Source: a virus. Taken from it: 45,407 bases of DNA. Location of the stretch: the IMG/VR virus record IMGVR_UViG_3300021197_001525, positions 1-45,407 of that record; one strand, written 5' to 3'. The notes below the pieces were generated by a model. That model did no database searches, was not told the origin of the DNA, and was given only the letters and a program-made list of their open reading frames with translations. The position numbers were made by a program, and so were the translations under genes. The stretch's first letter is position 1, and each line of letters starts with the position of its first letter. Of the stretch, positions 1 through 45,407 are shown piece by piece.

Positions 1-83
1 TCATGATACTCAGGATTGATGACGTAATCTCAATGAAGGCTGGTGCAGGGGACATGATGCCACCAATGCCGGGGATGGGCTGA
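1..83 (+). CDS. Thermosome (group II chaperonin) subunit, 3' end only
   Basis: The window opens inside an open frame that reads MILRIDDVISMKAGAGDMMP and ends in PMPGMG followed by TGA at 81-83. The MILRIDDVI block followed by a Gly/Met-rich tail is the standard C-terminus of archaeal thermosome subunits, the ATP-driven cytosolic folding chamber. Only about 26 residues are present, so the ATPase and apical domains cannot be checked. The next gene starts at the very next base, so the chaperonin belongs to the same transcription unit as the small viral-type genes. It could serve folding of virion proteins, which is an inference. A host gene at a provirus border is the alternative. Confidence 0.75.
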   Translation, partial: MILRIDDVISMKAGAGDMMPPMPGMG

Positions 84-362
84 ATGCCCATCAAGAGGAT
101 TATGTCGGGCAGAACGAAACGACTACGCTTGAAGATAGTACGTTTCCTTGAGAAGAAAGGCCCACAAAATTCTCAGCAGATTTACGATCATCTCAACAAG
201 TCATCATATAGCGGTGCGACCCAACAGCAGGTCGGCAACATCCTCAGTAAAGATCCCAGATTTCGCCCGGTTAGCAGAACGCAGGTACTATCTCCAGCAC
301 AGAACCAACGGTACGACATCCAGATATGGGATCTCAGCCTTGACTACAAGGAGTGGAATTGA
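84..362 (+). CDS. Small winged-helix-like protein
   Basis: The 92-residue product begins basic (KRIMSGRTKRLRLK). It then shows a pattern typical of a winged helix: helix IVRFLEKKG, helix SQQIYDHLNK, recognition-like helix TQQQVGNILSKDPRF, then a beta wing with RYDIQIWDL. This suggests DNA binding, perhaps as a small regulator, but I do not recognise a named family. The ATG directly follows the thermosome TGA. An ATG at 102 is an alternative start, although its GAGG is too close. It overlaps the next gene by one base (TGATG). Confidence 0.6.
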   Translation: MPIKRIMSGRTKRLRLKIVRFLEKKGPQNSQQIYDHLNKSSYSGATQQQVGNILSKDPRFRPVSRTQVLSPAQNQRYDIQIWDLSLDYKEWN

Positions 363-541
363 TGAGGCCGTTCGCTAGGAACTACAAGTCAACCCCTAGA
401 CGAAAGCCGGACAATTACAGAGCCTGTATGGAGTGTGGGAAAACCAAACTGTCAACCAGCGTCAAGGAGCATACCAAGAGATGCGGAAGATGCGCCAGAC
501 TTCGACGCGAAGCCAATGGTTGGAAACTCAGAAAATACTAG
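362..541 (+). CDS. Zinc-ribbon miniprotein
   Basis: This 59-residue basic protein has two CxxC knuckles (CMEC and CGRC) about 20 residues apart, which is a typical small zinc ribbon. I chose ATG 362 because AAGGAG lies 8 bases upstream (348-353) and the start overlaps the previous stop as TGATG. A GTG at 353 in the same frame overlaps that SD and is unlikely. A role in nucleic-acid or protein binding is plausible but unproven. Confidence 0.6.
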   Translation: MRPFARNYKSTPRRKPDNYRACMECGKTKLSTSVKEHTKRCGRCARLRREANGWKLRKY

Positions 542-553
542 CAATTATAGACG

Positions 554-657
554 ATTTTACCCCAAAATGGCTCGCAGTATGCCGTTTTTGGGCAGAAGCA
601 TTTATGGTCAAATACCGACTCGTTAATTTTACCGAGGCAAAATTGGCCCGGTTTATG
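554..657 (+). promoter_or_regulatory. Repeated operator- or promoter-like element in a gene-free gap
   Basis: The 127-base gap between 541 and 669 holds no convincing gene. It carries two imperfect direct repeats, at 554-581 and 626-657. Each starts ATTTTACC, forms a small inverted repeat ATTTT/AAAAT (554-568; extended to AATTTT/AAAATT at 625-644), continues GG..CG and ends in TATG. TTTATGG also occurs at 601-607 and 652-658. The AT-rich paired dyads just before a gene fit a repressor-binding or promoter region. No canonical archaeal TATA box is certain. Confidence 0.35.
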
Positions 658-668
658 GAAGTGAAAAA

Positions 669-797
669 ATGAGTGAAAAGAAGAAGAAAAATAAAGCAAA
701 ACAAAGTGAGGTGCTTTTGGGCATCTGTCGAAAGTGCGGAGGTTCAACCGGGCCATGGGGAGCCATGATGGGCAATGCTTGCAGGTGTAAGAGATGA
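669..797 (+). CDS. Tiny Lys-rich zinc-finger protein (42 aa)
   Basis: The frame codes MSEKKKKNKAKQ, then a hydrophobic stretch with CRKC, a Gly-rich loop and a terminal CRCKR. CxxC plus CxC suggests one bound zinc, and the Lys-rich head suggests nucleic-acid contact. There is no strong SD. The stop overlaps the next ATG by 3 bases (ATGA). It is short, so the call rests on the Cys pattern and the coupled junction. Confidence 0.5.
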   Translation: MSEKKKKNKAKQSEVLLGICRKCGGSTGPWGAMMGNACRCKR

Positions 798-1051
798 GTG
801 ATGGACAGATCGGCAAGGGCAGAGCGAGGAGCATCGCGCACGTCGAGTACGAAGTCCTCCAATTGCTAGGACGGGAGATAGACCTGAGCGGACTCATGTC
901 CCAGATGATACCCAAGGGAGACAGGGTTGCGGAGAAGCGGTTCAAGACGGGGGCGACGAACATCTCCGGCTACCTGATGAACATGGTCGAGAGGAGAAAG
1001 CACAGGCTACCTGAGAACCACGTCGATTACGAGCCAAAGGGGGACGAGTGA
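794..1051 (+). CDS. Hypothetical protein, 85 aa
   Basis: I do not recognise this protein. It is mixed helical, with VEYEVLQLLGREIDLSGLMSQM as a probable helix pair and a basic C-terminal half (VERRKHRLPENH). It starts in an ATGA overlap with the preceding zinc-finger gene. It ends in KGDE with the junction GGGGGACGAGTGAATG, which recurs at two other gene borders in this region and provides the SD for the next gene. Confidence 0.6.
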   Translation: MSDGQIGKGRARSIAHVEYEVLQLLGREIDLSGLMSQMIPKGDRVAEKRFKTGATNISGYLMNMVERRKHRLPENHVDYEPKGDE

Positions 1052-1549
1052 ATGTCAAAGGTAAGACTCTCCTTGAGTGCGTTTCAATGCGAGGTAGTCG
1101 ATCACTACATGGGTGTGGATCATATATATTATGAGGAACAAGAGGGATACTCAAGCATTAGGGAGGCACTTGGACTAGAGGATGCAGAATACGATCCAGA
1201 GCAAGAGTCCTGTGACTTGGATGAGATACTTTGGGGGGCAAGAGAGTGGTTGTCCAATCTAGCAAATGCTGTGCCTCTTAACCCGCCAATCTCTGTCTGG
1301 AAGAAGGCGTATGGTCGTCACGTTATGGAGTATCAAACCTACAAAGCCCGAACCCGCATCGTGCCGGACAATTACATCCTTGCTGTTGCATGGCTTCTTG
1401 AAGACGTAATAGACGGAAGCACCATGCTGAATAATGGAATGTCCATGGCGGAGGAGTGGGTCGTTCAAGAAGACTTGGCGTGGGCAATGCTTGACAAATC
1501 CATAGATGCGTTTTGGAGAAAGGTTGAGATGTTGAGGGAGCAATCATAA
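1052..1549 (+). CDS. Hypothetical acidic protein, 165 aa
   Basis: The product is acidic in its first half (EEQEGYSS, DAEYDPEQESCDLDE) and rich in Trp and helices afterwards (ILWGAREWLSNL, YILAVAWLLEDVIDG, EEWVVQEDLAWAML, FWRKVEMLREQS). I see no transmembrane segment, catalytic motif or known fold. It is directly joined to the upstream gene through the repeated GGGGGACGAGTGAATG junction, so it is probably translated with it. Confidence 0.65.
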   Translation: MSKVRLSLSAFQCEVVDHYMGVDHIYYEEQEGYSSIREALGLEDAEYDPEQESCDLDEILWGAREWLSNLANAVPLNPPISVWKKAYGRHVMEYQTYKARTRIVPDNYILAVAWLLEDVIDGSTMLNNGMSMAEEWVVQEDLAWAMLDKSIDAFWRKVEMLREQS

Positions 1550-1573
1550 GCGAAACGCCCCCTAACGGACACC

Positions 1574-1729
1574 ATGCCTTGTCACAGATGTGGTTGTGTG
1601 ATTGATGCTAGGAATACCAAGACGGCTAGGAGGAGCAACAAGAAGATGTATTGTGGCAAGTGCTATCTCAAGAACCAGCGCGAGAAGAGGGCGGGCAACG
1701 GGGAATACTCGCGTCGTAATAGCAAGTAG
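1574..1729 (+). CDS. Zinc-ribbon miniprotein (51 aa)
   Basis: MPCHRCGCVID is followed by a basic loop, then YCGKCYLKNQREKR. Two CxxC knuckles about 22 residues apart fit a treble-clef or ribbon zinc site, and the Arg/Lys-rich C-terminus would suit nucleic-acid binding. The frame is separate from its neighbours, 24 bases after the previous stop, with no strong SD. Confidence 0.6.
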   Translation: MPCHRCGCVIDARNTKTARRSNKKMYCGKCYLKNQREKRAGNGEYSRRNSK

Positions 1730-1765
1730 CGAAGTGTTCAAATACACCCCCCACTACTCAACAAT

Positions 1766-1778
1766 GCCCTAAGAGGGC
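1766..1778 (+). promoter_or_regulatory. Short hairpin directly upstream of an SD
   Basis: GCCCT-AAG-AGGGC forms a 5-bp stem with a 3-base loop immediately before the AAGGAG SD (1780-1785) of the 327-residue gene at 1797. The gap 1730-1796 has no gene. The same 13-mer occurs again at 9486-9498 inside the candidate ssDNA-binding protein gene. It could be a translational operator, but it is short enough to be chance. Confidence 0.3.
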
Positions 1779-1796
1779 GAAGGAGATACAGATAAT

Positions 1797-2780
1797 ATGA
1801 GCAAAGCAGATATGAAGAAAGATATGGATGGCCGGTTAAGCACCGATTTACTAGCCGCCCTGATACCCCTAGAGGGCATCGGGTCGTCGGCTAAGGAATT
1901 GCTTCACGCGGCTTGGGAAAACGAAGGACGAGACATCTATCTCAACGAGGACGAGAGAGATGCGAGAGGGAAGGCCCCGTTGCATTCCGTGGGTGACGTT
2001 GGCATTGAGATAAAGGTCAATGGCGTCACACTCAGGGTGGGACAGAGCAACCCGGACAAGCCATCAGTAGTCATCCCGGTTGGGATGAGCGACAAGGTAA
2101 CTACGATGGCTCTGGATCACAAATTCAACTATGCGTTCCTGCTATCGGCATTGTGTCACTCCAATGGGGGAGACATGACGCAGGTTCAGAGGATAGTGGA
2201 CATACTCAACGACATACAGGACGAGTCCATGGTCGAGAAGAACGGGAGGACTAGCATCGACAAGTCGCTCCTCCCCAATGTTCACAATCAGGACACGATT
2301 GAGGAATTAGTCAATTCATTGACACGCAAGGTTCGCTCGCGCACCAAGGGAACCATTCGCACCAATGTATCAGTAGCGGTCGAGGGACTACCTGCTCCAG
2401 CAGCAGAGAGGCCCGTCATCGCATCAGACATCATAACCACTCACGCCCCAGAGTCACCAAGCGGGAATCCCATCCCCGCATCTGTGCCTCCAAGCGCGAT
2501 CATAGTAGGGGTGGAGAACGAACAGGGGGGTGAGGAGGGTGGTGACTCCTCCTCGCTCTCCGACCTCATGGCTAACAGGGAAGCCGTGACAGACGCCCTC
2601 AGCAGCGTCCTGTCTCTAGGCGACCTGACCATCGGCAACGTCCGCAAGGGCATGATTGAGATGGGCATGGCTGACGAACAATGGAGGTCACGCTTCGACT
2701 CTCTAGTCAAGGCCGGGTGGATCACCACCAACGGAGCGAGTGGTCGCTCCTGCCGCTACAATTGGATGGGGGACGAGTGA
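1797..2780 (+). CDS. Hypothetical protein with C-terminal winged-helix-like segment, 327 aa
   Basis: Residues 1-190 look globular (VGIEIKVNGVTLRVGQ strand-rich, then YAFLLSALCHSNGGD and a helical IVDILNDIQDE). Residues 200-250 are a Pro/Ala/Ser/Gly-rich linker. The last 75 residues (SDLMANREAVTDALSSVL, GNVRKGMIEMGMADEQWRSRF, LVKAGWITTNG, CRYNWMG) follow helix-helix-helix-wing order and may bind DNA. I do not recognise a family. The start has AAGGAG about 11 bases upstream. The gene ends with the repeated GGGGGACGAGTGAATG junction. Its size and position near the start of the early block make a regulator plausible. Confidence 0.65.
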   Translation: MSKADMKKDMDGRLSTDLLAALIPLEGIGSSAKELLHAAWENEGRDIYLNEDERDARGKAPLHSVGDVGIEIKVNGVTLRVGQSNPDKPSVVIPVGMSDKVTTMALDHKFNYAFLLSALCHSNGGDMTQVQRIVDILNDIQDESMVEKNGRTSIDKSLLPNVHNQDTIEELVNSLTRKVRSRTKGTIRTNVSVAVEGLPAPAAERPVIASDIITTHAPESPSGNPIPASVPPSAIIVGVENEQGGEEGGDSSSLSDLMANREAVTDALSSVLSLGDLTIGNVRKGMIEMGMADEQWRSRFDSLVKAGWITTNGASGRSCRYNWMGDE

Positions 2781-2909
2781 ATGATGAGTACGGCAATCAC
2801 ACTCGTTCAGAGGTTGAAGAAGGAGTATGACATCAAGGACGAACACCTTGAGGGGTTGGAGACTATTCTCTTCGATATAGCACAGTTTGGCTATGAGGGG
2901 GACGAGTGA
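2781..2909 (+). CDS. Tiny helical protein (42 aa)
   Basis: MMSTAITLVQRLKKEYDIKD, then a second acidic helix, ending GYEGDE. No known family. It is the second of three genes that end in a GDE tail encoded by the GGGGGACGAGTGAATG junction, and it sits stop-to-start between two larger genes, which supports real translation. Confidence 0.55.
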   Translation: MMSTAITLVQRLKKEYDIKDEHLEGLETILFDIAQFGYEGDE

Positions 2910-3227
2910 ATGGATTACTACCAGCAACAGGACTACGACAAGTACGGGTTCCTACAATCAGCCCAGACCGGGGAGAAATACATCATCATGGACGGCAACG
3001 AGAAGTGGGCAACCTCTGATCTCCGAAAGCCACTCAAGTGGATTGACGAGGAGACTGGCGTCATTGTCATCAAGAGCAAGAAGGGCAACCAATACACCGT
3101 CAAGAACAGGTATGGCTCTGCTAGATACGACCTCTCAGGACACGACAGGAAATATCGCAATGAGTGGAGGCAGAGGAGACTAGCCGGACTCAACATGGTT
3201 GCCGACAGGTCATGGGAGGAGGAGTGA
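2910..3227 (+). CDS. Hypothetical protein, 105 aa
   Basis: A Tyr/Lys-rich protein with beta-strand character (GEKYIIMDGNEKW, GVIVIKSKKGNQYTVKNRYG) and a basic helical tail (KYRNEWRQRRLAGL) ending WEEE. Not recognised. The Glu run at the end is encoded by the GGAGGAGGAG that serves as SD for the next start at 3230. Confidence 0.6.
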   Translation: MDYYQQQDYDKYGFLQSAQTGEKYIIMDGNEKWATSDLRKPLKWIDEETGVIVIKSKKGNQYTVKNRYGSARYDLSGHDRKYRNEWRQRRLAGLNMVADRSWEEE

Positions 3228-3229
3228 CC

Positions 3230-3376
3230 ATGCCTAACAGCCGACAGAGAGCAGGTCAGAGATACCGATACAACTTGAAATTCAAGGCTCGGAAGAATGC
3301 TCCATCACCACAAGTCATGAGGGCTAAGGCACTAGCAGAGAACCGCGTCAAGGCACTACTAGAGGAGGAGGAGTAG
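3230..3376 (+). CDS. Small basic protein (48 aa)
   Basis: MPNSRQRAGQRYRYNLKFKA is strongly basic and is followed by a helix ending LLEEEE. ATG 3230 is preferred over an in-frame upstream start because GGAGGAGGAG ends 5 bases upstream and the longer form would lie inside the previous gene. Function unknown; the N-terminal charge would suit RNA or DNA binding. Confidence 0.55.
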   Translation: MPNSRQRAGQRYRYNLKFKARKNAPSPQVMRAKALAENRVKALLEEEE

Positions 3377-3377
3377 C

Positions 3378-3746
3378 ATGGGTGACTTACCTAGCAAGGC
3401 ATGGATATTCTACCAAGAACCAGAGCATGGCTCCCATCCAGTTGTGCAAGTCGAACCAGAAGATGGTGAGGACTTCACCCTAGATGAGTTGCAGGGATTC
3501 GTGGGGGGGCTGATCGAGAAACTACCCATCCCCGGTCACATCATCTTTGCGAATGAGGAGGGCGGGATGTATGATGAGTTTGTGATGAACACACGCTTTG
3601 TGATGCTATTCGCTGAGTTGCTCGCTACCTATGTCCTCATGGGGCCTAAGATGGTTGCAGGAAACGTGATTCTCATGGATACTCCGACACTAAGGGAGAA
3701 CACAGTAGTCATGGACTACCTTGAAACAGTAGCGGCGGTGGCATGA
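3378..3746 (+). CDS. DUF3846-like protein, 122 aa
   Basis: The order of elements (ELQGFVGGLIEKLPIPGHI, then FANEEGGMYDEFVMNTRF, then VLMGPKMVAGNVILMD) matches the small phage family I know as DUF3846: a helix, a conserved NE-G segment, an N-x-R position, and a final 'G-hydrophobic-D' strand. Such proteins are common in early regions of tailed phages and have no established biochemical role. GGAGGAGGAG lies just upstream. The match is by eye only. Confidence 0.6.
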   Translation: MGDLPSKAWIFYQEPEHGSHPVVQVEPEDGEDFTLDELQGFVGGLIEKLPIPGHIIFANEEGGMYDEFVMNTRFVMLFAELLATYVLMGPKMVAGNVILMDTPTLRENTVVMDYLETVAAVA

Positions 3747-3905
3747 ATGAGAGATTCTGACTACCCGCAGCATCCAGAAGAGTATCTACCAGCATGGGTC
3801 TTCGATCTAAGAGACTGTCCGACCTGTGACAACCCCATCATCCCAGATTGTAGGGAAATGGAGTGGGGTGGCGAAAGGTGCGCGTGTGAGGAGGAGTCCT
3901 CATGA
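3747..3905 (+). CDS. Small zinc-binding protein (52 aa)
   Basis: The C-terminal half carries CPTC, then a lone Cys and CAC (CPTCDNPIIPDCREMEWGGE, then RCACEEE), giving four to five candidate zinc ligands. It is acidic, unlike the neighbouring basic ribbons. ATG 3747 immediately follows the previous TGA. The last codons overlap the next ATG as ATGA. Confidence 0.55.
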   Translation: MRDSDYPQHPEEYLPAWVFDLRDCPTCDNPIIPDCREMEWGGERCACEEESS

Positions 3906-4063
3906 TAGCATTATCGAGTACGGGAATCGCATCGGTCTGCGGTTTGATGAGGATTGCAATAGCGCATATGGAAGAGGGCAATCACTCAGAGGCAATGCGA
4001 GTCTTGCAAGAAACAATAGTCGAGTTGGGCGGCACGTTTGAGGTCGGGGTGAGTGAAGAATGA
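3902..4063 (+). CDS. Small hypothetical protein (53 aa)
   Basis: MIALSSTGIASVCGLMRIAI is a short hydrophobic helix, followed by an amphipathic helix EAMRVLQETIVELGG and an acidic end. It could be membrane-associated or a small helical hairpin. Start and stop both overlap neighbours (ATGA at each end), and GAGGAG precedes the ATG by 5 bases. Confidence 0.5.
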   Translation: MIALSSTGIASVCGLMRIAIAHMEEGNHSEAMRVLQETIVELGGTFEVGVSEE

Positions 4064-4269
4064 GTATCGAGATCGTTCTGAGGAACAAAGCACACTTCCC
4101 TAGAGAGAAAGTGCCTATGCTGATGAGGGACATCGCTCAATTGATGGCTAACTATGGGTTGGAAATGCAATTGACGGAGATTCACAGAGCGGCATCCGAT
4201 TGCGGCTCCGTGTATATGGGAACTCACTTCGGTGAGCAGATTAATGTCAAGAAAGAGGAGGAGGAATAG
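4060..4269 (+). CDS. Hypothetical protein, 69 aa
   Basis: It has an alpha/beta pattern (MSIEIVLRNKAHFPREKVPM, helix, LEMQLTEIH strand, VYMGTHFGEQINVKK). No family recognised. It ends KKEEEEE, encoded by the GAGGAGGAGGAA SD of the following gene. Confidence 0.6.
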   Translation: MSIEIVLRNKAHFPREKVPMLMRDIAQLMANYGLEMQLTEIHRAASDCGSVYMGTHFGEQINVKKEEEE

Positions 4270-4560
4270 ATGTCAGCAACGAGGAACGGCAGGGGGCAGA
4301 GGGTCGGCCCCGGCATCAGGGCCAAGTTATTCACTAGCAGACCGGGGCGTCCGAGAAAGAGTGCTAAGAAGGTCTGGATTGGCGCACAGTTTCTATTCGG
4401 GCATCCTCCTTTCTCAATGTCAATGAAGCCGGGGAATGGGGCTGTCACTACCAAGTGGGTGATAGAGAAGGTCAAGAACGATCCTGAACCCATTGTCATT
4501 GATGATCATGCCAAGGGGGCTTATGATGCTCTGATGGCTATGATGAGGGATAACCAATGA
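4270..4560 (+). CDS. Hypothetical basic protein, 96 aa
   Basis: The N-terminal 40 residues are very basic and Gly-rich (RNGRGQRVGPGIRAKLF, RPGRPRKSAKKVW). The RPGRPRK core resembles an AT-hook-like Arg-Gly-Arg-Pro element. The second half is a compact alpha/beta segment. DNA binding is plausible. It ends in an ATGA overlap with the next gene. Confidence 0.55.
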   Translation: MSATRNGRGQRVGPGIRAKLFTSRPGRPRKSAKKVWIGAQFLFGHPPFSMSMKPGNGAVTTKWVIEKVKNDPEPIVIDDHAKGAYDALMAMMRDNQ

Positions 4561-5063
4561 GAGTCGATGAGGATAATCTCCCCGTCGCACCTAAACCGCA
4601 GTTTGCTTATGCTATGGGTCGGTGGGTACTACCCTCAATCACGATAATCAGCGACGAACCTGTTGGCGTGTCTGATGTTGGTCAGACCATTGATGGGGAG
4701 CCATGGCAGATTCAGTCACCGATAATCATACTCCAGAGCAATAGGCTATCACAGAACCTAGTGCCACCTGACTACCGAGGGGTAATGGACAGAGTAGTCC
4801 CACGGATATATGAAATTCCAACAGACGGCTTCGGAGTCATTGAAGTGGACACAGGGCGCATTGGATGGATACCACATGAAATAGTGCAGAGTGATAGAAT
4901 CGAATTGGTCGAGAAGGAATCTACCCTTCTCCATTACGTCGATGCCATGCTTGAGAGAAGAGGGTGGTTCCCAATACAAGTAGATCTGGAAGAACTCTTT
5001 GAAATCCGCATCGAACCTCCTTCACCAGAAGAATTCGATGATTCAATGTCCGACTGGATATGA
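4557..5063 (+). CDS. Hypothetical acidic protein, 168 aa
   Basis: Strand-rich first half (WVLPSITIISDEPVGVSDVG, IQSPIIILQSNRLSQ) and an acidic C-terminus (EELFEIRIEPPSPEEFDDS). No signal peptide, membrane helix or catalytic motif seen; family not recognised. It starts in an ATGA overlap with the basic protein before it, so the two opposite-charge products could be made together. Confidence 0.6.
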   Translation: MRVDEDNLPVAPKPQFAYAMGRWVLPSITIISDEPVGVSDVGQTIDGEPWQIQSPIIILQSNRLSQNLVPPDYRGVMDRVVPRIYEIPTDGFGVIEVDTGRIGWIPHEIVQSDRIELVEKESTLLHYVDAMLERRGWFPIQVDLEELFEIRIEPPSPEEFDDSMSDWI

Positions 5064-5411
5064 TTGAGGGATATTTATACCCCTCACGACGATGGATATA
5101 GTATGGACGACCCAAAGGGAAGGGCCTACGCAATAGAGCGAAGGTACAGGATGCTAACGGCCCCATGGTTGGAATTAATGGCTGAGATACGCGCAGAAAG
5201 AGGTGCTTTGTTGGCAACGACAGAGTATCAAGAATGGGCTGGAATCGAGAAAGCCGAACGACTTGACATCATAGACACTAGACTCAAGACCGTCGAGGAT
5301 TGGTTGAATCATTACAAGATAGAGAAGAGAGCCGGTCATGGTTTCCGTGTGAGGAGATGGCTAACAACCGCATCAAGACTTTCTGATTCAGAGTTAGAAG
5401 GGATGTTGTGA
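5064..5411 (+). CDS. Hypothetical helical protein, up to 115 aa
   Basis: Long helices rich in Glu/Arg (AYAIERRYRMLTAPWLELMA, IEKAERLDIIDTRLKTVEDW) suggest a coiled-coil-like protein. The TTG at 5064 directly follows the previous TGA. An ATG at 5103 (MDDPKGRAYA) would give a 102-residue form and is equally possible. Not recognised. Confidence 0.5.
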   Translation: MRDIYTPHDDGYSMDDPKGRAYAIERRYRMLTAPWLELMAEIRAERGALLATTEYQEWAGIEKAERLDIIDTRLKTVEDWLNHYKIEKRAGHGFRVRRWLTTASRLSDSELEGML

Positions 5412-5413
5412 AG

Positions 5414-5569
5414 ATGGAAGAATACGAACGACAGGTATGGTGTGGCCCATGTGGAGTCAAGATGAATCTTAGCAAGGAACGAAAGGACATACTCAAGGGC
5501 GGCGTGAGAAAGACAGTTGAATGCCCTATGTGCAAGAAGTGGGAGTGGGAACCGAATGGCGATAACTGA
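5414..5569 (+). CDS. Zinc-ribbon miniprotein (51 aa)
   Basis: VWCGPCGVKMNL and VECPMCKKWEWEP place two CxxC knuckles 25 residues apart with strands around them, a classic zinc ribbon. It begins two bases after the previous stop and its end overlaps the next gene by 14 bases. Similar CPxC ribbons occur at 17710-17886 on the other strand. Confidence 0.6.
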   Translation: MEEYERQVWCGPCGVKMNLSKERKDILKGGVRKTVECPMCKKWEWEPNGDN

Positions 5570-6065
5570 GGATGAGGTGGTATGGGCGTTTCGCCTGTGG
5601 AACGGCCTAGCAGAGGGGGGGCGATGGGTCGTCCCAGACCTTGGCATTTATGAGAGGACGGGAGAGGCTACCCTCTCGTTGAAGGAGTTGTATGCTGCCA
5701 GACCCGATCATATCGTGAATGAAGACAACAGAAGCCTGTTCGATACGCATGACTACCTAGTCGCATTGGGTACTGAGATAGGATGGGAAATAGTCTTGGA
5801 CATAGGAAAGGCATACAATCAGGAGGGTGATGTCCTCAACATACCAGAGGATCGCTATGGACAGGCAGCAGTATGCTCAAAGCAATGTGGTGCGATAGTC
5901 AGGATTGAGCCTCCCGAACCAGCCAAGATATTCGTACAGATAAACAAGGGCCTATGTCCTGTTTGTGGAGAGAAGGGATTCACTAAGTCATGGGAGGGAC
6001 TCCATGTTTATCTGGATGACACAGGAGCGAGGATAAAGCAATTCATGAACGCGGAGGAGGAATGA
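5556..6065 (+). CDS. Hypothetical protein with zinc-ribbon segment, 169 aa
   Basis: Residues 1-105 look globular (EDEVVWAFRLWNGLAEGGRW, DYLVALGTEIGWEIVLDIG). A Cys cluster follows (VCSKQC, then LCPVCGEKG about 30 residues on), consistent with a zinc ribbon, and a short C-terminal strand region ends NAEEE. ATG 5556 is preferred to an upstream in-frame TTG because it gives a 14-base overlap and has GGGAG about 10 bases before it. Function unknown. Confidence 0.6.
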   Translation: MAITEDEVVWAFRLWNGLAEGGRWVVPDLGIYERTGEATLSLKELYAARPDHIVNEDNRSLFDTHDYLVALGTEIGWEIVLDIGKAYNQEGDVLNIPEDRYGQAAVCSKQCGAIVRIEPPEPAKIFVQINKGLCPVCGEKGFTKSWEGLHVYLDDTGARIKQFMNAEEE

Positions 6066-6145
6066 TGGGGCAACAACCACTCTGGGTTCAATTGATAGAT
6101 AGTAGTCTGAGACAAAGACAGAGAGAAAAAGAAGAGGAGGAATGA
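6062..6145 (+). CDS. Possible 27-aa peptide
   Basis: MMGQQPLWVQLIDSSLRQRQ then REKEEEE. GGAGGAGG precedes the start, and it overlaps both neighbours as ATGA, filling the space between them exactly. It may exist mainly to couple translation. Very short, so uncertain. Confidence 0.4.
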   Translation: MMGQQPLWVQLIDSSLRQRQREKEEEE

Positions 6146-6477
6146 ATATGAAATTAAGATTGGATGAAATAGTAATAGATGGAAAAGTGCATAGTATAGA
6201 GTATAATGACAAGTATGCGAATGGTTGGCATTACGAGGTTGATAGCCTCAAGGAGAGGGCCGACAAGTACCTCAACATGATAGCGAAGAAGAGAAGCCCG
6301 TTCAAGAAGGACAGGGACGACTACGAGGCGTGGCGCGAAGCCAAGAAGATAATCCATGGTGCAAAGGTCACGGCGATACAGAAGGTAATTGATTCGTTAG
6401 AAGAAATCAACAACGGCCCTCTTTCGATCATCCCAGAAGACATCATCCCAGAAGACACGGGTGGTGAAGAGGAATGA
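6142..6477 (+). CDS. Hypothetical protein, 111 aa
   Basis: N-terminal strands (MKLRLDEIVIDGKVHSIEYN) are followed by a Lys-rich helical region (ADKYLNMIAKKRSPFKKDRD, AKVTAIQKVIDSLEEI) and an acidic tail with a duplicated PEDIIPED. No family recognised. It is coupled to both neighbours by ATGA overlaps. Confidence 0.6.
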   Translation: MNMKLRLDEIVIDGKVHSIEYNDKYANGWHYEVDSLKERADKYLNMIAKKRSPFKKDRDDYEAWREAKKIIHGAKVTAIQKVIDSLEEINNGPLSIIPEDIIPEDTGGEEE

Positions 6478-6767
6478 GCCGTGAGCATGACTATCAGAAC
6501 AAAGTCCACAATAAAATTGACACTTCTTGTCAACCGGGAGAAGAGTTGCACGTCATTACATCCAATGCCTATGACGGCAGGATGCTCAATGTGAGAATGC
6601 ACAGAATAATCCCTTCAAAGACGGGGTGGACAGGATATACCAAAGCAGGATTCTTTCTCAATCGTCAAGAAGCGAGGGAATTGAGGGATGCTCTTTCTGA
6701 TTTAGTCGAGGATGAGGACATATGGGTTGTTGTCGAGGCAGAGCCTCTGAGGGATGTGGATGAGTAA
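6474..6767 (+). CDS. Hypothetical protein, 97 aa
   Basis: A small alpha/beta protein: strands LHVITSNAYDGRMLNVRMHR, then the segment GWTGYTKAGFFLNRQEAREL followed by a helix, ending in strand IWVVVEAE. The 'G-hydrophobic-L..eeA..L..aL' segment is common in small phage DNA-associated proteins, but I cannot name a family. Confidence 0.6.
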   Translation: MSREHDYQNKVHNKIDTSCQPGEELHVITSNAYDGRMLNVRMHRIIPSKTGWTGYTKAGFFLNRQEARELRDALSDLVEDEDIWVVVEAEPLRDVDE

Positions 6768-7158
6768 ATGGGCAACCTTGGATGAATATCTCCTTGAGCA
6801 TGAGACTCTAATCAAGTCAGTATGCCAGATGGTCGATACCGAGGACTCAGAAGCCCTCTCTGACATGGCATACGAGATATGGCTCAAGACTAGGGGCAAG
6901 GTGAATCGAAGTCCAATCACTCATTGTTTCGATTGTGTGTATATCGTTGCTAACTGCGCGGGCAAAAAAACTTCGATAAGTTTCTTGACATACGTTGGCG
7001 AAGTTATCCTCGGACGAAGAGTCAGGGCCATGGATAGTGGTGACGACTTCAAGTGGTTCATGTCTGATTGGGGTAAAGAGGCAATCGTTGATGTGATTGA
7101 CGATGAAAGTCTCTATTTCGATTGCATGGTATGGTGGCGTAGTGACGAGGAGGAGTGA
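6760..7158 (+). CDS. Hypothetical protein, 132 aa
   Basis: Mixed helical protein (WATLDEYLLEHETLIKSVCQ, SEALSDMAYEIWLKTRGKV) with four Cys scattered (CFDC pair, C in VANCAG, C near the end) and an acidic, Trp-rich C-terminus (FDCMVWWRSDEEE). ATG 6760 has GAGGG 6 bases upstream and is preferred over ATG 6754. Not recognised. Confidence 0.6.
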   Translation: MSKWATLDEYLLEHETLIKSVCQMVDTEDSEALSDMAYEIWLKTRGKVNRSPITHCFDCVYIVANCAGKKTSISFLTYVGEVILGRRVRAMDSGDDFKWFMSDWGKEAIVDVIDDESLYFDCMVWWRSDEEE

Positions 7159-7200
7159 CCCCTGCTGAAGTATCGCTCGCTTGCAGAGACATGGAGGGTC

Positions 7201-8580
7201 ATGCTCCTCTATCGACTCAGAAGCAGAGCAGAGATGGTTGCTAACAACATCAGAGCCTCATCTAGCGATCCATGGTCTGTTGTCTCGTTCTTCTATCCCA
7301 AAGGGGGTGTGGGGGGGAGGTTGAGTGACGAGGACTTCCGCGAGATATACTATCTTCTGACGGACGCCTATCCAGAAGAGGTCGAGGTTAATCCTGATCC
7401 GATAGCCCTCTTGACATCCCTCTCCGAAACCGAAGTGACCGAGGGCCATGCCAAGGCCATAGTGGATAGAATGCACAAGATTCTGGAGGCTGATGACAAT
7501 GAGGTCAGGGCATGGCTCATCCGACCCCTGTTCGATCGCATCAACAAGCGTGACTTACACCCATTCTTCATGCGTCTAAGCATCAGGGCAGCACCAGTAA
7601 GGCGGAGGGATGTAGTCAAGGCTCTGGGAATGGCATACGACCAACCATTCCATCATGTCAGGACATCGGTGAATTTGCTTGGGTTGAAGAACACGGTACG
7701 AGACTTGTCCTTGGGTTCATTCGATTACACCAAGGTAAGGCCCGTCCCATTCATGCCTATGTTGATACCAACGCCCAATCTAGTTGATTCGACTGATGCT
7801 GTGGCATTCACCAAATGCTATGCAGAGCCTATCGAGGGAGTGTGGGCGACGGTGCATCACTCCAAGAACAGAACCATCGGGTTCAGCGCGTCTGGTGAAG
7901 AGTTGCCAGATGATGATGGGTGGATGTCAGGGTGGGCTGCGTCTTTGAATCTACCAGAGGGAATATACCTCGCTGACTATGCAGAACACAGGGAAAATCC
8001 TCTCCTCCTCATTGATTGGTTGAACCCCGATGACACCAAAGCGACGTTCACAAAGCGAAGAAGACGCTTCGATGGTGTTCCAGAGTGGGGGTTGAAGAGT
8101 ATGTTGATGCTTGAAGCACCCTATCATGCTCATTACGAGAATATCCCATTCATACTTCGGAACGCAAGGGGCATCCTGACTTATGAGAATACCTTGGAAG
8201 AGGTTGCACTCCTGAATCCAACAACGACGGACAGGATCATGAGAGTCATATCTGGGCGAATAACAGAGTCACCGACTGGTGGCCCTCCAGTCATGCTGTG
8301 GAGATTAGGAGTTAGGGATGGTTTCGATTACTATCCAGTCTGCGAATTGGAATCGAGATTAGACTTCAAGAGATACTGTGGAGATTACAAGGTCATTCCG
8401 GGTGAAGCGATAAAGATTGAGACTCCCTTGTTCGTCACAGTCAGAATCCTAGCGTCGGGGTGGGGTGACATGGGAGCCTATGTCGCTGGTTCGATTACGG
8501 GAGTAGAACCAAGTGCGGGCATCTCAGAGTGCATGGGTGTGGAGGAGATTGGGTTTGTCGAAGATACTGAATCAGAATGA
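7201..8580 (+). CDS. Divergent DNA-ligase-like protein, probably without catalytic lysine, 459 aa
   Basis: The layout resembles an ATP-dependent DNA ligase. A helical N-terminal half contains FFMRLSIRAAPVRRRDVVKA at 122-141, like the ligase DNA-binding domain. RPVPFMPML at 180-188 is like the segment leading into the adenylation domain. The nucleotidyltransferase-like part is at about 200-350 and an OB-like C-terminus at about 365-455. Where motif I (KxDGxR) should be, I read EPIEGVW (209-215), so Lys is replaced by Pro and Arg by Trp. ARGILTYEN (322-330) would be a degraded motif IV. If this is right, it binds DNA or partners but cannot ligate. The match is by eye and an unrelated protein is possible. 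ATG 7201 has GGAGGG very close; CTG codons at 7162/7165 sit 6 to 9 bases after GGAGGAG and could extend it. Confidence 0.4.
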   Translation: MLLYRLRSRAEMVANNIRASSSDPWSVVSFFYPKGGVGGRLSDEDFREIYYLLTDAYPEEVEVNPDPIALLTSLSETEVTEGHAKAIVDRMHKILEADDNEVRAWLIRPLFDRINKRDLHPFFMRLSIRAAPVRRRDVVKALGMAYDQPFHHVRTSVNLLGLKNTVRDLSLGSFDYTKVRPVPFMPMLIPTPNLVDSTDAVAFTKCYAEPIEGVWATVHHSKNRTIGFSASGEELPDDDGWMSGWAASLNLPEGIYLADYAEHRENPLLLIDWLNPDDTKATFTKRRRRFDGVPEWGLKSMLMLEAPYHAHYENIPFILRNARGILTYENTLEEVALLNPTTTDRIMRVISGRITESPTGGPPVMLWRLGVRDGFDYYPVCELESRLDFKRYCGDYKVIPGEAIKIETPLFVTVRILASGWGDMGAYVAGSITGVEPSAGISECMGVEEIGFVEDTESE

Positions 8581-8932
8581 TCGCGATGTCATCATTCTAG
8601 CCTCTATGATAAGAGGTGGAATCAAGTGCGTCCGAACGAACGAGCGCAAGTGCGGCTACATCATCCGGCCCGAATTGCGTCTGCCAACCGTGAAGGCTGG
8701 AGCAGCACGGGCCTTGGAGTCCAAGGGACTAGAAGTAAAAATGGTGTATTCCGACCCAGAGGAAATAACAAGCATACTCAATATCATCCATGGTCTGGAA
8801 GATCTATCAGCGACAGATGATGGATTGCATATCGTCCGACGTTTCAATGGAATACTGATTCAACCAGAAACTCATGAAGATGTCAAGAATGCCCTTGAAC
8901 TTCTTGAATCGAGCGGCGTGGTTATAGGCTAA
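8555..8932 (+). CDS. Hypothetical protein, about 125 aa, TTG start
   Basis: An alpha/beta protein (DVIILASMIRGGIKCV, YIIRPELRLPTVKAGAARAL, EVKMVYSDPEEITSILNII) ending in a helix and GVVIG. TTG 8555 is chosen because GGAGGAG (8541-8547) lies 7 bases upstream. The first ATG (8606) has no SD and would cut a hydrophobic strand. It overlaps the ligase-like gene by 26 bases, so the two are probably co-translated. Not recognised. Confidence 0.55.
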   Translation: MSKILNQNDRDVIILASMIRGGIKCVRTNERKCGYIIRPELRLPTVKAGAARALESKGLEVKMVYSDPEEITSILNIIHGLEDLSATDDGLHIVRRFNGILIQPETHEDVKNALELLESSGVVIG

Positions 8933-8980
8933 CCCGTCCACCAACACATCCCCAAGGAGGGGTTAGAAATTAGTGAAGTA

Positions 8981-10270
8981 ATGAAAGAAATAGCAGAAAG
9001 ATTAGGAAAAGCAGTTGAAGAGGTCGAGAAAGACTTTGAAGAGTTTGTGAAGAAGCAGTACCCAGAGTCATGGGAAGACGCGAAAGGCAAACTATCGAAG
9101 ATTGATAGTGACGATTTGGACTTCTTCAGGGAAGCATTTAGGGTGAACAGGGTTCGTCGTAGAGGTGGTTCAGGAAAGGGTGATGATTACGTCGGCATGA
9201 TTGTCGGTCATGTCTCTCTTAGGGACTTGATGTCCAAGCAGAGAGACTTAGCCATCGAACAAGCAGAGATAGACCTGAACAACGTGCTTAGGCACGGCAT
9301 TAGACCATACAACAACGACAACACAGTCAGTATCGGTCGAGCGCACTACGCCGAAGGCTCATGGAAAGTATCCAATGCCAACGATCAGGTGATTCACACG
9401 GAACAAGGCGAGGAGTCAGACATACCCGTCTGGGCCATCGCCGTCCCAAACAAGTCATACTACATCGCGCTCTTAGGTGCGAATGGCCCTAAGAGGGCTA
9501 CCTCGTTGAAGAGAGAGTGGCTGTTCATTGGCAACACAGCAGAGAAATTCCTCACGGAAGGCCCTCTGCCACCTATGCGGTTAGAATGCTCATTCGATGC
9601 AGCAGATGTCCACTTGCAGATGAACAAGCCCATCTCGTTCAAGGCAGAGGCAGGAGAGTCGTACTTCAACCCGAACGAGGCAATTCTCAAGGCCAACAAC
9701 ATTGATCCTTCATACGGACTAGGTTGGATTCCTGACAAGCAGAAGTCCACGGCAGAGTCGATGTTCGCCCCCGATCAGTATCTCTCGCAATTCATGGGAT
9801 TCGTCCCCGACCTATCGAGAGTCATGGACTACTACGAGGATAACAAGGAATACTCAGAGAAGACAGGGAGGACATACGGCCCTCTGTTCTGTCTCCGAGG
9901 GGTTGTGGACTACATCGACCACGAGGGCGAGGCAAATCGCTACTCTGATGGTGGATACAGGCATTCTCTTACTCTGAGCAGCGCGGCTCTTAGGAGAGAT
10001 GGAGAGAATAACCTCTGGGTCAATGTCAGCAGATACCTAGTCAATGACCATCACGCATTCCAAGGACTGAAAGTTGATTCATGGTGTGACTATACCGCAG
10101 GGACACAGGTGTTCCTCACCGTGCGCTCTAGCACATGGGAGTCCGACATGGGTGAGACTCGCCTCAACCTAGATGCACTCAATGTATGGCCTGTACCCAA
10201 GAGGATACTATGGGGTCAGGATGCGGCTGATGACGATTTGAGTGGCCTAGATGGATTCAGGAGTGATTGA
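8981..10270 (+). CDS. Candidate ssDNA-binding (RPA/OB-fold-like) protein, 429 aa
   Basis: It opens with a helical, acidic segment (IAERLGKAVEEVEKDFEEFV). A basic linker RRRGGSGKG follows, then the strand-rich YVGMIVGHVSLRDLMSKQRD and further beta segments (TVSIGRAHY, IPVWAIAVPNKSYYIALLGA, LWVNVSRYLVND, GTQVFLTVRSS). A beta-rich protein of this size upstream of a Sak4-like ATPase, a Cas4-like nuclease and a primase suits a viral RPA-like protein that coats single strands. I see no diagnostic motif, so the call rests on fold pattern and neighbours. AAGGAGG lies 20 bases before the ATG, which is too far for a usual SD. Confidence 0.4.
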   Translation: MKEIAERLGKAVEEVEKDFEEFVKKQYPESWEDAKGKLSKIDSDDLDFFREAFRVNRVRRRGGSGKGDDYVGMIVGHVSLRDLMSKQRDLAIEQAEIDLNNVLRHGIRPYNNDNTVSIGRAHYAEGSWKVSNANDQVIHTEQGEESDIPVWAIAVPNKSYYIALLGANGPKRATSLKREWLFIGNTAEKFLTEGPLPPMRLECSFDAADVHLQMNKPISFKAEAGESYFNPNEAILKANNIDPSYGLGWIPDKQKSTAESMFAPDQYLSQFMGFVPDLSRVMDYYEDNKEYSEKTGRTYGPLFCLRGVVDYIDHEGEANRYSDGGYRHSLTLSSAALRRDGENNLWVNVSRYLVNDHHAFQGLKVDSWCDYTAGTQVFLTVRSSTWESDMGETRLNLDALNVWPVPKRILWGQDAADDDLSGLDGFRSD

Positions 10271-10272
10271 AT

Positions 10273-10512
10273 ATGAAGTTAAGTGATCTTAGAAACTGGC
10301 AGCAGACCGACTCGCATAGAGTAGTACGAGGGATATTCCTAGACTTCGTTGCATGGTTCAGAGCCGGAGATAACCACTTGGGTGTGTCTGAGGACGACAT
10401 ACACAACGTCGCGGCCTTGCTGACACACGCACAGGTTGCCCACTATGAGGCCAATATCAACACCAAGACCAGAATGCCACTACACAACGACCCTGCGACA
10501 GGTGAAGAATAA
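10273..10512 (+). CDS. Hypothetical protein, 79 aa
   Basis: MKLSDLRNWQQTDSHRVVRG then FLDFVAWFRAGDNHLG, with helices thereafter and an NDPATGEE end. Unknown. ATG 10273 has CAGGAG 9 bases upstream. It sits between the candidate ssDNA-binding protein and the Sak4-like ATPase with a 1-base overlap (TAATG), so it is probably part of the same recombination unit. Confidence 0.55.
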   Translation: MKLSDLRNWQQTDSHRVVRGIFLDFVAWFRAGDNHLGVSEDDIHNVAALLTHAQVAHYEANINTKTRMPLHNDPATGEE

Positions 10513-11738
10513 TGACCGGGTTCATGGACAAGTGGGAGAAGAAGGACACGTCCGAGGAGGCGACGCCCGCTCCGAAAGAGGAGAAGGCAGCAAAGGTCTT
10601 CGTTGAGGAGGGTGACTACAATCCGAACCTATCAATCGAGGAGCAGGAATTGAGGGATATCGAAGCCGCAGGTGGAGATGGGTATAGCGGCGCAGGTTCG
10701 TCGCCCGCAGAGTTTCCAGTAGAAAAGGAGGAGAAGAAAGTGACGAAGAAGAAGTCGAAGAAAAAGGCAGCACCCCAGAAGGAAGCATGGTTGGAGAAGT
10801 CCGCCAATCCCGCATGGGCGCAGATTGAGGCCGCGAGGACTAAGAATCTCATCAGCGAGAAGACATACTACGTTCTGATGGGAATATGGGGGCCGCCCAA
10901 GTCTGGTAAGACGGGCGCGGTTCTGGATAGCCTCACGCAAGAGGAGAAGGAGAACGGTGCTGAGATTCACCACTACGACTTCGATCTAGGTGGAGAGACA
11001 ACCAAGTCAGCACACCACGAGGGAGACACCAACATTCTCGTCCTCAATCCATGGGTGATGACTACGACAGCCGCCAGCCGTGTGCCATACGACTACCCTG
11101 CTACGTTCCAGAACACCATGGACTACCTAAGAGCAGCCGTCGAGATGGCGAAGGGGCAGATTGCTTACTATGGTGAGCATGGTGAGATGCCAAAGCCGTA
11201 CCTGAAGACAGTCATCTTCGATGGAGCCGATCATTGGTTGCACATCTGTGAGACTATCATGAAGGTGGACGACCTCAAGTTAGGGCCGGACGGCATAGCC
11301 GTAGCCGGAAAGGATGCCACTACTAAGATAGGACGATTCAATTGGAACATCCGAAAGAGCCGTTATAACTCGGCTCTAACCGCGTTGCAGGAGTTGTGCC
11401 GTCTTGGTGTGCATTGCTACATCATCACGCACGGAAAGACCGCATACGATAGCGGAGGCAACGAAATCATAGGTGCTGAGACACCACATTGGCTTAAGGA
11501 CACAGAAGGCTGGCTACAACAGGTCGCCAAGTTTGAGGTGTCTGAGGAGAGGGATGAGAAAGGTGAATTGACTGGAATATCAGAGTCTCACGCAATCATC
11601 ACACACAATCGCACCAGCCTGAAGTCCTCTGGCAGGGTCAACGTCTTCCGACGTGACCCCAAAGGAGGAGAGTGGTACGGCTGGAAAGGTCTTAGGGACG
11701 GTTCTTTGGATCACCCTGATGACCGCGTTGAGGAGTGA
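10512..11738 (+). CDS. Sak4-like RecA-fold ATPase (single-strand annealing/recombination), 408 aa
   Basis: Residues 1-95 are a charged, low-complexity Lys/Glu/Pro leader (KVTKKKSKKKAAPQK). The ATPase core follows: Walker A GPPKSGKT at 127-134, strand IHHYDFDLGG at about 152-161, and Walker B KTVIFDGADHW at 232-242. A later ITHGKTAYD and ITHNRTS would supply sensor or loop residues. This compact P-loop layout matches phage Sak4/RadA-like recombinases (AAA_24-type), which act with an SSB and a RecB-family nuclease, both of which flank it here. It probably promotes strand annealing or exchange during viral replication. A related P-loop ATPase with another role is the main alternative. Confidence 0.7.
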   Translation: MTGFMDKWEKKDTSEEATPAPKEEKAAKVFVEEGDYNPNLSIEEQELRDIEAAGGDGYSGAGSSPAEFPVEKEEKKVTKKKSKKKAAPQKEAWLEKSANPAWAQIEAARTKNLISEKTYYVLMGIWGPPKSGKTGAVLDSLTQEEKENGAEIHHYDFDLGGETTKSAHHEGDTNILVLNPWVMTTTAASRVPYDYPATFQNTMDYLRAAVEMAKGQIAYYGEHGEMPKPYLKTVIFDGADHWLHICETIMKVDDLKLGPDGIAVAGKDATTKIGRFNWNIRKSRYNSALTALQELCRLGVHCYIITHGKTAYDSGGNEIIGAETPHWLKDTEGWLQQVAKFEVSEERDEKGELTGISESHAIITHNRTSLKSSGRVNVFRRDPKGGEWYGWKGLRDGSLDHPDDRVEE

Positions 11739-11766
11739 GGAGGGGTATCCATAGGGGGAATGGATA

Positions 11767-12744
11767 TTGTCACCTTTTAGTCCACCAAAGAGGTATCCCG
11801 TACCGGGACGACCCGGCTTGTTCTCGTCATACCAATGGCATCCGGGCATGAAGGATGACGTGATACTGAGGGTATCGAAGTCATCATTGGGTGATTTCGG
11901 TTTCTGCCAGCAACAGTCATTCATCAAGCGAATCCTCGGCATTAAGTCTGAGGAGAACGATGCGATGATCCGTGGGTCGAATGTCCACGATTCTGTCGAG
12001 AGATTCTATCAGGACGTGAGTGTTTCCTATGCCGCTTCAATGAGGTCATATGGTGTTGAGAACGTCTTGAAGTATTTCATGGAGTTCGTCGGTGAGGGCG
12101 ATCCCAAACGCGGCCCCTATGAATTGGACGAGCAGATTCACTTGGAGAAATATATGAGGCTAGAAGCAGAGCGATTCATGAATTGCGAGGATGCCCAATT
12201 CTTCCTCCCTCTTGGTAATGAGATAAGCCTAGATGCAGTAGTGACCATAGACGGCCAGTTAGTTCACCTGACTGGCATTGTGGACAGGCTTTTTGCTGAT
12301 GCCGAAGGAATACCTCATGTCCATGAGTTGAAGACTGGTATGTGGAAAGACCACAAGCCGTCCAAATGGACTAACATGAGGGAGGAGATGGCATACTATG
12401 TCTATCTGTTAGAGGAGAGCGACCATGAGGTCGTAGGGGGACTCCGTTGTGAGCGGTGGGGGTGGGATCATACCGGGGGCTATGCGTCTAAGGAGGGCGA
12501 GGAACCCGAAGCGGTATGGCGTGGTGTCGAAGAAGTCCGGCAGAAGGACATCGACTCCATGAAAGACAAGTTGAAATTGTTAGTCAAGACATATAATCAA
12601 TACAAAGGCGATTTAGATGGTAGGGCATTTGCATTGATTGATTTCTGGAGAGCGCAAGAGGTCATTTGTGAACCTTGGTGCGACCTCAAGGGATATTGTC
12701 CTCGCTATGAGAAGATTCTTTGGCCCTACCCGTCAGAGGACTAG
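11767..12744 (+). CDS. Cas4/RecB-family PD-(D/E)XK nuclease with Fe-S cluster, 325 aa
   Basis: Key residues fall in the Cas4/AddB order. C47 sits in SLGDFGFCQQQSF, H74 in IRGSNVH, and D173 in TGIVDRLF. E187 and K189 sit in VHELKTG, with a helix carrying EEMAYYVYLLEE (the QxxxY-like region). C301, C305 and C311 are in CEPWCDLKGYC. One N-terminal plus three C-terminal Cys is the 4Fe-4S arrangement of Cas4-type nucleases. It would resect DNA ends for recombination with the upstream Sak4-like ATPase. No CRISPR array is in view, so an adaptation role is unlikely. TTG 11767 has AGGGGG (11753-11758) 8 bases upstream; ATG 11848 would be a shorter choice that still keeps C47. Confidence 0.8.
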   Translation: MSPFSPPKRYPVPGRPGLFSSYQWHPGMKDDVILRVSKSSLGDFGFCQQQSFIKRILGIKSEENDAMIRGSNVHDSVERFYQDVSVSYAASMRSYGVENVLKYFMEFVGEGDPKRGPYELDEQIHLEKYMRLEAERFMNCEDAQFFLPLGNEISLDAVVTIDGQLVHLTGIVDRLFADAEGIPHVHELKTGMWKDHKPSKWTNMREEMAYYVYLLEESDHEVVGGLRCERWGWDHTGGYASKEGEEPEAVWRGVEEVRQKDIDSMKDKLKLLVKTYNQYKGDLDGRAFALIDFWRAQEVICEPWCDLKGYCPRYEKILWPYPSED

Positions 12745-12746
12745 GT

Positions 12747-13841
12747 ATGTCTCACTTGTTCGCAGACTTCCCACGCGAAGTGAACATGAGGACTCGTAAA
12801 GTAGTCCATAACATGGTGGAGTTGCAGAGATACATAGATGGTATGAATGGCCGTGACAACCTAACCACAACGGTCTATGGATTCAGATCGCTCAAGACCA
12901 AGGGGAATCGTTGCGAGTATTCCACAGCCATTGTTCCTCACTTCGTCGTTGACTTAGACAAGGGAAGGGCGGAGGAGGTGCTACCAGAGGCGACGGAGGA
13001 CGAGTGGGGGGTGAGATGCGCCATGGATACCCTGAGACTCTCCAAGCACCTTAGAGATGAGGGGATACGCCATGCTGTATGGTACTCTGGCGGGGGTTTT
13101 CACGTCTGGGTCATGCTATCCAAAGTGCATATCTTGGAACACGACGAGTTGGCTAACCTCCTGTTCTCAGGTCGTGTGATAATCAATAAGTGGGTCAAGG
13201 AGATGGACTTGGTGACGATAGACCCTGTGGTTTCATTTCGTCCCGACCGACATATCCGAATTCCCAATTCATTCAATTTCAAGCGGAAGAAGTGGTCTAT
13301 CCCTGTTTCCATCAGCGACCTAGAGGATGGGTGGCAAAGAATCACACAGAAGGCAGAGAACCAGTCAGGGGGTATGAAGGTCTGTGGGGATCGAGGGATG
13401 GAGATAGAGATTGTCAGCCATGACCCAAACATGACAGGACTGTCAGGATTGTTTCAGAAATTCGACGCTGCGGAAATCGGGGTATCAGCGAAGAACCTCA
13501 ATGGAATTCCTATCTTACCGTGCCTCCATGCTGCTTGTTGCACCAAGGGCAGCAACCCCCCTCACAAGCCTCGATCATACTTGATGATGTTCCTGATGGA
13601 CTACAAACGAGACTTCGCACGTCCTCCGACAGATAGCAAGGTTTCCAACGGAGAAGTCATCCAATGGACGCACGAGGTCATAGCAGGATTAGAGTGGTCG
13701 GATTACAGTCCGAAGATAACTCAGCAGATGCTCGTTCACGGTGCATCTAGGAATTACCTAACGCCATCCTGTGCGAGGATATATAGCGAAGGACTTTGCC
13801 TTGGCAAATGCCCCATGTTCGATGGCAAGGGAGTTGATTAA
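12747..13841 (+). CDS. Archaeo-eukaryotic primase with PriL-like Fe-S domain (PriS-PriL-like fusion), 364 aa
   Basis: The N-terminal two thirds carry the AEP catalytic set: FVVDLDKG with D69 and D71, YSGGGFH ending at H119, then TIDPVVSF and HIRIPNSFNFKRK (169-181), which fits the third motif. Residues 256-357 resemble the PriL C-terminal Fe-S domain: LPCLHAACC (C259), a helical FLMDYKRDF stretch, ITQQMLVHGASRNYLTPSC (C342), EGLC (C351) and KCPMF (C355). Archaea normally split these parts between two subunits; here they appear fused in a short protein. It would make primers for viral replication. ATG 12747 follows the nuclease stop by two bases. The catalytic half is firmer than the Fe-S half. 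Confidence 0.75.
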   Translation: MSHLFADFPREVNMRTRKVVHNMVELQRYIDGMNGRDNLTTTVYGFRSLKTKGNRCEYSTAIVPHFVVDLDKGRAEEVLPEATEDEWGVRCAMDTLRLSKHLRDEGIRHAVWYSGGGFHVWVMLSKVHILEHDELANLLFSGRVIINKWVKEMDLVTIDPVVSFRPDRHIRIPNSFNFKRKKWSIPVSISDLEDGWQRITQKAENQSGGMKVCGDRGMEIEIVSHDPNMTGLSGLFQKFDAAEIGVSAKNLNGIPILPCLHAACCTKGSNPPHKPRSYLMMFLMDYKRDFARPPTDSKVSNGEVIQWTHEVIAGLEWSDYSPKITQQMLVHGASRNYLTPSCARIYSEGLCLGKCPMFDGKGVD

Positions 13842-13970
13842 ATGAGTGATGAGTTAGAAAAGTGGAGTGAAAGGCACTTCGGTGAGTTGGCTTTTTGGAG
13901 AACGATAGCCGCAGGTGTGAACATCATTCTCTCAACAATTGTAATAGCAAAAATATTCGGGTGGATATGA
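13842..13970 (+). CDS. Small single-span membrane protein (42 aa)
   Basis: A charged N-terminus (MSDELEKWSERHFGE) precedes one hydrophobic helix of about 20 residues (TIAAGVNIILSTIVIAKIFG) that ends the protein. The topology suggests a tail-anchored membrane peptide. It starts directly after the primase stop and overlaps the next gene by 4 bases. Confidence 0.55.
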   Translation: MSDELEKWSERHFGELAFWRTIAAGVNIILSTIVIAKIFGWI

Positions 13971-14242
13971 TGACAGAAGACAAAGATATTGAAAAGATAA
14001 GAAGAGAGAAAGCAGCAAAATTACTAGCCGCAATGGATAGTGATAACCCAGAAGAACGACAAGCCGTGCTTGAAGCAATGCCATGGTCAATAGCAGTTCA
14101 CAAGGAAAGACCCGGCACATATGAATTGAGATTGGAGGAAGCCACCATTGCTTTGACCCAGAGTGAAGAGTGGGCGATGATGGTTATTGAGTTGTTAAAC
14201 AGATTGGTACTTGCTGAACACGCAGGAGTTGGTTGGCCTTGA
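13967..14242 (+). CDS. Hypothetical protein, 91 aa
   Basis: Starts MMTEDKDIEKIRREKAAKLL, continues with helices (NPEERQAVLEAMPW), a strand pair (GTYELRLEEATIALTQ) and a final helix MMVIELLNRLVLAEHAGVGW. Unknown. ATG 13967 overlaps the membrane-protein stop. The earlier in-frame GTG lies deep inside the previous gene and is not used here. Confidence 0.55.
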   Translation: MMTEDKDIEKIRREKAAKLLAAMDSDNPEERQAVLEAMPWSIAVHKERPGTYELRLEEATIALTQSEEWAMMVIELLNRLVLAEHAGVGWP

Positions 14243-14496
14243 AGAAGCAGATTACCGCTCTGTTCGACGCCAATGAAGATGGAGAAGTGGACATCAGAGA
14301 TCTTCACATTCTTATCAGGCACGAGTGGATGTTCATAGCGGGAGGTTTCATTCTTCTTGGTAGTGTAGGGAACGTCTTTGGTTGGTGGGACATCGACTCC
14401 GATGCCTTCTGGGCTGCTGCTGGTGCTGCGGCCATGCTGGAATACATCCATGATACGGTTCACCTCAAGAGATCAGGGAGGAAGGACAATGACTGA
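14239..14496 (+). CDS. EF-hand-like membrane protein, 85 aa
   Basis: Near the N-terminus DANEDGEVDIRD matches an EF-hand or dockerin-type calcium loop (D1, N3, D5, G6, V8, D12). Two hydrophobic segments follow (WMFIAGGFILLGSVGNVFGW and FWAAAGAAAMLEYI) with a basic C-terminus. TTG 14239 gives a TTGA overlap with the previous stop and has AGGAG about 10 bases upstream; TTG 14233 is too close to it. A calcium-responsive membrane protein or a holin-like role is conceivable, but no family is recognised. Confidence 0.5.
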   Translation: MKKQITALFDANEDGEVDIRDLHILIRHEWMFIAGGFILLGSVGNVFGWWDIDSDAFWAAAGAAAMLEYIHDTVHLKRSGRKDND

Positions 14497-15196
14497 GAAG
14501 GTTCTCTATATCGACAACAGAGAACGCTCTGGCCTTGAGGATCTTGTCAAAAAATACTGTGATAAGACTGGCCTCATGTATGTAGTGAACCAGAACCTCA
14601 TAACAGACTATGCCTTTGCGAGCGTGGGGATAGAGGCAAAGAGCGTTGCAGATTACATGGGGAGTCTGTTCTCAGGACACCTTGAGAGGCAATTACAGAA
14701 TCTCGATGACAATTACAATCAGATGATACTCCTCATCTGGGGGAGTTTAGACCAGTATGTCACCCAAGCGAGGAAGGGTGGACGTAAGACGAGTTTCCCA
14801 AAGGCTTTCGGCATATTCCATGGTTCGATAGCACGATTCCACAACGACTACGATGTGAGCATCATGATAATGCCTGACCGTTCGTCTGCTGCTCGATTCA
14901 TATGCAAGCGATTTGAGAAGCATGGCACTCTAGGCGCACCCACTACCTATCGTTTGCTTCGCAAGACGGCTTCAGAGGATAGGCGGATAGATCTCCTTCG
15001 GGCCGCAGGTTGCAGCGAGGCAATAGCCAAGCGGTTGCTGGCAAGGTTCGGCTCAATCTCTGAAATCACCTCATGTTCTCCGAAGGAGTTACAAGAAGCA
15101 GAGGGTGTGGGCAAAATCCGCGCTAACCGAATCCTGCTCTGTCTCAACAGCGAGGAGCCGGTTGCCGATGAGAAAGTGAAAATGAAGAGGGCTTGA
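14489..15196 (+). CDS. XPF/ERCC4-family nuclease with (HhH)2 domain, 235 aa
   Basis: The ERCC4 nuclease fold is visible: YIDNRERS (D9), D40 in TDY, then IEAKSVADYMGSLFSG with E49, K51 and D55, and H-L-x-x-Q, matching the ERKxxxD signature except that Arg is Ala. Residues 168-216 form a helix-hairpin-helix pair (AAGCSEAIAKRLLARFGSIS and EAEGVGKIRANRI). It lacks a helicase domain, as in short crenarchaeal-type XPF. Members cut branched or flap DNA 3' of junctions and often work with PCNA. In this block it may resolve recombination or replication forks. ATG 14489 overlaps the previous gene by 8 bases, with GGGAGGAAGG upstream. Confidence 0.8.
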   Translation: MTEKVLYIDNRERSGLEDLVKKYCDKTGLMYVVNQNLITDYAFASVGIEAKSVADYMGSLFSGHLERQLQNLDDNYNQMILLIWGSLDQYVTQARKGGRKTSFPKAFGIFHGSIARFHNDYDVSIMIMPDRSSAARFICKRFEKHGTLGAPTTYRLLRKTASEDRRIDLLRAAGCSEAIAKRLLARFGSISEITSCSPKELQEAEGVGKIRANRILLCLNSEEPVADEKVKMKRA

Positions 15197-15197
15197 C

Positions 15198-16646
15198 ATG
15201 ATGAACGAAGGCACGGCTAGTGGTGTAAGAGAGTGGAAGGATTACAGTCTCGTCAATTCACCTTATGAGGGCAGCAATAACCTCCGTCAGTATGTCGAGA
15301 GGTTCGACACTCTGTCCTTCTTCAACCAGTATGCTGGCATCCTCTCTTACTTCTTTGTTCTCGGTCAGTTATGCGCTCCCTATGTCCGCATTCCCATTCA
15401 TGGTGCTTACATCGACAGCCGCCTTCACGTCTTCTGGATACAGGCATCTCGTTCTGGCAAGTCAATAGCGTATGAATTCACGGCCAAGATACTGAAACTG
15501 TGCGGCATAGAAGCAGAGAAATTCAGCGCGGGTTCCGATTCAAAGTTGATTGGTTCGGTGATAGAGGTTCCCAAGGTCGATGAGGATGGGAAGAAGGTAT
15601 CAGGAGTTGACTTTGAGATTATCCCCGGTCTGCTCAATGGATACAAGACCCTTCTCTTCGATGAGGGCAGCATACTACTAGACGATTCCAAGGCATACTT
15701 CAGCCAGAAGATACTATTCCTCCAACAAGCCATGGCTCCCATCGGTAGCGAGACTAACGTCCTTGTCAATCACTTGAAAGGAGCGTCGATATACACTCCA
15801 TCAGGTATCTCTCTGTGGGCTACTACTTTCCCACCCAAGGACATTATGCACCATGTCCTAGAGAAGGGATTCTTCCAGAGAGTATTCCTATATCAGAATG
15901 ACATCAATCTTGAGACTAGGCAGACTACAAGCGAACATCGAATGTCTGGTGTGTATGTCCCTGTACCCGATCAAGTATGGTCTTACGAGGGAATAGCCGA
16001 ATGGATAGTGGGAATCAGGGACGAGATAAGAGACAGGTTGTTCACCGTAGCGGGCATAGATCAAGAACAATGGGACAGCATGGCTGAAGAAGAGAGAGAG
16101 AAGATTGCTGTTGACCATAGCCACATGATATTCACGATAGGCCCAAACTATCATGCTGCCCTTCTTAGTGCTGTTGATGATTACTATGCTCTAGTCAAGA
16201 CAGTATCGGACGACAACGTGAGAGAAACCGCCATCTCTTTCATCCCCAATGTCGAGAATTACACGATAATATTCGGAAATATGATTGCTGCCACCATGCA
16301 CTCGGCAGTAGTGACCGCCGAGCATATTGCCATGGCTTCTGAAATAATCTATGACAATCTCCACAACCTGATTATCTGGTTGGAACAGAAGCGAGACTTC
16401 AAGGCGTCCAAGCAACGACAAGCCGATCTCAGAGCATGGAAACAAGCATTCAACGCCTGTAAGAAACAAGTGCATGACAGGACGAAGAAGGAAGTAGTTC
16501 GTAAGACGGAGTTAGAAGGGAGATATGCTGCTTTCAATGCTGTTAGCGAGAAGACCGCTCAAAGAAGACTAGACAAGTTGGTCGATAACAGACTGGTAGT
16601 CAAAGTGAAAGAAGGGCGCAACGTATTCGTTGCCTTTGAGGTGTGA
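15198..16646 (+). CDS. P-loop ATPase, candidate replicative helicase, 482 aa
   Basis: Residues 80-90 (WIQASRSGKSI) hold a Walker A variant in which the first Gly is replaced (QASRSGKS), and KTLLFDEGSIL (150-160) is a Walker B with acidic DE. Long helical stretches follow. The last 80 residues (TKKEVVRKTELEGRYAAFNA, then TAQRRLDKLVDNRLVVKV) look like a winged helix. The order of a P-loop core then a DNA-binding wing, next to a primase and nucleases, suggests a helicase of the DUF3987 or D5/MCM-like type. I cannot decide between these. A packaging role is unlikely given the neighbours. Confidence 0.55.
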   Translation: MMNEGTASGVREWKDYSLVNSPYEGSNNLRQYVERFDTLSFFNQYAGILSYFFVLGQLCAPYVRIPIHGAYIDSRLHVFWIQASRSGKSIAYEFTAKILKLCGIEAEKFSAGSDSKLIGSVIEVPKVDEDGKKVSGVDFEIIPGLLNGYKTLLFDEGSILLDDSKAYFSQKILFLQQAMAPIGSETNVLVNHLKGASIYTPSGISLWATTFPPKDIMHHVLEKGFFQRVFLYQNDINLETRQTTSEHRMSGVYVPVPDQVWSYEGIAEWIVGIRDEIRDRLFTVAGIDQEQWDSMAEEEREKIAVDHSHMIFTIGPNYHAALLSAVDDYYALVKTVSDDNVRETAISFIPNVENYTIIFGNMIAATMHSAVVTAEHIAMASEIIYDNLHNLIIWLEQKRDFKASKQRQADLRAWKQAFNACKKQVHDRTKKEVVRKTELEGRYAAFNAVSEKTAQRRLDKLVDNRLVVKVKEGRNVFVAFEV

Positions 16647-17341
16647 TGATGTCATTAGCAGAGTGGATGAAAGCAGAGGGCTACGTCGCTTATCGCTTGT
16701 TCTCTTCAACTGATGCAAGCGAAGTCCCGAAGGGATGGAGTGAGCCAAAGAAGTTTTCTCTCGATGGCGCGGCCTTCTTCGACGGAGAGACAATGACTAT
16801 CTTCACCGATCTGACAGGGAGGTTGCTAATCAAGAAGAAGAAGACAAAGACACTCCCGCTTAAGGAGATGCAATCATGGCTCGATGAGAGGTTCAAGAGA
16901 GGGGGTTGCCTAGTAGGTTATGGAAACAGGAAGTTTGACCTCCCACTACTGTTGCACAGGCACAGAGTCAAATCATCGCACGTCGATCTAAGTGAGATAG
17001 TAGCAGAGGCATCGAAGAAACACTATGGGGACTATGCTAGGCGTCATGATTTACGTCACCTATCCACACTCAACAGGAAGAAGCAGACCGCCCTTCCTCA
17101 TCTCTCATTCATGCTCAAGCCCATCGCCCTTATCTCAGAGTGGCAGAGAGGGATGGTGCGGAACGTGTTGAGAGTCCTAGCGGCAGAGGTTGAGTTGATA
17201 GCCGGGTTGTTCAATCACATCATGGTGAATGAGGAGTTGAGGATAGAGGATGAGAGGACGCAACGTCCAGTCACCGTGAACTGTACCTTCGTGAGAGACA
17301 GCACGTTCCCTTTCAATGAGAAGGAGTTGGAGGAAGAGTAA
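16646..17341 (+). CDS. DnaQ/PolB-like 3'-5' exonuclease, 231 aa
   Basis: DEDD-type motifs are visible. ExoI is AFFDGETM with D46 and E48, ExoII is LVGYGNRKFDLPLL with N94 and D98, and an ExoIII-like helix is RNVLRVLAAEVELI with Glu where Asp is usual. The protein ends without a polymerase domain. It probably trims 3' ends or proofreads for a separate polymerase. ATG 16646 overlaps the ATPase stop by one base, with GAGG 5 bases earlier. The altered third motif leaves some doubt about activity. Confidence 0.6.
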   Translation: MMSLAEWMKAEGYVAYRLFSSTDASEVPKGWSEPKKFSLDGAAFFDGETMTIFTDLTGRLLIKKKKTKTLPLKEMQSWLDERFKRGGCLVGYGNRKFDLPLLLHRHRVKSSHVDLSEIVAEASKKHYGDYARRHDLRHLSTLNRKKQTALPHLSFMLKPIALISEWQRGMVRNVLRVLAAEVELIAGLFNHIMVNEELRIEDERTQRPVTVNCTFVRDSTFPFNEKELEEE

Positions 17342-17481
17342 TGCCTTGGATCTGTGACAACCGAAGATGTAACAGGGAAATCAAGGGATTCAGGAATGGT
17401 CGAACTTTATGCCATATATGTCGTAGAGTTCGTAAAAGACAAGAAGAAAAGAAGACGTGGAACGGTAAGTCTAACGCTTAG
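17341..17481 (+). CDS. Small Cys/Arg-rich zinc-binding protein (46 aa)
   Basis: CDNRRCNREI and LCHICRRVRKRQ give a C-x4-C plus C-x2-C zinc site with a very basic C-terminal half. It overlaps the exonuclease stop by one base (TAATG) and is the last plus-strand gene. Its end overlaps the convergent minus-strand gene by 11 bases. Confidence 0.55.
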   Translation: MPWICDNRRCNREIKGFRNGRTLCHICRRVRKRQEEKKTWNGKSNA

Positions 17482-17713
17482 TCTCTTGACGACTACCACC
17501 CGCACCTAGTTGTCTCCTCATGGAGGGGCGCACGTTGCCACGGCCCTTCTGTCGAGAGTATATGTTACGAGTTCTCCTTCGCTTGTTCTTCCGGCTCTGA
17601 TTCCATGCCTTGGCCTTGCCAGCCCTCTCGGCCCTTCCAGTAATGGTGTTCTTTGAGTACCCTCTGAATTTCCCTTTAATTACAGAGTCCCAAATGGCAT
17701 CAAACACACTCAT
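17471..17713 (-). CDS. Small basic protein with FxxxW motif (80 aa)
   Basis: Begins MSVFDAIWDSVIKGKFRGYS, followed by a strongly basic, Gly/Arg-rich remainder (RKNKRRRTRNIYSRQKGRGN). The basic part suggests nucleic-acid or virion-interior binding. Its N-terminus carries the F-x3-W pattern shared with four other proteins in this cluster. ATG 17713 overlaps the stop of the upstream zinc-ribbon gene as ATGA. It is the last gene of the minus-strand unit. Confidence 0.6.
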   Translation of the reverse strand: MSVFDAIWDSVIKGKFRGYSKNTITGRAERAGKAKAWNQSRKNKRRRTRNIYSRQKGRGNVRPSMRRQLGAGGSRQETKR

Positions 17714-17886
17714 GCTTCCACCTTTAACCTTGGTTTTGCTTTCTTCCATACGGCATTGCACATGGGACATTCCCATAGAAAGATTCTATCTCTCGATCCA
17801 GCATAGAAACCATTGATTCTGATAGCGAGGACGCGATTCTCACATTTGGGACAGTCTTGACTAATCTTATCCCGATAATGTTTCAC
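17710..17886 (-). CDS. Zinc-ribbon miniprotein, GTG start (58 aa)
   Basis: Begins at GTG 17886 (VKHYRDKISQDCPKCENRVL), with a Tyr/Arg-rich loop, then LWECPMCNAVWKK. Two CPxC knuckles 25 residues apart make a classic zinc ribbon, close in style to the plus-strand ribbon at 5414. GGTGA lies 6 bases before the start, and the stop overlaps the next ATG as ATGA. Confidence 0.55.
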   Translation of the reverse strand: MKHYRDKISQDCPKCENRVLAIRINGFYAGSRDRIFLWECPMCNAVWKKAKPRLKVEA

Positions 17887-17890
17887 TTTT

Positions 17891-18091
17891 TCACCCGACT
17901 CTTAAATCAGACCATGCTACATTGAAAGATTTCTTTAAATCGCTCGGATGCTTTCCTTCTTTTTTGAGATCTTTGTAGCATTGACACATGGGTTCTTTGG
18001 AAGAACATTTCATGATGCCTTTTTTCATGCAAGCACAAGGATTGCTTTCTGTTGCCCCACAACAGCAACTTTTTCTTTTCAACTCAGCCAT
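17891..18091 (-). CDS. Cys-rich small protein with C-terminal AW motif (66 aa)
   Basis: Nine Cys lie in residues 9-38 (SCCCGATESNPCACMKK, KCSSKEPMCQCYK), enough for two metal sites. After a Lys-rich hinge it ends KKSFNVAWSDLRVG, the F-x-x-A-W motif shared in this cluster. ATG 18091 overlaps the upstream stop as TAATG and is preferred to an upstream in-frame start at 18103. Confidence 0.6.
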   Translation of the reverse strand: MAELKRKSCCCGATESNPCACMKKGIMKCSSKEPMCQCYKDLKKEGKHPSDLKKSFNVAWSDLRVG

Positions 18092-18558
18092 TAGCACTTC
18101 CACCTTCTTCTAGCGGCCTTGCCTCGTTCTCCCTTCCAACCTCTGCTTCGGGCGCAGAAGGACTTCTTTCTTGCCGCGTCTTTGCCTTTCGGATTACTAC
18201 TCGTCACAGGTGCTTTGAGTTTCGATCCTGTGGCTTTGTTGTATTTCCTTCGACCCTTTGCGGTTAGACCGCCACCCTCTTTGACGGATTGTTTCTCTCC
18301 CCTGCCAACGGATAGATTCGGCCCTGCCTTGCTTATGATGCCATTAAGAGTAGTGCAAACGCCACAGCCACAATCATCGCTGGTCAGTTTGTCCCAATTT
18401 TTCTTATCAGGATAATCTTTATCGCCCGGTTTGGCAGTTTTTTCACCTCTCTCTCTCTTGGCGTGTATATTTGCCCAAAGACCGCGTTTCTTGCCTTTAG
18501 ACAAATCCCATGCAATGCTAAACGCTTCACTCATGGGTATTACTTGTGAGCCAATCAT
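18091..18558 (-). CDS. Basic marine-phage-type protein with AW motif, 155 aa
   Basis: Three parts are visible. EAFSIAWDLSKGK (11-23) is the cluster's F-x-x-A-W motif. GLWANIHAKRERGEKTAKPG is a basic segment ending near GDKDYPDKK. The C-terminal half has GGGLTAKGRRKYNKATGSKL, then KSFCARSRGWKGERGKAARR. From memory, the last part resembles a small family frequent in marine tailed phages (I think DUF6321), with unknown role. The first ATG has no SD; ATG 18534 (MSEAF) is an alternative that puts the AW motif at the extreme N-terminus. A structural, DNA-touching role is plausible. Confidence 0.6.
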   Translation of the reverse strand: MIGSQVIPMSEAFSIAWDLSKGKKRGLWANIHAKRERGEKTAKPGDKDYPDKKNWDKLTSDDCGCGVCTTLNGIISKAGPNLSVGRGEKQSVKEGGGLTAKGRRKYNKATGSKLKAPVTSSNPKGKDAARKKSFCARSRGWKGERGKAARRRWKC

Positions 18559-18573
18559 TTATTTTTGTTTTGA

Positions 18574-19662
18574 TTAACCTGTATGTCCAGCATGGACATA
18601 GGTAATCTTCACATGAGTTGGCGTTCCTGTATATCCTAACGACCCATTGACCGTCACTACATTTGCCGAGATAGTGAAGTCTAGTCCTTGGATGAGCGTG
18701 GCAATGAAACGTGGAGTTCCAGATTTATACATGACAACCTCGACAAGTTTAGTCGTTGCTTCGTCTTGAGAACCAAGAGGACTGTATTCTAATGTGAATG
18801 TTTTCTGTGAACCCACATAGGTGTCAGTCAATATGGATGTCCGATGTGTGGGTGTTATCTGATACGCACCGCCGGTTCCTGATTGGTTGACCCTTAAATC
18901 GGATTGATAGAACAGGTGTGTGCCTCCGCTACCATCTGGGTGATCTCCAAGCCCTGCCGGGTCACGAGCAAAGAGGAATCCTAAATCTGTTATGGGTAGG
19001 CTCGCTGTGTTGTCTCCAGAGATGAAGTTGTTAGCGGGCATGGTAGCATTACCTGCTGCATTGACTAGGGATGCCAAGGGGAAGGGGCCGGGACGGACAA
19101 ACACTCTTTTGTCCTCAAGGGAGGCTATCCTTACCTCGCTCCCCGCATAGTGGAGTCTGGCTGATGCTAGGACGATGGTCTGGCGGGCGAGGTGGCCGGA
19201 GGGGGATTGGGGGTAGGCTCCGCTCGACGTGTCGATGCTGGCCCCGTAGGTGAAGCCGATGTTCCCCGTTAGGGTAGGGTCGAAATACACCAAGAGGATT
19301 CTCTCGTGGTTGGCAGAGAGGGTGGGGGCCGTGCTGCTGTTGTATGTGGCATACTGAGCCGTGACCGTGGCGGCGTTGAGGGTCTGCGTCCCTATGGAGT
19401 AGAACATCCCATCCACCACCACCGTCCCCGCCGCGATGACGATGGACTGGTTGCCGGAGGTCGAGCAAGCGCAGTTGCCAGTCTGGGATGCGTTGCGCGA
19501 CCCAGAGTTGTAGTCGTTGCTGACGATCGGGATGACCCCATTCATCAGGCCCCTCTCATTGAGGTTGGTCAGCGTTGGGCTTGCGAGGACATCCGTATCA
19601 CGGAGGCCGTCCGTCTGGTATGACTGAAAGGCTGTCTCATGTCCCTGCCCTAGCCCTACCAT
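18574..19662 (-). CDS. Tail/baseplate-associated structural protein, 362 aa
   Basis: The protein is Thr/Ser/Gly-rich and beta-rich with few charges (SIVIAAGTVVVDGMFYSIGT, ERILLVYFDPTLTGNIGFTY), ending in IATLIQGLDFTISANVVTVN and an Ig-like THVKITYVHAG. This composition and its place after the giant tail genes fit a fibre, spike or baseplate component. Cys appear as CACS. ATG 19662 overlaps the upstream stop by one base. No receptor-binding motif is certain. Confidence 0.6.
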   Translation of the reverse strand: MVGLGQGHETAFQSYQTDGLRDTDVLASPTLTNLNERGLMNGVIPIVSNDYNSGSRNASQTGNCACSTSGNQSIVIAAGTVVVDGMFYSIGTQTLNAATVTAQYATYNSSTAPTLSANHERILLVYFDPTLTGNIGFTYGASIDTSSGAYPQSPSGHLARQTIVLASARLHYAGSEVRIASLEDKRVFVRPGPFPLASLVNAAGNATMPANNFISGDNTASLPITDLGFLFARDPAGLGDHPDGSGGTHLFYQSDLRVNQSGTGGAYQITPTHRTSILTDTYVGSQKTFTLEYSPLGSQDEATTKLVEVVMYKSGTPRFIATLIQGLDFTISANVVTVNGSLGYTGTPTHVKITYVHAGHTG

Positions 19663-19859
19663 CACTTTTCACTTCCAGTTTGTTCTTTCACTACACTCCA
19701 TGCATTATCAAACGATTTAGACACTTTTTCATAATCCACATTTCCCGGTGCGTGTTCTAAACAAGGGCCACAACAATACCTGCGTGATTCATCATCATAG
19801 ACAAGATACTCTGCCTCTCCTGTGCAATCTTCATCAATATCAACCTCACATTTCGTCAT
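19662..19859 (-). CDS. Small Cys-rich acidic protein with AW motif (65 aa)
   Basis: MTKCEVDIDEDCTGEAEYLV then RRYCCGPCLEH gives a candidate zinc site (C4, C12, C29, C30, C33). It ends VSKSFDNAWSVVKEQTGSEK, the F-x-x-A-W motif of this cluster. ATG 19859 is chosen over TTG 19862, with GGGGGTG upstream. Confidence 0.6.
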   Translation of the reverse strand: MTKCEVDIDEDCTGEAEYLVYDDESRRYCCGPCLEHAPGNVDYEKVSKSFDNAWSVVKEQTGSEK

Positions 19860-19870
19860 CAATTACACCC

Positions 19871-19894
19871 CCTGTCAGGACTGACAGGTTTTTT
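19871..19894 (+). terminator. Hairpin with T-run, terminator-like on the plus strand
   Basis: CCTGTCAG-GA-CTGACAGG (19871-19888) is a perfect 8-bp stem with a 2-base loop, followed by six T (19889-19894) on the plus strand. Genes here run on the minus strand, so it would stop antisense transcription. Read on the minus strand it lies just upstream of the SD of the gene starting at 19859 and could instead be an RNA processing or pausing site. The gap 19863-19927 holds no gene. Confidence 0.5.
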
Positions 19895-19927
19895 CCGAGA
19901 TTTGGGCGGCGGCGAAATTTTGGACAT

Positions 19928-20269
19928 TCAACGCACCTCCATCAGGACATCCACCCTTATCTCGTTCGTGCTGTTCTTGTTGATGGGTAGGAAGGTGGCT
20001 CGGTAGGATGGAGTGTCGAGGACGGTATCCCCATGCAGGGCTACCTCCTTGATTGCCTGTGATGATGTCTGCTGAGTGTCGAAGTTGGCTGTGATTGCTA
20101 TTGTCCTGTCGTCTATCTTGGTGACTTGGGGAGTGACTGTGATCTGTGGCGTCCCTGCTCCCCCGTCCCTGCTCGACGCATCCCCTCCGCTTGAGCCGAG
20201 GGTCATGCGTGTGACTAGGGTGGACAGGTGGTCAGTCAGGGCGGACTTGAGTGAGTCTAGTATAGGCAT
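19928..20269 (-). CDS. Probable tail structural protein, 113 aa
   Basis: A helical start (MPILDSLKSALTDHLSTLVT), a Gly/Ser/Asp-rich loop, then beta strands (PQITVTPQVTKIDDRTIAIT, KEVALHG, NEIRVDVLMEVR). The layout resembles small phage tail-fibre or collar proteins in which an 'RM-x-hydrophobic-G' segment precedes a beta domain with a closing IRVDV-type strand. It lies among structural genes and overlaps the upstream stop as TAATG after a GGAGGGGA SD. Confidence 0.5.
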   Translation of the reverse strand: MPILDSLKSALTDHLSTLVTRMTLGSSGGDASSRDGGAGTPQITVTPQVTKIDDRTIAITANFDTQQTSSQAIKEVALHGDTVLDTPSYRATFLPINKNSTNEIRVDVLMEVR

Positions 20270-20736
20270 TACAAATCCCCTCCACCAATTTGTGTCGTCA
20301 TGAATCCCCTTTCGCTATCCAATCTTTTTGATTCAGGGAAATGTTCGGCATGAAATGTCCCTCTCATGTCCGCGAATGATGCTTCATCCAAAGCAGATTC
20401 GATTTCCTCCTCGCCAACAATCCCTGCTTCCATCAATGCTCTGACTAGACTCGCCCTCTCTAGTTCGTCCCTGACATTTTCAAGACCATGATGATAACTT
20501 AGGAATGCCCCTGCTTCTTTGCCTTCGTGCATATCTTCTCCGAAGTCTCCCACTTCAAATCGTCCTGCCTCTGTGGGTATTCCTAATGATTTGTCATGTG
20601 TGTGCATCATAGGAATCTTTGAACCATGAAAAGCCAAGACCGCATTTGGTTCCGTGTATTTTGCCGGAGGATCGGATGGTCGTGGTATTCTGAAATCGAC
20701 ATCCTTGACAATAGACCAAGCCTGTTCAAACACCAT
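20269..20736 (-). CDS. Hypothetical protein with N-terminal AW motif, 155 aa
   Basis: Opens MVFEQAWSIVKDVDFRIPRP, the F-x-x-A-W motif at its extreme N-terminus. The rest is His/Asp/Glu-rich and helical (GLENVRDELERASLVRALME, GEEEIESALDEASF) and ends in a Gly-rich IGGGDL. No enzyme motif recognised. ATG 20736 overlaps the stop of the giant hub-like gene (TGATG) with GGAGGTGA upstream. Confidence 0.6.
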   Translation of the reverse strand: MVFEQAWSIVKDVDFRIPRPSDPPAKYTEPNAVLAFHGSKIPMMHTHDKSLGIPTEAGRFEVGDFGEDMHEGKEAGAFLSYHHGLENVRDELERASLVRALMEAGIVGEEEIESALDEASFADMRGTFHAEHFPESKRLDSERGFMTTQIGGGDL

Positions 20737-23700
20737 CACTTCACCTCCACATACAAGCCCTTGCTGCTGCCGATGGCTCGCGCCCGCTTGTTCCCGTCAC
20801 GAACTCCGATTTTCCCCATCCCATTAGTGTGTTTCGCCCCTATAATGAATCCTGTATTGTTCACAGACCTCACGAATACCTTGTGGACGGCTACAACATT
20901 GATGTTGCTGGATAGGGATACCTCTGCTACCTCCACGACCTTGCCCGCTAGTTCGTCAAGCGGTGCTGAGTTTCCTGATACAGCCTGTAAGTCAGAGAGG
21001 ATTCCCTCTATCCCCTTGTCATACTGAGCGATGATGAAGTCACTCTTCAGATTCGTATAGTCGTGAGTAGCCTCAAACACCATGTATTCTCCACGGAGGC
21101 CATGGTTGGGGAGATTAATGTTGACAATTTCTCCGGGTTGTATCATGGATGCTTTGATTGCGCCCTTGATATGGATGAGTGGCGCACCGTTCTCTGCCCT
21201 TGCTAGTATTGATTTGGCTAGTTTGAGTGCTTCGTTGTTGGTCTTGAGTCCGGGTATCTCTTGCCTCAATGTCCTGACTAAGTTGCTAGAAGCACCCTTG
21301 CTGGCCTCGTTCTTCATGCGTTCCAAGTCCTTGACGACTACGAACACCTTCTCGTTCCGAGCGAGTTCATCACCGACGATTACTATCTCGTTAGGAGAGT
21401 CGTACATCTTGCTGGCAGACACGCTGTTGATTGCACTACCGACACCGAAGGTCATGCCTCTATTGATGAACGTGTTAGAAGAGTAAATCATTGAGCCATC
21501 CTTCTCATTGATTAGTTGCTTGCCGTCTATCTGTGTCAGGTTTCTGATTATCTCCATGACGTTCAGGCCCCTCGTCTTACGAGCGGTGAATATCGCTGAG
21601 TGGTCGGAGACTAAGCGGAGGGAGGGGTGGGCGTCGAGGGTGGAGGACACCTCCCTGTCCTTGCCTAGCAAGGCACTCGTCGGCGTCACGTTGAAGCCCG
21701 CTAGATCCGAACCGGAGTCGTTCAGTAGCATGAGAGCGGCATCGCTAGTCCTCACACCGATGTAACCAGTCTGTCCCATCAGCACGGGGCCTTGTGTCAT
21801 ACCGAAGTCAGTCAGGCTGTCGGCGTCTATGTTCCTGAACAGCAGGAATGTGGATAACTCGTCCTTCTCCACTCCCGCTATCCTGAGTGGCGTGTTCTGG
21901 GAGTCGAAGAGATATGGTGGGAAGTAGGAGTCAGATATTTCCTTGCCGTCGAACCTGATTGCTGTTATCGAGGGAGAGGATGTGGATATGAGGGCAGAGG
22001 TCTTACCATTGTCGATGACTATCGGTCGTTGGTTAATCATCATGAAGTCAGTTGGATCGTACTCTAACAGCCCCCTGTATCCTAGTGTGGTCTGCTTGAC
22101 CGCGCTGTTGGTGACATCGAATCTATTCCATATAGCAGAGGCTTGCTTTGCTAGTGTGATTGTGTTGTCTATGTATGTGGGCGATACCAGATGAGGTATG
22201 GTGAGGGGTCTGATGTCAGAGAGTGCCGATGGGCTAGTGAGAGTGGTGTATCTGAGTATCTGTCCCGTCAAATCAGAAACTCCTGTGCTATTGGTTATCC
22301 CTGTGAGTTTATTCTTCGTCTTGCCCGTATATACCACCTTACCCTTGCCGACTATGAAGAGGGTTCCAGCAGAAGGTAGCATGGATGCATCCTCAAGGAA
22401 CACGTTGTTGTTGGAACCAGCGTGTTTCGTTACTTTGAACTGAGGGTATATCCTCATCGAGGAATCCATGTGAGTGTGAGTCACGGCATCAGGGGTCGTC
22501 TGCTTAACGAAGTCCCCGCTAATGCCTGTTCCTACTGCGTTGTAGCGAGTCTCTGATTGGTTGAGGCTCTCACCCCCACCGGGGTGTGTCGTCTGCGAGT
22601 ATCGTGCTTCTATCTCTGGGTTGAATTGTCCATCGACAGTCTTGCGAACCGCATCCGACTTGAAGAATTGGAGCATGGATGCGCTAGGCAGCAGGTGGAA
22701 CACGGTATCATGCTCGTTAGCATCGGGCCATGTCATCTCAAACACACCCTCTGCCGTACTAATCAAATCCAATGAGCCAAGTGTCTTCTCCATGTCTGCC
22801 TCAAAGACCCCGTATCTATTGTCTCTGGTGAAAGCCTGATACTCAAGGTCAGCATCACCATACGATGACCTAGCACCCATCAACCAACCATCCTGTTGGA
22901 GAGTCGATGCGAAGCCAAACAGTTTGAGTGGCCTCACAGGTCGAACGAAGTAGTCAATGGACTTGCGTCGCTGGTTGGATGTAGTAGCATTCCCGTCTGT
23001 CCCGTATATGTCAGTAGTCAGAGTCCCTTCCTCTGTGCGATTCAGATACGTCTTCCTCAAGATGTACGTCCCACCCCACGGTGGAAGATCCCCGCACCCT
23101 CGCACCGCCCAATAGTCCATGCCATGGCTGTCTGGTGTTGTGAGGACTGGTGGGTTGTTGGGCAAAGTGACTGTTGCCAACACCACTCCACTCGATCCAC
23201 TACCACTCATCGTTATGGTCGGTGCGGTGGTGTAGCCCGAACCACCTGCGCTTATGCTAACTGCTGCTATTGGCCCTGTCGATGCTAGAACTGCCGTGAC
23301 ACTCGTTGGGGCAGAACCCGTTAGGTTCCCTGTTGGCAGGGTCACGGCTGGCACAGATGTGTATCCCGACCCGCCGCTAGTGACGGTGATGGCAGTAAGA
23401 CTCCTTGTTGCCGTATGGGTGTCTAGGCTCGCAGTAGCGGTGGCATTGCCGCTTGATATGCTCGCAGCAGGGACAGAAGTGTATCCATCGCCTTGATTCG
23501 TCACAATTGCATAGGCAACAGAACCAGTATTCGCTAGACCCACATATATGTTAGCCGCATTTGCTCCAGCCCCGAACTCAAGAGGGGCTGAGGGGGCAAC
23601 AGCGTCTATGACAAAGGTATGACCGCTCGTGTATCCCACACCAGAAGTGACAGTACCCCAACTCGTGACATAACCACCAGAATCAGTCGTCGCACCCGTT

Positions 23701-26700
23701 CCCGATAGAATTGTGGAAGGTGCGGTGTGTCCCGAAGGCGTAGTGGTGGCGGCTGCCCAATTGAAGGTGTGATTGGTCTGCCCCGTTCTCAATGCTCCCC
23801 CACCGGGGGTTATTATTGTCGCATTCTTCGCGTAGTATGCAGTAGCGGCGGCTTGGGTCGAATTGTGGCTCGCGTTCGGTGCGCCTATCGTCACCGCGAC
23901 TGTGTTCGGGTTTCCGCTTGTCGAATAGTTGTTGTTCGTACCGCCTACTGATATTGTGGTGGAGATGGGCTTGCCATCGTCGCTCAATGTCATAGTCCCT
24001 GTTGCATTCCCGGCTATGGTGATGGAGAAGGTCTGAGTATTGCCTCCTGAATAGGCCGCAGCACCACCTGAATATGTCACGCCGTTAGTTCCTGTTAGAA
24101 CACTCGCAGTAGTCGTGTATGTCCCTGAGAACCCTGTCCCTCCGCCGCCGCCTGAGAAGCCTAGTGTGCCGCTTGGGAATGTGTAGCCTGATCCTGCGTT
24201 AGAAATAGATAGGGCTGTGACCGCCGCTCCTCCATCACCCTTGTCATCCTTAGTATCAGGACTCCACTTGGGTAATGCATAAGGGTCATTAATTGTCTGA
24301 CTGGTTGGGCTTCCAGCATTTACGGTCATGTTATGTGTAGTAAGTTTGGAGTTTGAAACCCATGAGGGTAAGACAGGGAAATGCTGACCTACAATCAAAT
24401 CGCTATGTAGGGATGCAGCCTTTGTCGATGTTATCAGATACTCTATGTTCTGGTTGTCCTGTCGTTCGTTTTCGGTCTGTATAACGAATCCTAAACGTGG
24501 TTCTGTGCGTGATTGCACTTGTCTGTGGTCGCTTATCTCTGAGAGGGGTATGGCTAGGATAGAGTTGATTGTAGCGTTAGTGTGCGTTCCAATCCCCCAT
24601 CCGGTGGTCGGATAATGGACGTTGGATGTGTTAGAATGGTCAATAGCAGACGGATTCGTGTGTAGGGCGTTGCCTCTCAAGTGATGGAAACCTCCGCTTA
24701 CACCGTATTGAGTAGAACTAACAGCAGAGGGTGATGTAGATTGAGCATAGGTGTTGGAGCCTGTGTATTGTGTCAAATCAATGAAAGGATCGGAGCCTTT
24801 ATTCATTGGAATGGCTTTCAATGGCTCGTTCGTACCCTTATTCGGATCGGTCTTTGGTTGCCAAACTCCGGCAGGGAGAGAAGTAGGTTTGACCAGACCG
24901 GCGGACTCGATACCAAGGGTCAAACCAATCCCAATCGGCTGTTCAGAGGCTAAGGGCTTCGTGTTGCTTCTTCTGATTACGCTTGAGAATGGAGTGGACT
25001 CTGCGGTGTGAGATGTTGTCACTACGCCGATAGGCACAGTCCTCTCTGCCCCATTGTAGTCAGAGGGGAACACCCAAGAAGAACCGTGCGTGGTTGCGTT
25101 GGGGATTTTATTCATCGAATCGTGGACACCACCATCGAAACGTGCGCTGTTGAATAGTGGTTGGAGATTTGTCACAGATTCTGTGGGATCACCTGATAGC
25201 ATATTTAGAGCATCTGAACCAGTTCTGAAACCCCATGCCCTCACAGGTAGTCTCCTACTGTAATCATATGCGACCATATTATCGACAACCACCTCATATT
25301 CTGTGAAAGATATAGTATCGGAATCAGTATCATATGATATGGTAGCAGATGTTTTCTCCGGCTGTATCCCATCACCTATACCCTCTCCACGAGTATAGCG
25401 CACACGATCATACTCCTTTGTGAGTCTCAGAGTACCCTGTGCTTCCCTATGTGTAGTATGTCCCATGAGGACAGCGTTAGCAGAGCGCAATCCGGTCACA
25501 TCCTTATGCCCCGAAGCGTTCAATGCATTGTATCCGAAGTTCTGCAACCATTGTATGACATATAGCCTCTCAAAGGGCAGAGCATCCTCTGCCTGTGCAG
25601 TAGTGGTGGGGTTGGAGTGGTTGCGGAGGTAGAGACTCCTCGTAGGGGGGTAGTTGAGGGAGCGAGGCATCCCTGCCTCCCTGTATCTGAAGGTCATGTA
25701 GTGTTCTCGACTGGTTCCGAAGAGTGCTGGATGGCTGTATTCGGCAAGCCAATGGCATAGGAATGCGTCTGGAACACACCCTGTCCCGGTGTTACTCTTG
25801 TCAAGTAGTGCAAAATCACCAAAATCGGTGTTTATACCGGCGTTATCGTTGGCAGGGTTGGCCGTTCGTGCCGCCATGTTGAGGTATTCTGGGTCGTGAC
25901 ACAGGAGAGGGGGGACTGTTGCGAGTTCTGTTCCAGAACGAGGGACTAAGACGCCTTCCTCTAACCCCAAGGAGAAATATTCACTCGATCCAGCGTCAAT
26001 AACAGGGGCAATTGGGCGTCCTGCGGAGAGAGTGTAGTCTCCTAGCAAAAACCCGTTGAGTATAATTTCACTAGACGTGTTATAGCGGCTCCCACCGGAC
26101 AAAGCAGAGGCAAAAGTGAGCCTAGTTGGGCCTGAAGTGGTGGTCGAAGTAGCGTCTTGACTCGGCGCGGCCCGCCTGATTAGGTGTCCTGCTCCCTTCG
26201 TGTTCGTATGCTCTTGGCCCGGAGCCACCAGATAGTCGTAATCTGTCCTTGGAGTCACACCGGAATGAGCCGATTGCTTGATGTCTGGTAGCCTGAAACC
26301 ACTAACCTCTGTCAAAGGAAGGCCATCAGAAGCGAATGAACCGTTTGCTTTGTAGTTGCTAGTGTTCTTGGTGTCTAGGCTGTCTAACTCAAAGATGGTG
26401 GTTGAGTTTGAGTCTTTGGCCGAACCGAATCCATGATGCCTATGCTCAGATTCTGCCTCAAAGAGTAGAGTGTAGGCCGAGCCGTGGCTTCTGTGTAGTT
26501 GCCTCCTCATGGCAGCAGGAGTGCCTCTATGGGTCATTGGAGTCACGAAGGAGTGACCTTGGCGGGCGAAGCGGACGCGGTGGTGGGGGTAGGAATAGCC
26601 GGTGTAGGTGGTGAAAGTCCCTGCTACGCTGGTTTGGTCTGTTTGAGTCAAGAGAGAACCTCTCTCTGCGTGATCGGTTATCCTATGCGCTGCGAATAAG

Positions 26701-28547
26701 CGTGTTGAGCCGCTTGGAACGGCTCCGGCGGTGGTGTGGGGGGTCAGACCCTGTTTGGTCGCCATATCGGGATGCAGGAGCCTCTGAACGTGGAAGATTA
26801 GCATCCTGTCGTGGGTGTCGAACTGCGACGCACCACCAGATGCCTCTGCTACGCCCGGTTTGCGAGGGTCTGGGGCCGTCAGCCCCCCCAACCCCCATGT
26901 CATGTTAGACCACGCCTGAACACGGTCGTGGCCGCTCCTAACGAACACCTCTCCGGGTATCTCTGAGGGGTCTGGCAGTTGAATCTGCATATTCGGGGTC
27001 AATTTGCCGTCTGTGGTGGATGGCCCCGTGACCTCTTCCCCTGTTATCGGGTCTGTTCTGGTGTTCTGGACGGAATAGTCCCGAATTATCACTCCTAATG
27101 GAGAACCACCAGTAAGAGTCAGTTTGTTGCCCGCGTCGTCAACGGTTTCTATATCCTCAAAGACTCGTTCCTCATTGCTAATCTGCAATCCCGTCACTCG
27201 TGAGGTATTGGTGGACTTGGCTGAGAATATGGGACGGGGTACGTTCTTAGAGCCATCACCATCAATTCCCTTGGCCTCAAACGCTGTCCCATATGTGATA
27301 TTCGTCAGATTATCCTGAGAAGCCGAGAGCATATTGTTGGAATTGCTCGTGGCGGTCGCCCTATATCCGCTCTTTAGGTGGAACATATCTCCTGAAGAGG
27401 CAGGGAAGTCCGTCCCATATTCCATATTTGCTAGTTTGATATTGTTAGATCCCGTAGTATCGGTTTCGACTTTCGTAATATGGTATAGGGATGGCTCGGT
27501 GACTGTGTAGTCGGGTGGGGGTATGTCGGGGAGGTTGCACGAGTTCAGTCCCTCTATGCTGAATCTGACATACCCGTGTCCCGTACTGTGGGCCGAGGCG
27601 GTTGAGCCTCTGGAATCGTAATTGAGGGCCGGTAGCCCCATGTTGCCTCCGTCCATGGGCTTCGCGGCTAGATACCAAGTAGGCACGGCCTGACCTAGAC
27701 CGTGGATTATGGGGCCTCCGTTCGCTGTTGCCCAATAGCCTCCAGCAGCGTTCGGTGTGATGTTTTCCCAAGTCAGAACCATTGTGTGCTTTGCGGGTTC
27801 TCCGGGTATTGATACTGTTGCTGACGTTATTACTTCAGGGCCAGAAGTCGAGACTTGAGTTATCTGTGATGAGAGGTTTCCACCTGATACTGTAAAATCG
27901 ACATATGTCCTTTGATCCTTGGGGCTACCGTTGTAGTATTCTCCCCCTCTCCTGAAAGCAGACACTCCCGTGTAGGTTATCGAGAGATTGGTGTGATCGC
28001 CATCGTTGTAGGTGAGTGTGCCGCTTTGTGGCATATCTGAGGGGAAACCGTTGCGATAACCACCATTCAGTTTGACACGGAGAACGGTGTTAGACTTGGC
28101 TAGTGTAGCATCTCCCGTTATGGAGGGCTTACCTGACATCCTGACGTATCTCGCTCTCAGGTAACGAGTCTGGCTGTGTTCTCCCTGCTGCTTGACCCTG
28201 CGGCTGTTTATCTTGGCTGCTATGAGTCTAGTGGCCTCCTCCGTCCCTAGATTGTAGGTCTTGCTGTTCGTATCATCAGTAGCGGCTTGCTTCAGATCCA
28301 CTACGATTACGTTTGTGTCCTCCGCAGGGGCGGAGGCGGTGGCGATGGGGGTGCGGACGATGACCGTGAGTCCCTGCTTCCATTGGTCGTTGGTGTTCGT
28401 GCCGTACTCCCAATCGGTCACGGCATCATCGTACTCCGTATCGGGGTAGGTGATGTGCATTGCGAAGAAGCCGCTTGCGGGGTATCCACTAGCAGATGCC
28501 ATGGGGACGACCTTGGCAGGATAGAGTTGCTTCTGGTTCACCGTCAT
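20736..28547 (-). CDS. Giant tail-tip/baseplate hub-like protein, 2603 aa
   Basis: This very long protein has three broad parts. Residues 1 to about 1430 are Ser/Thr/Asn-rich beta structure. Residues about 1440-1790 form a low-complexity region with repeated G-x-GYT units (NAGSGYTFPSG, NQGDGYTSVPA, SGGSGYTSVPA, AGGSGYTTAPT). The last 700 residues look like a phage hub: LNVMEIIRNLTQIDGKQLIN, VFVVVKDLERM, RQEIPGLKTNNEALKLAKSI, MIQPGEIVNINLPNHGLRGE and FEATHDYTNLKSDFIIAQ. That last block resembles late-control-D/gp27-type hub proteins. ATG 28547 is preferred over 28583 because GGGGGTG precedes it and it overlaps the previous stop (TGATG). It probably forms the tail tip that first meets the host. 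Confidence 0.65.
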   Translation of the reverse strand: MTVNQKQLYPAKVVPMASASGYPASGFFAMHITYPDTEYDDAVTDWEYGTNTNDQWKQGLTVIVRTPIATASAPAEDTNVIVVDLKQAATDDTNSKTYNLGTEEATRLIAAKINSRRVKQQGEHSQTRYLRARYVRMSGKPSITGDATLAKSNTVLRVKLNGGYRNGFPSDMPQSGTLTYNDGDHTNLSITYTGVSAFRRGGEYYNGSPKDQRTYVDFTVSGGNLSSQITQVSTSGPEVITSATVSIPGEPAKHTMVLTWENITPNAAGGYWATANGGPIIHGLGQAVPTWYLAAKPMDGGNMGLPALNYDSRGSTASAHSTGHGYVRFSIEGLNSCNLPDIPPPDYTVTEPSLYHITKVETDTTGSNNIKLANMEYGTDFPASSGDMFHLKSGYRATATSNSNNMLSASQDNLTNITYGTAFEAKGIDGDGSKNVPRPIFSAKSTNTSRVTGLQISNEERVFEDIETVDDAGNKLTLTGGSPLGVIIRDYSVQNTRTDPITGEEVTGPSTTDGKLTPNMQIQLPDPSEIPGEVFVRSGHDRVQAWSNMTWGLGGLTAPDPRKPGVAEASGGASQFDTHDRMLIFHVQRLLHPDMATKQGLTPHTTAGAVPSGSTRLFAAHRITDHAERGSLLTQTDQTSVAGTFTTYTGYSYPHHRVRFARQGHSFVTPMTHRGTPAAMRRQLHRSHGSAYTLLFEAESEHRHHGFGSAKDSNSTTIFELDSLDTKNTSNYKANGSFASDGLPLTEVSGFRLPDIKQSAHSGVTPRTDYDYLVAPGQEHTNTKGAGHLIRRAAPSQDATSTTTSGPTRLTFASALSGGSRYNTSSEIILNGFLLGDYTLSAGRPIAPVIDAGSSEYFSLGLEEGVLVPRSGTELATVPPLLCHDPEYLNMAARTANPANDNAGINTDFGDFALLDKSNTGTGCVPDAFLCHWLAEYSHPALFGTSREHYMTFRYREAGMPRSLNYPPTRSLYLRNHSNPTTTAQAEDALPFERLYVIQWLQNFGYNALNASGHKDVTGLRSANAVLMGHTTHREAQGTLRLTKEYDRVRYTRGEGIGDGIQPEKTSATISYDTDSDTISFTEYEVVVDNMVAYDYSRRLPVRAWGFRTGSDALNMLSGDPTESVTNLQPLFNSARFDGGVHDSMNKIPNATTHGSSWVFPSDYNGAERTVPIGVVTTSHTAESTPFSSVIRRSNTKPLASEQPIGIGLTLGIESAGLVKPTSLPAGVWQPKTDPNKGTNEPLKAIPMNKGSDPFIDLTQYTGSNTYAQSTSPSAVSSTQYGVSGGFHHLRGNALHTNPSAIDHSNTSNVHYPTTGWGIGTHTNATINSILAIPLSEISDHRQVQSRTEPRLGFVIQTENERQDNQNIEYLITSTKAASLHSDLIVGQHFPVLPSWVSNSKLTTHNMTVNAGSPTSQTINDPYALPKWSPDTKDDKGDGGAAVTALSISNAGSGYTFPSGTLGFSGGGGGTGFSGTYTTTASVLTGTNGVTYSGGAAAYSGGNTQTFSITIAGNATGTMTLSDDGKPISTTISVGGTNNNYSTSGNPNTVAVTIGAPNASHNSTQAAATAYYAKNATIITPGGGALRTGQTNHTFNWAAATTTPSGHTAPSTILSGTGATTDSGGYVTSWGTVTSGVGYTSGHTFVIDAVAPSAPLEFGAGANAANIYVGLANTGSVAYAIVTNQGDGYTSVPAASISSGNATATASLDTHTATRSLTAITVTSGGSGYTSVPAVTLPTGNLTGSAPTSVTAVLASTGPIAAVSISAGGSGYTTAPTITMSGSGSSGVVLATVTLPNNPPVLTTPDSHGMDYWAVRGCGDLPPWGGTYILRKTYLNRTEEGTLTTDIYGTDGNATTSNQRRKSIDYFVRPVRPLKLFGFASTLQQDGWLMGARSSYGDADLEYQAFTRDNRYGVFEADMEKTLGSLDLISTAEGVFEMTWPDANEHDTVFHLLPSASMLQFFKSDAVRKTVDGQFNPEIEARYSQTTHPGGGESLNQSETRYNAVGTGISGDFVKQTTPDAVTHTHMDSSMRIYPQFKVTKHAGSNNNVFLEDASMLPSAGTLFIVGKGKVVYTGKTKNKLTGITNSTGVSDLTGQILRYTTLTSPSALSDIRPLTIPHLVSPTYIDNTITLAKQASAIWNRFDVTNSAVKQTTLGYRGLLEYDPTDFMMINQRPIVIDNGKTSALISTSSPSITAIRFDGKEISDSYFPPYLFDSQNTPLRIAGVEKDELSTFLLFRNIDADSLTDFGMTQGPVLMGQTGYIGVRTSDAALMLLNDSGSDLAGFNVTPTSALLGKDREVSSTLDAHPSLRLVSDHSAIFTARKTRGLNVMEIIRNLTQIDGKQLINEKDGSMIYSSNTFINRGMTFGVGSAINSVSASKMYDSPNEIVIVGDELARNEKVFVVVKDLERMKNEASKGASSNLVRTLRQEIPGLKTNNEALKLAKSILARAENGAPLIHIKGAIKASMIQPGEIVNINLPNHGLRGEYMVFEATHDYTNLKSDFIIAQYDKGIEGILSDLQAVSGNSAPLDELAGKVVEVAEVSLSSNINVVAVHKVFVRSVNNTGFIIGAKHTNGMGKIGVRDGNKRARAIGSSKGLYVEVK

Positions 28548-31500
28548 CACCACACCCCCCTTGCCGCGTATATCTCCTCGCACTCACTCTCAGAAAGGGC
28601 ATAGTTGAAGACGCCTACCTCCGATAGCGAACCGTTCCAGAAATACACGTTCTCCGTCCCGGCAAGCCCGCCACCTGCGTATGACTCATGACTATCCAAT
28701 GTGCCACAAACCCCTGCGTGGTTGCCCTGTGTCGAACCTGTGACATCGGTGTAGTGTATCGTGAAGAGGGCATCTGGATCGCCAGAGGAATGGACAGTCT
28801 CAAGATTCTTGATGGTCGAAACGCCGATGAAGCACATTCCTGTTTTCACAACCCCTCCTTGAAATTGAGGGAGGGTAGCCGTGTTGTTGTGATTGGCCGT
28901 GGTTGTCTCTAGGCTTCTAGCATTGCCTGAGCCGAACGTACCCAAACCCAAATTAATCATGCTAGTAGTATCTTGATTAGCACTAAGGCTGTAATTGTAT
29001 CCTCTAAGACGCTCCGAGTTTCCCGCTCTCATTGAGATGGTAGTCCCACTCTTGGTCACTATGACGTTAGTCCATGCGTTATCGGTTATTTTGATTCCCC
29101 CATCGGCCACCTTGTTCCTTGCTATCTTGTGATTCGATCCATCGTGGTATGCCATGGCGAATGAGATGGTCTGATCGGAATTGGAAATCCTACTGCCGAA
29201 TAGATAAAGCCCCCAATTCCTGTCGTTCTTATCCCTGCCCGTAATTATAGGGCCAGAGCAGATTTCATTGTTATTGGCGAATGAAGTGTCGCTCGGTTTG
29301 AACCACGCGCTGATTGACCAGTCCTGTGTTATGTCGAAATCAGACATCGGCCCATACTCAAGGTTAGTCGCGGAACCAGTCCAATGGTGAGTCGCAATGC
29401 TTTGGCCTCCTCTGAATTTGTACCCCTTCGATGTAGTATCGACGGAATAAGCAGGGCCATTCAGGGAAGTCATCGTTGCGACAACGGTATTCCCTCTAGC
29501 AAATGTCATCTCAACGCCATCATTGACCGCTGATGCTCCAGCGACACCAGTAAGAGTTGCATCTGCCCCTCCTGTTGCTGATGTACCAGTAAATGTGAAT
29601 GCATCGTCATTGTGAACCACAATCATTGCACCACTTAGGTTGCTACCACTACCAATTGTTATGTCAGAAATATCAGTTGAGCCGGTCATTGTAACATCCA
29701 TGCTCGTTCCAGAAGAGTAATTGCCATCGGGAGTCAATATTCCATACCCCCTAGTCAATCGGAGTTTTGAACCATACAATGCCTCGGTTATGACTGGACT
29801 CTGGTTGTAAGTCCCATCTGTGATAGTGCCATCATTGAGCCTAGCATAGAGAAGGCATCTCTGGAGATTTACCCCGTCCGTTCCAAGCCTATGGTGAACT
29901 CCTTGCATGGTGTTGTCATTGATTGTGTCGTTGTTCGTGATATTAGTGAAGTCCAAGACCGCAGATGCCGTGCTGACCTCATGCAGGTTCTGATGTCCTG
30001 CGAAACCAGTAGGGCCTTTGGAGTAATGGTGAGGATAGTCGTCGCTGTAATCGTTAGCCGTCCCATCGCTTATGTCAAATGTGACTCCTGTGTGACCTCC
30101 TCCGAAATACACGATTCCCTCTGCATCAGTCCTTGGATAAATCAACTCAACCTCTATACCACCGATGGACGCTCCATCACTATCAAAGAATGCCTCTAAG
30201 AAATCAATCATAGTATCACGAGGAGTGATGTTACGAATGAAAAAGCAATTTGTCATGACGCTTCCGTTATTACCTGCCACTACTTTCTGCTGATCAATAA
30301 ATTCAAAGTCGGCAATGAGAGTGCCGACACGCAAGATGCCTTTGCCCAATGAGCCGGTTGCTCTAGTCAATCTTTTGAGGTAGTCTTCGACACTCGTACT
30401 AATAGCGAGATGAGAGACACTCGTCTGACTAACGAGTTCCGTAGGCCGTGGGTCAGTCATAGGTATAGATCTCATTAGATTTTCATTGTTATTAACAGCA
30501 ACAGAATTGTTGGCTGTAAGTGTTATGAGTGTCGCTGTCACCGCGCTGATAGTTCCTATTGATGCACCTGTATCGTCAAATAACGTATCTCCTGCTCTAA
30601 ACTTAGTCGTTGCATCGACAGTATCAACAGTTAATGTTGTCTGTGCATTGCCACTTATGTTCGACTCATTGAATAGAACACCACTTGACTCTACTGTCGA
30701 TGCCACCCCTTCAAGAGTCTCTTGAGCAGGAGCGGCAACAGTAGTTACTTTGAATGAACTACCTAATCCATTGTATGAACGAAGGGCATTAGTAGAGTCC
30801 AAGGTCGAACCAGAGGGTGCGCCTCTGAATATCGAAATAGGCACAAAAGTCTCACCATCTGCACCTATTGGCATAGGTGATGGTATCAGGTTTGGTTGGT
30901 ACAACCTGCTATTGCTCGATAGAAGCCCCCCATAACCTACTACTTGAGATGGCTTGTAGGTGTATGGTGTTTTATTGCTAAGTCGCACATTGAAGTTTCG
31001 ACCAGATGCCCCCGGAACCGTGCTGTGTATCACGATGGAAATACCCGCTTCTCCATCTCTGCTTTCAACCTCTGTGCCAATGAATGCTCGGACGTATCCC
31101 ATGTGTGTGCCTGTGTCGTTGTTGGATGCGGACGTGGGGAAGATGGCGGGTGGGTTGAATGCACTCGCTCCTGCGCTGTTCTTTGCTTGGGGATGACCTG
31201 CCATGTTGATTCTCCTAACGACCTCCTCAACGCAGAGATTGAAATCTGGCTTGACATTAGCGACGTTGTTGAAATCAATCTCAAGCGGACGCACATATTC
31301 CAATGCGGTTCCATCTGATTTCTTGCCTTTCAATGACAGGTAACTCGTTTGACAGATAACAGGGTGCAGGGATTGCCTGTCATTTGCCGATTCGTTGTCC
31401 TCGTTCGGATCCCACTCAAAGGCTTCCATGTTAGGGCCGTCTAGGATGAAGTAGCGAGATGAGTTATTGGGGTCTGCATGGACGGCATTTGCATTCAGCC

Positions 31501-34150
31501 CAATTACCGTCCTCACCGCCGTGCCAATCTCATCGGCCAGAAGGTTAGGGGTACGCGCTGTGAAGTTTGATATGTCTTCGATGGAGATGATGTAGTCTTG
31601 GGTGTCGTTAGAAACAGAAGTAGCACCATCTAGGATTATGTAGCCTCCGAGGGTGACAGTCATACCTGCATCTATGTTGCCGAGATTGCTGCTTTCGTTG
31701 TTTGTTGTATTCAGAGGATTCCATGTCTGGGACGTTGTTATAGTGAGGGATGTGCCGTTGTTATACGCGGCTCTTGCCATGATTCCATAACCGTCGTTCA
31801 AGACCCCCTCTCCAATGGTCACGAAGAAATTGGCTGCACAGTTTGCTTGAAGCCCTCTTTCTCCTGTCGAGTCCAAAAAGGCAGAGGCATCGTCCACATT
31901 GAGTGTGCCACTATTGTACGAGGTCACTACTGCTTGGACAGATGGGCGTTGACATCTAATTAACCATCGCCCGTTTCCTTCTGCCCATGCCTCTAGTTGA
32001 TCTGTCACCTCAAAAGAAGAAATAGGACTTCTCTGTCCCCAATCAACAGCGAACCTAGATTCGTTATCCCTCATCTCTGGTCTGTTTGTAGCCATGGTAC
32101 AATCCACAGTCATCTTGAAATTCTTGTCTGCGGGCAAAGGGGTTCTCGCATCGTTATCAGCAGAGATGAGTGATGCCACATCGAAAAACATAGAAGGGAA
32201 CAATGGTAATTCAGTCACGGCCCTTGTGGATGCATAGTATGTGGATGTCTGCTTGTCATTACGAACCGATGCATTTCCCGAACCTACTATCTTGTCTTTC
32301 CAACCGGGTAGGAATGGATGCTCAGTATATACTGGCTGTATGTCCACGCCACCTTGTCCCAGACCTCCAAGAGTCATTGAAACGGTGGGCGTCCCCAAAT
32401 CCCCTATCTCCTTCACGGGAGAGCCTTGCCCTAGATTGAAATCCCTCTGTGAACGATGGTCTAGTATGTCCATCAAAACCGAACGACCATTAATGACTGT
32501 CTTTGACTCTCCTTCTTGACCTGCGGTTGGTGTAATCTCCTCTATCCTTCCCCTCATCAAGGTCTTCTCCAAGGTTGCTAATGAGGTGTCCAGAGGAGAG
32601 TTTGATGCTGTTGAAACATCTTCAAGCATGGAGTTTCGTGTCCTATTGGCAGGATGAACGAGAACCAGATTCTCATTGCCAGTCAATTCATTGTCAATAA
32701 CGTCAAACCCTGCTAGATTACTTCTCCTCAATGTAGAGGGTGTCAGTTTAGAGGAAGTGTGATCTTTGTGATTATTCAAACTAGCCGAATTGATGTAGAA
32801 AACATGATAATCAGAGTTGCTCGTATCATCAGGGGTGTTTATTGATGCAACTGCCTTGGGACGACCATATCCTTGGACTTCTGTCCCAACCCCATAGACC
32901 GTATCCTCGATGTTGATGAATGGAGAGGGAGTTATGTCGCCTGTGGGGTTGGAAGACAAGATATGGGAAGCCGGCTTGTCATTGAAGGTAGATGTGGGTA
33001 GGCTAACGAGTCCACCGGGAGCCGTGACAGTCAAGAGGATGTTAGTGAGGCTTGTATTGTTGCCTGAATAGGGCCGTCTAAGCCAATCTGAGACTGTTCG
33101 ACCACCAAAGACGGCACTACCACAGGGGATGGTCTTACGCACGACCAGATAGGCCGCATTGCCCGTTGCATGATCGGCCCGGAACTTTGCACTAACATCT
33201 CCACTCGCTAGACTTGTTCCACCAACCACCTCTCCTGTCAAATCAATGGCATCATAGTGAATGAGTATCTGCTTTGGCCCTCCTGCTGAGACTAATACGG
33301 TAGGTGACTCTATTGAAGCGACTCTGGTCTTCTTTTCTGGCGTAAGGTGTCTTACATATGCATCATTTGTTGGTACGCCATTGGAGAAAGAAGCAGTATG
33401 CTCAGTATCAAGGCCCTTCAACATGAATGGTTTTGGATCTGAAATCGCAATAGCGACAATTTCATCTCTTGTTGAGGCATAGAGATTTTGACTGAGGCTG
33501 TTGTCATAATAACCAATTCCACTTTCCACAACTATCCGATTGAATGTATTGTTACTGCTACTTGCCGAATCAGTACCAGCGACGGTCTTGGCTTTGTTGA
33601 TTACCTTGGAGATTTCCCCATGATACACAGTTTCAGTAACTCTGACTCTCTGGTTCTCACTAACCAATGATTGTGTAGAAACCTCATCAGAGACATACTT
33701 GAAGGTGTTTGCTATCCCTTGAACGGTTTGTTTTACCACTTGTTGATCGGGCGGTGGAAGCATCCGAAGAAAGAAGTCCCCTTCAAACATAGAATATGCG
33801 GTAGCAGCACCCATGGCTGGATATGTGGTGCTTGGCTCATACAACGTGTTTGCGTCTGTCGAGGCTGTGCTTCTGCTTTTCAAAGAAACAAAGTAAGCAT
33901 CATTGGAATAGCCAGACATATCGGTAAATCGCTGTCCTTGAACGAATTGAGCCAGAGTAAATGTATCCTTTCTTCTCTTTCTCTGGTTGCTGACCGAGCC
34001 ACTTGTTTCATTATTGCCCGGATCAATGAGTAAGTCAGCAGACCCTAGTGTGAACCATACTGGAGTGTTGTTTGTATGGGCAAAAAGATGCCCCTGTGTT
34101 TCGGGAAAGTTGTCTATCGTCCCGTTTGCAGCATCGTTCGCTAAAATCAC
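28547..34150 (-). pseudogene. 3' part of an interrupted giant LamG tail protein
   Basis: This frame (1867 codons from a chance GTG at 34150) continues the protein begun at 35778. The first residues (MILANDAANGTIDNFPETQG) repeat the end of the upstream fragment because of the 389-bp duplication. It is beta-rich and Asn/Thr/Gly-rich. The last 260 residues (GYKFRGGQSIATHHW, DWSISAWFKPSDTSF, AWTNVIVTKSGTTISM, GSLSEVGVFNYALSESECEE) form a LamG/concanavalin-like jelly roll, typical of carbohydrate- or surface-binding tail proteins. There is no SD at 34150. If one repeat copy is removed, both fragments join into about 2280 codons with no stop, so the gene is probably intact in life or very recently broken. 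Confidence 0.7.
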
Positions 34151-34602
34151 AGAGGTGCAGTTTATCCTATTGTTAGCAAAGTCAAGTCCTGTTATACGGA
34201 CTCTCTCTACCCTGTGGTGCTTGGCTCATACAACGTGTTTGCGTCTGTCGAGGCTGTGCTTCTGCTTTTCAAAGAAACAAAGTAAGCATCATTGGAATAG
34301 CCAGACATATCGGTAAATCGCTGTCCTTGAACGAATTGAGCCAGAGTAAATGTATCCTTTCTTCTCTTTCTCTGGTTGCTGACCGAGCCACTTGTTTCAT
34401 TATTGCCCGGATCAATGAGTAAGTCAGCAGACCCTAGTGTGAACCATACTGGAGTGTTGTTTGTATGGGCAAAAAGATGCCCCTGTGTTTCGGGAAAGTT
34501 GTCTATCGTCCCGTTTGCAGCATCGTTCGCTAAAATCACAGAGGTGCAGTTTATCCTATTGTTAGCAAAGTCAAGTCCTGTTATACGGACTCTCTCTACC
34601 CT
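33825..34602. repeat. Exact 389-bp tandem duplication
   Basis: Bases 33825-34213 are repeated without a visible mismatch at 34214-34602; identity runs from 33824 to 34215 against 34213 to 34604, so the copies share a 3-base TGT at the junction. 389 is not a multiple of 3, so the duplication shifts the reading frame and brings a TAG at 34207-34209. Perfect identity means it is very recent or an assembly artefact. Confidence 0.9.
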
Positions 34603-35778
34603 GTTTATGGATGGGTTTAGAGTAGAAGTAGATGATGTGGCTAGGACTGAGTTATCTCCAAATCTAACTTTCTGAGAATCTGGAGGGGTTATGACTCCTG
34701 TATTTGGATTCGTACATGAATGATTGATTACTGCGTTCAGAACGGTCTGATTGACTCCTGTAAAGTACGTTTGGTCAGTCAAGTCTAATGTGGATGAATA
34801 CCAAGACTGATCTTTTACTTCCTCTAGTTCTATCCCCTGTGTCAAGGCTGCCAGTTTCTCAAGAGCGGTGTACCTATCAGTTGCACCCCCCGGATTCGCA
34901 GGGTAATCTCTAATCTTGAAATGTGTTGTATTGAAATCATAGCCAATACCAACCATGGGTATGTCTAGCAGACCATCGTGAGTGTCTGGGCCATCTCTGC
35001 CTTGTTGGGGGGAACCAGAACGAGCATGGTCGAAGAAATAGATTTCTGGTACATCCTGTTCGTCGTCAAAAGTCCAGAGTCCGAAGGTGTTGTCTGTCTT
35101 GGTGAGGGGTGATAGGGAGGGGGGGTGGATGCCCTGACAGATCCTCACGCTCTCTATCAGGCCACGGAACTCCCCGCCCTGTCCACCGATGAATAGGTCT
35201 GAGGATGTCTCTTTCATGATGCCGCCGTCGCCACCCAGATTCATCTCAGCGACTATATCTCCATTGACGAAGACCCGTATCTCCTTCTGGGTGTATTGCG
35301 CCGTCACTAGGACTAGGCCCTGTGCGCCTAGAGTCATGTCCTGTGGCCTGTGTGCATTGGATGATGAGGAATACACCCCAGAGTTGCTATTCGTCTTGAC
35401 AGGTGCGTTGAATGAGGTCGAGGTGACATAGGGTCTGTCTTCAGTATGAACCTCAAAGACAATTTTACCCTCTGAATGTGGTTTTCCATATTTCAGAGTG
35501 AATGCATCGGGCTTGTGGACTATGACTCCTCCATAGTCTGGGACAAAAAACGCATCAATGGTGAATGAGCCTCGTAATGAGTTGAGAGGGTGAGATTTTG
35601 AGTCTCTATGCATCCTTCCTATCTTGGTCGCGTGGCTCTTGGTAGCCTTGATGGTGGCCGCAAACTCATTTGCCCTTAAATCGACACCAGATTCTCGATA
35701 TTTGCCCGTGGGAACTACTAGCCCATCTGTGAACCCATTGAAACGAAGGGCCTTGCCATGGAATCTTACAACACCCAT
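34207..35778 (-). pseudogene. 5' part of an interrupted giant LamG tail protein
   Basis: Starts MGVVRFHGKALRFNGFTDGL and reads 523 residues. Residues 1-250 are a LamG-like jelly roll (GSFTIDAFFVPDYGGVIVHK, GLVLVTAQYTQKEIRVFVNG, FIGGQGGEFRGLIESVRICQ, FGLWTFDDEQD). The frame runs into the duplicated segment and stops at 34207 after YEPSTTG, where the healed protein would go on YPAMGAATAYS. ATG 35778 is two bases after the upstream stop with GGTGGGAA nearby; 35841 would be inside the previous gene. With LamG domains at both ends, the whole protein is a likely tail-tip adhesin or baseplate part. Confidence 0.7.
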
Positions 35779-35779
35779 G

Positions 35780-37009
35780 TCATATTCCCACCAGTTGCTC
35801 ACACGCTTCAAATACCATTTGATAAGTCCAATAACCATCACCAGCGTTGTAAGATGGATTGAATTTTCTCAAAACAACGGGTATTGCCACTCCTTGCTCA
35901 AGATAGGGGTTGGGCCTGATAATCTCATTGTTCACCGTTGTAGTCGGATCGAAGGCTTTGTCATTATCTACTGCTGAAAAGTTCGTACCTACTCCTGATG
36001 GTATGAGGTATTGCCTCAAGACCTTGTTACCAGAATTTGAAGACGCTAATGACTCATATGGTATCCTAAGCCCTACGACGTATTTCTGCACGGTTTTCAT
36101 GCCATCTATTCGCAAGAAGCGAGAAGCATCGACAGAAGAAACACCATCTGGTATGTCTATGACCGAACCAGCAATAGCGTTAGGCGAAACCAATGCTCCA
36201 CCTGCACTCATGTTGGATAGATTCAGTAAATCCTGAACCTTGTCTTCCATGGTTTTCTTCTGATTAGAAGAACCCCCCGTCATATTGGTGACAAGGAACT
36301 GGTTAGTCCATGTAGCACCCGCATCGTCCTTGGATACTGTCGTAATGTGATCTCCATTGGAACCGACGACGGTATTCTTGATGGTAATCTTCTCCCCGTC
36401 GAAACCTGAGCCGCTTTGGACATCCATGGAGAGTGTCTGGTGCTGTCCAGATGACTGACTGACGGTTAAGACGGAAGAACACGCTACCGTAGCAGTATTA
36501 ATTTTAATTGAAGCCCCATTTATACCGCTTACAATAGTGTCAGCCAGACTGTCAGATGTGGTGGTTGAAGAGATGTCAATGACGACGATGCTATTGGTCG
36601 CCACAGTCGAAGAACCACTAGCGTTCTTCAATTCAAGAGTGGTATCCTCTCCCAGACCCGCATTTATCTGTCCCGTTGTCTGGAATCTTATCTTGACACC
36701 ATCCAACTCAGCCTTGACGGCATTCCAACTGGCGAACAACTCATACCATGTAGAAGCCAGCGACTGGCTTCCATTGAGTGACGTGTCTATCGTCATGGAC
36801 GCACCATTGCCGCCGGTCGCCTCGACATCATCTGTGAATATACCATCGACTGTGATGCCTATCGAGGTCTGGTTCAAGTCAAGGCCAAGGCGAGTGTTTA
36901 TCACGGCAATGGGAAAGTTAGTGACCATTCTGGTAAAGTCGAAACCCACGTTGTCTGCGTCCAACTCGGTGACGCTGCTATCTCGGTGAATCATCTGTAT
37001 CCTTGGCAT
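35780..37009 (-). CDS. Tail-tip/baseplate protein next to tape measure, 409 aa
   Basis: Begins MPRIQMIHRDSSVTELDADN, then a Ser/Thr-rich beta region (SIGITVDGIFTDDVEATGGN, SIVVIDISSTTTSDSL, DGEKITIKNTVVGSNGDHIT), ending FNPSYNAGDGYWTYQMVFEA. Its place immediately after the tape measure gene fits the distal tail or tube-initiator position in siphovirus gene order. No family recognised by sequence. Start overlaps the tape measure stop (TGATG). Confidence 0.6.
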   Translation of the reverse strand: MPRIQMIHRDSSVTELDADNVGFDFTRMVTNFPIAVINTRLGLDLNQTSIGITVDGIFTDDVEATGGNGASMTIDTSLNGSQSLASTWYELFASWNAVKAELDGVKIRFQTTGQINAGLGEDTTLELKNASGSSTVATNSIVVIDISSTTTSDSLADTIVSGINGASIKINTATVACSSVLTVSQSSGQHQTLSMDVQSGSGFDGEKITIKNTVVGSNGDHITTVSKDDAGATWTNQFLVTNMTGGSSNQKKTMEDKVQDLLNLSNMSAGGALVSPNAIAGSVIDIPDGVSSVDASRFLRIDGMKTVQKYVVGLRIPYESLASSNSGNKVLRQYLIPSGVGTNFSAVDNDKAFDPTTTVNNEIIRPNPYLEQGVAIPVVLRKFNPSYNAGDGYWTYQMVFEACEQLVGI

Positions 37010-38406
37010 CAGACACCCCTCCCATAGCCACCAGACCTAGATCTGGAGCGGAATGCCCTCTGAACCTCTTGACCCACGGCTTTCGCTATGGCACTAGCAT
37101 CCGATCCTCCGCCGTTGACGGTGATGTTGGCGGTGAAGTCACCCCCACCTCCGCCACCTTGCATCGTGACGGGTATCGTCCTACCATCTGGTAGGGGGAC
37201 GACAGCCTCTGTTCCGTGTAGTGCTACCGGATAGCCCGACTGAGGGCCAGAGGCAATACCACCTGATGCAAATGGGTTCAGACTAGCCAAACCACCTGTT
37301 ATATCTCCCATGTCAGGAACCAAACTGCCCAAATCTATATTCTTCAACTCATCAATCTTTTCTAGGATGTAGTCGATTGGAGTCATCAAGAAATCCCACA
37401 TCCCACCAAGGGCCTTGACAACTCCATCCTTGAAACCGACAGCAGAGTCATATATATGACCAAACTTTTCTCCTATGAAGTCCGCTACTCCACTAAAGCC
37501 TCCCGTGGCAAATGCTTGCATTAACCCGAATTGAAATTGAATTGCTTTTAGAACGAAGGTTACTATACCAAAGACGACGTTCATTACGCCACCAATAACC
37601 GTACCAATGCCTTTCACGATTGTATTCAACATAGTTCCCGATGTGGTTGCTTCCTTCACGATTTTGGCAATCAGCACTATGATTGCTCCTATGACTATGC
37701 CCGCAGTTTCGCCCAACATTCCGAATGTCACAATCAACTCGTTGAAGTATTCAATGAAACCACTTGCCGTGAGGAATGCGAACACCCCATTGATTATGTT
37801 CGTGAGTGTCTCTCCGAGGTTGCCACCATCCACTCCTAGTATCCCCATTGCCTCTGAGATGCCCGCGAAAGCGGCCTCCGCACCGGCTTTGAAGCCCTCA
37901 AAGACACCAATCAACGAGTCGATGAATCCCGTTTCGGACATATTGGAGATAATTGCGCCCCAAGCCATGACGAGAGCATCGAAGCCTATCTTCAGCCCCT
38001 CGACAAACAGATCGAAGGATTCTTTGATGGAATCCGACGTTATACCCAACGATAACAACGACTCCTTGAACCCATCAGCGAGTCCAGTCACACCCCCGAA
38101 CTCACCCGCTAGGGCCGCGAAACCCGCTGCTGCGAGGGCAATTATCCCAATCAGGAAGAAGATGTTATCCCTCATCCCACCGAATATCAAGCCAACAGCC
38201 TTGATCGGGTTCAATACTTCCTTCATGACTTCCCCTAGAGTAGTGACGGCGGCTGCCATGTTTCGATACAGTTTGTAGAATGGCCCTAGAACCTTGCCGA
38301 GAGTCATATTTACTGCAATAGCCGCTTTACCGACAGGGATAGTCCCTTTCATCGACTTGCCGAGAAGGTATAGTTCCCGCTCTGTATCGACTATGCTTTG
38401 CCCCAT
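37009..38406 (-). CDS. Tape measure protein, 465 aa
   Basis: Long hydrophobic helical stretches (IFFLIGIIALAAAGFAALAG, IVIGAIIVLIAKIV, VVFGIVTFVLKAIQFQFG) alternate with amphipathic helices. The C-terminus has the hallmark ASGGIASGPQSGYPVALHGT, then EAVVPLPDGRTIPV and a Gly-rich ANITVNGGG with a basic end (RAFRSRSRSGG). This closing pattern and its place after the G/GT chaperone pair identify a tape measure. It sets tail length; at about 0.15 nm per residue, 465 residues would suggest a tail near 70 nm (inference). It is short beside the giant proteins that follow. Confidence 0.85.
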   Translation of the reverse strand: MGQSIVDTERELYLLGKSMKGTIPVGKAAIAVNMTLGKVLGPFYKLYRNMAAAVTTLGEVMKEVLNPIKAVGLIFGGMRDNIFFLIGIIALAAAGFAALAGEFGGVTGLADGFKESLLSLGITSDSIKESFDLFVEGLKIGFDALVMAWGAIISNMSETGFIDSLIGVFEGFKAGAEAAFAGISEAMGILGVDGGNLGETLTNIINGVFAFLTASGFIEYFNELIVTFGMLGETAGIVIGAIIVLIAKIVKEATTSGTMLNTIVKGIGTVIGGVMNVVFGIVTFVLKAIQFQFGLMQAFATGGFSGVADFIGEKFGHIYDSAVGFKDGVVKALGGMWDFLMTPIDYILEKIDELKNIDLGSLVPDMGDITGGLASLNPFASGGIASGPQSGYPVALHGTEAVVPLPDGRTIPVTMQGGGGGGDFTANITVNGGGSDASAIAKAVGQEVQRAFRSRSRSGGYGRGV

Positions 38407-38408
38407 GA

Positions 38409-39130
38409 TTATTTGCCGTCCTGTTCCTCTAATTGTTTGTTGAATCTCTCAAAGAAATCGTCAAGGTTGGCACTATCACTTGTTGTCCGTATAGGCATCC
38501 CCTTATTTTGGTTTCCACTCGCGTTATAACGGTCGGCTTTGTCTCTTGCTTTCTTCATCTCCTCTGTCTGTTGTTCCTGATTTACCCGAACAAGCAGATA
38601 ATCGAGATAAACTCGATCAATCGGTTGGTCATCCCATGAGTGTGGAGGGCAGTTGAAATGGGAACCGAGGACGAAGGTCATCGTATGGAATGACAGCACG
38701 GCTTGCTGCTTTGGAGTGAATGGGTTGATTACCCCACCCGAAGTAATGTATGAACGAAGATCCGAGTGGGTTATTCCAAAGGGCTTGGCTCACCGCCAGT
38801 CATGGATGCCACTAAGGAGTCTATACCGGGTAGAACATCAACAATGGCCGCACCGACTTCTGGACTCAAGTGCATCAATTCTTTTTTGGAGATTTTCGGT
38901 TCGGTGTCCGAGACACAATTCCGTAGAACATACTGCCAATAGCCACCAAAGTCAATTCTCGGCCTCATATCCTCGCCATCTATGACGAAATCCACAAACT
39001 TGGATATTGCTTCTTGCTGCTGTATCCACGTCATTGGCTTGACATAGACTATGAGATTCCCCACGGGTGTTTCGACTTCATGTCTCTCTGCGGTCTTACC
39101 CGCGAGAAAATCACTCGCCTTCAACGCCAT
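38409..39130 (-). CDS. Tail assembly chaperone GT, -1 frameshift product, 240 aa
   Basis: The second frame (to stop 38409-38411) has no SD and no good ATG near the upstream stop, yet is open without stops back to the slippery site at 38777-38783. After slipping, the chain continues GITHSDLRSYITSGGVINPF then VYLDYLLVRVNQEQQTEEMK, an acidic helical T domain. The gene order (tail tube, SAP protein, G, GT, tape measure) is that of siphoviruses in which gpG and gpGT chaperone tail assembly. The T part would recruit tube subunits to the tape measure. Expected GT length is 118 plus 122 residues. Confidence 0.75.
38771..39130 (-). CDS. Tail assembly chaperone G, 119 aa
   Basis: Starts MALKASDFLAGKTAERHEVE, with VGNLIVYVKPMTWIQQQEAI and VDFVIDGEDMRPRIDFGGYW, and ends TGGEPSPLE. 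Size, position before the tape measure, and the C-terminal slip point fit gpG. ATG 39130 has AAGGAG 9 bases upstream; ATG 39139 directly touches it and is unlikely. It overlaps the SAP-domain gene by 20 bases. Confidence 0.75.
   Translation of the reverse strand: MALKASDFLAGKTAERHEVETPVGNLIVYVKPMTWIQQQEAISKFVDFVIDGEDMRPRIDFGGYWQYVLRNCVSDTEPKISKKELMHLSPEVGAAIVDVLPGIDSLVASMTGGEPSPLE
38777..38783 (-). other. -1 ribosomal frameshift slippery site C_CCT_TTG
   Basis: On the minus strand the 0-frame codons read AGC CCT TTG GAA TAA. C_CCT_TTG fits X_XXY_YYZ, so tRNAs can slip to CCC and TTT and continue in the -1 frame as GGA ATA ACC. The 0-frame stop follows the TTG by one codon, as usual for tail chaperone slips. 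Confidence 0.7.
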
Positions 39131-39533
39131 CCAATTCATCTCCTTCTGCGACCCATCCTCCGGTTTCCGGGTCTGCTACAAACCCTTCATTTTCTGGCAC
39201 TTCCTCTGGCACTTCTTCAACAGGAGGAGCAACTGCTACCTCGCTAATTGGGTCGTTGTTGGCATCCCACCCCCTCAATCTATCAATCAACTGTTGCTTG
39301 TTTCCATAGATTGGCAACTCCCTTTGGGTGCATTGCACCTTAAGATCGGTGACTGTCATGCCCTCGTACCCATCTGTGTATTCCACTACATCTGGTTCTG
39401 CGACCACGATAGCACCCTCAACGGTGATTCCATGTGCGCTTAGACCGGGGCCTTCATTGATAGAATTACCATCAATTGTCCAGTCAATTCTTTCTTTTGA
39501 GCCATTTACGGTGACGAATCCACTCAACCTCAT
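39111..39533 (-). CDS. SAP-domain protein in the tail module, 140 aa
   Basis: Residues 1-55 are a beta-rich domain (MRLSGFVTVNGSKERIDWTI, GITVEGAIVVAEPDVVEY). Residues 59-92 (MTVTDLKVQCTQRELPIYGN then KQQLIDRLRGW) match a SAP helix-extended loop-helix motif: conserved Leu spacing, L-P-x-x-G-x-K and the LIDRL helix. The C-terminus is very acidic (EEVPEEVPENEG) with a W-containing end. SAP domains usually bind DNA, so its place between tail tube and chaperone is unusual. It overlaps the downstream chaperone start. Confidence 0.65.
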   Translation of the reverse strand: MRLSGFVTVNGSKERIDWTIDGNSINEGPGLSAHGITVEGAIVVAEPDVVEYTDGYEGMTVTDLKVQCTQRELPIYGNKQQLIDRLRGWDANNDPISEVAVAPPVEEVPEEVPENEGFVADPETGGWVAEGDELDGVEGE

Positions 39534-39571
39534 CGTTATACCGTTCCTGTCAATGGTTATTCAAGATTTCC

Positions 39572-41743
39572 TTAAGCAATGTAATATGGGTTGTTTTCTG
39601 TGACTTTCATATGTCTGACAACCAATTCGACATCAGCGAATATCGGGCCTTTGTCATCTGGTAGTTGATGATCCGCTTTGGTGATGGTGTAATCCTCTAT
39701 GGTAATAGTTGCATTCTCCCTCGTAGTGCCGCTTCCGGGCTTTGTCAGAGTGAATGTTATGTCATTGGTATTGGTATGGTGCTTCCTCTGCCTCATCTCT
39801 TCCCAGAATCTGTTATCCTCGACAAGAGCCTTGAATGTGAAGGTGTATTCTCTCTTTGCCTCTGTAATGTCCAAAGGAGTCTGTGTTCCTCCGTGTTGAA
39901 CCTGATCAGTAGAGGCTGATGCACCCTCGTATCCTCTGATGAACCATCTTGGCTCGGTGCTGTTGGTAACGGATACGCTGAATTCTGTTGCCCTCAAGAC
40001 TGGACGACCGAATGCCTCGATGCTGATGTCTTGGAAGAGATATGGCTTTTCTCCGTTAGTGGCTATCCCGCTAACTTTTCTGTTTGCAGTAGTATTAGCA
40101 GTATTCTCAAACATTCTGTGAGGTGTGAATGTTCCTGCTGTATCGGTGTAGTGCCTAGCAGCCTGATAGGACGCCTCTAGTTTCAACTCTCCCTCTGTGT
40201 TAGCCGACAGGGTTGCTTCTGCCATTTTGCACCCGCTATACAAGCGTAGCAGTTGTTCTCCACCGGGAGTGGCATCGCTATTACGGTATGATTGCTCAAT
40301 CATGAAGGAGGGGAGAGTGCTATGGCCGAAGTAGGTGTGTTCAACCCCATTCTGCAATTCCTTTGTGGTCGCATTGATATTTGGGCTACCTCTTGCATTG
40401 TCTGATGAATAGACTACCCTGTCGATTCCACACTTATTGACCGCATGGGCAAATGTGAATGGCTCCTCGACATGAATGTAATCTCCACCCGTAGCAACGA
40501 TTCTCCTTATCTCGTGTTTGAACACGGTTGGAAGCACATCATCCTGTCCGGGTATCTGATGTGTCTCAGAGTCGATTATCTGCACATAATCCCCTACCGA
40601 GAACAATGCTCTAAGGGTAGCACCGACATTCAGCCTAGTGTCTCCTATCGAACAAGCCGCGCCCAGAGGAGGAAGTAGGAAGATTGTCTTGTCCGCCGCC
40701 AGAGCCGCAGTAGCCGCTCCTGAGTCTATGTCTGCAATCGTCTGGATCGTGTGAGATGAGATTGCTGCATAGGATGCATACTTGATTGCCCCTGCGCTAA
40801 CAACTTTGAGGACTCCTCCGCTTGCGTTAGTCGATACGAAGATGTTCTTGGAATCCGTCACAAGCACCGTGTCATCACTTGATGTCGAAGTGGACTTCGC
40901 ACCTATCAGCACGTTGTCCCCGGTAGCAATTCCGCTAAGGCTGTCGAGGCCGGAGAAAACAGTCCCGCTAGTTGCTGACGACGCTATGTCCACGTCGTTC
41001 CCATTGGAAACCTTCTCTGCCTTGTATGTAGCCGCGCTGACAGCATCAACGATGTTGAATGGCTTCGCACTAACGGTGTTGGATGTGCTAGTCTTAGTGG
41101 CTAGTTCACCCTGACCCTTTGCAGTATGTCCCCCCAGAGCATACTTCAACCATCGCAGACTGTGAGCGTTTAGAGTCATACTCCCTCCATCGAGAGTCTC
41201 TCTCCCGCTCGTTATCACGTTGACATCCCTGCCCATGCCGATAACGTGCTGCTTCCGAACAGTAATTACAGGTTCTGGTAGTGCGAATCCCTCAAGCAGA
41301 CCGATGAACTGATCTGACTTTACTTTCTGAGCAGCATCAGTCATCCCCGCATCGAACGTCGGGCATCTGTATGTGTCGATCGTCAGGTTGTCTGAGGAAC
41401 CTGCTGCTTGTGATGCACTCGTAGCGAGAGCAGGTTGGACTTTGATAGTCCCGTTTGTCGTATCATTAGCCGTGATGTAGTATGTTCTCCTAGTAGTGCC
41501 AAAATCATCTGCCGAGAAGTTGCTTCCTCCCTCTATTCTAAGGACACAGCCAACCAGAACATTGTCTGGTAATTCCACATCCGTACCTGAACCCGTGTGC
41601 CAGTATGCACCCGTTCCCACAGTTATGGTACTCGTACTGCCAGAAGTGGACGTAAGTGTCCAAGTCGCCCCATCACAGCGTAGTCCTGTTTCTTTGCCGA
41701 AGGAGACTTCAGCCAAGTCACCCTTGAATAACGCATTTGCCAT
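39572..41743 (-). CDS. Major tail tube protein with large insertion, 723 aa
   Basis: Starts MANALFKGDLAEVSFGKETG. A tail-tube pattern is visible near 150-215 (FIGLLEGFALPEPVITVRKQ, SGRETLDGGSMTLNAHSLRW) and in the C-terminal third (QSYRNSDATPGGEQLLRLYS, GCKMAEATLSANTEGELKLE, FQDISIEAFGRPVLRATEFS, NRFWEEMRQRKHH, NATITIEDYTITKADHQ). Between them, about 220-470, lies a Ser/Thr/Ala-rich insertion that may decorate the outside of the tube. Length is far above the usual 150-400. No SD is visible before the ATG, so it may have its own leaderless transcript. Confidence 0.7.
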   Translation of the reverse strand: MANALFKGDLAEVSFGKETGLRCDGATWTLTSTSGSTSTITVGTGAYWHTGSGTDVELPDNVLVGCVLRIEGGSNFSADDFGTTRRTYYITANDTTNGTIKVQPALATSASQAAGSSDNLTIDTYRCPTFDAGMTDAAQKVKSDQFIGLLEGFALPEPVITVRKQHVIGMGRDVNVITSGRETLDGGSMTLNAHSLRWLKYALGGHTAKGQGELATKTSTSNTVSAKPFNIVDAVSAATYKAEKVSNGNDVDIASSATSGTVFSGLDSLSGIATGDNVLIGAKSTSTSSDDTVLVTDSKNIFVSTNASGGVLKVVSAGAIKYASYAAISSHTIQTIADIDSGAATAALAADKTIFLLPPLGAACSIGDTRLNVGATLRALFSVGDYVQIIDSETHQIPGQDDVLPTVFKHEIRRIVATGGDYIHVEEPFTFAHAVNKCGIDRVVYSSDNARGSPNINATTKELQNGVEHTYFGHSTLPSFMIEQSYRNSDATPGGEQLLRLYSGCKMAEATLSANTEGELKLEASYQAARHYTDTAGTFTPHRMFENTANTTANRKVSGIATNGEKPYLFQDISIEAFGRPVLRATEFSVSVTNSTEPRWFIRGYEGASASTDQVQHGGTQTPLDITEAKREYTFTFKALVEDNRFWEEMRQRKHHTNTNDITFTLTKPGSGTTRENATITIEDYTITKADHQLPDDKGPIFADVELVVRHMKVTENNPYYIA

Positions 41744-41786
41744 TGGTATCGAGCCGAACTAGAAGGCCAATTGTCCTTAAGCAGTT

Positions 41787-42047
41787 CTATTCATCGGAGT
41801 CTTCAGAGTCGTCAGAGGCTTCTTCAGACTCCTCTGGCGTTATAACGTCTGCATTGGAATTGTTTCTAGCCGAGATTCCTGCGTTGAATTGAGCGATGTC
41901 TCGCCTTAGTGAAGTCAAAGAAGACTCGACACCTGCAACGAAGTTTTGCAGGATGTTCAAGTATCCTACCTTGTCAGCATTGTCCACTTGTAGTAGTCTT
42001 ACTGCATCCTCTAGTGAGATGGTGTTCTGTTGTGGCTCGTCAGTCAT
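41787..42047 (-). CDS. Small acidic helical protein (86 aa)
   Basis: TISLEDAVRLLQVDNADKVG then LQNFVAGVESSLTSLRRDIA suggests a helical, perhaps coiled-coil region, and the last 20 residues are nearly all Asp/Glu/Ser (ESEEASDDSEDSDE). Unknown. ATG 42047 is chosen because GAGGG ends 6 bases before it; the ATG at 42053 touches the SD. An assembly helper is plausible given its position before the tail tube gene. Confidence 0.55.
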   Translation of the reverse strand: MTDEPQQNTISLEDAVRLLQVDNADKVGYLNILQNFVAGVESSLTSLRRDIAQFNAGISARNNSNADVITPEESEEASDDSEDSDE

Positions 42048-42096
42048 TGTCATCCCTCAGACACAAGTGGTTCTTAAAGTTGTCAGCCCTAACACC

Positions 42097-42411
42097 CTAG
42101 TTCATCCACGTTGGCATCTTCGGAAAGTTAGCCATTGCTTCTTTCGGATCATCGTATTCATTCGGCAGATTCAACAGATCTTGCCGATACTTAGTCAATT
42201 GATTCTGCCTTGTTGTAGTCAATGAGTTGTAGAAGATAACTCCTTGATAAATATCTACTTTCTTCAAACGCCTAGCCCTAAGTCTTCTCAACTCTTCCCA
42301 AGCAATCTCTTTGGCACTATCAGGATTGTATAGTTCATGGCCGGGGCCAACTTTGTAATGCACCGTGACATTGCTTGGTGTTTCTTCTTCTTCTATTCCG
42401 TGTTCAACCAT
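42097..42411 (-). CDS. Tail (fibre) assembly chaperone-like protein, 104 aa
   Basis: The C-terminal half reads WEELRRLRARRLKKVDIYQG, then NQLTKYRQDLLNLPNEYDDP, ending FPKMPTW. The pattern R-x-x-R...T-x-x-Q...YRQ-x-L-x-x-LP...P-x-x-P is that of small phage tail assembly chaperones found next to tail fibre genes, which is its context here. GGTGA precedes the ATG by 5 bases. Confidence 0.6.
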   Translation of the reverse strand: MVEHGIEEEETPSNVTVHYKVGPGHELYNPDSAKEIAWEELRRLRARRLKKVDIYQGVIFYNSLTTTRQNQLTKYRQDLLNLPNEYDDPKEAMANFPKMPTWMN

Positions 42412-42419
42412 ATTATCAC

Positions 42420-43772
42420 CTATGCGTTATCTATGCTGTAATAAATATCTACGAATACATCACCCATATCTACCGCACCCGATTCTCTCCTTACAGACAT
42501 AACATCACCAGCATCGTAGGATGCACTTAGGCCAGTTACAACATAATTATGTGCTGTTGAGTTTGTATTCTCTGAGTTCTGCCTTGTGAAGTTGCCAGCG
42601 TTAAGGGATATGTTAGTCAATGTCCCTTGACCTGCATCCCCATTTGCGAATATCCTCCAAACCTGTGCAGTTGTCCCAGACAGAACTACTCCGCTTGTTC
42701 TAAAGTGTACGGCTCTTATTGTGATGTCTTTGGGTATGCCAACAGAACCAGTCCCTGCTTCATTGTCATCAATAGTAAAAGAAGTAAGTCCCGAACCGCT
42801 ACCTGCGGCAGTTCCGTAATCCAACTTACCGAATGTTAGTTTATGCCAAAGGTTCCAACCATTATCACTTGATACTGCTTCGATTCCCCCGACATTGTTT
42901 ATCTTTAGTCTCTGAGAACCATTAGTCATTAACGCTAGAGTATGATTAGTTCCAGTCCCAAACACCCCGGTTGCTGATTGTGCTTGTATTTTGATTCCTG
43001 CGCCACTAGCCCTTTCAACATATAACTCTCCATTACCACCATCTATTCCCTCTAGGTGTAATAGATAGTCAGGAGCAGTACCTGCATCTCCAACTCCCAT
43101 CCGTTGAGTATTCGCATTAATGTAGAAAAAATCAGCAGTCGCATCAGAATTGTAACATAGGTCTATGTCATCTTGAGCAGTATTCAACTCAATCTGCCTA
43201 GAACCACCACGAAGTCTCATGAACTCCTGTTCTGCCGAACCTGCTTCTGTTAGTTTGAATATTAATTCACCATCTTCACTACCATCAGAAGCATCGCTAT
43301 ACTCCATGACTATTCTACCATATTCGTGTCTGTCTCCATTGTCATTCTTCATTGCCCATACGATAGCACCAGTATCATCACCATCTGCGGGGGAAGGGGT
43401 ATTACGATAGAACTCCAATATAGGCCCATCAACCGCATCAGCATTTGTATTCTCTAGAATCAAAGTAGCAGTATTCGATGCATTATTCTTTATCGTAGTC
43501 GATTTGGTCTGTGCGTCTATGGTCACGGTTCCATCCGCATTGATCGCCATACTCTGTATTCCTGAAATATCATTCACGCTGAATATATCCCCTGATGACA
43601 TGGTTGGCCCAATCGAGAATACTTGCCCCTCCGTTCCCTCAAATGAAAGTGAGTTGTCATCTAGGACTCTCAGATACATCGGTGAGTTGTCCTTGCCTAC
43701 CAGTTTGATTTCCGGTTGGGAGGTCTGACTCACATTTGGAGTGATTAGGATTTCCTTATCGCTATCTGCCAT
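42420..43772 (-). CDS. Tail fibre protein, 450 aa
   Basis: Repeated short beta units with Asn/Asp/Gly/Ser bias (DNSLSFEGTEGQVFSIG, SMAINADGTVTIDAQTKSTT, HTLALMTNGSQRLKINNVGG) give the look of a trimeric fibre shaft. A C-terminal domain (KDITIRAVHFRTSGVVLSGT, DVFVDIYYSID) may be the tip. No signal peptide or enzyme motif. ATG 43772 is one base past the previous stop, with GGGAGG about 11 bases upstream. A small chaperone-like gene follows it, as is usual for fibres. Confidence 0.65.
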   Translation of the reverse strand: MADSDKEILITPNVSQTSQPEIKLVGKDNSPMYLRVLDDNSLSFEGTEGQVFSIGPTMSSGDIFSVNDISGIQSMAINADGTVTIDAQTKSTTIKNNASNTATLILENTNADAVDGPILEFYRNTPSPADGDDTGAIVWAMKNDNGDRHEYGRIVMEYSDASDGSEDGELIFKLTEAGSAEQEFMRLRGGSRQIELNTAQDDIDLCYNSDATADFFYINANTQRMGVGDAGTAPDYLLHLEGIDGGNGELYVERASGAGIKIQAQSATGVFGTGTNHTLALMTNGSQRLKINNVGGIEAVSSDNGWNLWHKLTFGKLDYGTAAGSGSGLTSFTIDDNEAGTGSVGIPKDITIRAVHFRTSGVVLSGTTAQVWRIFANGDAGQGTLTNISLNAGNFTRQNSENTNSTAHNYVVTGLSASYDAGDVMSVRRESGAVDMGDVFVDIYYSIDNA

Positions 43773-43773
43773 C

Positions 43774-44487
43774 TCAATCAAGCCTCCCTCTCATACTCTC
43801 GTATATTTGCATTACCTCAGTAGCAGCAAGTTCTCGATTATAAACGAGGATATAATACATTTTGGCATCCCATCCATCTAGGTATTGCTCATCTCCACCG
43901 AAGGTTACGGGATGTGCGCTCAGTAATACTCCGGGGCCACGATTGGTTCCCTGAGCCACATTTACTCCATCCTTGTAAATAGTCTGTGTAGCACCGTTAA
44001 TTGATTTAGTGAAGGCGTAATGGGTTATGTCATTAGTGCCGAAATTACCATCTCCGCTGGTGTTCACTCTTCCCCCACTAGAAGCCGTAGAAGTCGAGCC
44101 ATTCGTGTCAAAATAGACTACACCATTACCCCAAGAGCAATGTGCGAATATCCCCCTAGCATCAGTACCCGCACCATCTCCCATCGGGAACTTGAATGCT
44201 GATTCGTTGTTCAATGCATCTTGTAGTGCAACTAGGACTATCGTATATCCTGACGCTGCTTCTATGCCGAAGGTATTTGCATTTGGCCCATTAGCCCTGA
44301 TGGTGTCGAATGAAGAATCCGAGCCACTTGAGTTATAGGTGGGTGAAGCGGTGAATGTGAAGTCCCTTCCATTACCACTCAGATCTGACCAAGTTGTTCC
44401 ACTACCACCATACGACTTTGAGTTAGAGGCATCTAAGGTCAATTGCAAACCGCTTTGCGGGATCGAAGGCCCACCTGCTACACCCAT
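43774..44487 (-). CDS. LamG-like tail adhesin, 237 aa (paralogue 1)
   Basis: Begins MGVAGGPSIPQSGLQLTLDA, then SKSYGGSGTTWSDLSGNGRD, and ends NRELAATEVMQIYESMRGRL. These are the hallmarks of a LamG/concanavalin-like jelly roll seen in marine phage tail proteins. It has the same length as, and similar terminal motifs to, the adjacent gene at 44487-45200, so the two are likely tandem paralogues. It probably binds surface glycans. ATG 44487 has GGGGAGG 8 bases before it. Confidence 0.65.
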   Translation of the reverse strand: MGVAGGPSIPQSGLQLTLDASNSKSYGGSGTTWSDLSGNGRDFTFTASPTYNSSGSDSSFDTIRANGPNANTFGIEAASGYTIVLVALQDALNNESAFKFPMGDGAGTDARGIFAHCSWGNGVVYFDTNGSTSTASSGGRVNTSGDGNFGTNDITHYAFTKSINGATQTIYKDGVNVAQGTNRGPGVLLSAHPVTFGGDEQYLDGWDAKMYYILVYNRELAATEVMQIYESMRGRLD

Positions 44488-45200
44488 CAGACGAACCTCC
44501 CCTTCTGTGCATTGTAATTCTGCAATACCTCTGCCGCAGATAGAGCCTTCTTGTATAGTTGGATGCAACCCATGTGGCCTGTCCATTGACTAGAAGTGGT
44601 GTATCTACTCCCTATCCTCATGTTCCTGCCGAATGTCTCAGTTGCGGAAGAGGATTGGGTCAGCGAAACCTCCGCACCATTGAGGTACATCTTGCCGCCA
44701 CTACTATCGGAAGTCACCACTAGGTAGTTCCACACATCTCCGAATATGGATGGTTGAGCGACATAATTTTCAGTTAGAGTACCACCGTGAATGTATTCTA
44801 TATCACTCTCCCAATTGATGTTTCTGTTTTGGTAGTTGGACAACTGCCAATTACCACCATCTGCCCTGCAATCGAAGAAGTAGTGGGTGTCCCCGTTGTT
44901 CTTGTTGAACCACAGACACCAAGAAGCGGCGGAATGCGCCCCCAAGTCATCCTCTATGTTCATCCCTCTGCCACCTGCGAAGTTGAAGACTCCGCCTTTG
45001 ATGCTGGAATAGGCAGGGAAGTTGGCTGTGTTGGGAGTGTGCGCTCCACTACCGGGAGTACCACTAGCACCTGTAACAGAACTTCCACTCACCAAGCAAG
45101 TCGCAGTAGTTTCTCCGCTTGTGAAGCACTTCGGATTACCTGCATCCAACAGGAAGACTATCTCATCGGTCACTATGTTAGCACCATTGTGGAATGACAT
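44487..45200 (-). CDS. LamG-like tail adhesin, 237 aa (paralogue 2)
   Basis: Starts MSFHNGANIVTDEIVFLLDA, with GVFNFAGGRGMNIEDDLGAH, SAASWCLWFNKNN, WNYLVVTSDSSGGKMYLNGA, and closing KKALSAAEVLQNYNAQKGRF. The jelly-roll order matches its neighbour at 43774, but the sequences differ widely except at the ends. GGAGGAGG precedes the ATG. Cys pairs (CFTSGETTATC) may form a disulfide outside the cell. Confidence 0.65.
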   Translation of the reverse strand: MSFHNGANIVTDEIVFLLDAGNPKCFTSGETTATCLVSGSSVTGASGTPGSGAHTPNTANFPAYSSIKGGVFNFAGGRGMNIEDDLGAHSAASWCLWFNKNNGDTHYFFDCRADGGNWQLSNYQNRNINWESDIEYIHGGTLTENYVAQPSIFGDVWNYLVVTSDSSGGKMYLNGAEVSLTQSSSATETFGRNMRIGSRYTTSSQWTGHMGCIQLYKKALSAAEVLQNYNAQKGRFV

Positions 45201-45407
45201 TATTCCTCCTCCGTAGTGTATAATAATCTAGATTGAATCATAGCCTCTTCAAATGTGAGTGGAATGAAACTACTACCTCTTTCTATCGCAACCAAAGCGG
45301 CGTCTTGATACTCCACTATTGGGTTACCCTCTTCATCACAATACTCTGGATTAGTACCAGAGATGATACTCTGTAATTCTTCCTCAGTATAAGATACTCC
45401 GTTTATT
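45200..45407 (-). CDS. Partial gene, C-terminal 68 residues
   Basis: An open frame runs off the right edge: GVSYTEEELQSIISGTNPEY, then PIVEYQDAALVAIERGSSF and TFEEAMIQSRLLYTTEEE with TAA at 45200-45202. It overlaps the next ATG by one base (TAATG), and its Glu tail is encoded by the GGAGGAGG SD. The family cannot be named from the fragment. Confidence 0.5.
   Translation of the reverse strand, partial: INGVSYTEEELQSIISGTNPEYCDEEGNPIVEYQDAALVAIERGSSFIPLTFEEAMIQSRLLYTTEEE

Follow-up and report, generated by a model that had tools for sequence, protein, structure and literature searches.

Can a single viral chain of 364 residues combine the catalytic core of the small primase subunit, PriS, with an initiation domain of the large subunit, PriL? 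The question is raised by one open reading frame in a 45.4 kb virus record, analysed here over its whole length and called the window, which an earlier note had read as a self-contained fusion of PriS catalytic motifs with a PriL-like Fe-S domain:

12747..13841, + strand: fused PriS / PriL-CTD primase, 364 aa plus stop

With a probability of about 86%, this frame encodes a PriS catalytic core fused to a PriL C-terminal domain (PriL-CTD), lacking the PriL N-terminal domain (PriL-NTD) and working as the one-chain primase of a tailed archaeal-type virus. The one-chain reading is supported because it draws together invariant residues of the archaeo-eukaryotic primase (AEP) superfamily, an AEP fold, PriS and PriL profile matches, the cysteine spacing, an invariant arginine (R276), annotated halovirus homologues and neighbours of replication/repair type.

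The frame starts with the ATG at 12747, two bases past the stop of an upstream nuclease gene (12744), and its own stop ends at 13841. Against 86%-identical relatives, dN is ~0.10 and dS ~1.7-2.0, the latter near saturation, and substitutions concentrate at third codon positions; the primase reading frame is therefore under strong purifying selection. The coordinates and residues listed in the earlier note (D69/D71, SGGGFH, HIRIPNSFNFKRK, C259, C342, C351 and C355) are all present, and their conservation goes beyond chance: D69, D71, H119 and the four cysteines are invariant in 47/47 sequences of an alignment of viral homologues at 22-86% identity, the source of all conservation counts given here. 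D159 (motif III), R171 (motif IV) and R276 are further conserved residues that the earlier note had not named. Judged from the sequence, the strongest case is for a PriS-type AEP core followed by a C-terminal domain of PriL type with four cysteines.

The N-terminal half carries the catalytic features:

12747..13361, + strand: AEP (PriS-like) catalytic domain, residues about 1-205 (NCBIfam PriS 6e-4; AlphaFold/Foldseek)
12951..12959, + strand: motif I, D69-x-D71, metal-binding carboxylates (47/47)
13086..13103, + strand: motif II, SGGGFH with H119 (H119 47/47)
13221..13223, + strand: motif III, D159 (47/47), aligned to the motif III aspartate of Sulfolobus solfataricus PriS
13248..13277, + strand: motif IV region RHIRIPNSFN with R168 and R171, from alignment to 1zt2_A
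13428..13481, + strand: low-confidence linker, residues 228-245, pLDDT < 50 in the AlphaFold model

The three AEP superfamily motifs (hhDhD in motif I, sxH in motif II, hD in motif III) are thus represented by D69/D71, H119 and D159 in every homologue. R168 is kept in 47/47 sequences and R171 in 46/47. H119 and R171 retain two positions of the archaeal PriS H-R-H signature, but the third is Asn177 (42/47, otherwise Thr), so the full signature is absent from the window primase. The PriS Zn-binding motif is likewise missing, as residues 1-246 of the 47-sequence alignment contain no invariant cysteine. An AlphaFold model of the full primase, built from a 47-row alignment (pLDDT 83), was compared by Foldseek with known structures and matched PriS (5of3_A, 1.3e-4; 1zt2_C, 3e-4), CAPP Prim-Pol (5e-5) and LigD-Pol (1e-4), all at probability 1.00. 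At the level of the model, these matches confirm an AEP catalytic fold for the N-terminal domain.

The C-terminal domain is defined by four cysteines and an arginine:

13485..13838, + strand: predicted PriL-CTD-like Fe-S domain, residues 247-364 (NCBIfam PriL, PRK02249; Pfam DNA_primase_lrg; model pLDDT 87)
13521..13523, + strand: C259, predicted cluster ligand 1 (47/47)
13563..13574, + strand: H273-x-x-R276, candidate initiation-site arginine (H273 and R276 47/47)
13770..13772, + strand: C342, predicted cluster ligand 2 (47/47)
13797..13799, + strand: C351, predicted cluster ligand 3 (47/47)
13809..13811, + strand: C355, predicted cluster ligand 4 (47/47)

No other cysteine is invariant among the 47 viral homologues, and most share the spacing 83, 9, 4. 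The first two intervals agree with those of cellular PriL, and the third is much shorter than in yeast or Gerd_ePriL. Cys1-Cys2 is 81 in yeast PriL (C336-C417) (PMC2852410) and 82 in the Asgard PriL Gerd_ePriL (C252, C334, C343), where Cys2-Cys3 is 9, exactly as in the window primase (PMC12770985). The Cys3-Cys4 gap, in contrast, is 40-45 residues in yeast and Gerd_ePriL, 4 in the window primase and 9 in haloviruses. Sauguet et al. describe archaeal PriL as largely without the small C-terminal subdomain, its final two ligands being placed on a variable linker (PMC2852410); the close fourth cysteine and a chain that ends about 9 residues after C355 fit this archaeal layout. R276 lies mostly 17 residues beyond the first cysteine across the viral homologues, and yeast R355 lies 19 past C336 (PMC2852410). 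Arginines R355, R306 and PriX R72 are required for initiation (PMC5700102). Its spacing and invariance suggest that R276 occupies about the position expected for the eukaryotic PriL initiation arginine and is probably its equivalent.

Profile searches point the same way. Across the family, NCBIfam PriS models match N-termini and PriL models match C-termini, and the matches examined in detail lie below curated cut-offs. PRK02249 (PriL) matches 9/47 members (best 1e-6) at its cysteine-bearing model positions, about 226-331, and Pfam DNA_primase_lrg matches 4/47 (best 1.2e-5) and, weakly, residues 266-357 of the window primase (0.26). None of the profile matches of the window primase itself passes a curated cut-off. 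Weak but consistent affinities thus link the N-terminus to PriS and the C-terminus to the Fe-S-bearing end of PriL. The C-terminal domain modelled alone (pLDDT 87) has no significant fold match in the PDB; PriX (4wyh), which resembles PriL-CTD (PMC5700102), gives the best TM-scores (0.43/0.49) but E = 2.7. Influenza and thioesterase folds also appeared in this search and were discarded as noise (E > 1). In a viral structure library, full-length matches of the primase model include further viral primases, among them an entry titled 'Archaeal/eukaryotic-type DNA primase large subunit'. The proposed fusion of a PriS core with a PriL-like Fe-S domain is supported by the profiles and the cysteine spacing, with the qualification that PriL is represented by its CTD only. 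The PriL N-terminal domain is absent from the AlphaFold model, in which just a short, partly disordered linker joins the two domains.

The C-terminus might instead be a helical domain of PriCT-1/PriCT-2 type, or a structural zinc domain, that came to look like PriL-CTD, as in many mobile-element AEPs. A PriCT domain is what such AEPs usually carry at the C-terminus, PriCT has been reported as homologous to the PriL Fe-S domain, with PriCT-2 retaining two of the four cysteines (PMC5862659), and the best-shaped match in the non-significant fold search is the cluster-free PriX. Yet four cysteines with PriL spacing are invariant (47/47), an invariant arginine lies near the initiation-site position, and NCBIfam and Pfam return PriL and never PriCT. 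The profile searches did not assign the C-terminus to PriCT or to an unrelated zinc domain, either of which the earlier note had named as refuting its reading, and such an origin seems improbable.

The PriS-PriL fusion is not new in kind. It is annotated in haloviruses and known in PolpTN2, Nanoarchaeum equitans and other DPANN archaea. The closest precedent comes from the cultured haloviruses HVTV-2 and HCTV-16, whose homologue is annotated as 'DNA primase' with 'small subunit (N-terminal region) and large subunit (C-terminal region)'; because this annotation names both subunits, the fusion was already known in a relative. Among annotated phages, only Haloarcula viruses match the window primase (tblastn, 20.9% identity, E 9e-4, 96% coverage). 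The profile of phrog_9660 scores 8e-8 for the window primase (residues 5-194) and 2e-137 for a halovirus-type member, and on these sequence matches the window primase and the HVTV-2 and HCTV-16 homologues are placed in this one protein family. The Druskaviridae primases (HVTV-1 and HVTV-2 gp100; HCTV-16 gp99) are 382-383 aa long, about 21-28% identical to the window primase and alignable over 96% of it, with the domains in the same order and both the catalytic residues and the four invariant cysteines retained. They differ in a longer linker region, a shorter CTD (Cys1-Cys2 66 versus 83 in the window) and a Cys3-Cys4 gap of 9 rather than 4, and their genes lie beside those for PCNA, RFC and PolB.

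Other single-chain primases are more distant comparisons. PriS and PriL form one chain in all DPANN cluster 2 archaea (PMC7414124), and N. equitans carries a PriS-PriL fusion (PMC3973330); these enzymes, likened here by description, share the single chain with the window primase but are cellular. The N. equitans enzyme shows sequence-specific priming, to judge by the title of Schneider et al. 2023 (cited in PMC12770985). PolpTN2, from the Thermococcus plasmid pTN2, is likewise a single chain that joins a PriS-like to a PriL-like part and has four cysteines predicted as Fe-S ligands; its primase activity has been demonstrated, and the purified protein is light brown (PMC3973330). PolpTN2 is, however, a 923-aa protein with PriCT-1, a PriL-like NTD and CTD, and a winged helix (PMC3973330, PMC5862659). 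The 364-aa, two-domain window primase lacks this layout of about 900 aa (AEP, PriCT-1, PriL-like and winged-helix domains), which is that of PolpTN2-like proteins and PrimPol-PV1. Heterodimeric archaeal PriSL and PriSLX have the catalytic motifs in common with the window primase and use PriL-CTD or PriX as initiation module (PMC5700102), but their subunits are separate and include a PriL-NTD and a PriS zinc motif that the window primase is missing.

Very compact fused primases are thereby documented as a widespread family in marine viruses, with about 80 IMG/VR loci. One primase relative emerged from a first IMG/VR scan. Profile scans then returned 16 matches and, in a second list, 82, which represent 77 distinct loci. 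Most of the group is 47-86% identical to the window primase, the haloviruses about 21%. Single-sequence searches of the PDB and Pfam with the window primase returned nothing usable. A plasmid search found no relatives, and two scans covering 84,980 species genomes yielded no cellular relative and hence no candidate for a cellular donor of the primase.

How might such a short chain prime? Archaeal and eukaryotic primases have two NTP sites, one for elongation (PriS) and one for initiation (PriL-CTD or PriX), that are transiently joined (PMC5700102). In the window primase, D69, D71 and D159 would hold two metals, while H119 and R171 would hold the incoming nucleotide. The C-terminal domain (about 247-364) would form a small bundle of helices that a [4Fe-4S] cluster, bound by C259, C342, C351 and C355, closes off, and R276 (together with H273) would clasp the first nucleotide by its triphosphate. 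As the PriL-NTD is absent, positioning would have to fall to the linker, whose flexibility might swing the CTD, with its initiation site, onto the catalytic groove that forms the elongation site, allowing the first dinucleotide to be made. The CTD would then keep hold of the 5' end as the primer, of either RNA or DNA, grows. A DNA polymerase would take the primer over: in related clades the PolB that the virus itself encodes, in the window's clade presumably the host enzyme.

Two published experiments bear on this scheme. PolpTN2 without its PriL-like part retains polymerase and primase activity and is poor at priming double-stranded DNA synthesis (PMC3973330), which, by analogy, fits a two-module mechanism. 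A PriL(1-211)-PriX chimera is active (PMC5700102), and the cluster is therefore not strictly required in every primase. Provided that it is active, a one-chain enzyme of 350-380 aa would lend itself to studying how the PriL-CTD initiation and PriS elongation sites meet, a question difficult to approach in heterodimers.

The gene lies in a replication/repair module. Replication and repair genes occupy the + strand of the window to about 17.3 kb, and tail genes occupy the - strand beyond. The neighbours of the primase gene are:

11767..12744, + strand: upstream PD-(D/E)XK (Cas4/Dna2-like) nuclease (PDDEXK_1 3e-13)
14378..15196, + strand: downstream ERCC4 nuclease with a C-terminal helix-hairpin-helix (XPF/Hef-like; ERCC4 4e-13, HHH_5 1e-7)
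15198..16646, + strand: conserved 482-aa replication-module protein of no family

A homologue of the 482-aa protein occurs in 15/16 records tested and is missing from one halovirus (G018). The tail genes include a tape-measure-like protein and a tail tube protein (Pfam 1e-9) related to that of halovirus HCTV-5 (5e-7). The window belongs to a tailed virus of archaeal type that stands close to Druskaviridae/Magrovirales. Marine archaeal viruses are the presumed ancestors of Druskaviridae (PMC8651126), and an 'archaeal-like primase' and modules transcribed in opposite directions characterise the Magrovirales of Poseidoniales (PMC12999244). The window suits this setting, from which we infer the host, and the fused primase is a replication gene that ties these viruses to the haloviral Druskaviridae.

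Replicative polymerases are unevenly distributed among the relatives. PolB was found in 8/19 related records, comprising both haloviruses and all six of the 47-51% relatives that were tested. PolB was found in none of the 11 records of the window's clade (75-108 kb; G001-G010 and G015), nor were PolD, PolA or protein-primed PolB, in records not proven complete: an exact terminal repeat occurs in 0/4 compared, and one shares sequence between its ends. PF00705 missed the annotated halovirus type of PCNA, and negatives from that search were disregarded. A 232-aa protein encoded at 16643-17341 (+) of the window contains an Exo-II-like stretch, YGNRKFDLPLLLHR, and weakly matches DNA_pol_B_exo2 (E 0.048). 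Homologues occur in 11/11 related records without PolB and in 0/4 tested records with PolB. In one relative, L002, the aspartate of this stretch is lost (KLQYQLLLKAY), and the motif may be degenerate there.

As the clade seems to be without a replicative DNA polymerase and has a stand-alone exonuclease-like protein, a role beyond priming was considered, which we regard as unlikely: the fused primase would be the only virus-encoded nucleic acid polymerase of replication in the clade and might serve as a primase-polymerase, with the exonuclease-like protein assisting. Also improbable is a main function as a primase-polymerase or repair polymerase, in the manner of CAPP, LigD-Pol or PrimPol, in place of viral replicative priming. 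This reading could draw on the CAPP Prim-Pol and LigD-Pol fold matches, the repair-type nucleases next door and the 11 long clade records in which no replicative polymerase was found. It sits poorly with a catalytic core always coupled to a PriL-CTD-like initiation module, with a gene within a few kb of PolB in PolB-bearing relatives, and with a halovirus homologue adjoining PCNA, RFC and PolB genes, the company expected of a primase.

Three observations concern other parts of these genomes. A conserved 459-aa protein encoded at 7201-8580 (+) of the window has no Pfam match; by eye, its stretch KCYAEPIEGVWATVH...GFSASGEELP recalls an ATP-dependent ligase core, in which a clear KxDG lysine is missing. 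Related record L002 encodes a PAPS-reductase-like protein (8e-15) at 4078-5055 (+), between ATPase and nuclease genes, where the window has none. On the - strand of the window, the start of a 1867-aa open reading frame (28547-34150) and the end of a 544-aa one (34207-35841) share the nearly identical stretch ILANDAANGTIDNFPETQGHL, which is either a direct duplication or an assembly artefact.

Follow-up and report, generated by a model that had tools for sequence, protein, structure and literature searches.

The window analysed here is a stretch of viral DNA of 45,407 nucleotides, in which five small ORFs on the minus strand encode proteins that carry a short motif of the F-x-x-A-W type. A basic ORF (17471–17776, 101 aa) has the tag FDAIWDSVIK near its N-terminus (17675–17704, computed from the ORF), a variant with Ile for Ala, followed by a body rich in Arg and Lys. 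Next to it are an untagged, zinc-finger-like ORF of 58 aa (17710–17886), with profile matches below the cut-offs, which provides an internal negative control, and a Cys-rich ORF of 70 aa (17891–18103) with FNVAWSDLR (17900–17926) 11 residues from its C-terminus. The DUF6321 protein (18091–18558, 155 aa; PF19846, E 1.8e-16) bears FSIAWDLSK (18496–18522) at its N-terminus. FDNAWSVVK (19686–19712) lies 16 residues from the C-terminus of a Cys-containing ORF of 66 aa (19662–19862), and FEQAWSIVK (20704–20730) is at the N-terminus of an ORF of 156 aa (20269–20739) directly after the 2615-aa tail-module ORF. All of these features are on the minus strand. The coordinates given in the original prediction are minus-strand start codons, including 17713 for the basic ORF, 18091 for the Cys-rich ORF, and 19859 and 20736 for the last two.

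All five motifs are present where they had been predicted, and they are more frequent than expected by chance. The pattern F..[AI]W, widened to admit FDAIW, occurs five times in the window's 38 proteins of up to 160 aa, against a shuffle mean of 0.18, and a count of at least 5 was reached in 0 of 2000 shuffles; for all 59 window proteins the count of five compares with a mean of 0.89 and is reached in 7 of 2000. Ala is at the fourth motif position in four of the tags, with Ile only in FDAIW; two match the strict pattern and four the loose pattern used for relatives. The ORF positions also bear out the description of three motifs as N-terminal or near-N-terminal and two as C-terminal, and four of the five carriers are by eye Cys-containing or basic, in keeping with a claim made for most of them, the ORF at 20269–20739 being neither. 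The 'weaker form' suggested at 45200 reads FEEAM and was left uncounted because Trp is missing and there is no homologue in the fetched set.

In related viruses the tag is abundant, with the consensus F-[DE]-x-A-W-x-[VIL]-[VAT]-K, and forms runs in which neighbouring genes all carry it. As many as 17 ORFs are tagged in a single record, so the five of this window are few, which the original prediction had missed. A viral collection contained 94 stretches matching the tag pattern, of which 80 were kept as loci (L186–L265); these are biased because the pattern was used to fetch them, and separate counts are given without them. On that basis 12 records with 775 ORFs have 81 tags, and 56 loci with 739 ORFs have 8, all in 7 of the loci; neither set has any in its reversed proteins. 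Several of the 12 records were selected for the tags in their loci, and the window's own tag is spanned by one of the six search patterns. With the 80 tag-fetched loci included, 312 tags are found in 2301 ORFs, against 0 in reversed and 0.15 in shuffled proteins. The tag is present in 0 of 1247 ORFs across 70 loci from other DUF6321-bearing phages. ORFs were called with a greedy longest-ORF script. By position, 278 of the 312 strict-pattern tags are in the first 30 residues, 15 at residues 31–70, two in the last 30, and 17 internal; two that lie inside tape-measure-like ORFs (L227 and L237) are probably there by chance.

Absence of the motif from homologues had been named as evidence that would count against it, yet the tag is retained for three of the window's genes. 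By the loose pattern, it is present in 8 of 8 homologues of the ORF at 20269–20739 (3 of 3 without the tag-fetched loci), in 5 of 6 of the Cys-rich ORF at 17891–18103 (the same 5 of 6), and in 13 of 16 of the basic ORF at 17471–17776 (8 of 9). Homologues of the DUF6321 protein are tagged in 6 of 16 cases (4 of 11), and the ORF at 19662–19862 has no homologue in the fetched set. By the same loose pattern, the untagged neighbour at 17710–17886 has the tag in 0 of 20 homologues (0 of 11). The basic body of the ORF at 17471–17776 recurs in a 513-aa ORF (record G003) and in a 594-aa ORF (G004), and the 594-aa ORF also matches C5 DNA methylase weakly, below the cut-off (PF00145, E 0.023).

The 305 tagged proteins, from the set including the tag-fetched loci, fall into 114 homology clusters after masking; the clustering is single linkage, and the largest cluster brings together proteins that are ADP-ribosyltransferase (ART)-, peptidase-, or GNAT-like. 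Expansion is clear in some tagged families, with 40 members in one cluster. The tag is conserved at the protein level, with synonymous codons varying freely at its F, A, V, and K. Tags of different families are more alike within one source than across sources (0.394 vs 0.315; 0 of 2000 permutations). In the tag alignment no residue is conserved beyond the tag Lys, and therefore no common cleavage site is seen. In the 12 records, 80 of 468 ORFs on the late strand are tagged and 0 of 236 on the other strand, the late strand being assigned by hand from the head and tail genes. Across 84,980 cellular genomes the pattern has six matches, all bacterial by title and none archaeal, which by our own estimate is about chance level. 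The tag is portable, being found on many unrelated proteins, N-terminally and sometimes C-terminally or internally; this is strongly supported because the carriers are unrelated, the synonymous codons vary freely, and only the morphogenesis strand is tagged in the 12 records. Of the 'portable docking peptide' first proposed, portability is thus observed, and docking belongs to the interpretation below. A literal search of the literature for the motif returned unrelated text only, and a text find in PMC10160649 gave neither 'motif' nor 'N-termin'; the tag could be mentioned in the first magrovirus paper or in the 2025 paper on viruses of Poseidoniales.

The carriers are termed here marine tailed viruses with an archaeal-type capsid module, a label that covers the capsid module and not the host. 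Record G004 encodes an S78 prohead protease, an SU10-type major capsid protein (MCP), a portal, and a terminase; Haloarcula viruses rank first for the MCP and the protease, and the protease also matches Vibrio phages. B-family DNA polymerase (PF00136) was found in 0 of 7 records (two of 107–108 kb) against 5 of 14 control genomes; a polymerase could be missed if it is divergent or the record incomplete. Since no such polymerase was found in the seven records, identity with the Magrovirales, viruses of Poseidoniales, which genome size and layout had suggested, was dropped. A possible kinship with the Adrikavirales / Satyavativiridae, head-tailed viruses of Poseidoniales with a halovirus-like MCP and replication possibly by the host, was considered from the ranking of the G004 MCP and protease and the lack of a detected B-family polymerase in the seven records. 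HVTV-1, among the nearest by MCP, was considered as a cultured carrier of the tag and rejected, as five F..[AISGV]W matches in two 50-kb stretches (2.3 kb of the genome lying outside the scan) include none that is tag-like.

Few tagged proteins are recognised by Pfam; matches are to D12 methyltransferase, DUF6321, GP88, and zinc-binding families. Tagged ORFs are mostly short and have no more than one recognisable domain, exceptions including ORFs of 594 aa and 690 aa. One family (L146:1098-1721) has profile matches to KptA/Tpt1 (E 3.6e-4) and DarT (E 0.028), and its AlphaFold2 model, in which the tag is a helix at residues 3–11, matches Tpt1 with Z 10.2 over 88 residues at 2.6 Å (structure matches under Z 8 being treated as background only). 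In an alignment of 23 sequences picked by eye for HGT (A2), the His of this motif is invariant and the G and T are each conserved in at least 90 %. The predicted ART fold and the HGT motif place this family in the ADP-ribosyltransferase superfamily. Eleven tagged proteins picked by eye for HExxH (A5) also have a downstream invariant Glu; neither this alignment nor A7 (14 of 17 cluster members) has a PDB profile match up to E 1. A further alignment, A4, holds 14 of 15 cluster members. Matches of tagged proteins to GNAT are weak, at E 0.13 or worse for acetyltransferases. All six members of another cluster (A6) have an invariant K93 and D177-x4-N182-x12-D195, a spacing that is characteristic of protein kinases. 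The one match in a PDB profile search was not a kinase (E 0.76), the model is poor (pLDDT 50.7), and the family is called kinase-like from motif spacing only. As a repertoire, the ARTs, HExxH proteins, DNA methyltransferases, and basic DUF6321 proteins resemble phage proteins that are injected with DNA.

Homologues of DUF6321 in other phages bear other N-termini. The cyanophage homologue P-SSM7_194 starts MKTYSQFIEE, and T4 ipII and ipIII start MKTYQEFIAEA. Among 13 distinct DUF6321 N-termini compared, only that of P-SSM7 resembles the T4 capsid targeting sequence (CTS) at the N-terminus; a second regex match (L115) is internal and looks fortuitous, and the 50 kb of P-SSM7 scanned hold no other N-terminal CTS-like match, two weak ones being at residues 15 and 19. 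DUF6321 homologues lie near head genes in 7 of the 10 phage stretches examined, for example between the scaffold and capsid genes in HTVC031P, adjoining the large terminase in S-CRM01, and one ORF past the small terminase in S-CAM4; the other three (P-SSM7, S-CRES3, and MaMV-CH01) have no annotated head gene. In loci L094 and L097, an N-terminal helix-like stretch, GFxKRA, is common to unrelated genes of one contig, DUF6321 among them. To our knowledge, no function has been described for this helix. No mention of DUF6321 was found in the literature search.

With a probability of about 0.65, the tag is a prohead-loading signal, analogous to the T4 CTS and not homologous with it. Loading of cargo into the virion, one of the roles suggested in the original prediction, is the best-supported function; it is inferred from the kinds of protein tagged, the T4-CTS-like N-terminus of one homologue, and the head-gene neighbours in 7 of 10 stretches. 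The tag is a nine-residue amphipathic helix, usually just past the start codon and sometimes C-terminal or between domains, and would direct late proteins into the prohead in marine tailed viruses whose capsid module is of archaeal type. It would dock on one capsid-internal component, putatively the scaffold or a protease-scaffold, with possible proteolytic removal, and the tagged proteins would be ejected along with the DNA, to act immediately on the host. The candidate cargo comprises ADP-ribosyltransferases, metallopeptidase-, acetyltransferase-, and kinase-like proteins, DNA methyltransferases, and basic and zinc-binding proteins. It is an even bet whether one prohead docking site and one nine-residue tag go further and make an open effector-delivery platform, on which any protein gaining the tag would be packaged and injected. 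Tens of late genes would then encode an array of interchangeable injected enzymes (methyltransferases, several ADP-ribosyltransferases, and peptidase- and acetyltransferase-like proteins), and DUF6321 cargo would have been fitted with lineage-specific loading tags, T4-like in the cyanophage, FDxAWxxVK here, and GFxKRA elsewhere.

The absence of the tag from the other strand also fits a late-acting signal for binding to the host. The tag might be a short linear motif for a host machine (polymerase, proteasome, sliding clamp, or division or secretion machinery), to which late effectors are brought in the producing cell, none being packaged; a host groove could well accommodate a short helical motif, and many tagged proteins resemble enzymes that would act on host molecules. 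Host-binding motifs are, however, often common to host proteins too, and the pattern is at about chance level in the 84,980 cellular genomes, where none of the six matches has an archaeal title. In phages of different hosts, basic DUF6321 proteins with different N-termini are neighbours of head genes. This reading is considered unlikely. Docking outside the capsid interior, on another part of the virion (tail, hub, vertex, or outer surface) or at a viral membrane-associated assembly site, is similarly improbable. The window's tagged genes do come after the tail module, and an amphipathic helix might attach to a tail protein or to a membrane, but most tagged genes of G004 and G002 lie away from the tail genes and precede the head genes, and several records have the tag on a conserved protein encoded next to the terminase. 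The outside of the particle is an implausible place for enzymes whose targets are cytoplasmic, and tags at the C-terminus or within a protein do not suit a simple membrane leader.

Those same C-terminal and internal tags argue against a motif with no docking role, either the N-terminal remnant of one old duplicated gene family or a nucleic-acid signal at gene starts. Such origins would account for the clear expansion of some families (the cluster of 40) and for the likeness of tags within one source. They are hard to reconcile with 114 clusters after masking, with free synonymous change at the tag codons, or with retention of the tag in three window-gene families (8/8, 5/6, and 13/16) against 0/20 for the adjacent conserved gene; no single common ancestor is seen for the bodies of the tagged proteins. 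This explanation is very improbable.

If the tag loads cargo, it provides a sequence rule for listing the particle-borne proteins of uncultured marine viruses, which would act before viral gene expression; such a list otherwise takes virion proteomics. Prohead loading would also extend the capsid-targeting principle of T4 to viruses with archaeal-type capsids, account for the arrays of small, unrelated late genes, which would form an effector set, and make the tag an obvious candidate packaging tag. If loading tags differ by lineage, the virion cargo of uncultured viruses would be predictable from sequence, and a general method would be to seek short lineage-specific peptides common to unrelated late proteins.

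The closest parallel is with T4, for which excerpted accounts describe a CTS on internal proteins IPI–III, with positions 4 and 7 of IPIII important for targeting (PMC9026906; PMC3012670), and the packaging and ejection of an ADP-ribosyltransferase, Alt. As in T4, a short terminal peptide is common to otherwise divergent cargo (here 81 tags in 12 records), aromatic and hydrophobic residues are spaced along it by eye, the same genome encodes a prohead protease (S78, G004), and a tagged ART may be set beside Alt; one DUF6321 homologue has a T4-like CTS where this group has its own tag. Unlike the CTS, the tag consensus has no sequence similarity to MKTYQEFIAEA (by eye, spaced hydrophobics only), is not always an N-terminal propeptide (two of the five window tags are C-terminal), has no cleavage consensus past it, belongs to an archaeal-type capsid lineage with many more cargo families, and is a predicted packaging signal. 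The candidate cargo repertoire appears similar to that of the polyvalent proteins of phages and conjugative elements, which in the sections of PMC5512222 consulted carry ART, zincin-like metallopeptidase, kinase, GNAT, and methyltransferase domains and are believed to accompany the DNA into the host; that source also reports these domain classes in phage proteins transferred early in infection. Here ART and D12 methyltransferase are supported, GNAT is weak, the kinase is suggested by motif spacing, and HExxH is without a PDB match. In polyvalent proteins, as far as that source describes them, the domains are fused in one large polypeptide, whereas here they are mostly separate proteins with a common nine-residue tag. 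The GFxKRA helix of L094 and L097, unrelated to the tag in sequence, is like it an N-terminal helix-like stretch on unrelated genes of one contig, DUF6321 among them.

All five of the F-x-x-A-W motifs in the original prediction were found in minus-strand ORFs at 17471-20739 of the 45.4-kb virus record, at or near the N-terminus in three of the ORFs and at the C-terminus in two, as had been described. The proposed weaker form at 45200 lacks the Trp and was left out of the count. The pattern F..[AI]W occurs five times in the 38 window proteins no longer than 160 aa (0.18 times on average in shuffles; five or more in 0 of 2000); with all 59 window proteins, 7 of 2000 shuffles reach five. Of the tagged window proteins, one is a DUF6321 protein, one is basic, two contain Cys and one is of no assigned kind.

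Using the loose tag pattern on distinct homologous ORFs, the tag was present in 8/8 homologues of 20269-20739 (3/3 without loci fetched by tag), 5/6 of 17891-18103 (5/6), 13/16 of 17471-17776 (8/9), and 6/16 of 18091-18558 (4/11), the DUF6321 protein. The fetched set held no homologue of 19662-19862. In the untagged neighbour 17710-17886, the tag is present in 0/20 homologous ORFs (0/11 without tag-fetched loci). Near the start, in the tag's place, the stretch KDLR[RD]WFKEKWVDVSRKDKDGKHPPCGR is shared by several homologues of 18091-18558 that lack the tag and by two such homologues of 17471-17776 (L197, L202, L207, L208, L232, L246, and G006). From sequence, it is as if this stretch and the tag were two interchangeable N-terminal modules.

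Among loci fetched through the DUF6321 protein, four (L043, L045, L051, and L052) have five to eight neighbouring ORFs in a row, each starting MTAFDRAWDLVK or similar. When 15 records were scanned with a DNA pattern, 11 gave matches, on a single strand per record, and the backwards pattern gave none; tags were listed from 11 of the 15, covered in whole or in part. The consensus is [ST]-[AS]-F-[DE]-x-A-W-x-[VIL]-[VAT]-K, in which F, W, K/R, and the allowed sets at positions 4 and 8, counted from the Phe, were set by the search pattern. At positions free of this constraint, D/E is present at position 2 in 88 and V/I/L at position 7 in 93 of 102 tags; no conservation was seen downstream of the Lys in these 102. 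Codons vary synonymously at the tag F, A, V, and K (299 tags).

The strict pattern identified 81 tags in 775 ORFs of 12 related virus records, present in 11 of the 12, without tag-fetched loci, and 8 tags in 739 ORFs of 56 loci not fetched by tag (7 of 56), with 0 in reversed proteins of either set. In 70 loci of other DUF6321-bearing phages there were 0 strict tags in 1247 ORFs, and 0 reversed. On the strand assigned here as late, 80 out of 468 ORFs of at least 60 aa are tagged in the 12 records, compared with 0 out of 236 on the other strand. Across all 158 sources, 312 tags were found in 2301 deduplicated ORFs (reversed proteins 0, shuffles 0.15 on average); the loose pattern gave 389 vs 12 reversed. 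By position, 278 of the 312 lie within 30 residues of the N-terminus, 15 at residues 31-70, and 2 within 30 residues of the C-terminus, and 17 are internal. After masking, 305 tagged proteins fall into 114 clusters, 71 of them singletons. One 690-aa ORF of record G002 (L143:11020-13092) has four loose-pattern tags, three of them internal, in similar SGDxFEDxW contexts, suggesting that it may be a multivalent or multi-domain protein.

With the pattern M-x-x-F-[D/E and a few others]-x-A-W-x-x-V-K, 94 stretches of the viral collection matched; 80 loci were kept, with 142 exact matches in them, some of these loci being parts of the 12 records. Of the 80, 68 have at least one untagged gene in common with the 12 records, and 8 of the other 12 are shorter than 2.3 kb. 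In 84,980 cellular genomes the same pattern matched 6 times, each time in a record with a bacterial title, where about 7 matches would be expected by chance, as estimated from counted specified bases. The motif is shown to be a portable tag of late proteins, specific to viruses and conserved at the protein level.

In 97 tagged ORFs, Pfam (E up to 0.01) identified DUF6321 in five, GP88 in four, a phage zinc-binding family in three, and D12 methyltransferase in two; in the 114 cluster representatives (E up to 0.001) there were 15 families in all. Because Pfam recognises few tagged proteins, families were examined individually. An alignment of 23 tagged proteins chosen for an HGT motif, used as a profile, matched KptA/Tpt1 (E 3.6e-4) and DarT (E 0.028) in the PDB. 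The AlphaFold2 model of this family (pLDDT 73.7) resembles Tpt1 (Z 10.2, 88 residues, 2.6 A) and, by Foldseek, KptA (E 5.9e-4), and on this modelling the family has the ADP-ribosyltransferase fold, with the tag as a separate helix at residues 3-11. Eleven tagged proteins chosen for HExxH have an invariant downstream Glu; HExxH plus a downstream Glu is found in zincin metallopeptidases. This alignment had no PDB profile match. A third alignment, of 14 tagged proteins, shows weak likeness to acetyltransferases. Three loci (L252:4422-11723, L189:231-9930, and L256:2189-8272) each have an array of several differing tagged ADP-ribosyltransferase-like and GNAT-like genes near one another. Some other tagged proteins look kinase-like by motif spacing only, and ASCH-like and C5-methylase-like matches were both below cut-off.

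The minus-strand late region of the 108-kb record G004 opens with the main cluster of tagged genes (36-45 kb), which is followed by a tagged 778-aa ORF (33-35 kb) and by two more tagged ORFs (21-24 kb) directly ahead of the terminase; next come the portal, the prohead protease (S78), and the MCP (SU10-type). A tagged 71-aa ORF (6.5 kb) follows the head genes, then homologues of the window tail ORFs across the record ends and, last, two tagged ORFs (76-79 kb), of which one contains the basic body found in 17471-17776. In several records the terminase-adjacent protein has a tagged or tag-like N-terminus, and in several W[TS][VI]V[KE].P.ANPF near the C-terminus. Also in G004, a 1137-aa ORF (L144:11379-14792) adjoins the prohead protease, ahead of it; it has no Pfam match at E 0.01 and in part resembles, by eye, a DNA ligase adenylation domain. 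The head module of the haloarchaeal virus HVTV-1 includes gene 115 (L284:16303-20244), which encodes a 1314-aa 'zeta toxin' by annotation and is flanked by the head assembly and prohead protease genes.

In the phage collection the MCP matched eight records of Haloarcula viruses and one Methanofastidiosa virus; protease matches had Haloarcula viruses on top and included 13 Vibrio phage records. B-family polymerase, a trait ascribed to magroviruses (PMC12999244), was not found in seven records, so that the group, as far as these seven go, does not show this trait. Compared by description, the Satyavativiridae profile (PMC13108676) fits the group better than the magrovirus profile.

The most economical reading, to which we give a probability of about 0.65, is that the tag loads effectors into the prohead. 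Alternatively, it may dock elsewhere on the virion or be a host-binding motif. Tags on unrelated proteins are more alike within a source than between sources (0.394 vs 0.315, with 833 pairs from within a source; matched by 0 of 2000 permutations), as expected from one common receptor, although tag copying inside a genome would give the same. No description of the tag was found in the literature searched, two key papers (original magrovirus, 2025 Poseidoniales virus) being outside its reach.

Prohead loading has a parallel in T4, where, according to PMC9026906 and PMC3012670, internal proteins have a short N-terminal capsid targeting sequence (CTS), ten residues of IPIII are enough for targeting, with residues 4 and 7 mattering, and the CTS packages foreign proteins. 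T4 ipII and ipIII start MKTYQEFIAEA and ipI starts MKTFKEFTST; the DUF6321 homologue of P-SSM7, a T4-like cyanophage, starts MKTYSQFIEEGKKKGLWDNIHAKRKRGE, and the window DUF6321 protein reads MSEAFSIAWDLSKGKKRGLWANIHAKRERGE from its ninth residue. Of 13 distinct DUF6321 N-termini, one has the tag in the 45 residues compared (in L051 and L052 it lies upstream of them), one is T4-CTS-like at the N-terminus, one more matches internally by regex, and two (L094 and L097) have a GFxKRA stretch. The helix-like start GFxKRA...G is common to several ORFs, DUF6321 included, in L094 (3/10; 1327-4790) and L097 (4/23; 8952-12170), and looks like a second N-terminal tag that is specific to a lineage. In 7 of 10 phage stretches around DUF6321 homologues (S-CAM4, S-ShM2, P-HM2, S-CRM01, Sf-FS3, MED4-213, and HTVC031P, in which the DUF6321 genes sit between scaffold and capsid), a gene with a head, structural, or terminase annotation lies nearby; in P-SSM7, S-CRES3, and MaMV-CH01 none does. 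The tagged proteins are similar in domain repertoire to polyvalent proteins, which are thought to enter the cell along with phage DNA (PMC5512222). The tag would work like the CTS, yet by sequence and by its strict N-terminal position the CTS is a family to which the tag does not belong.
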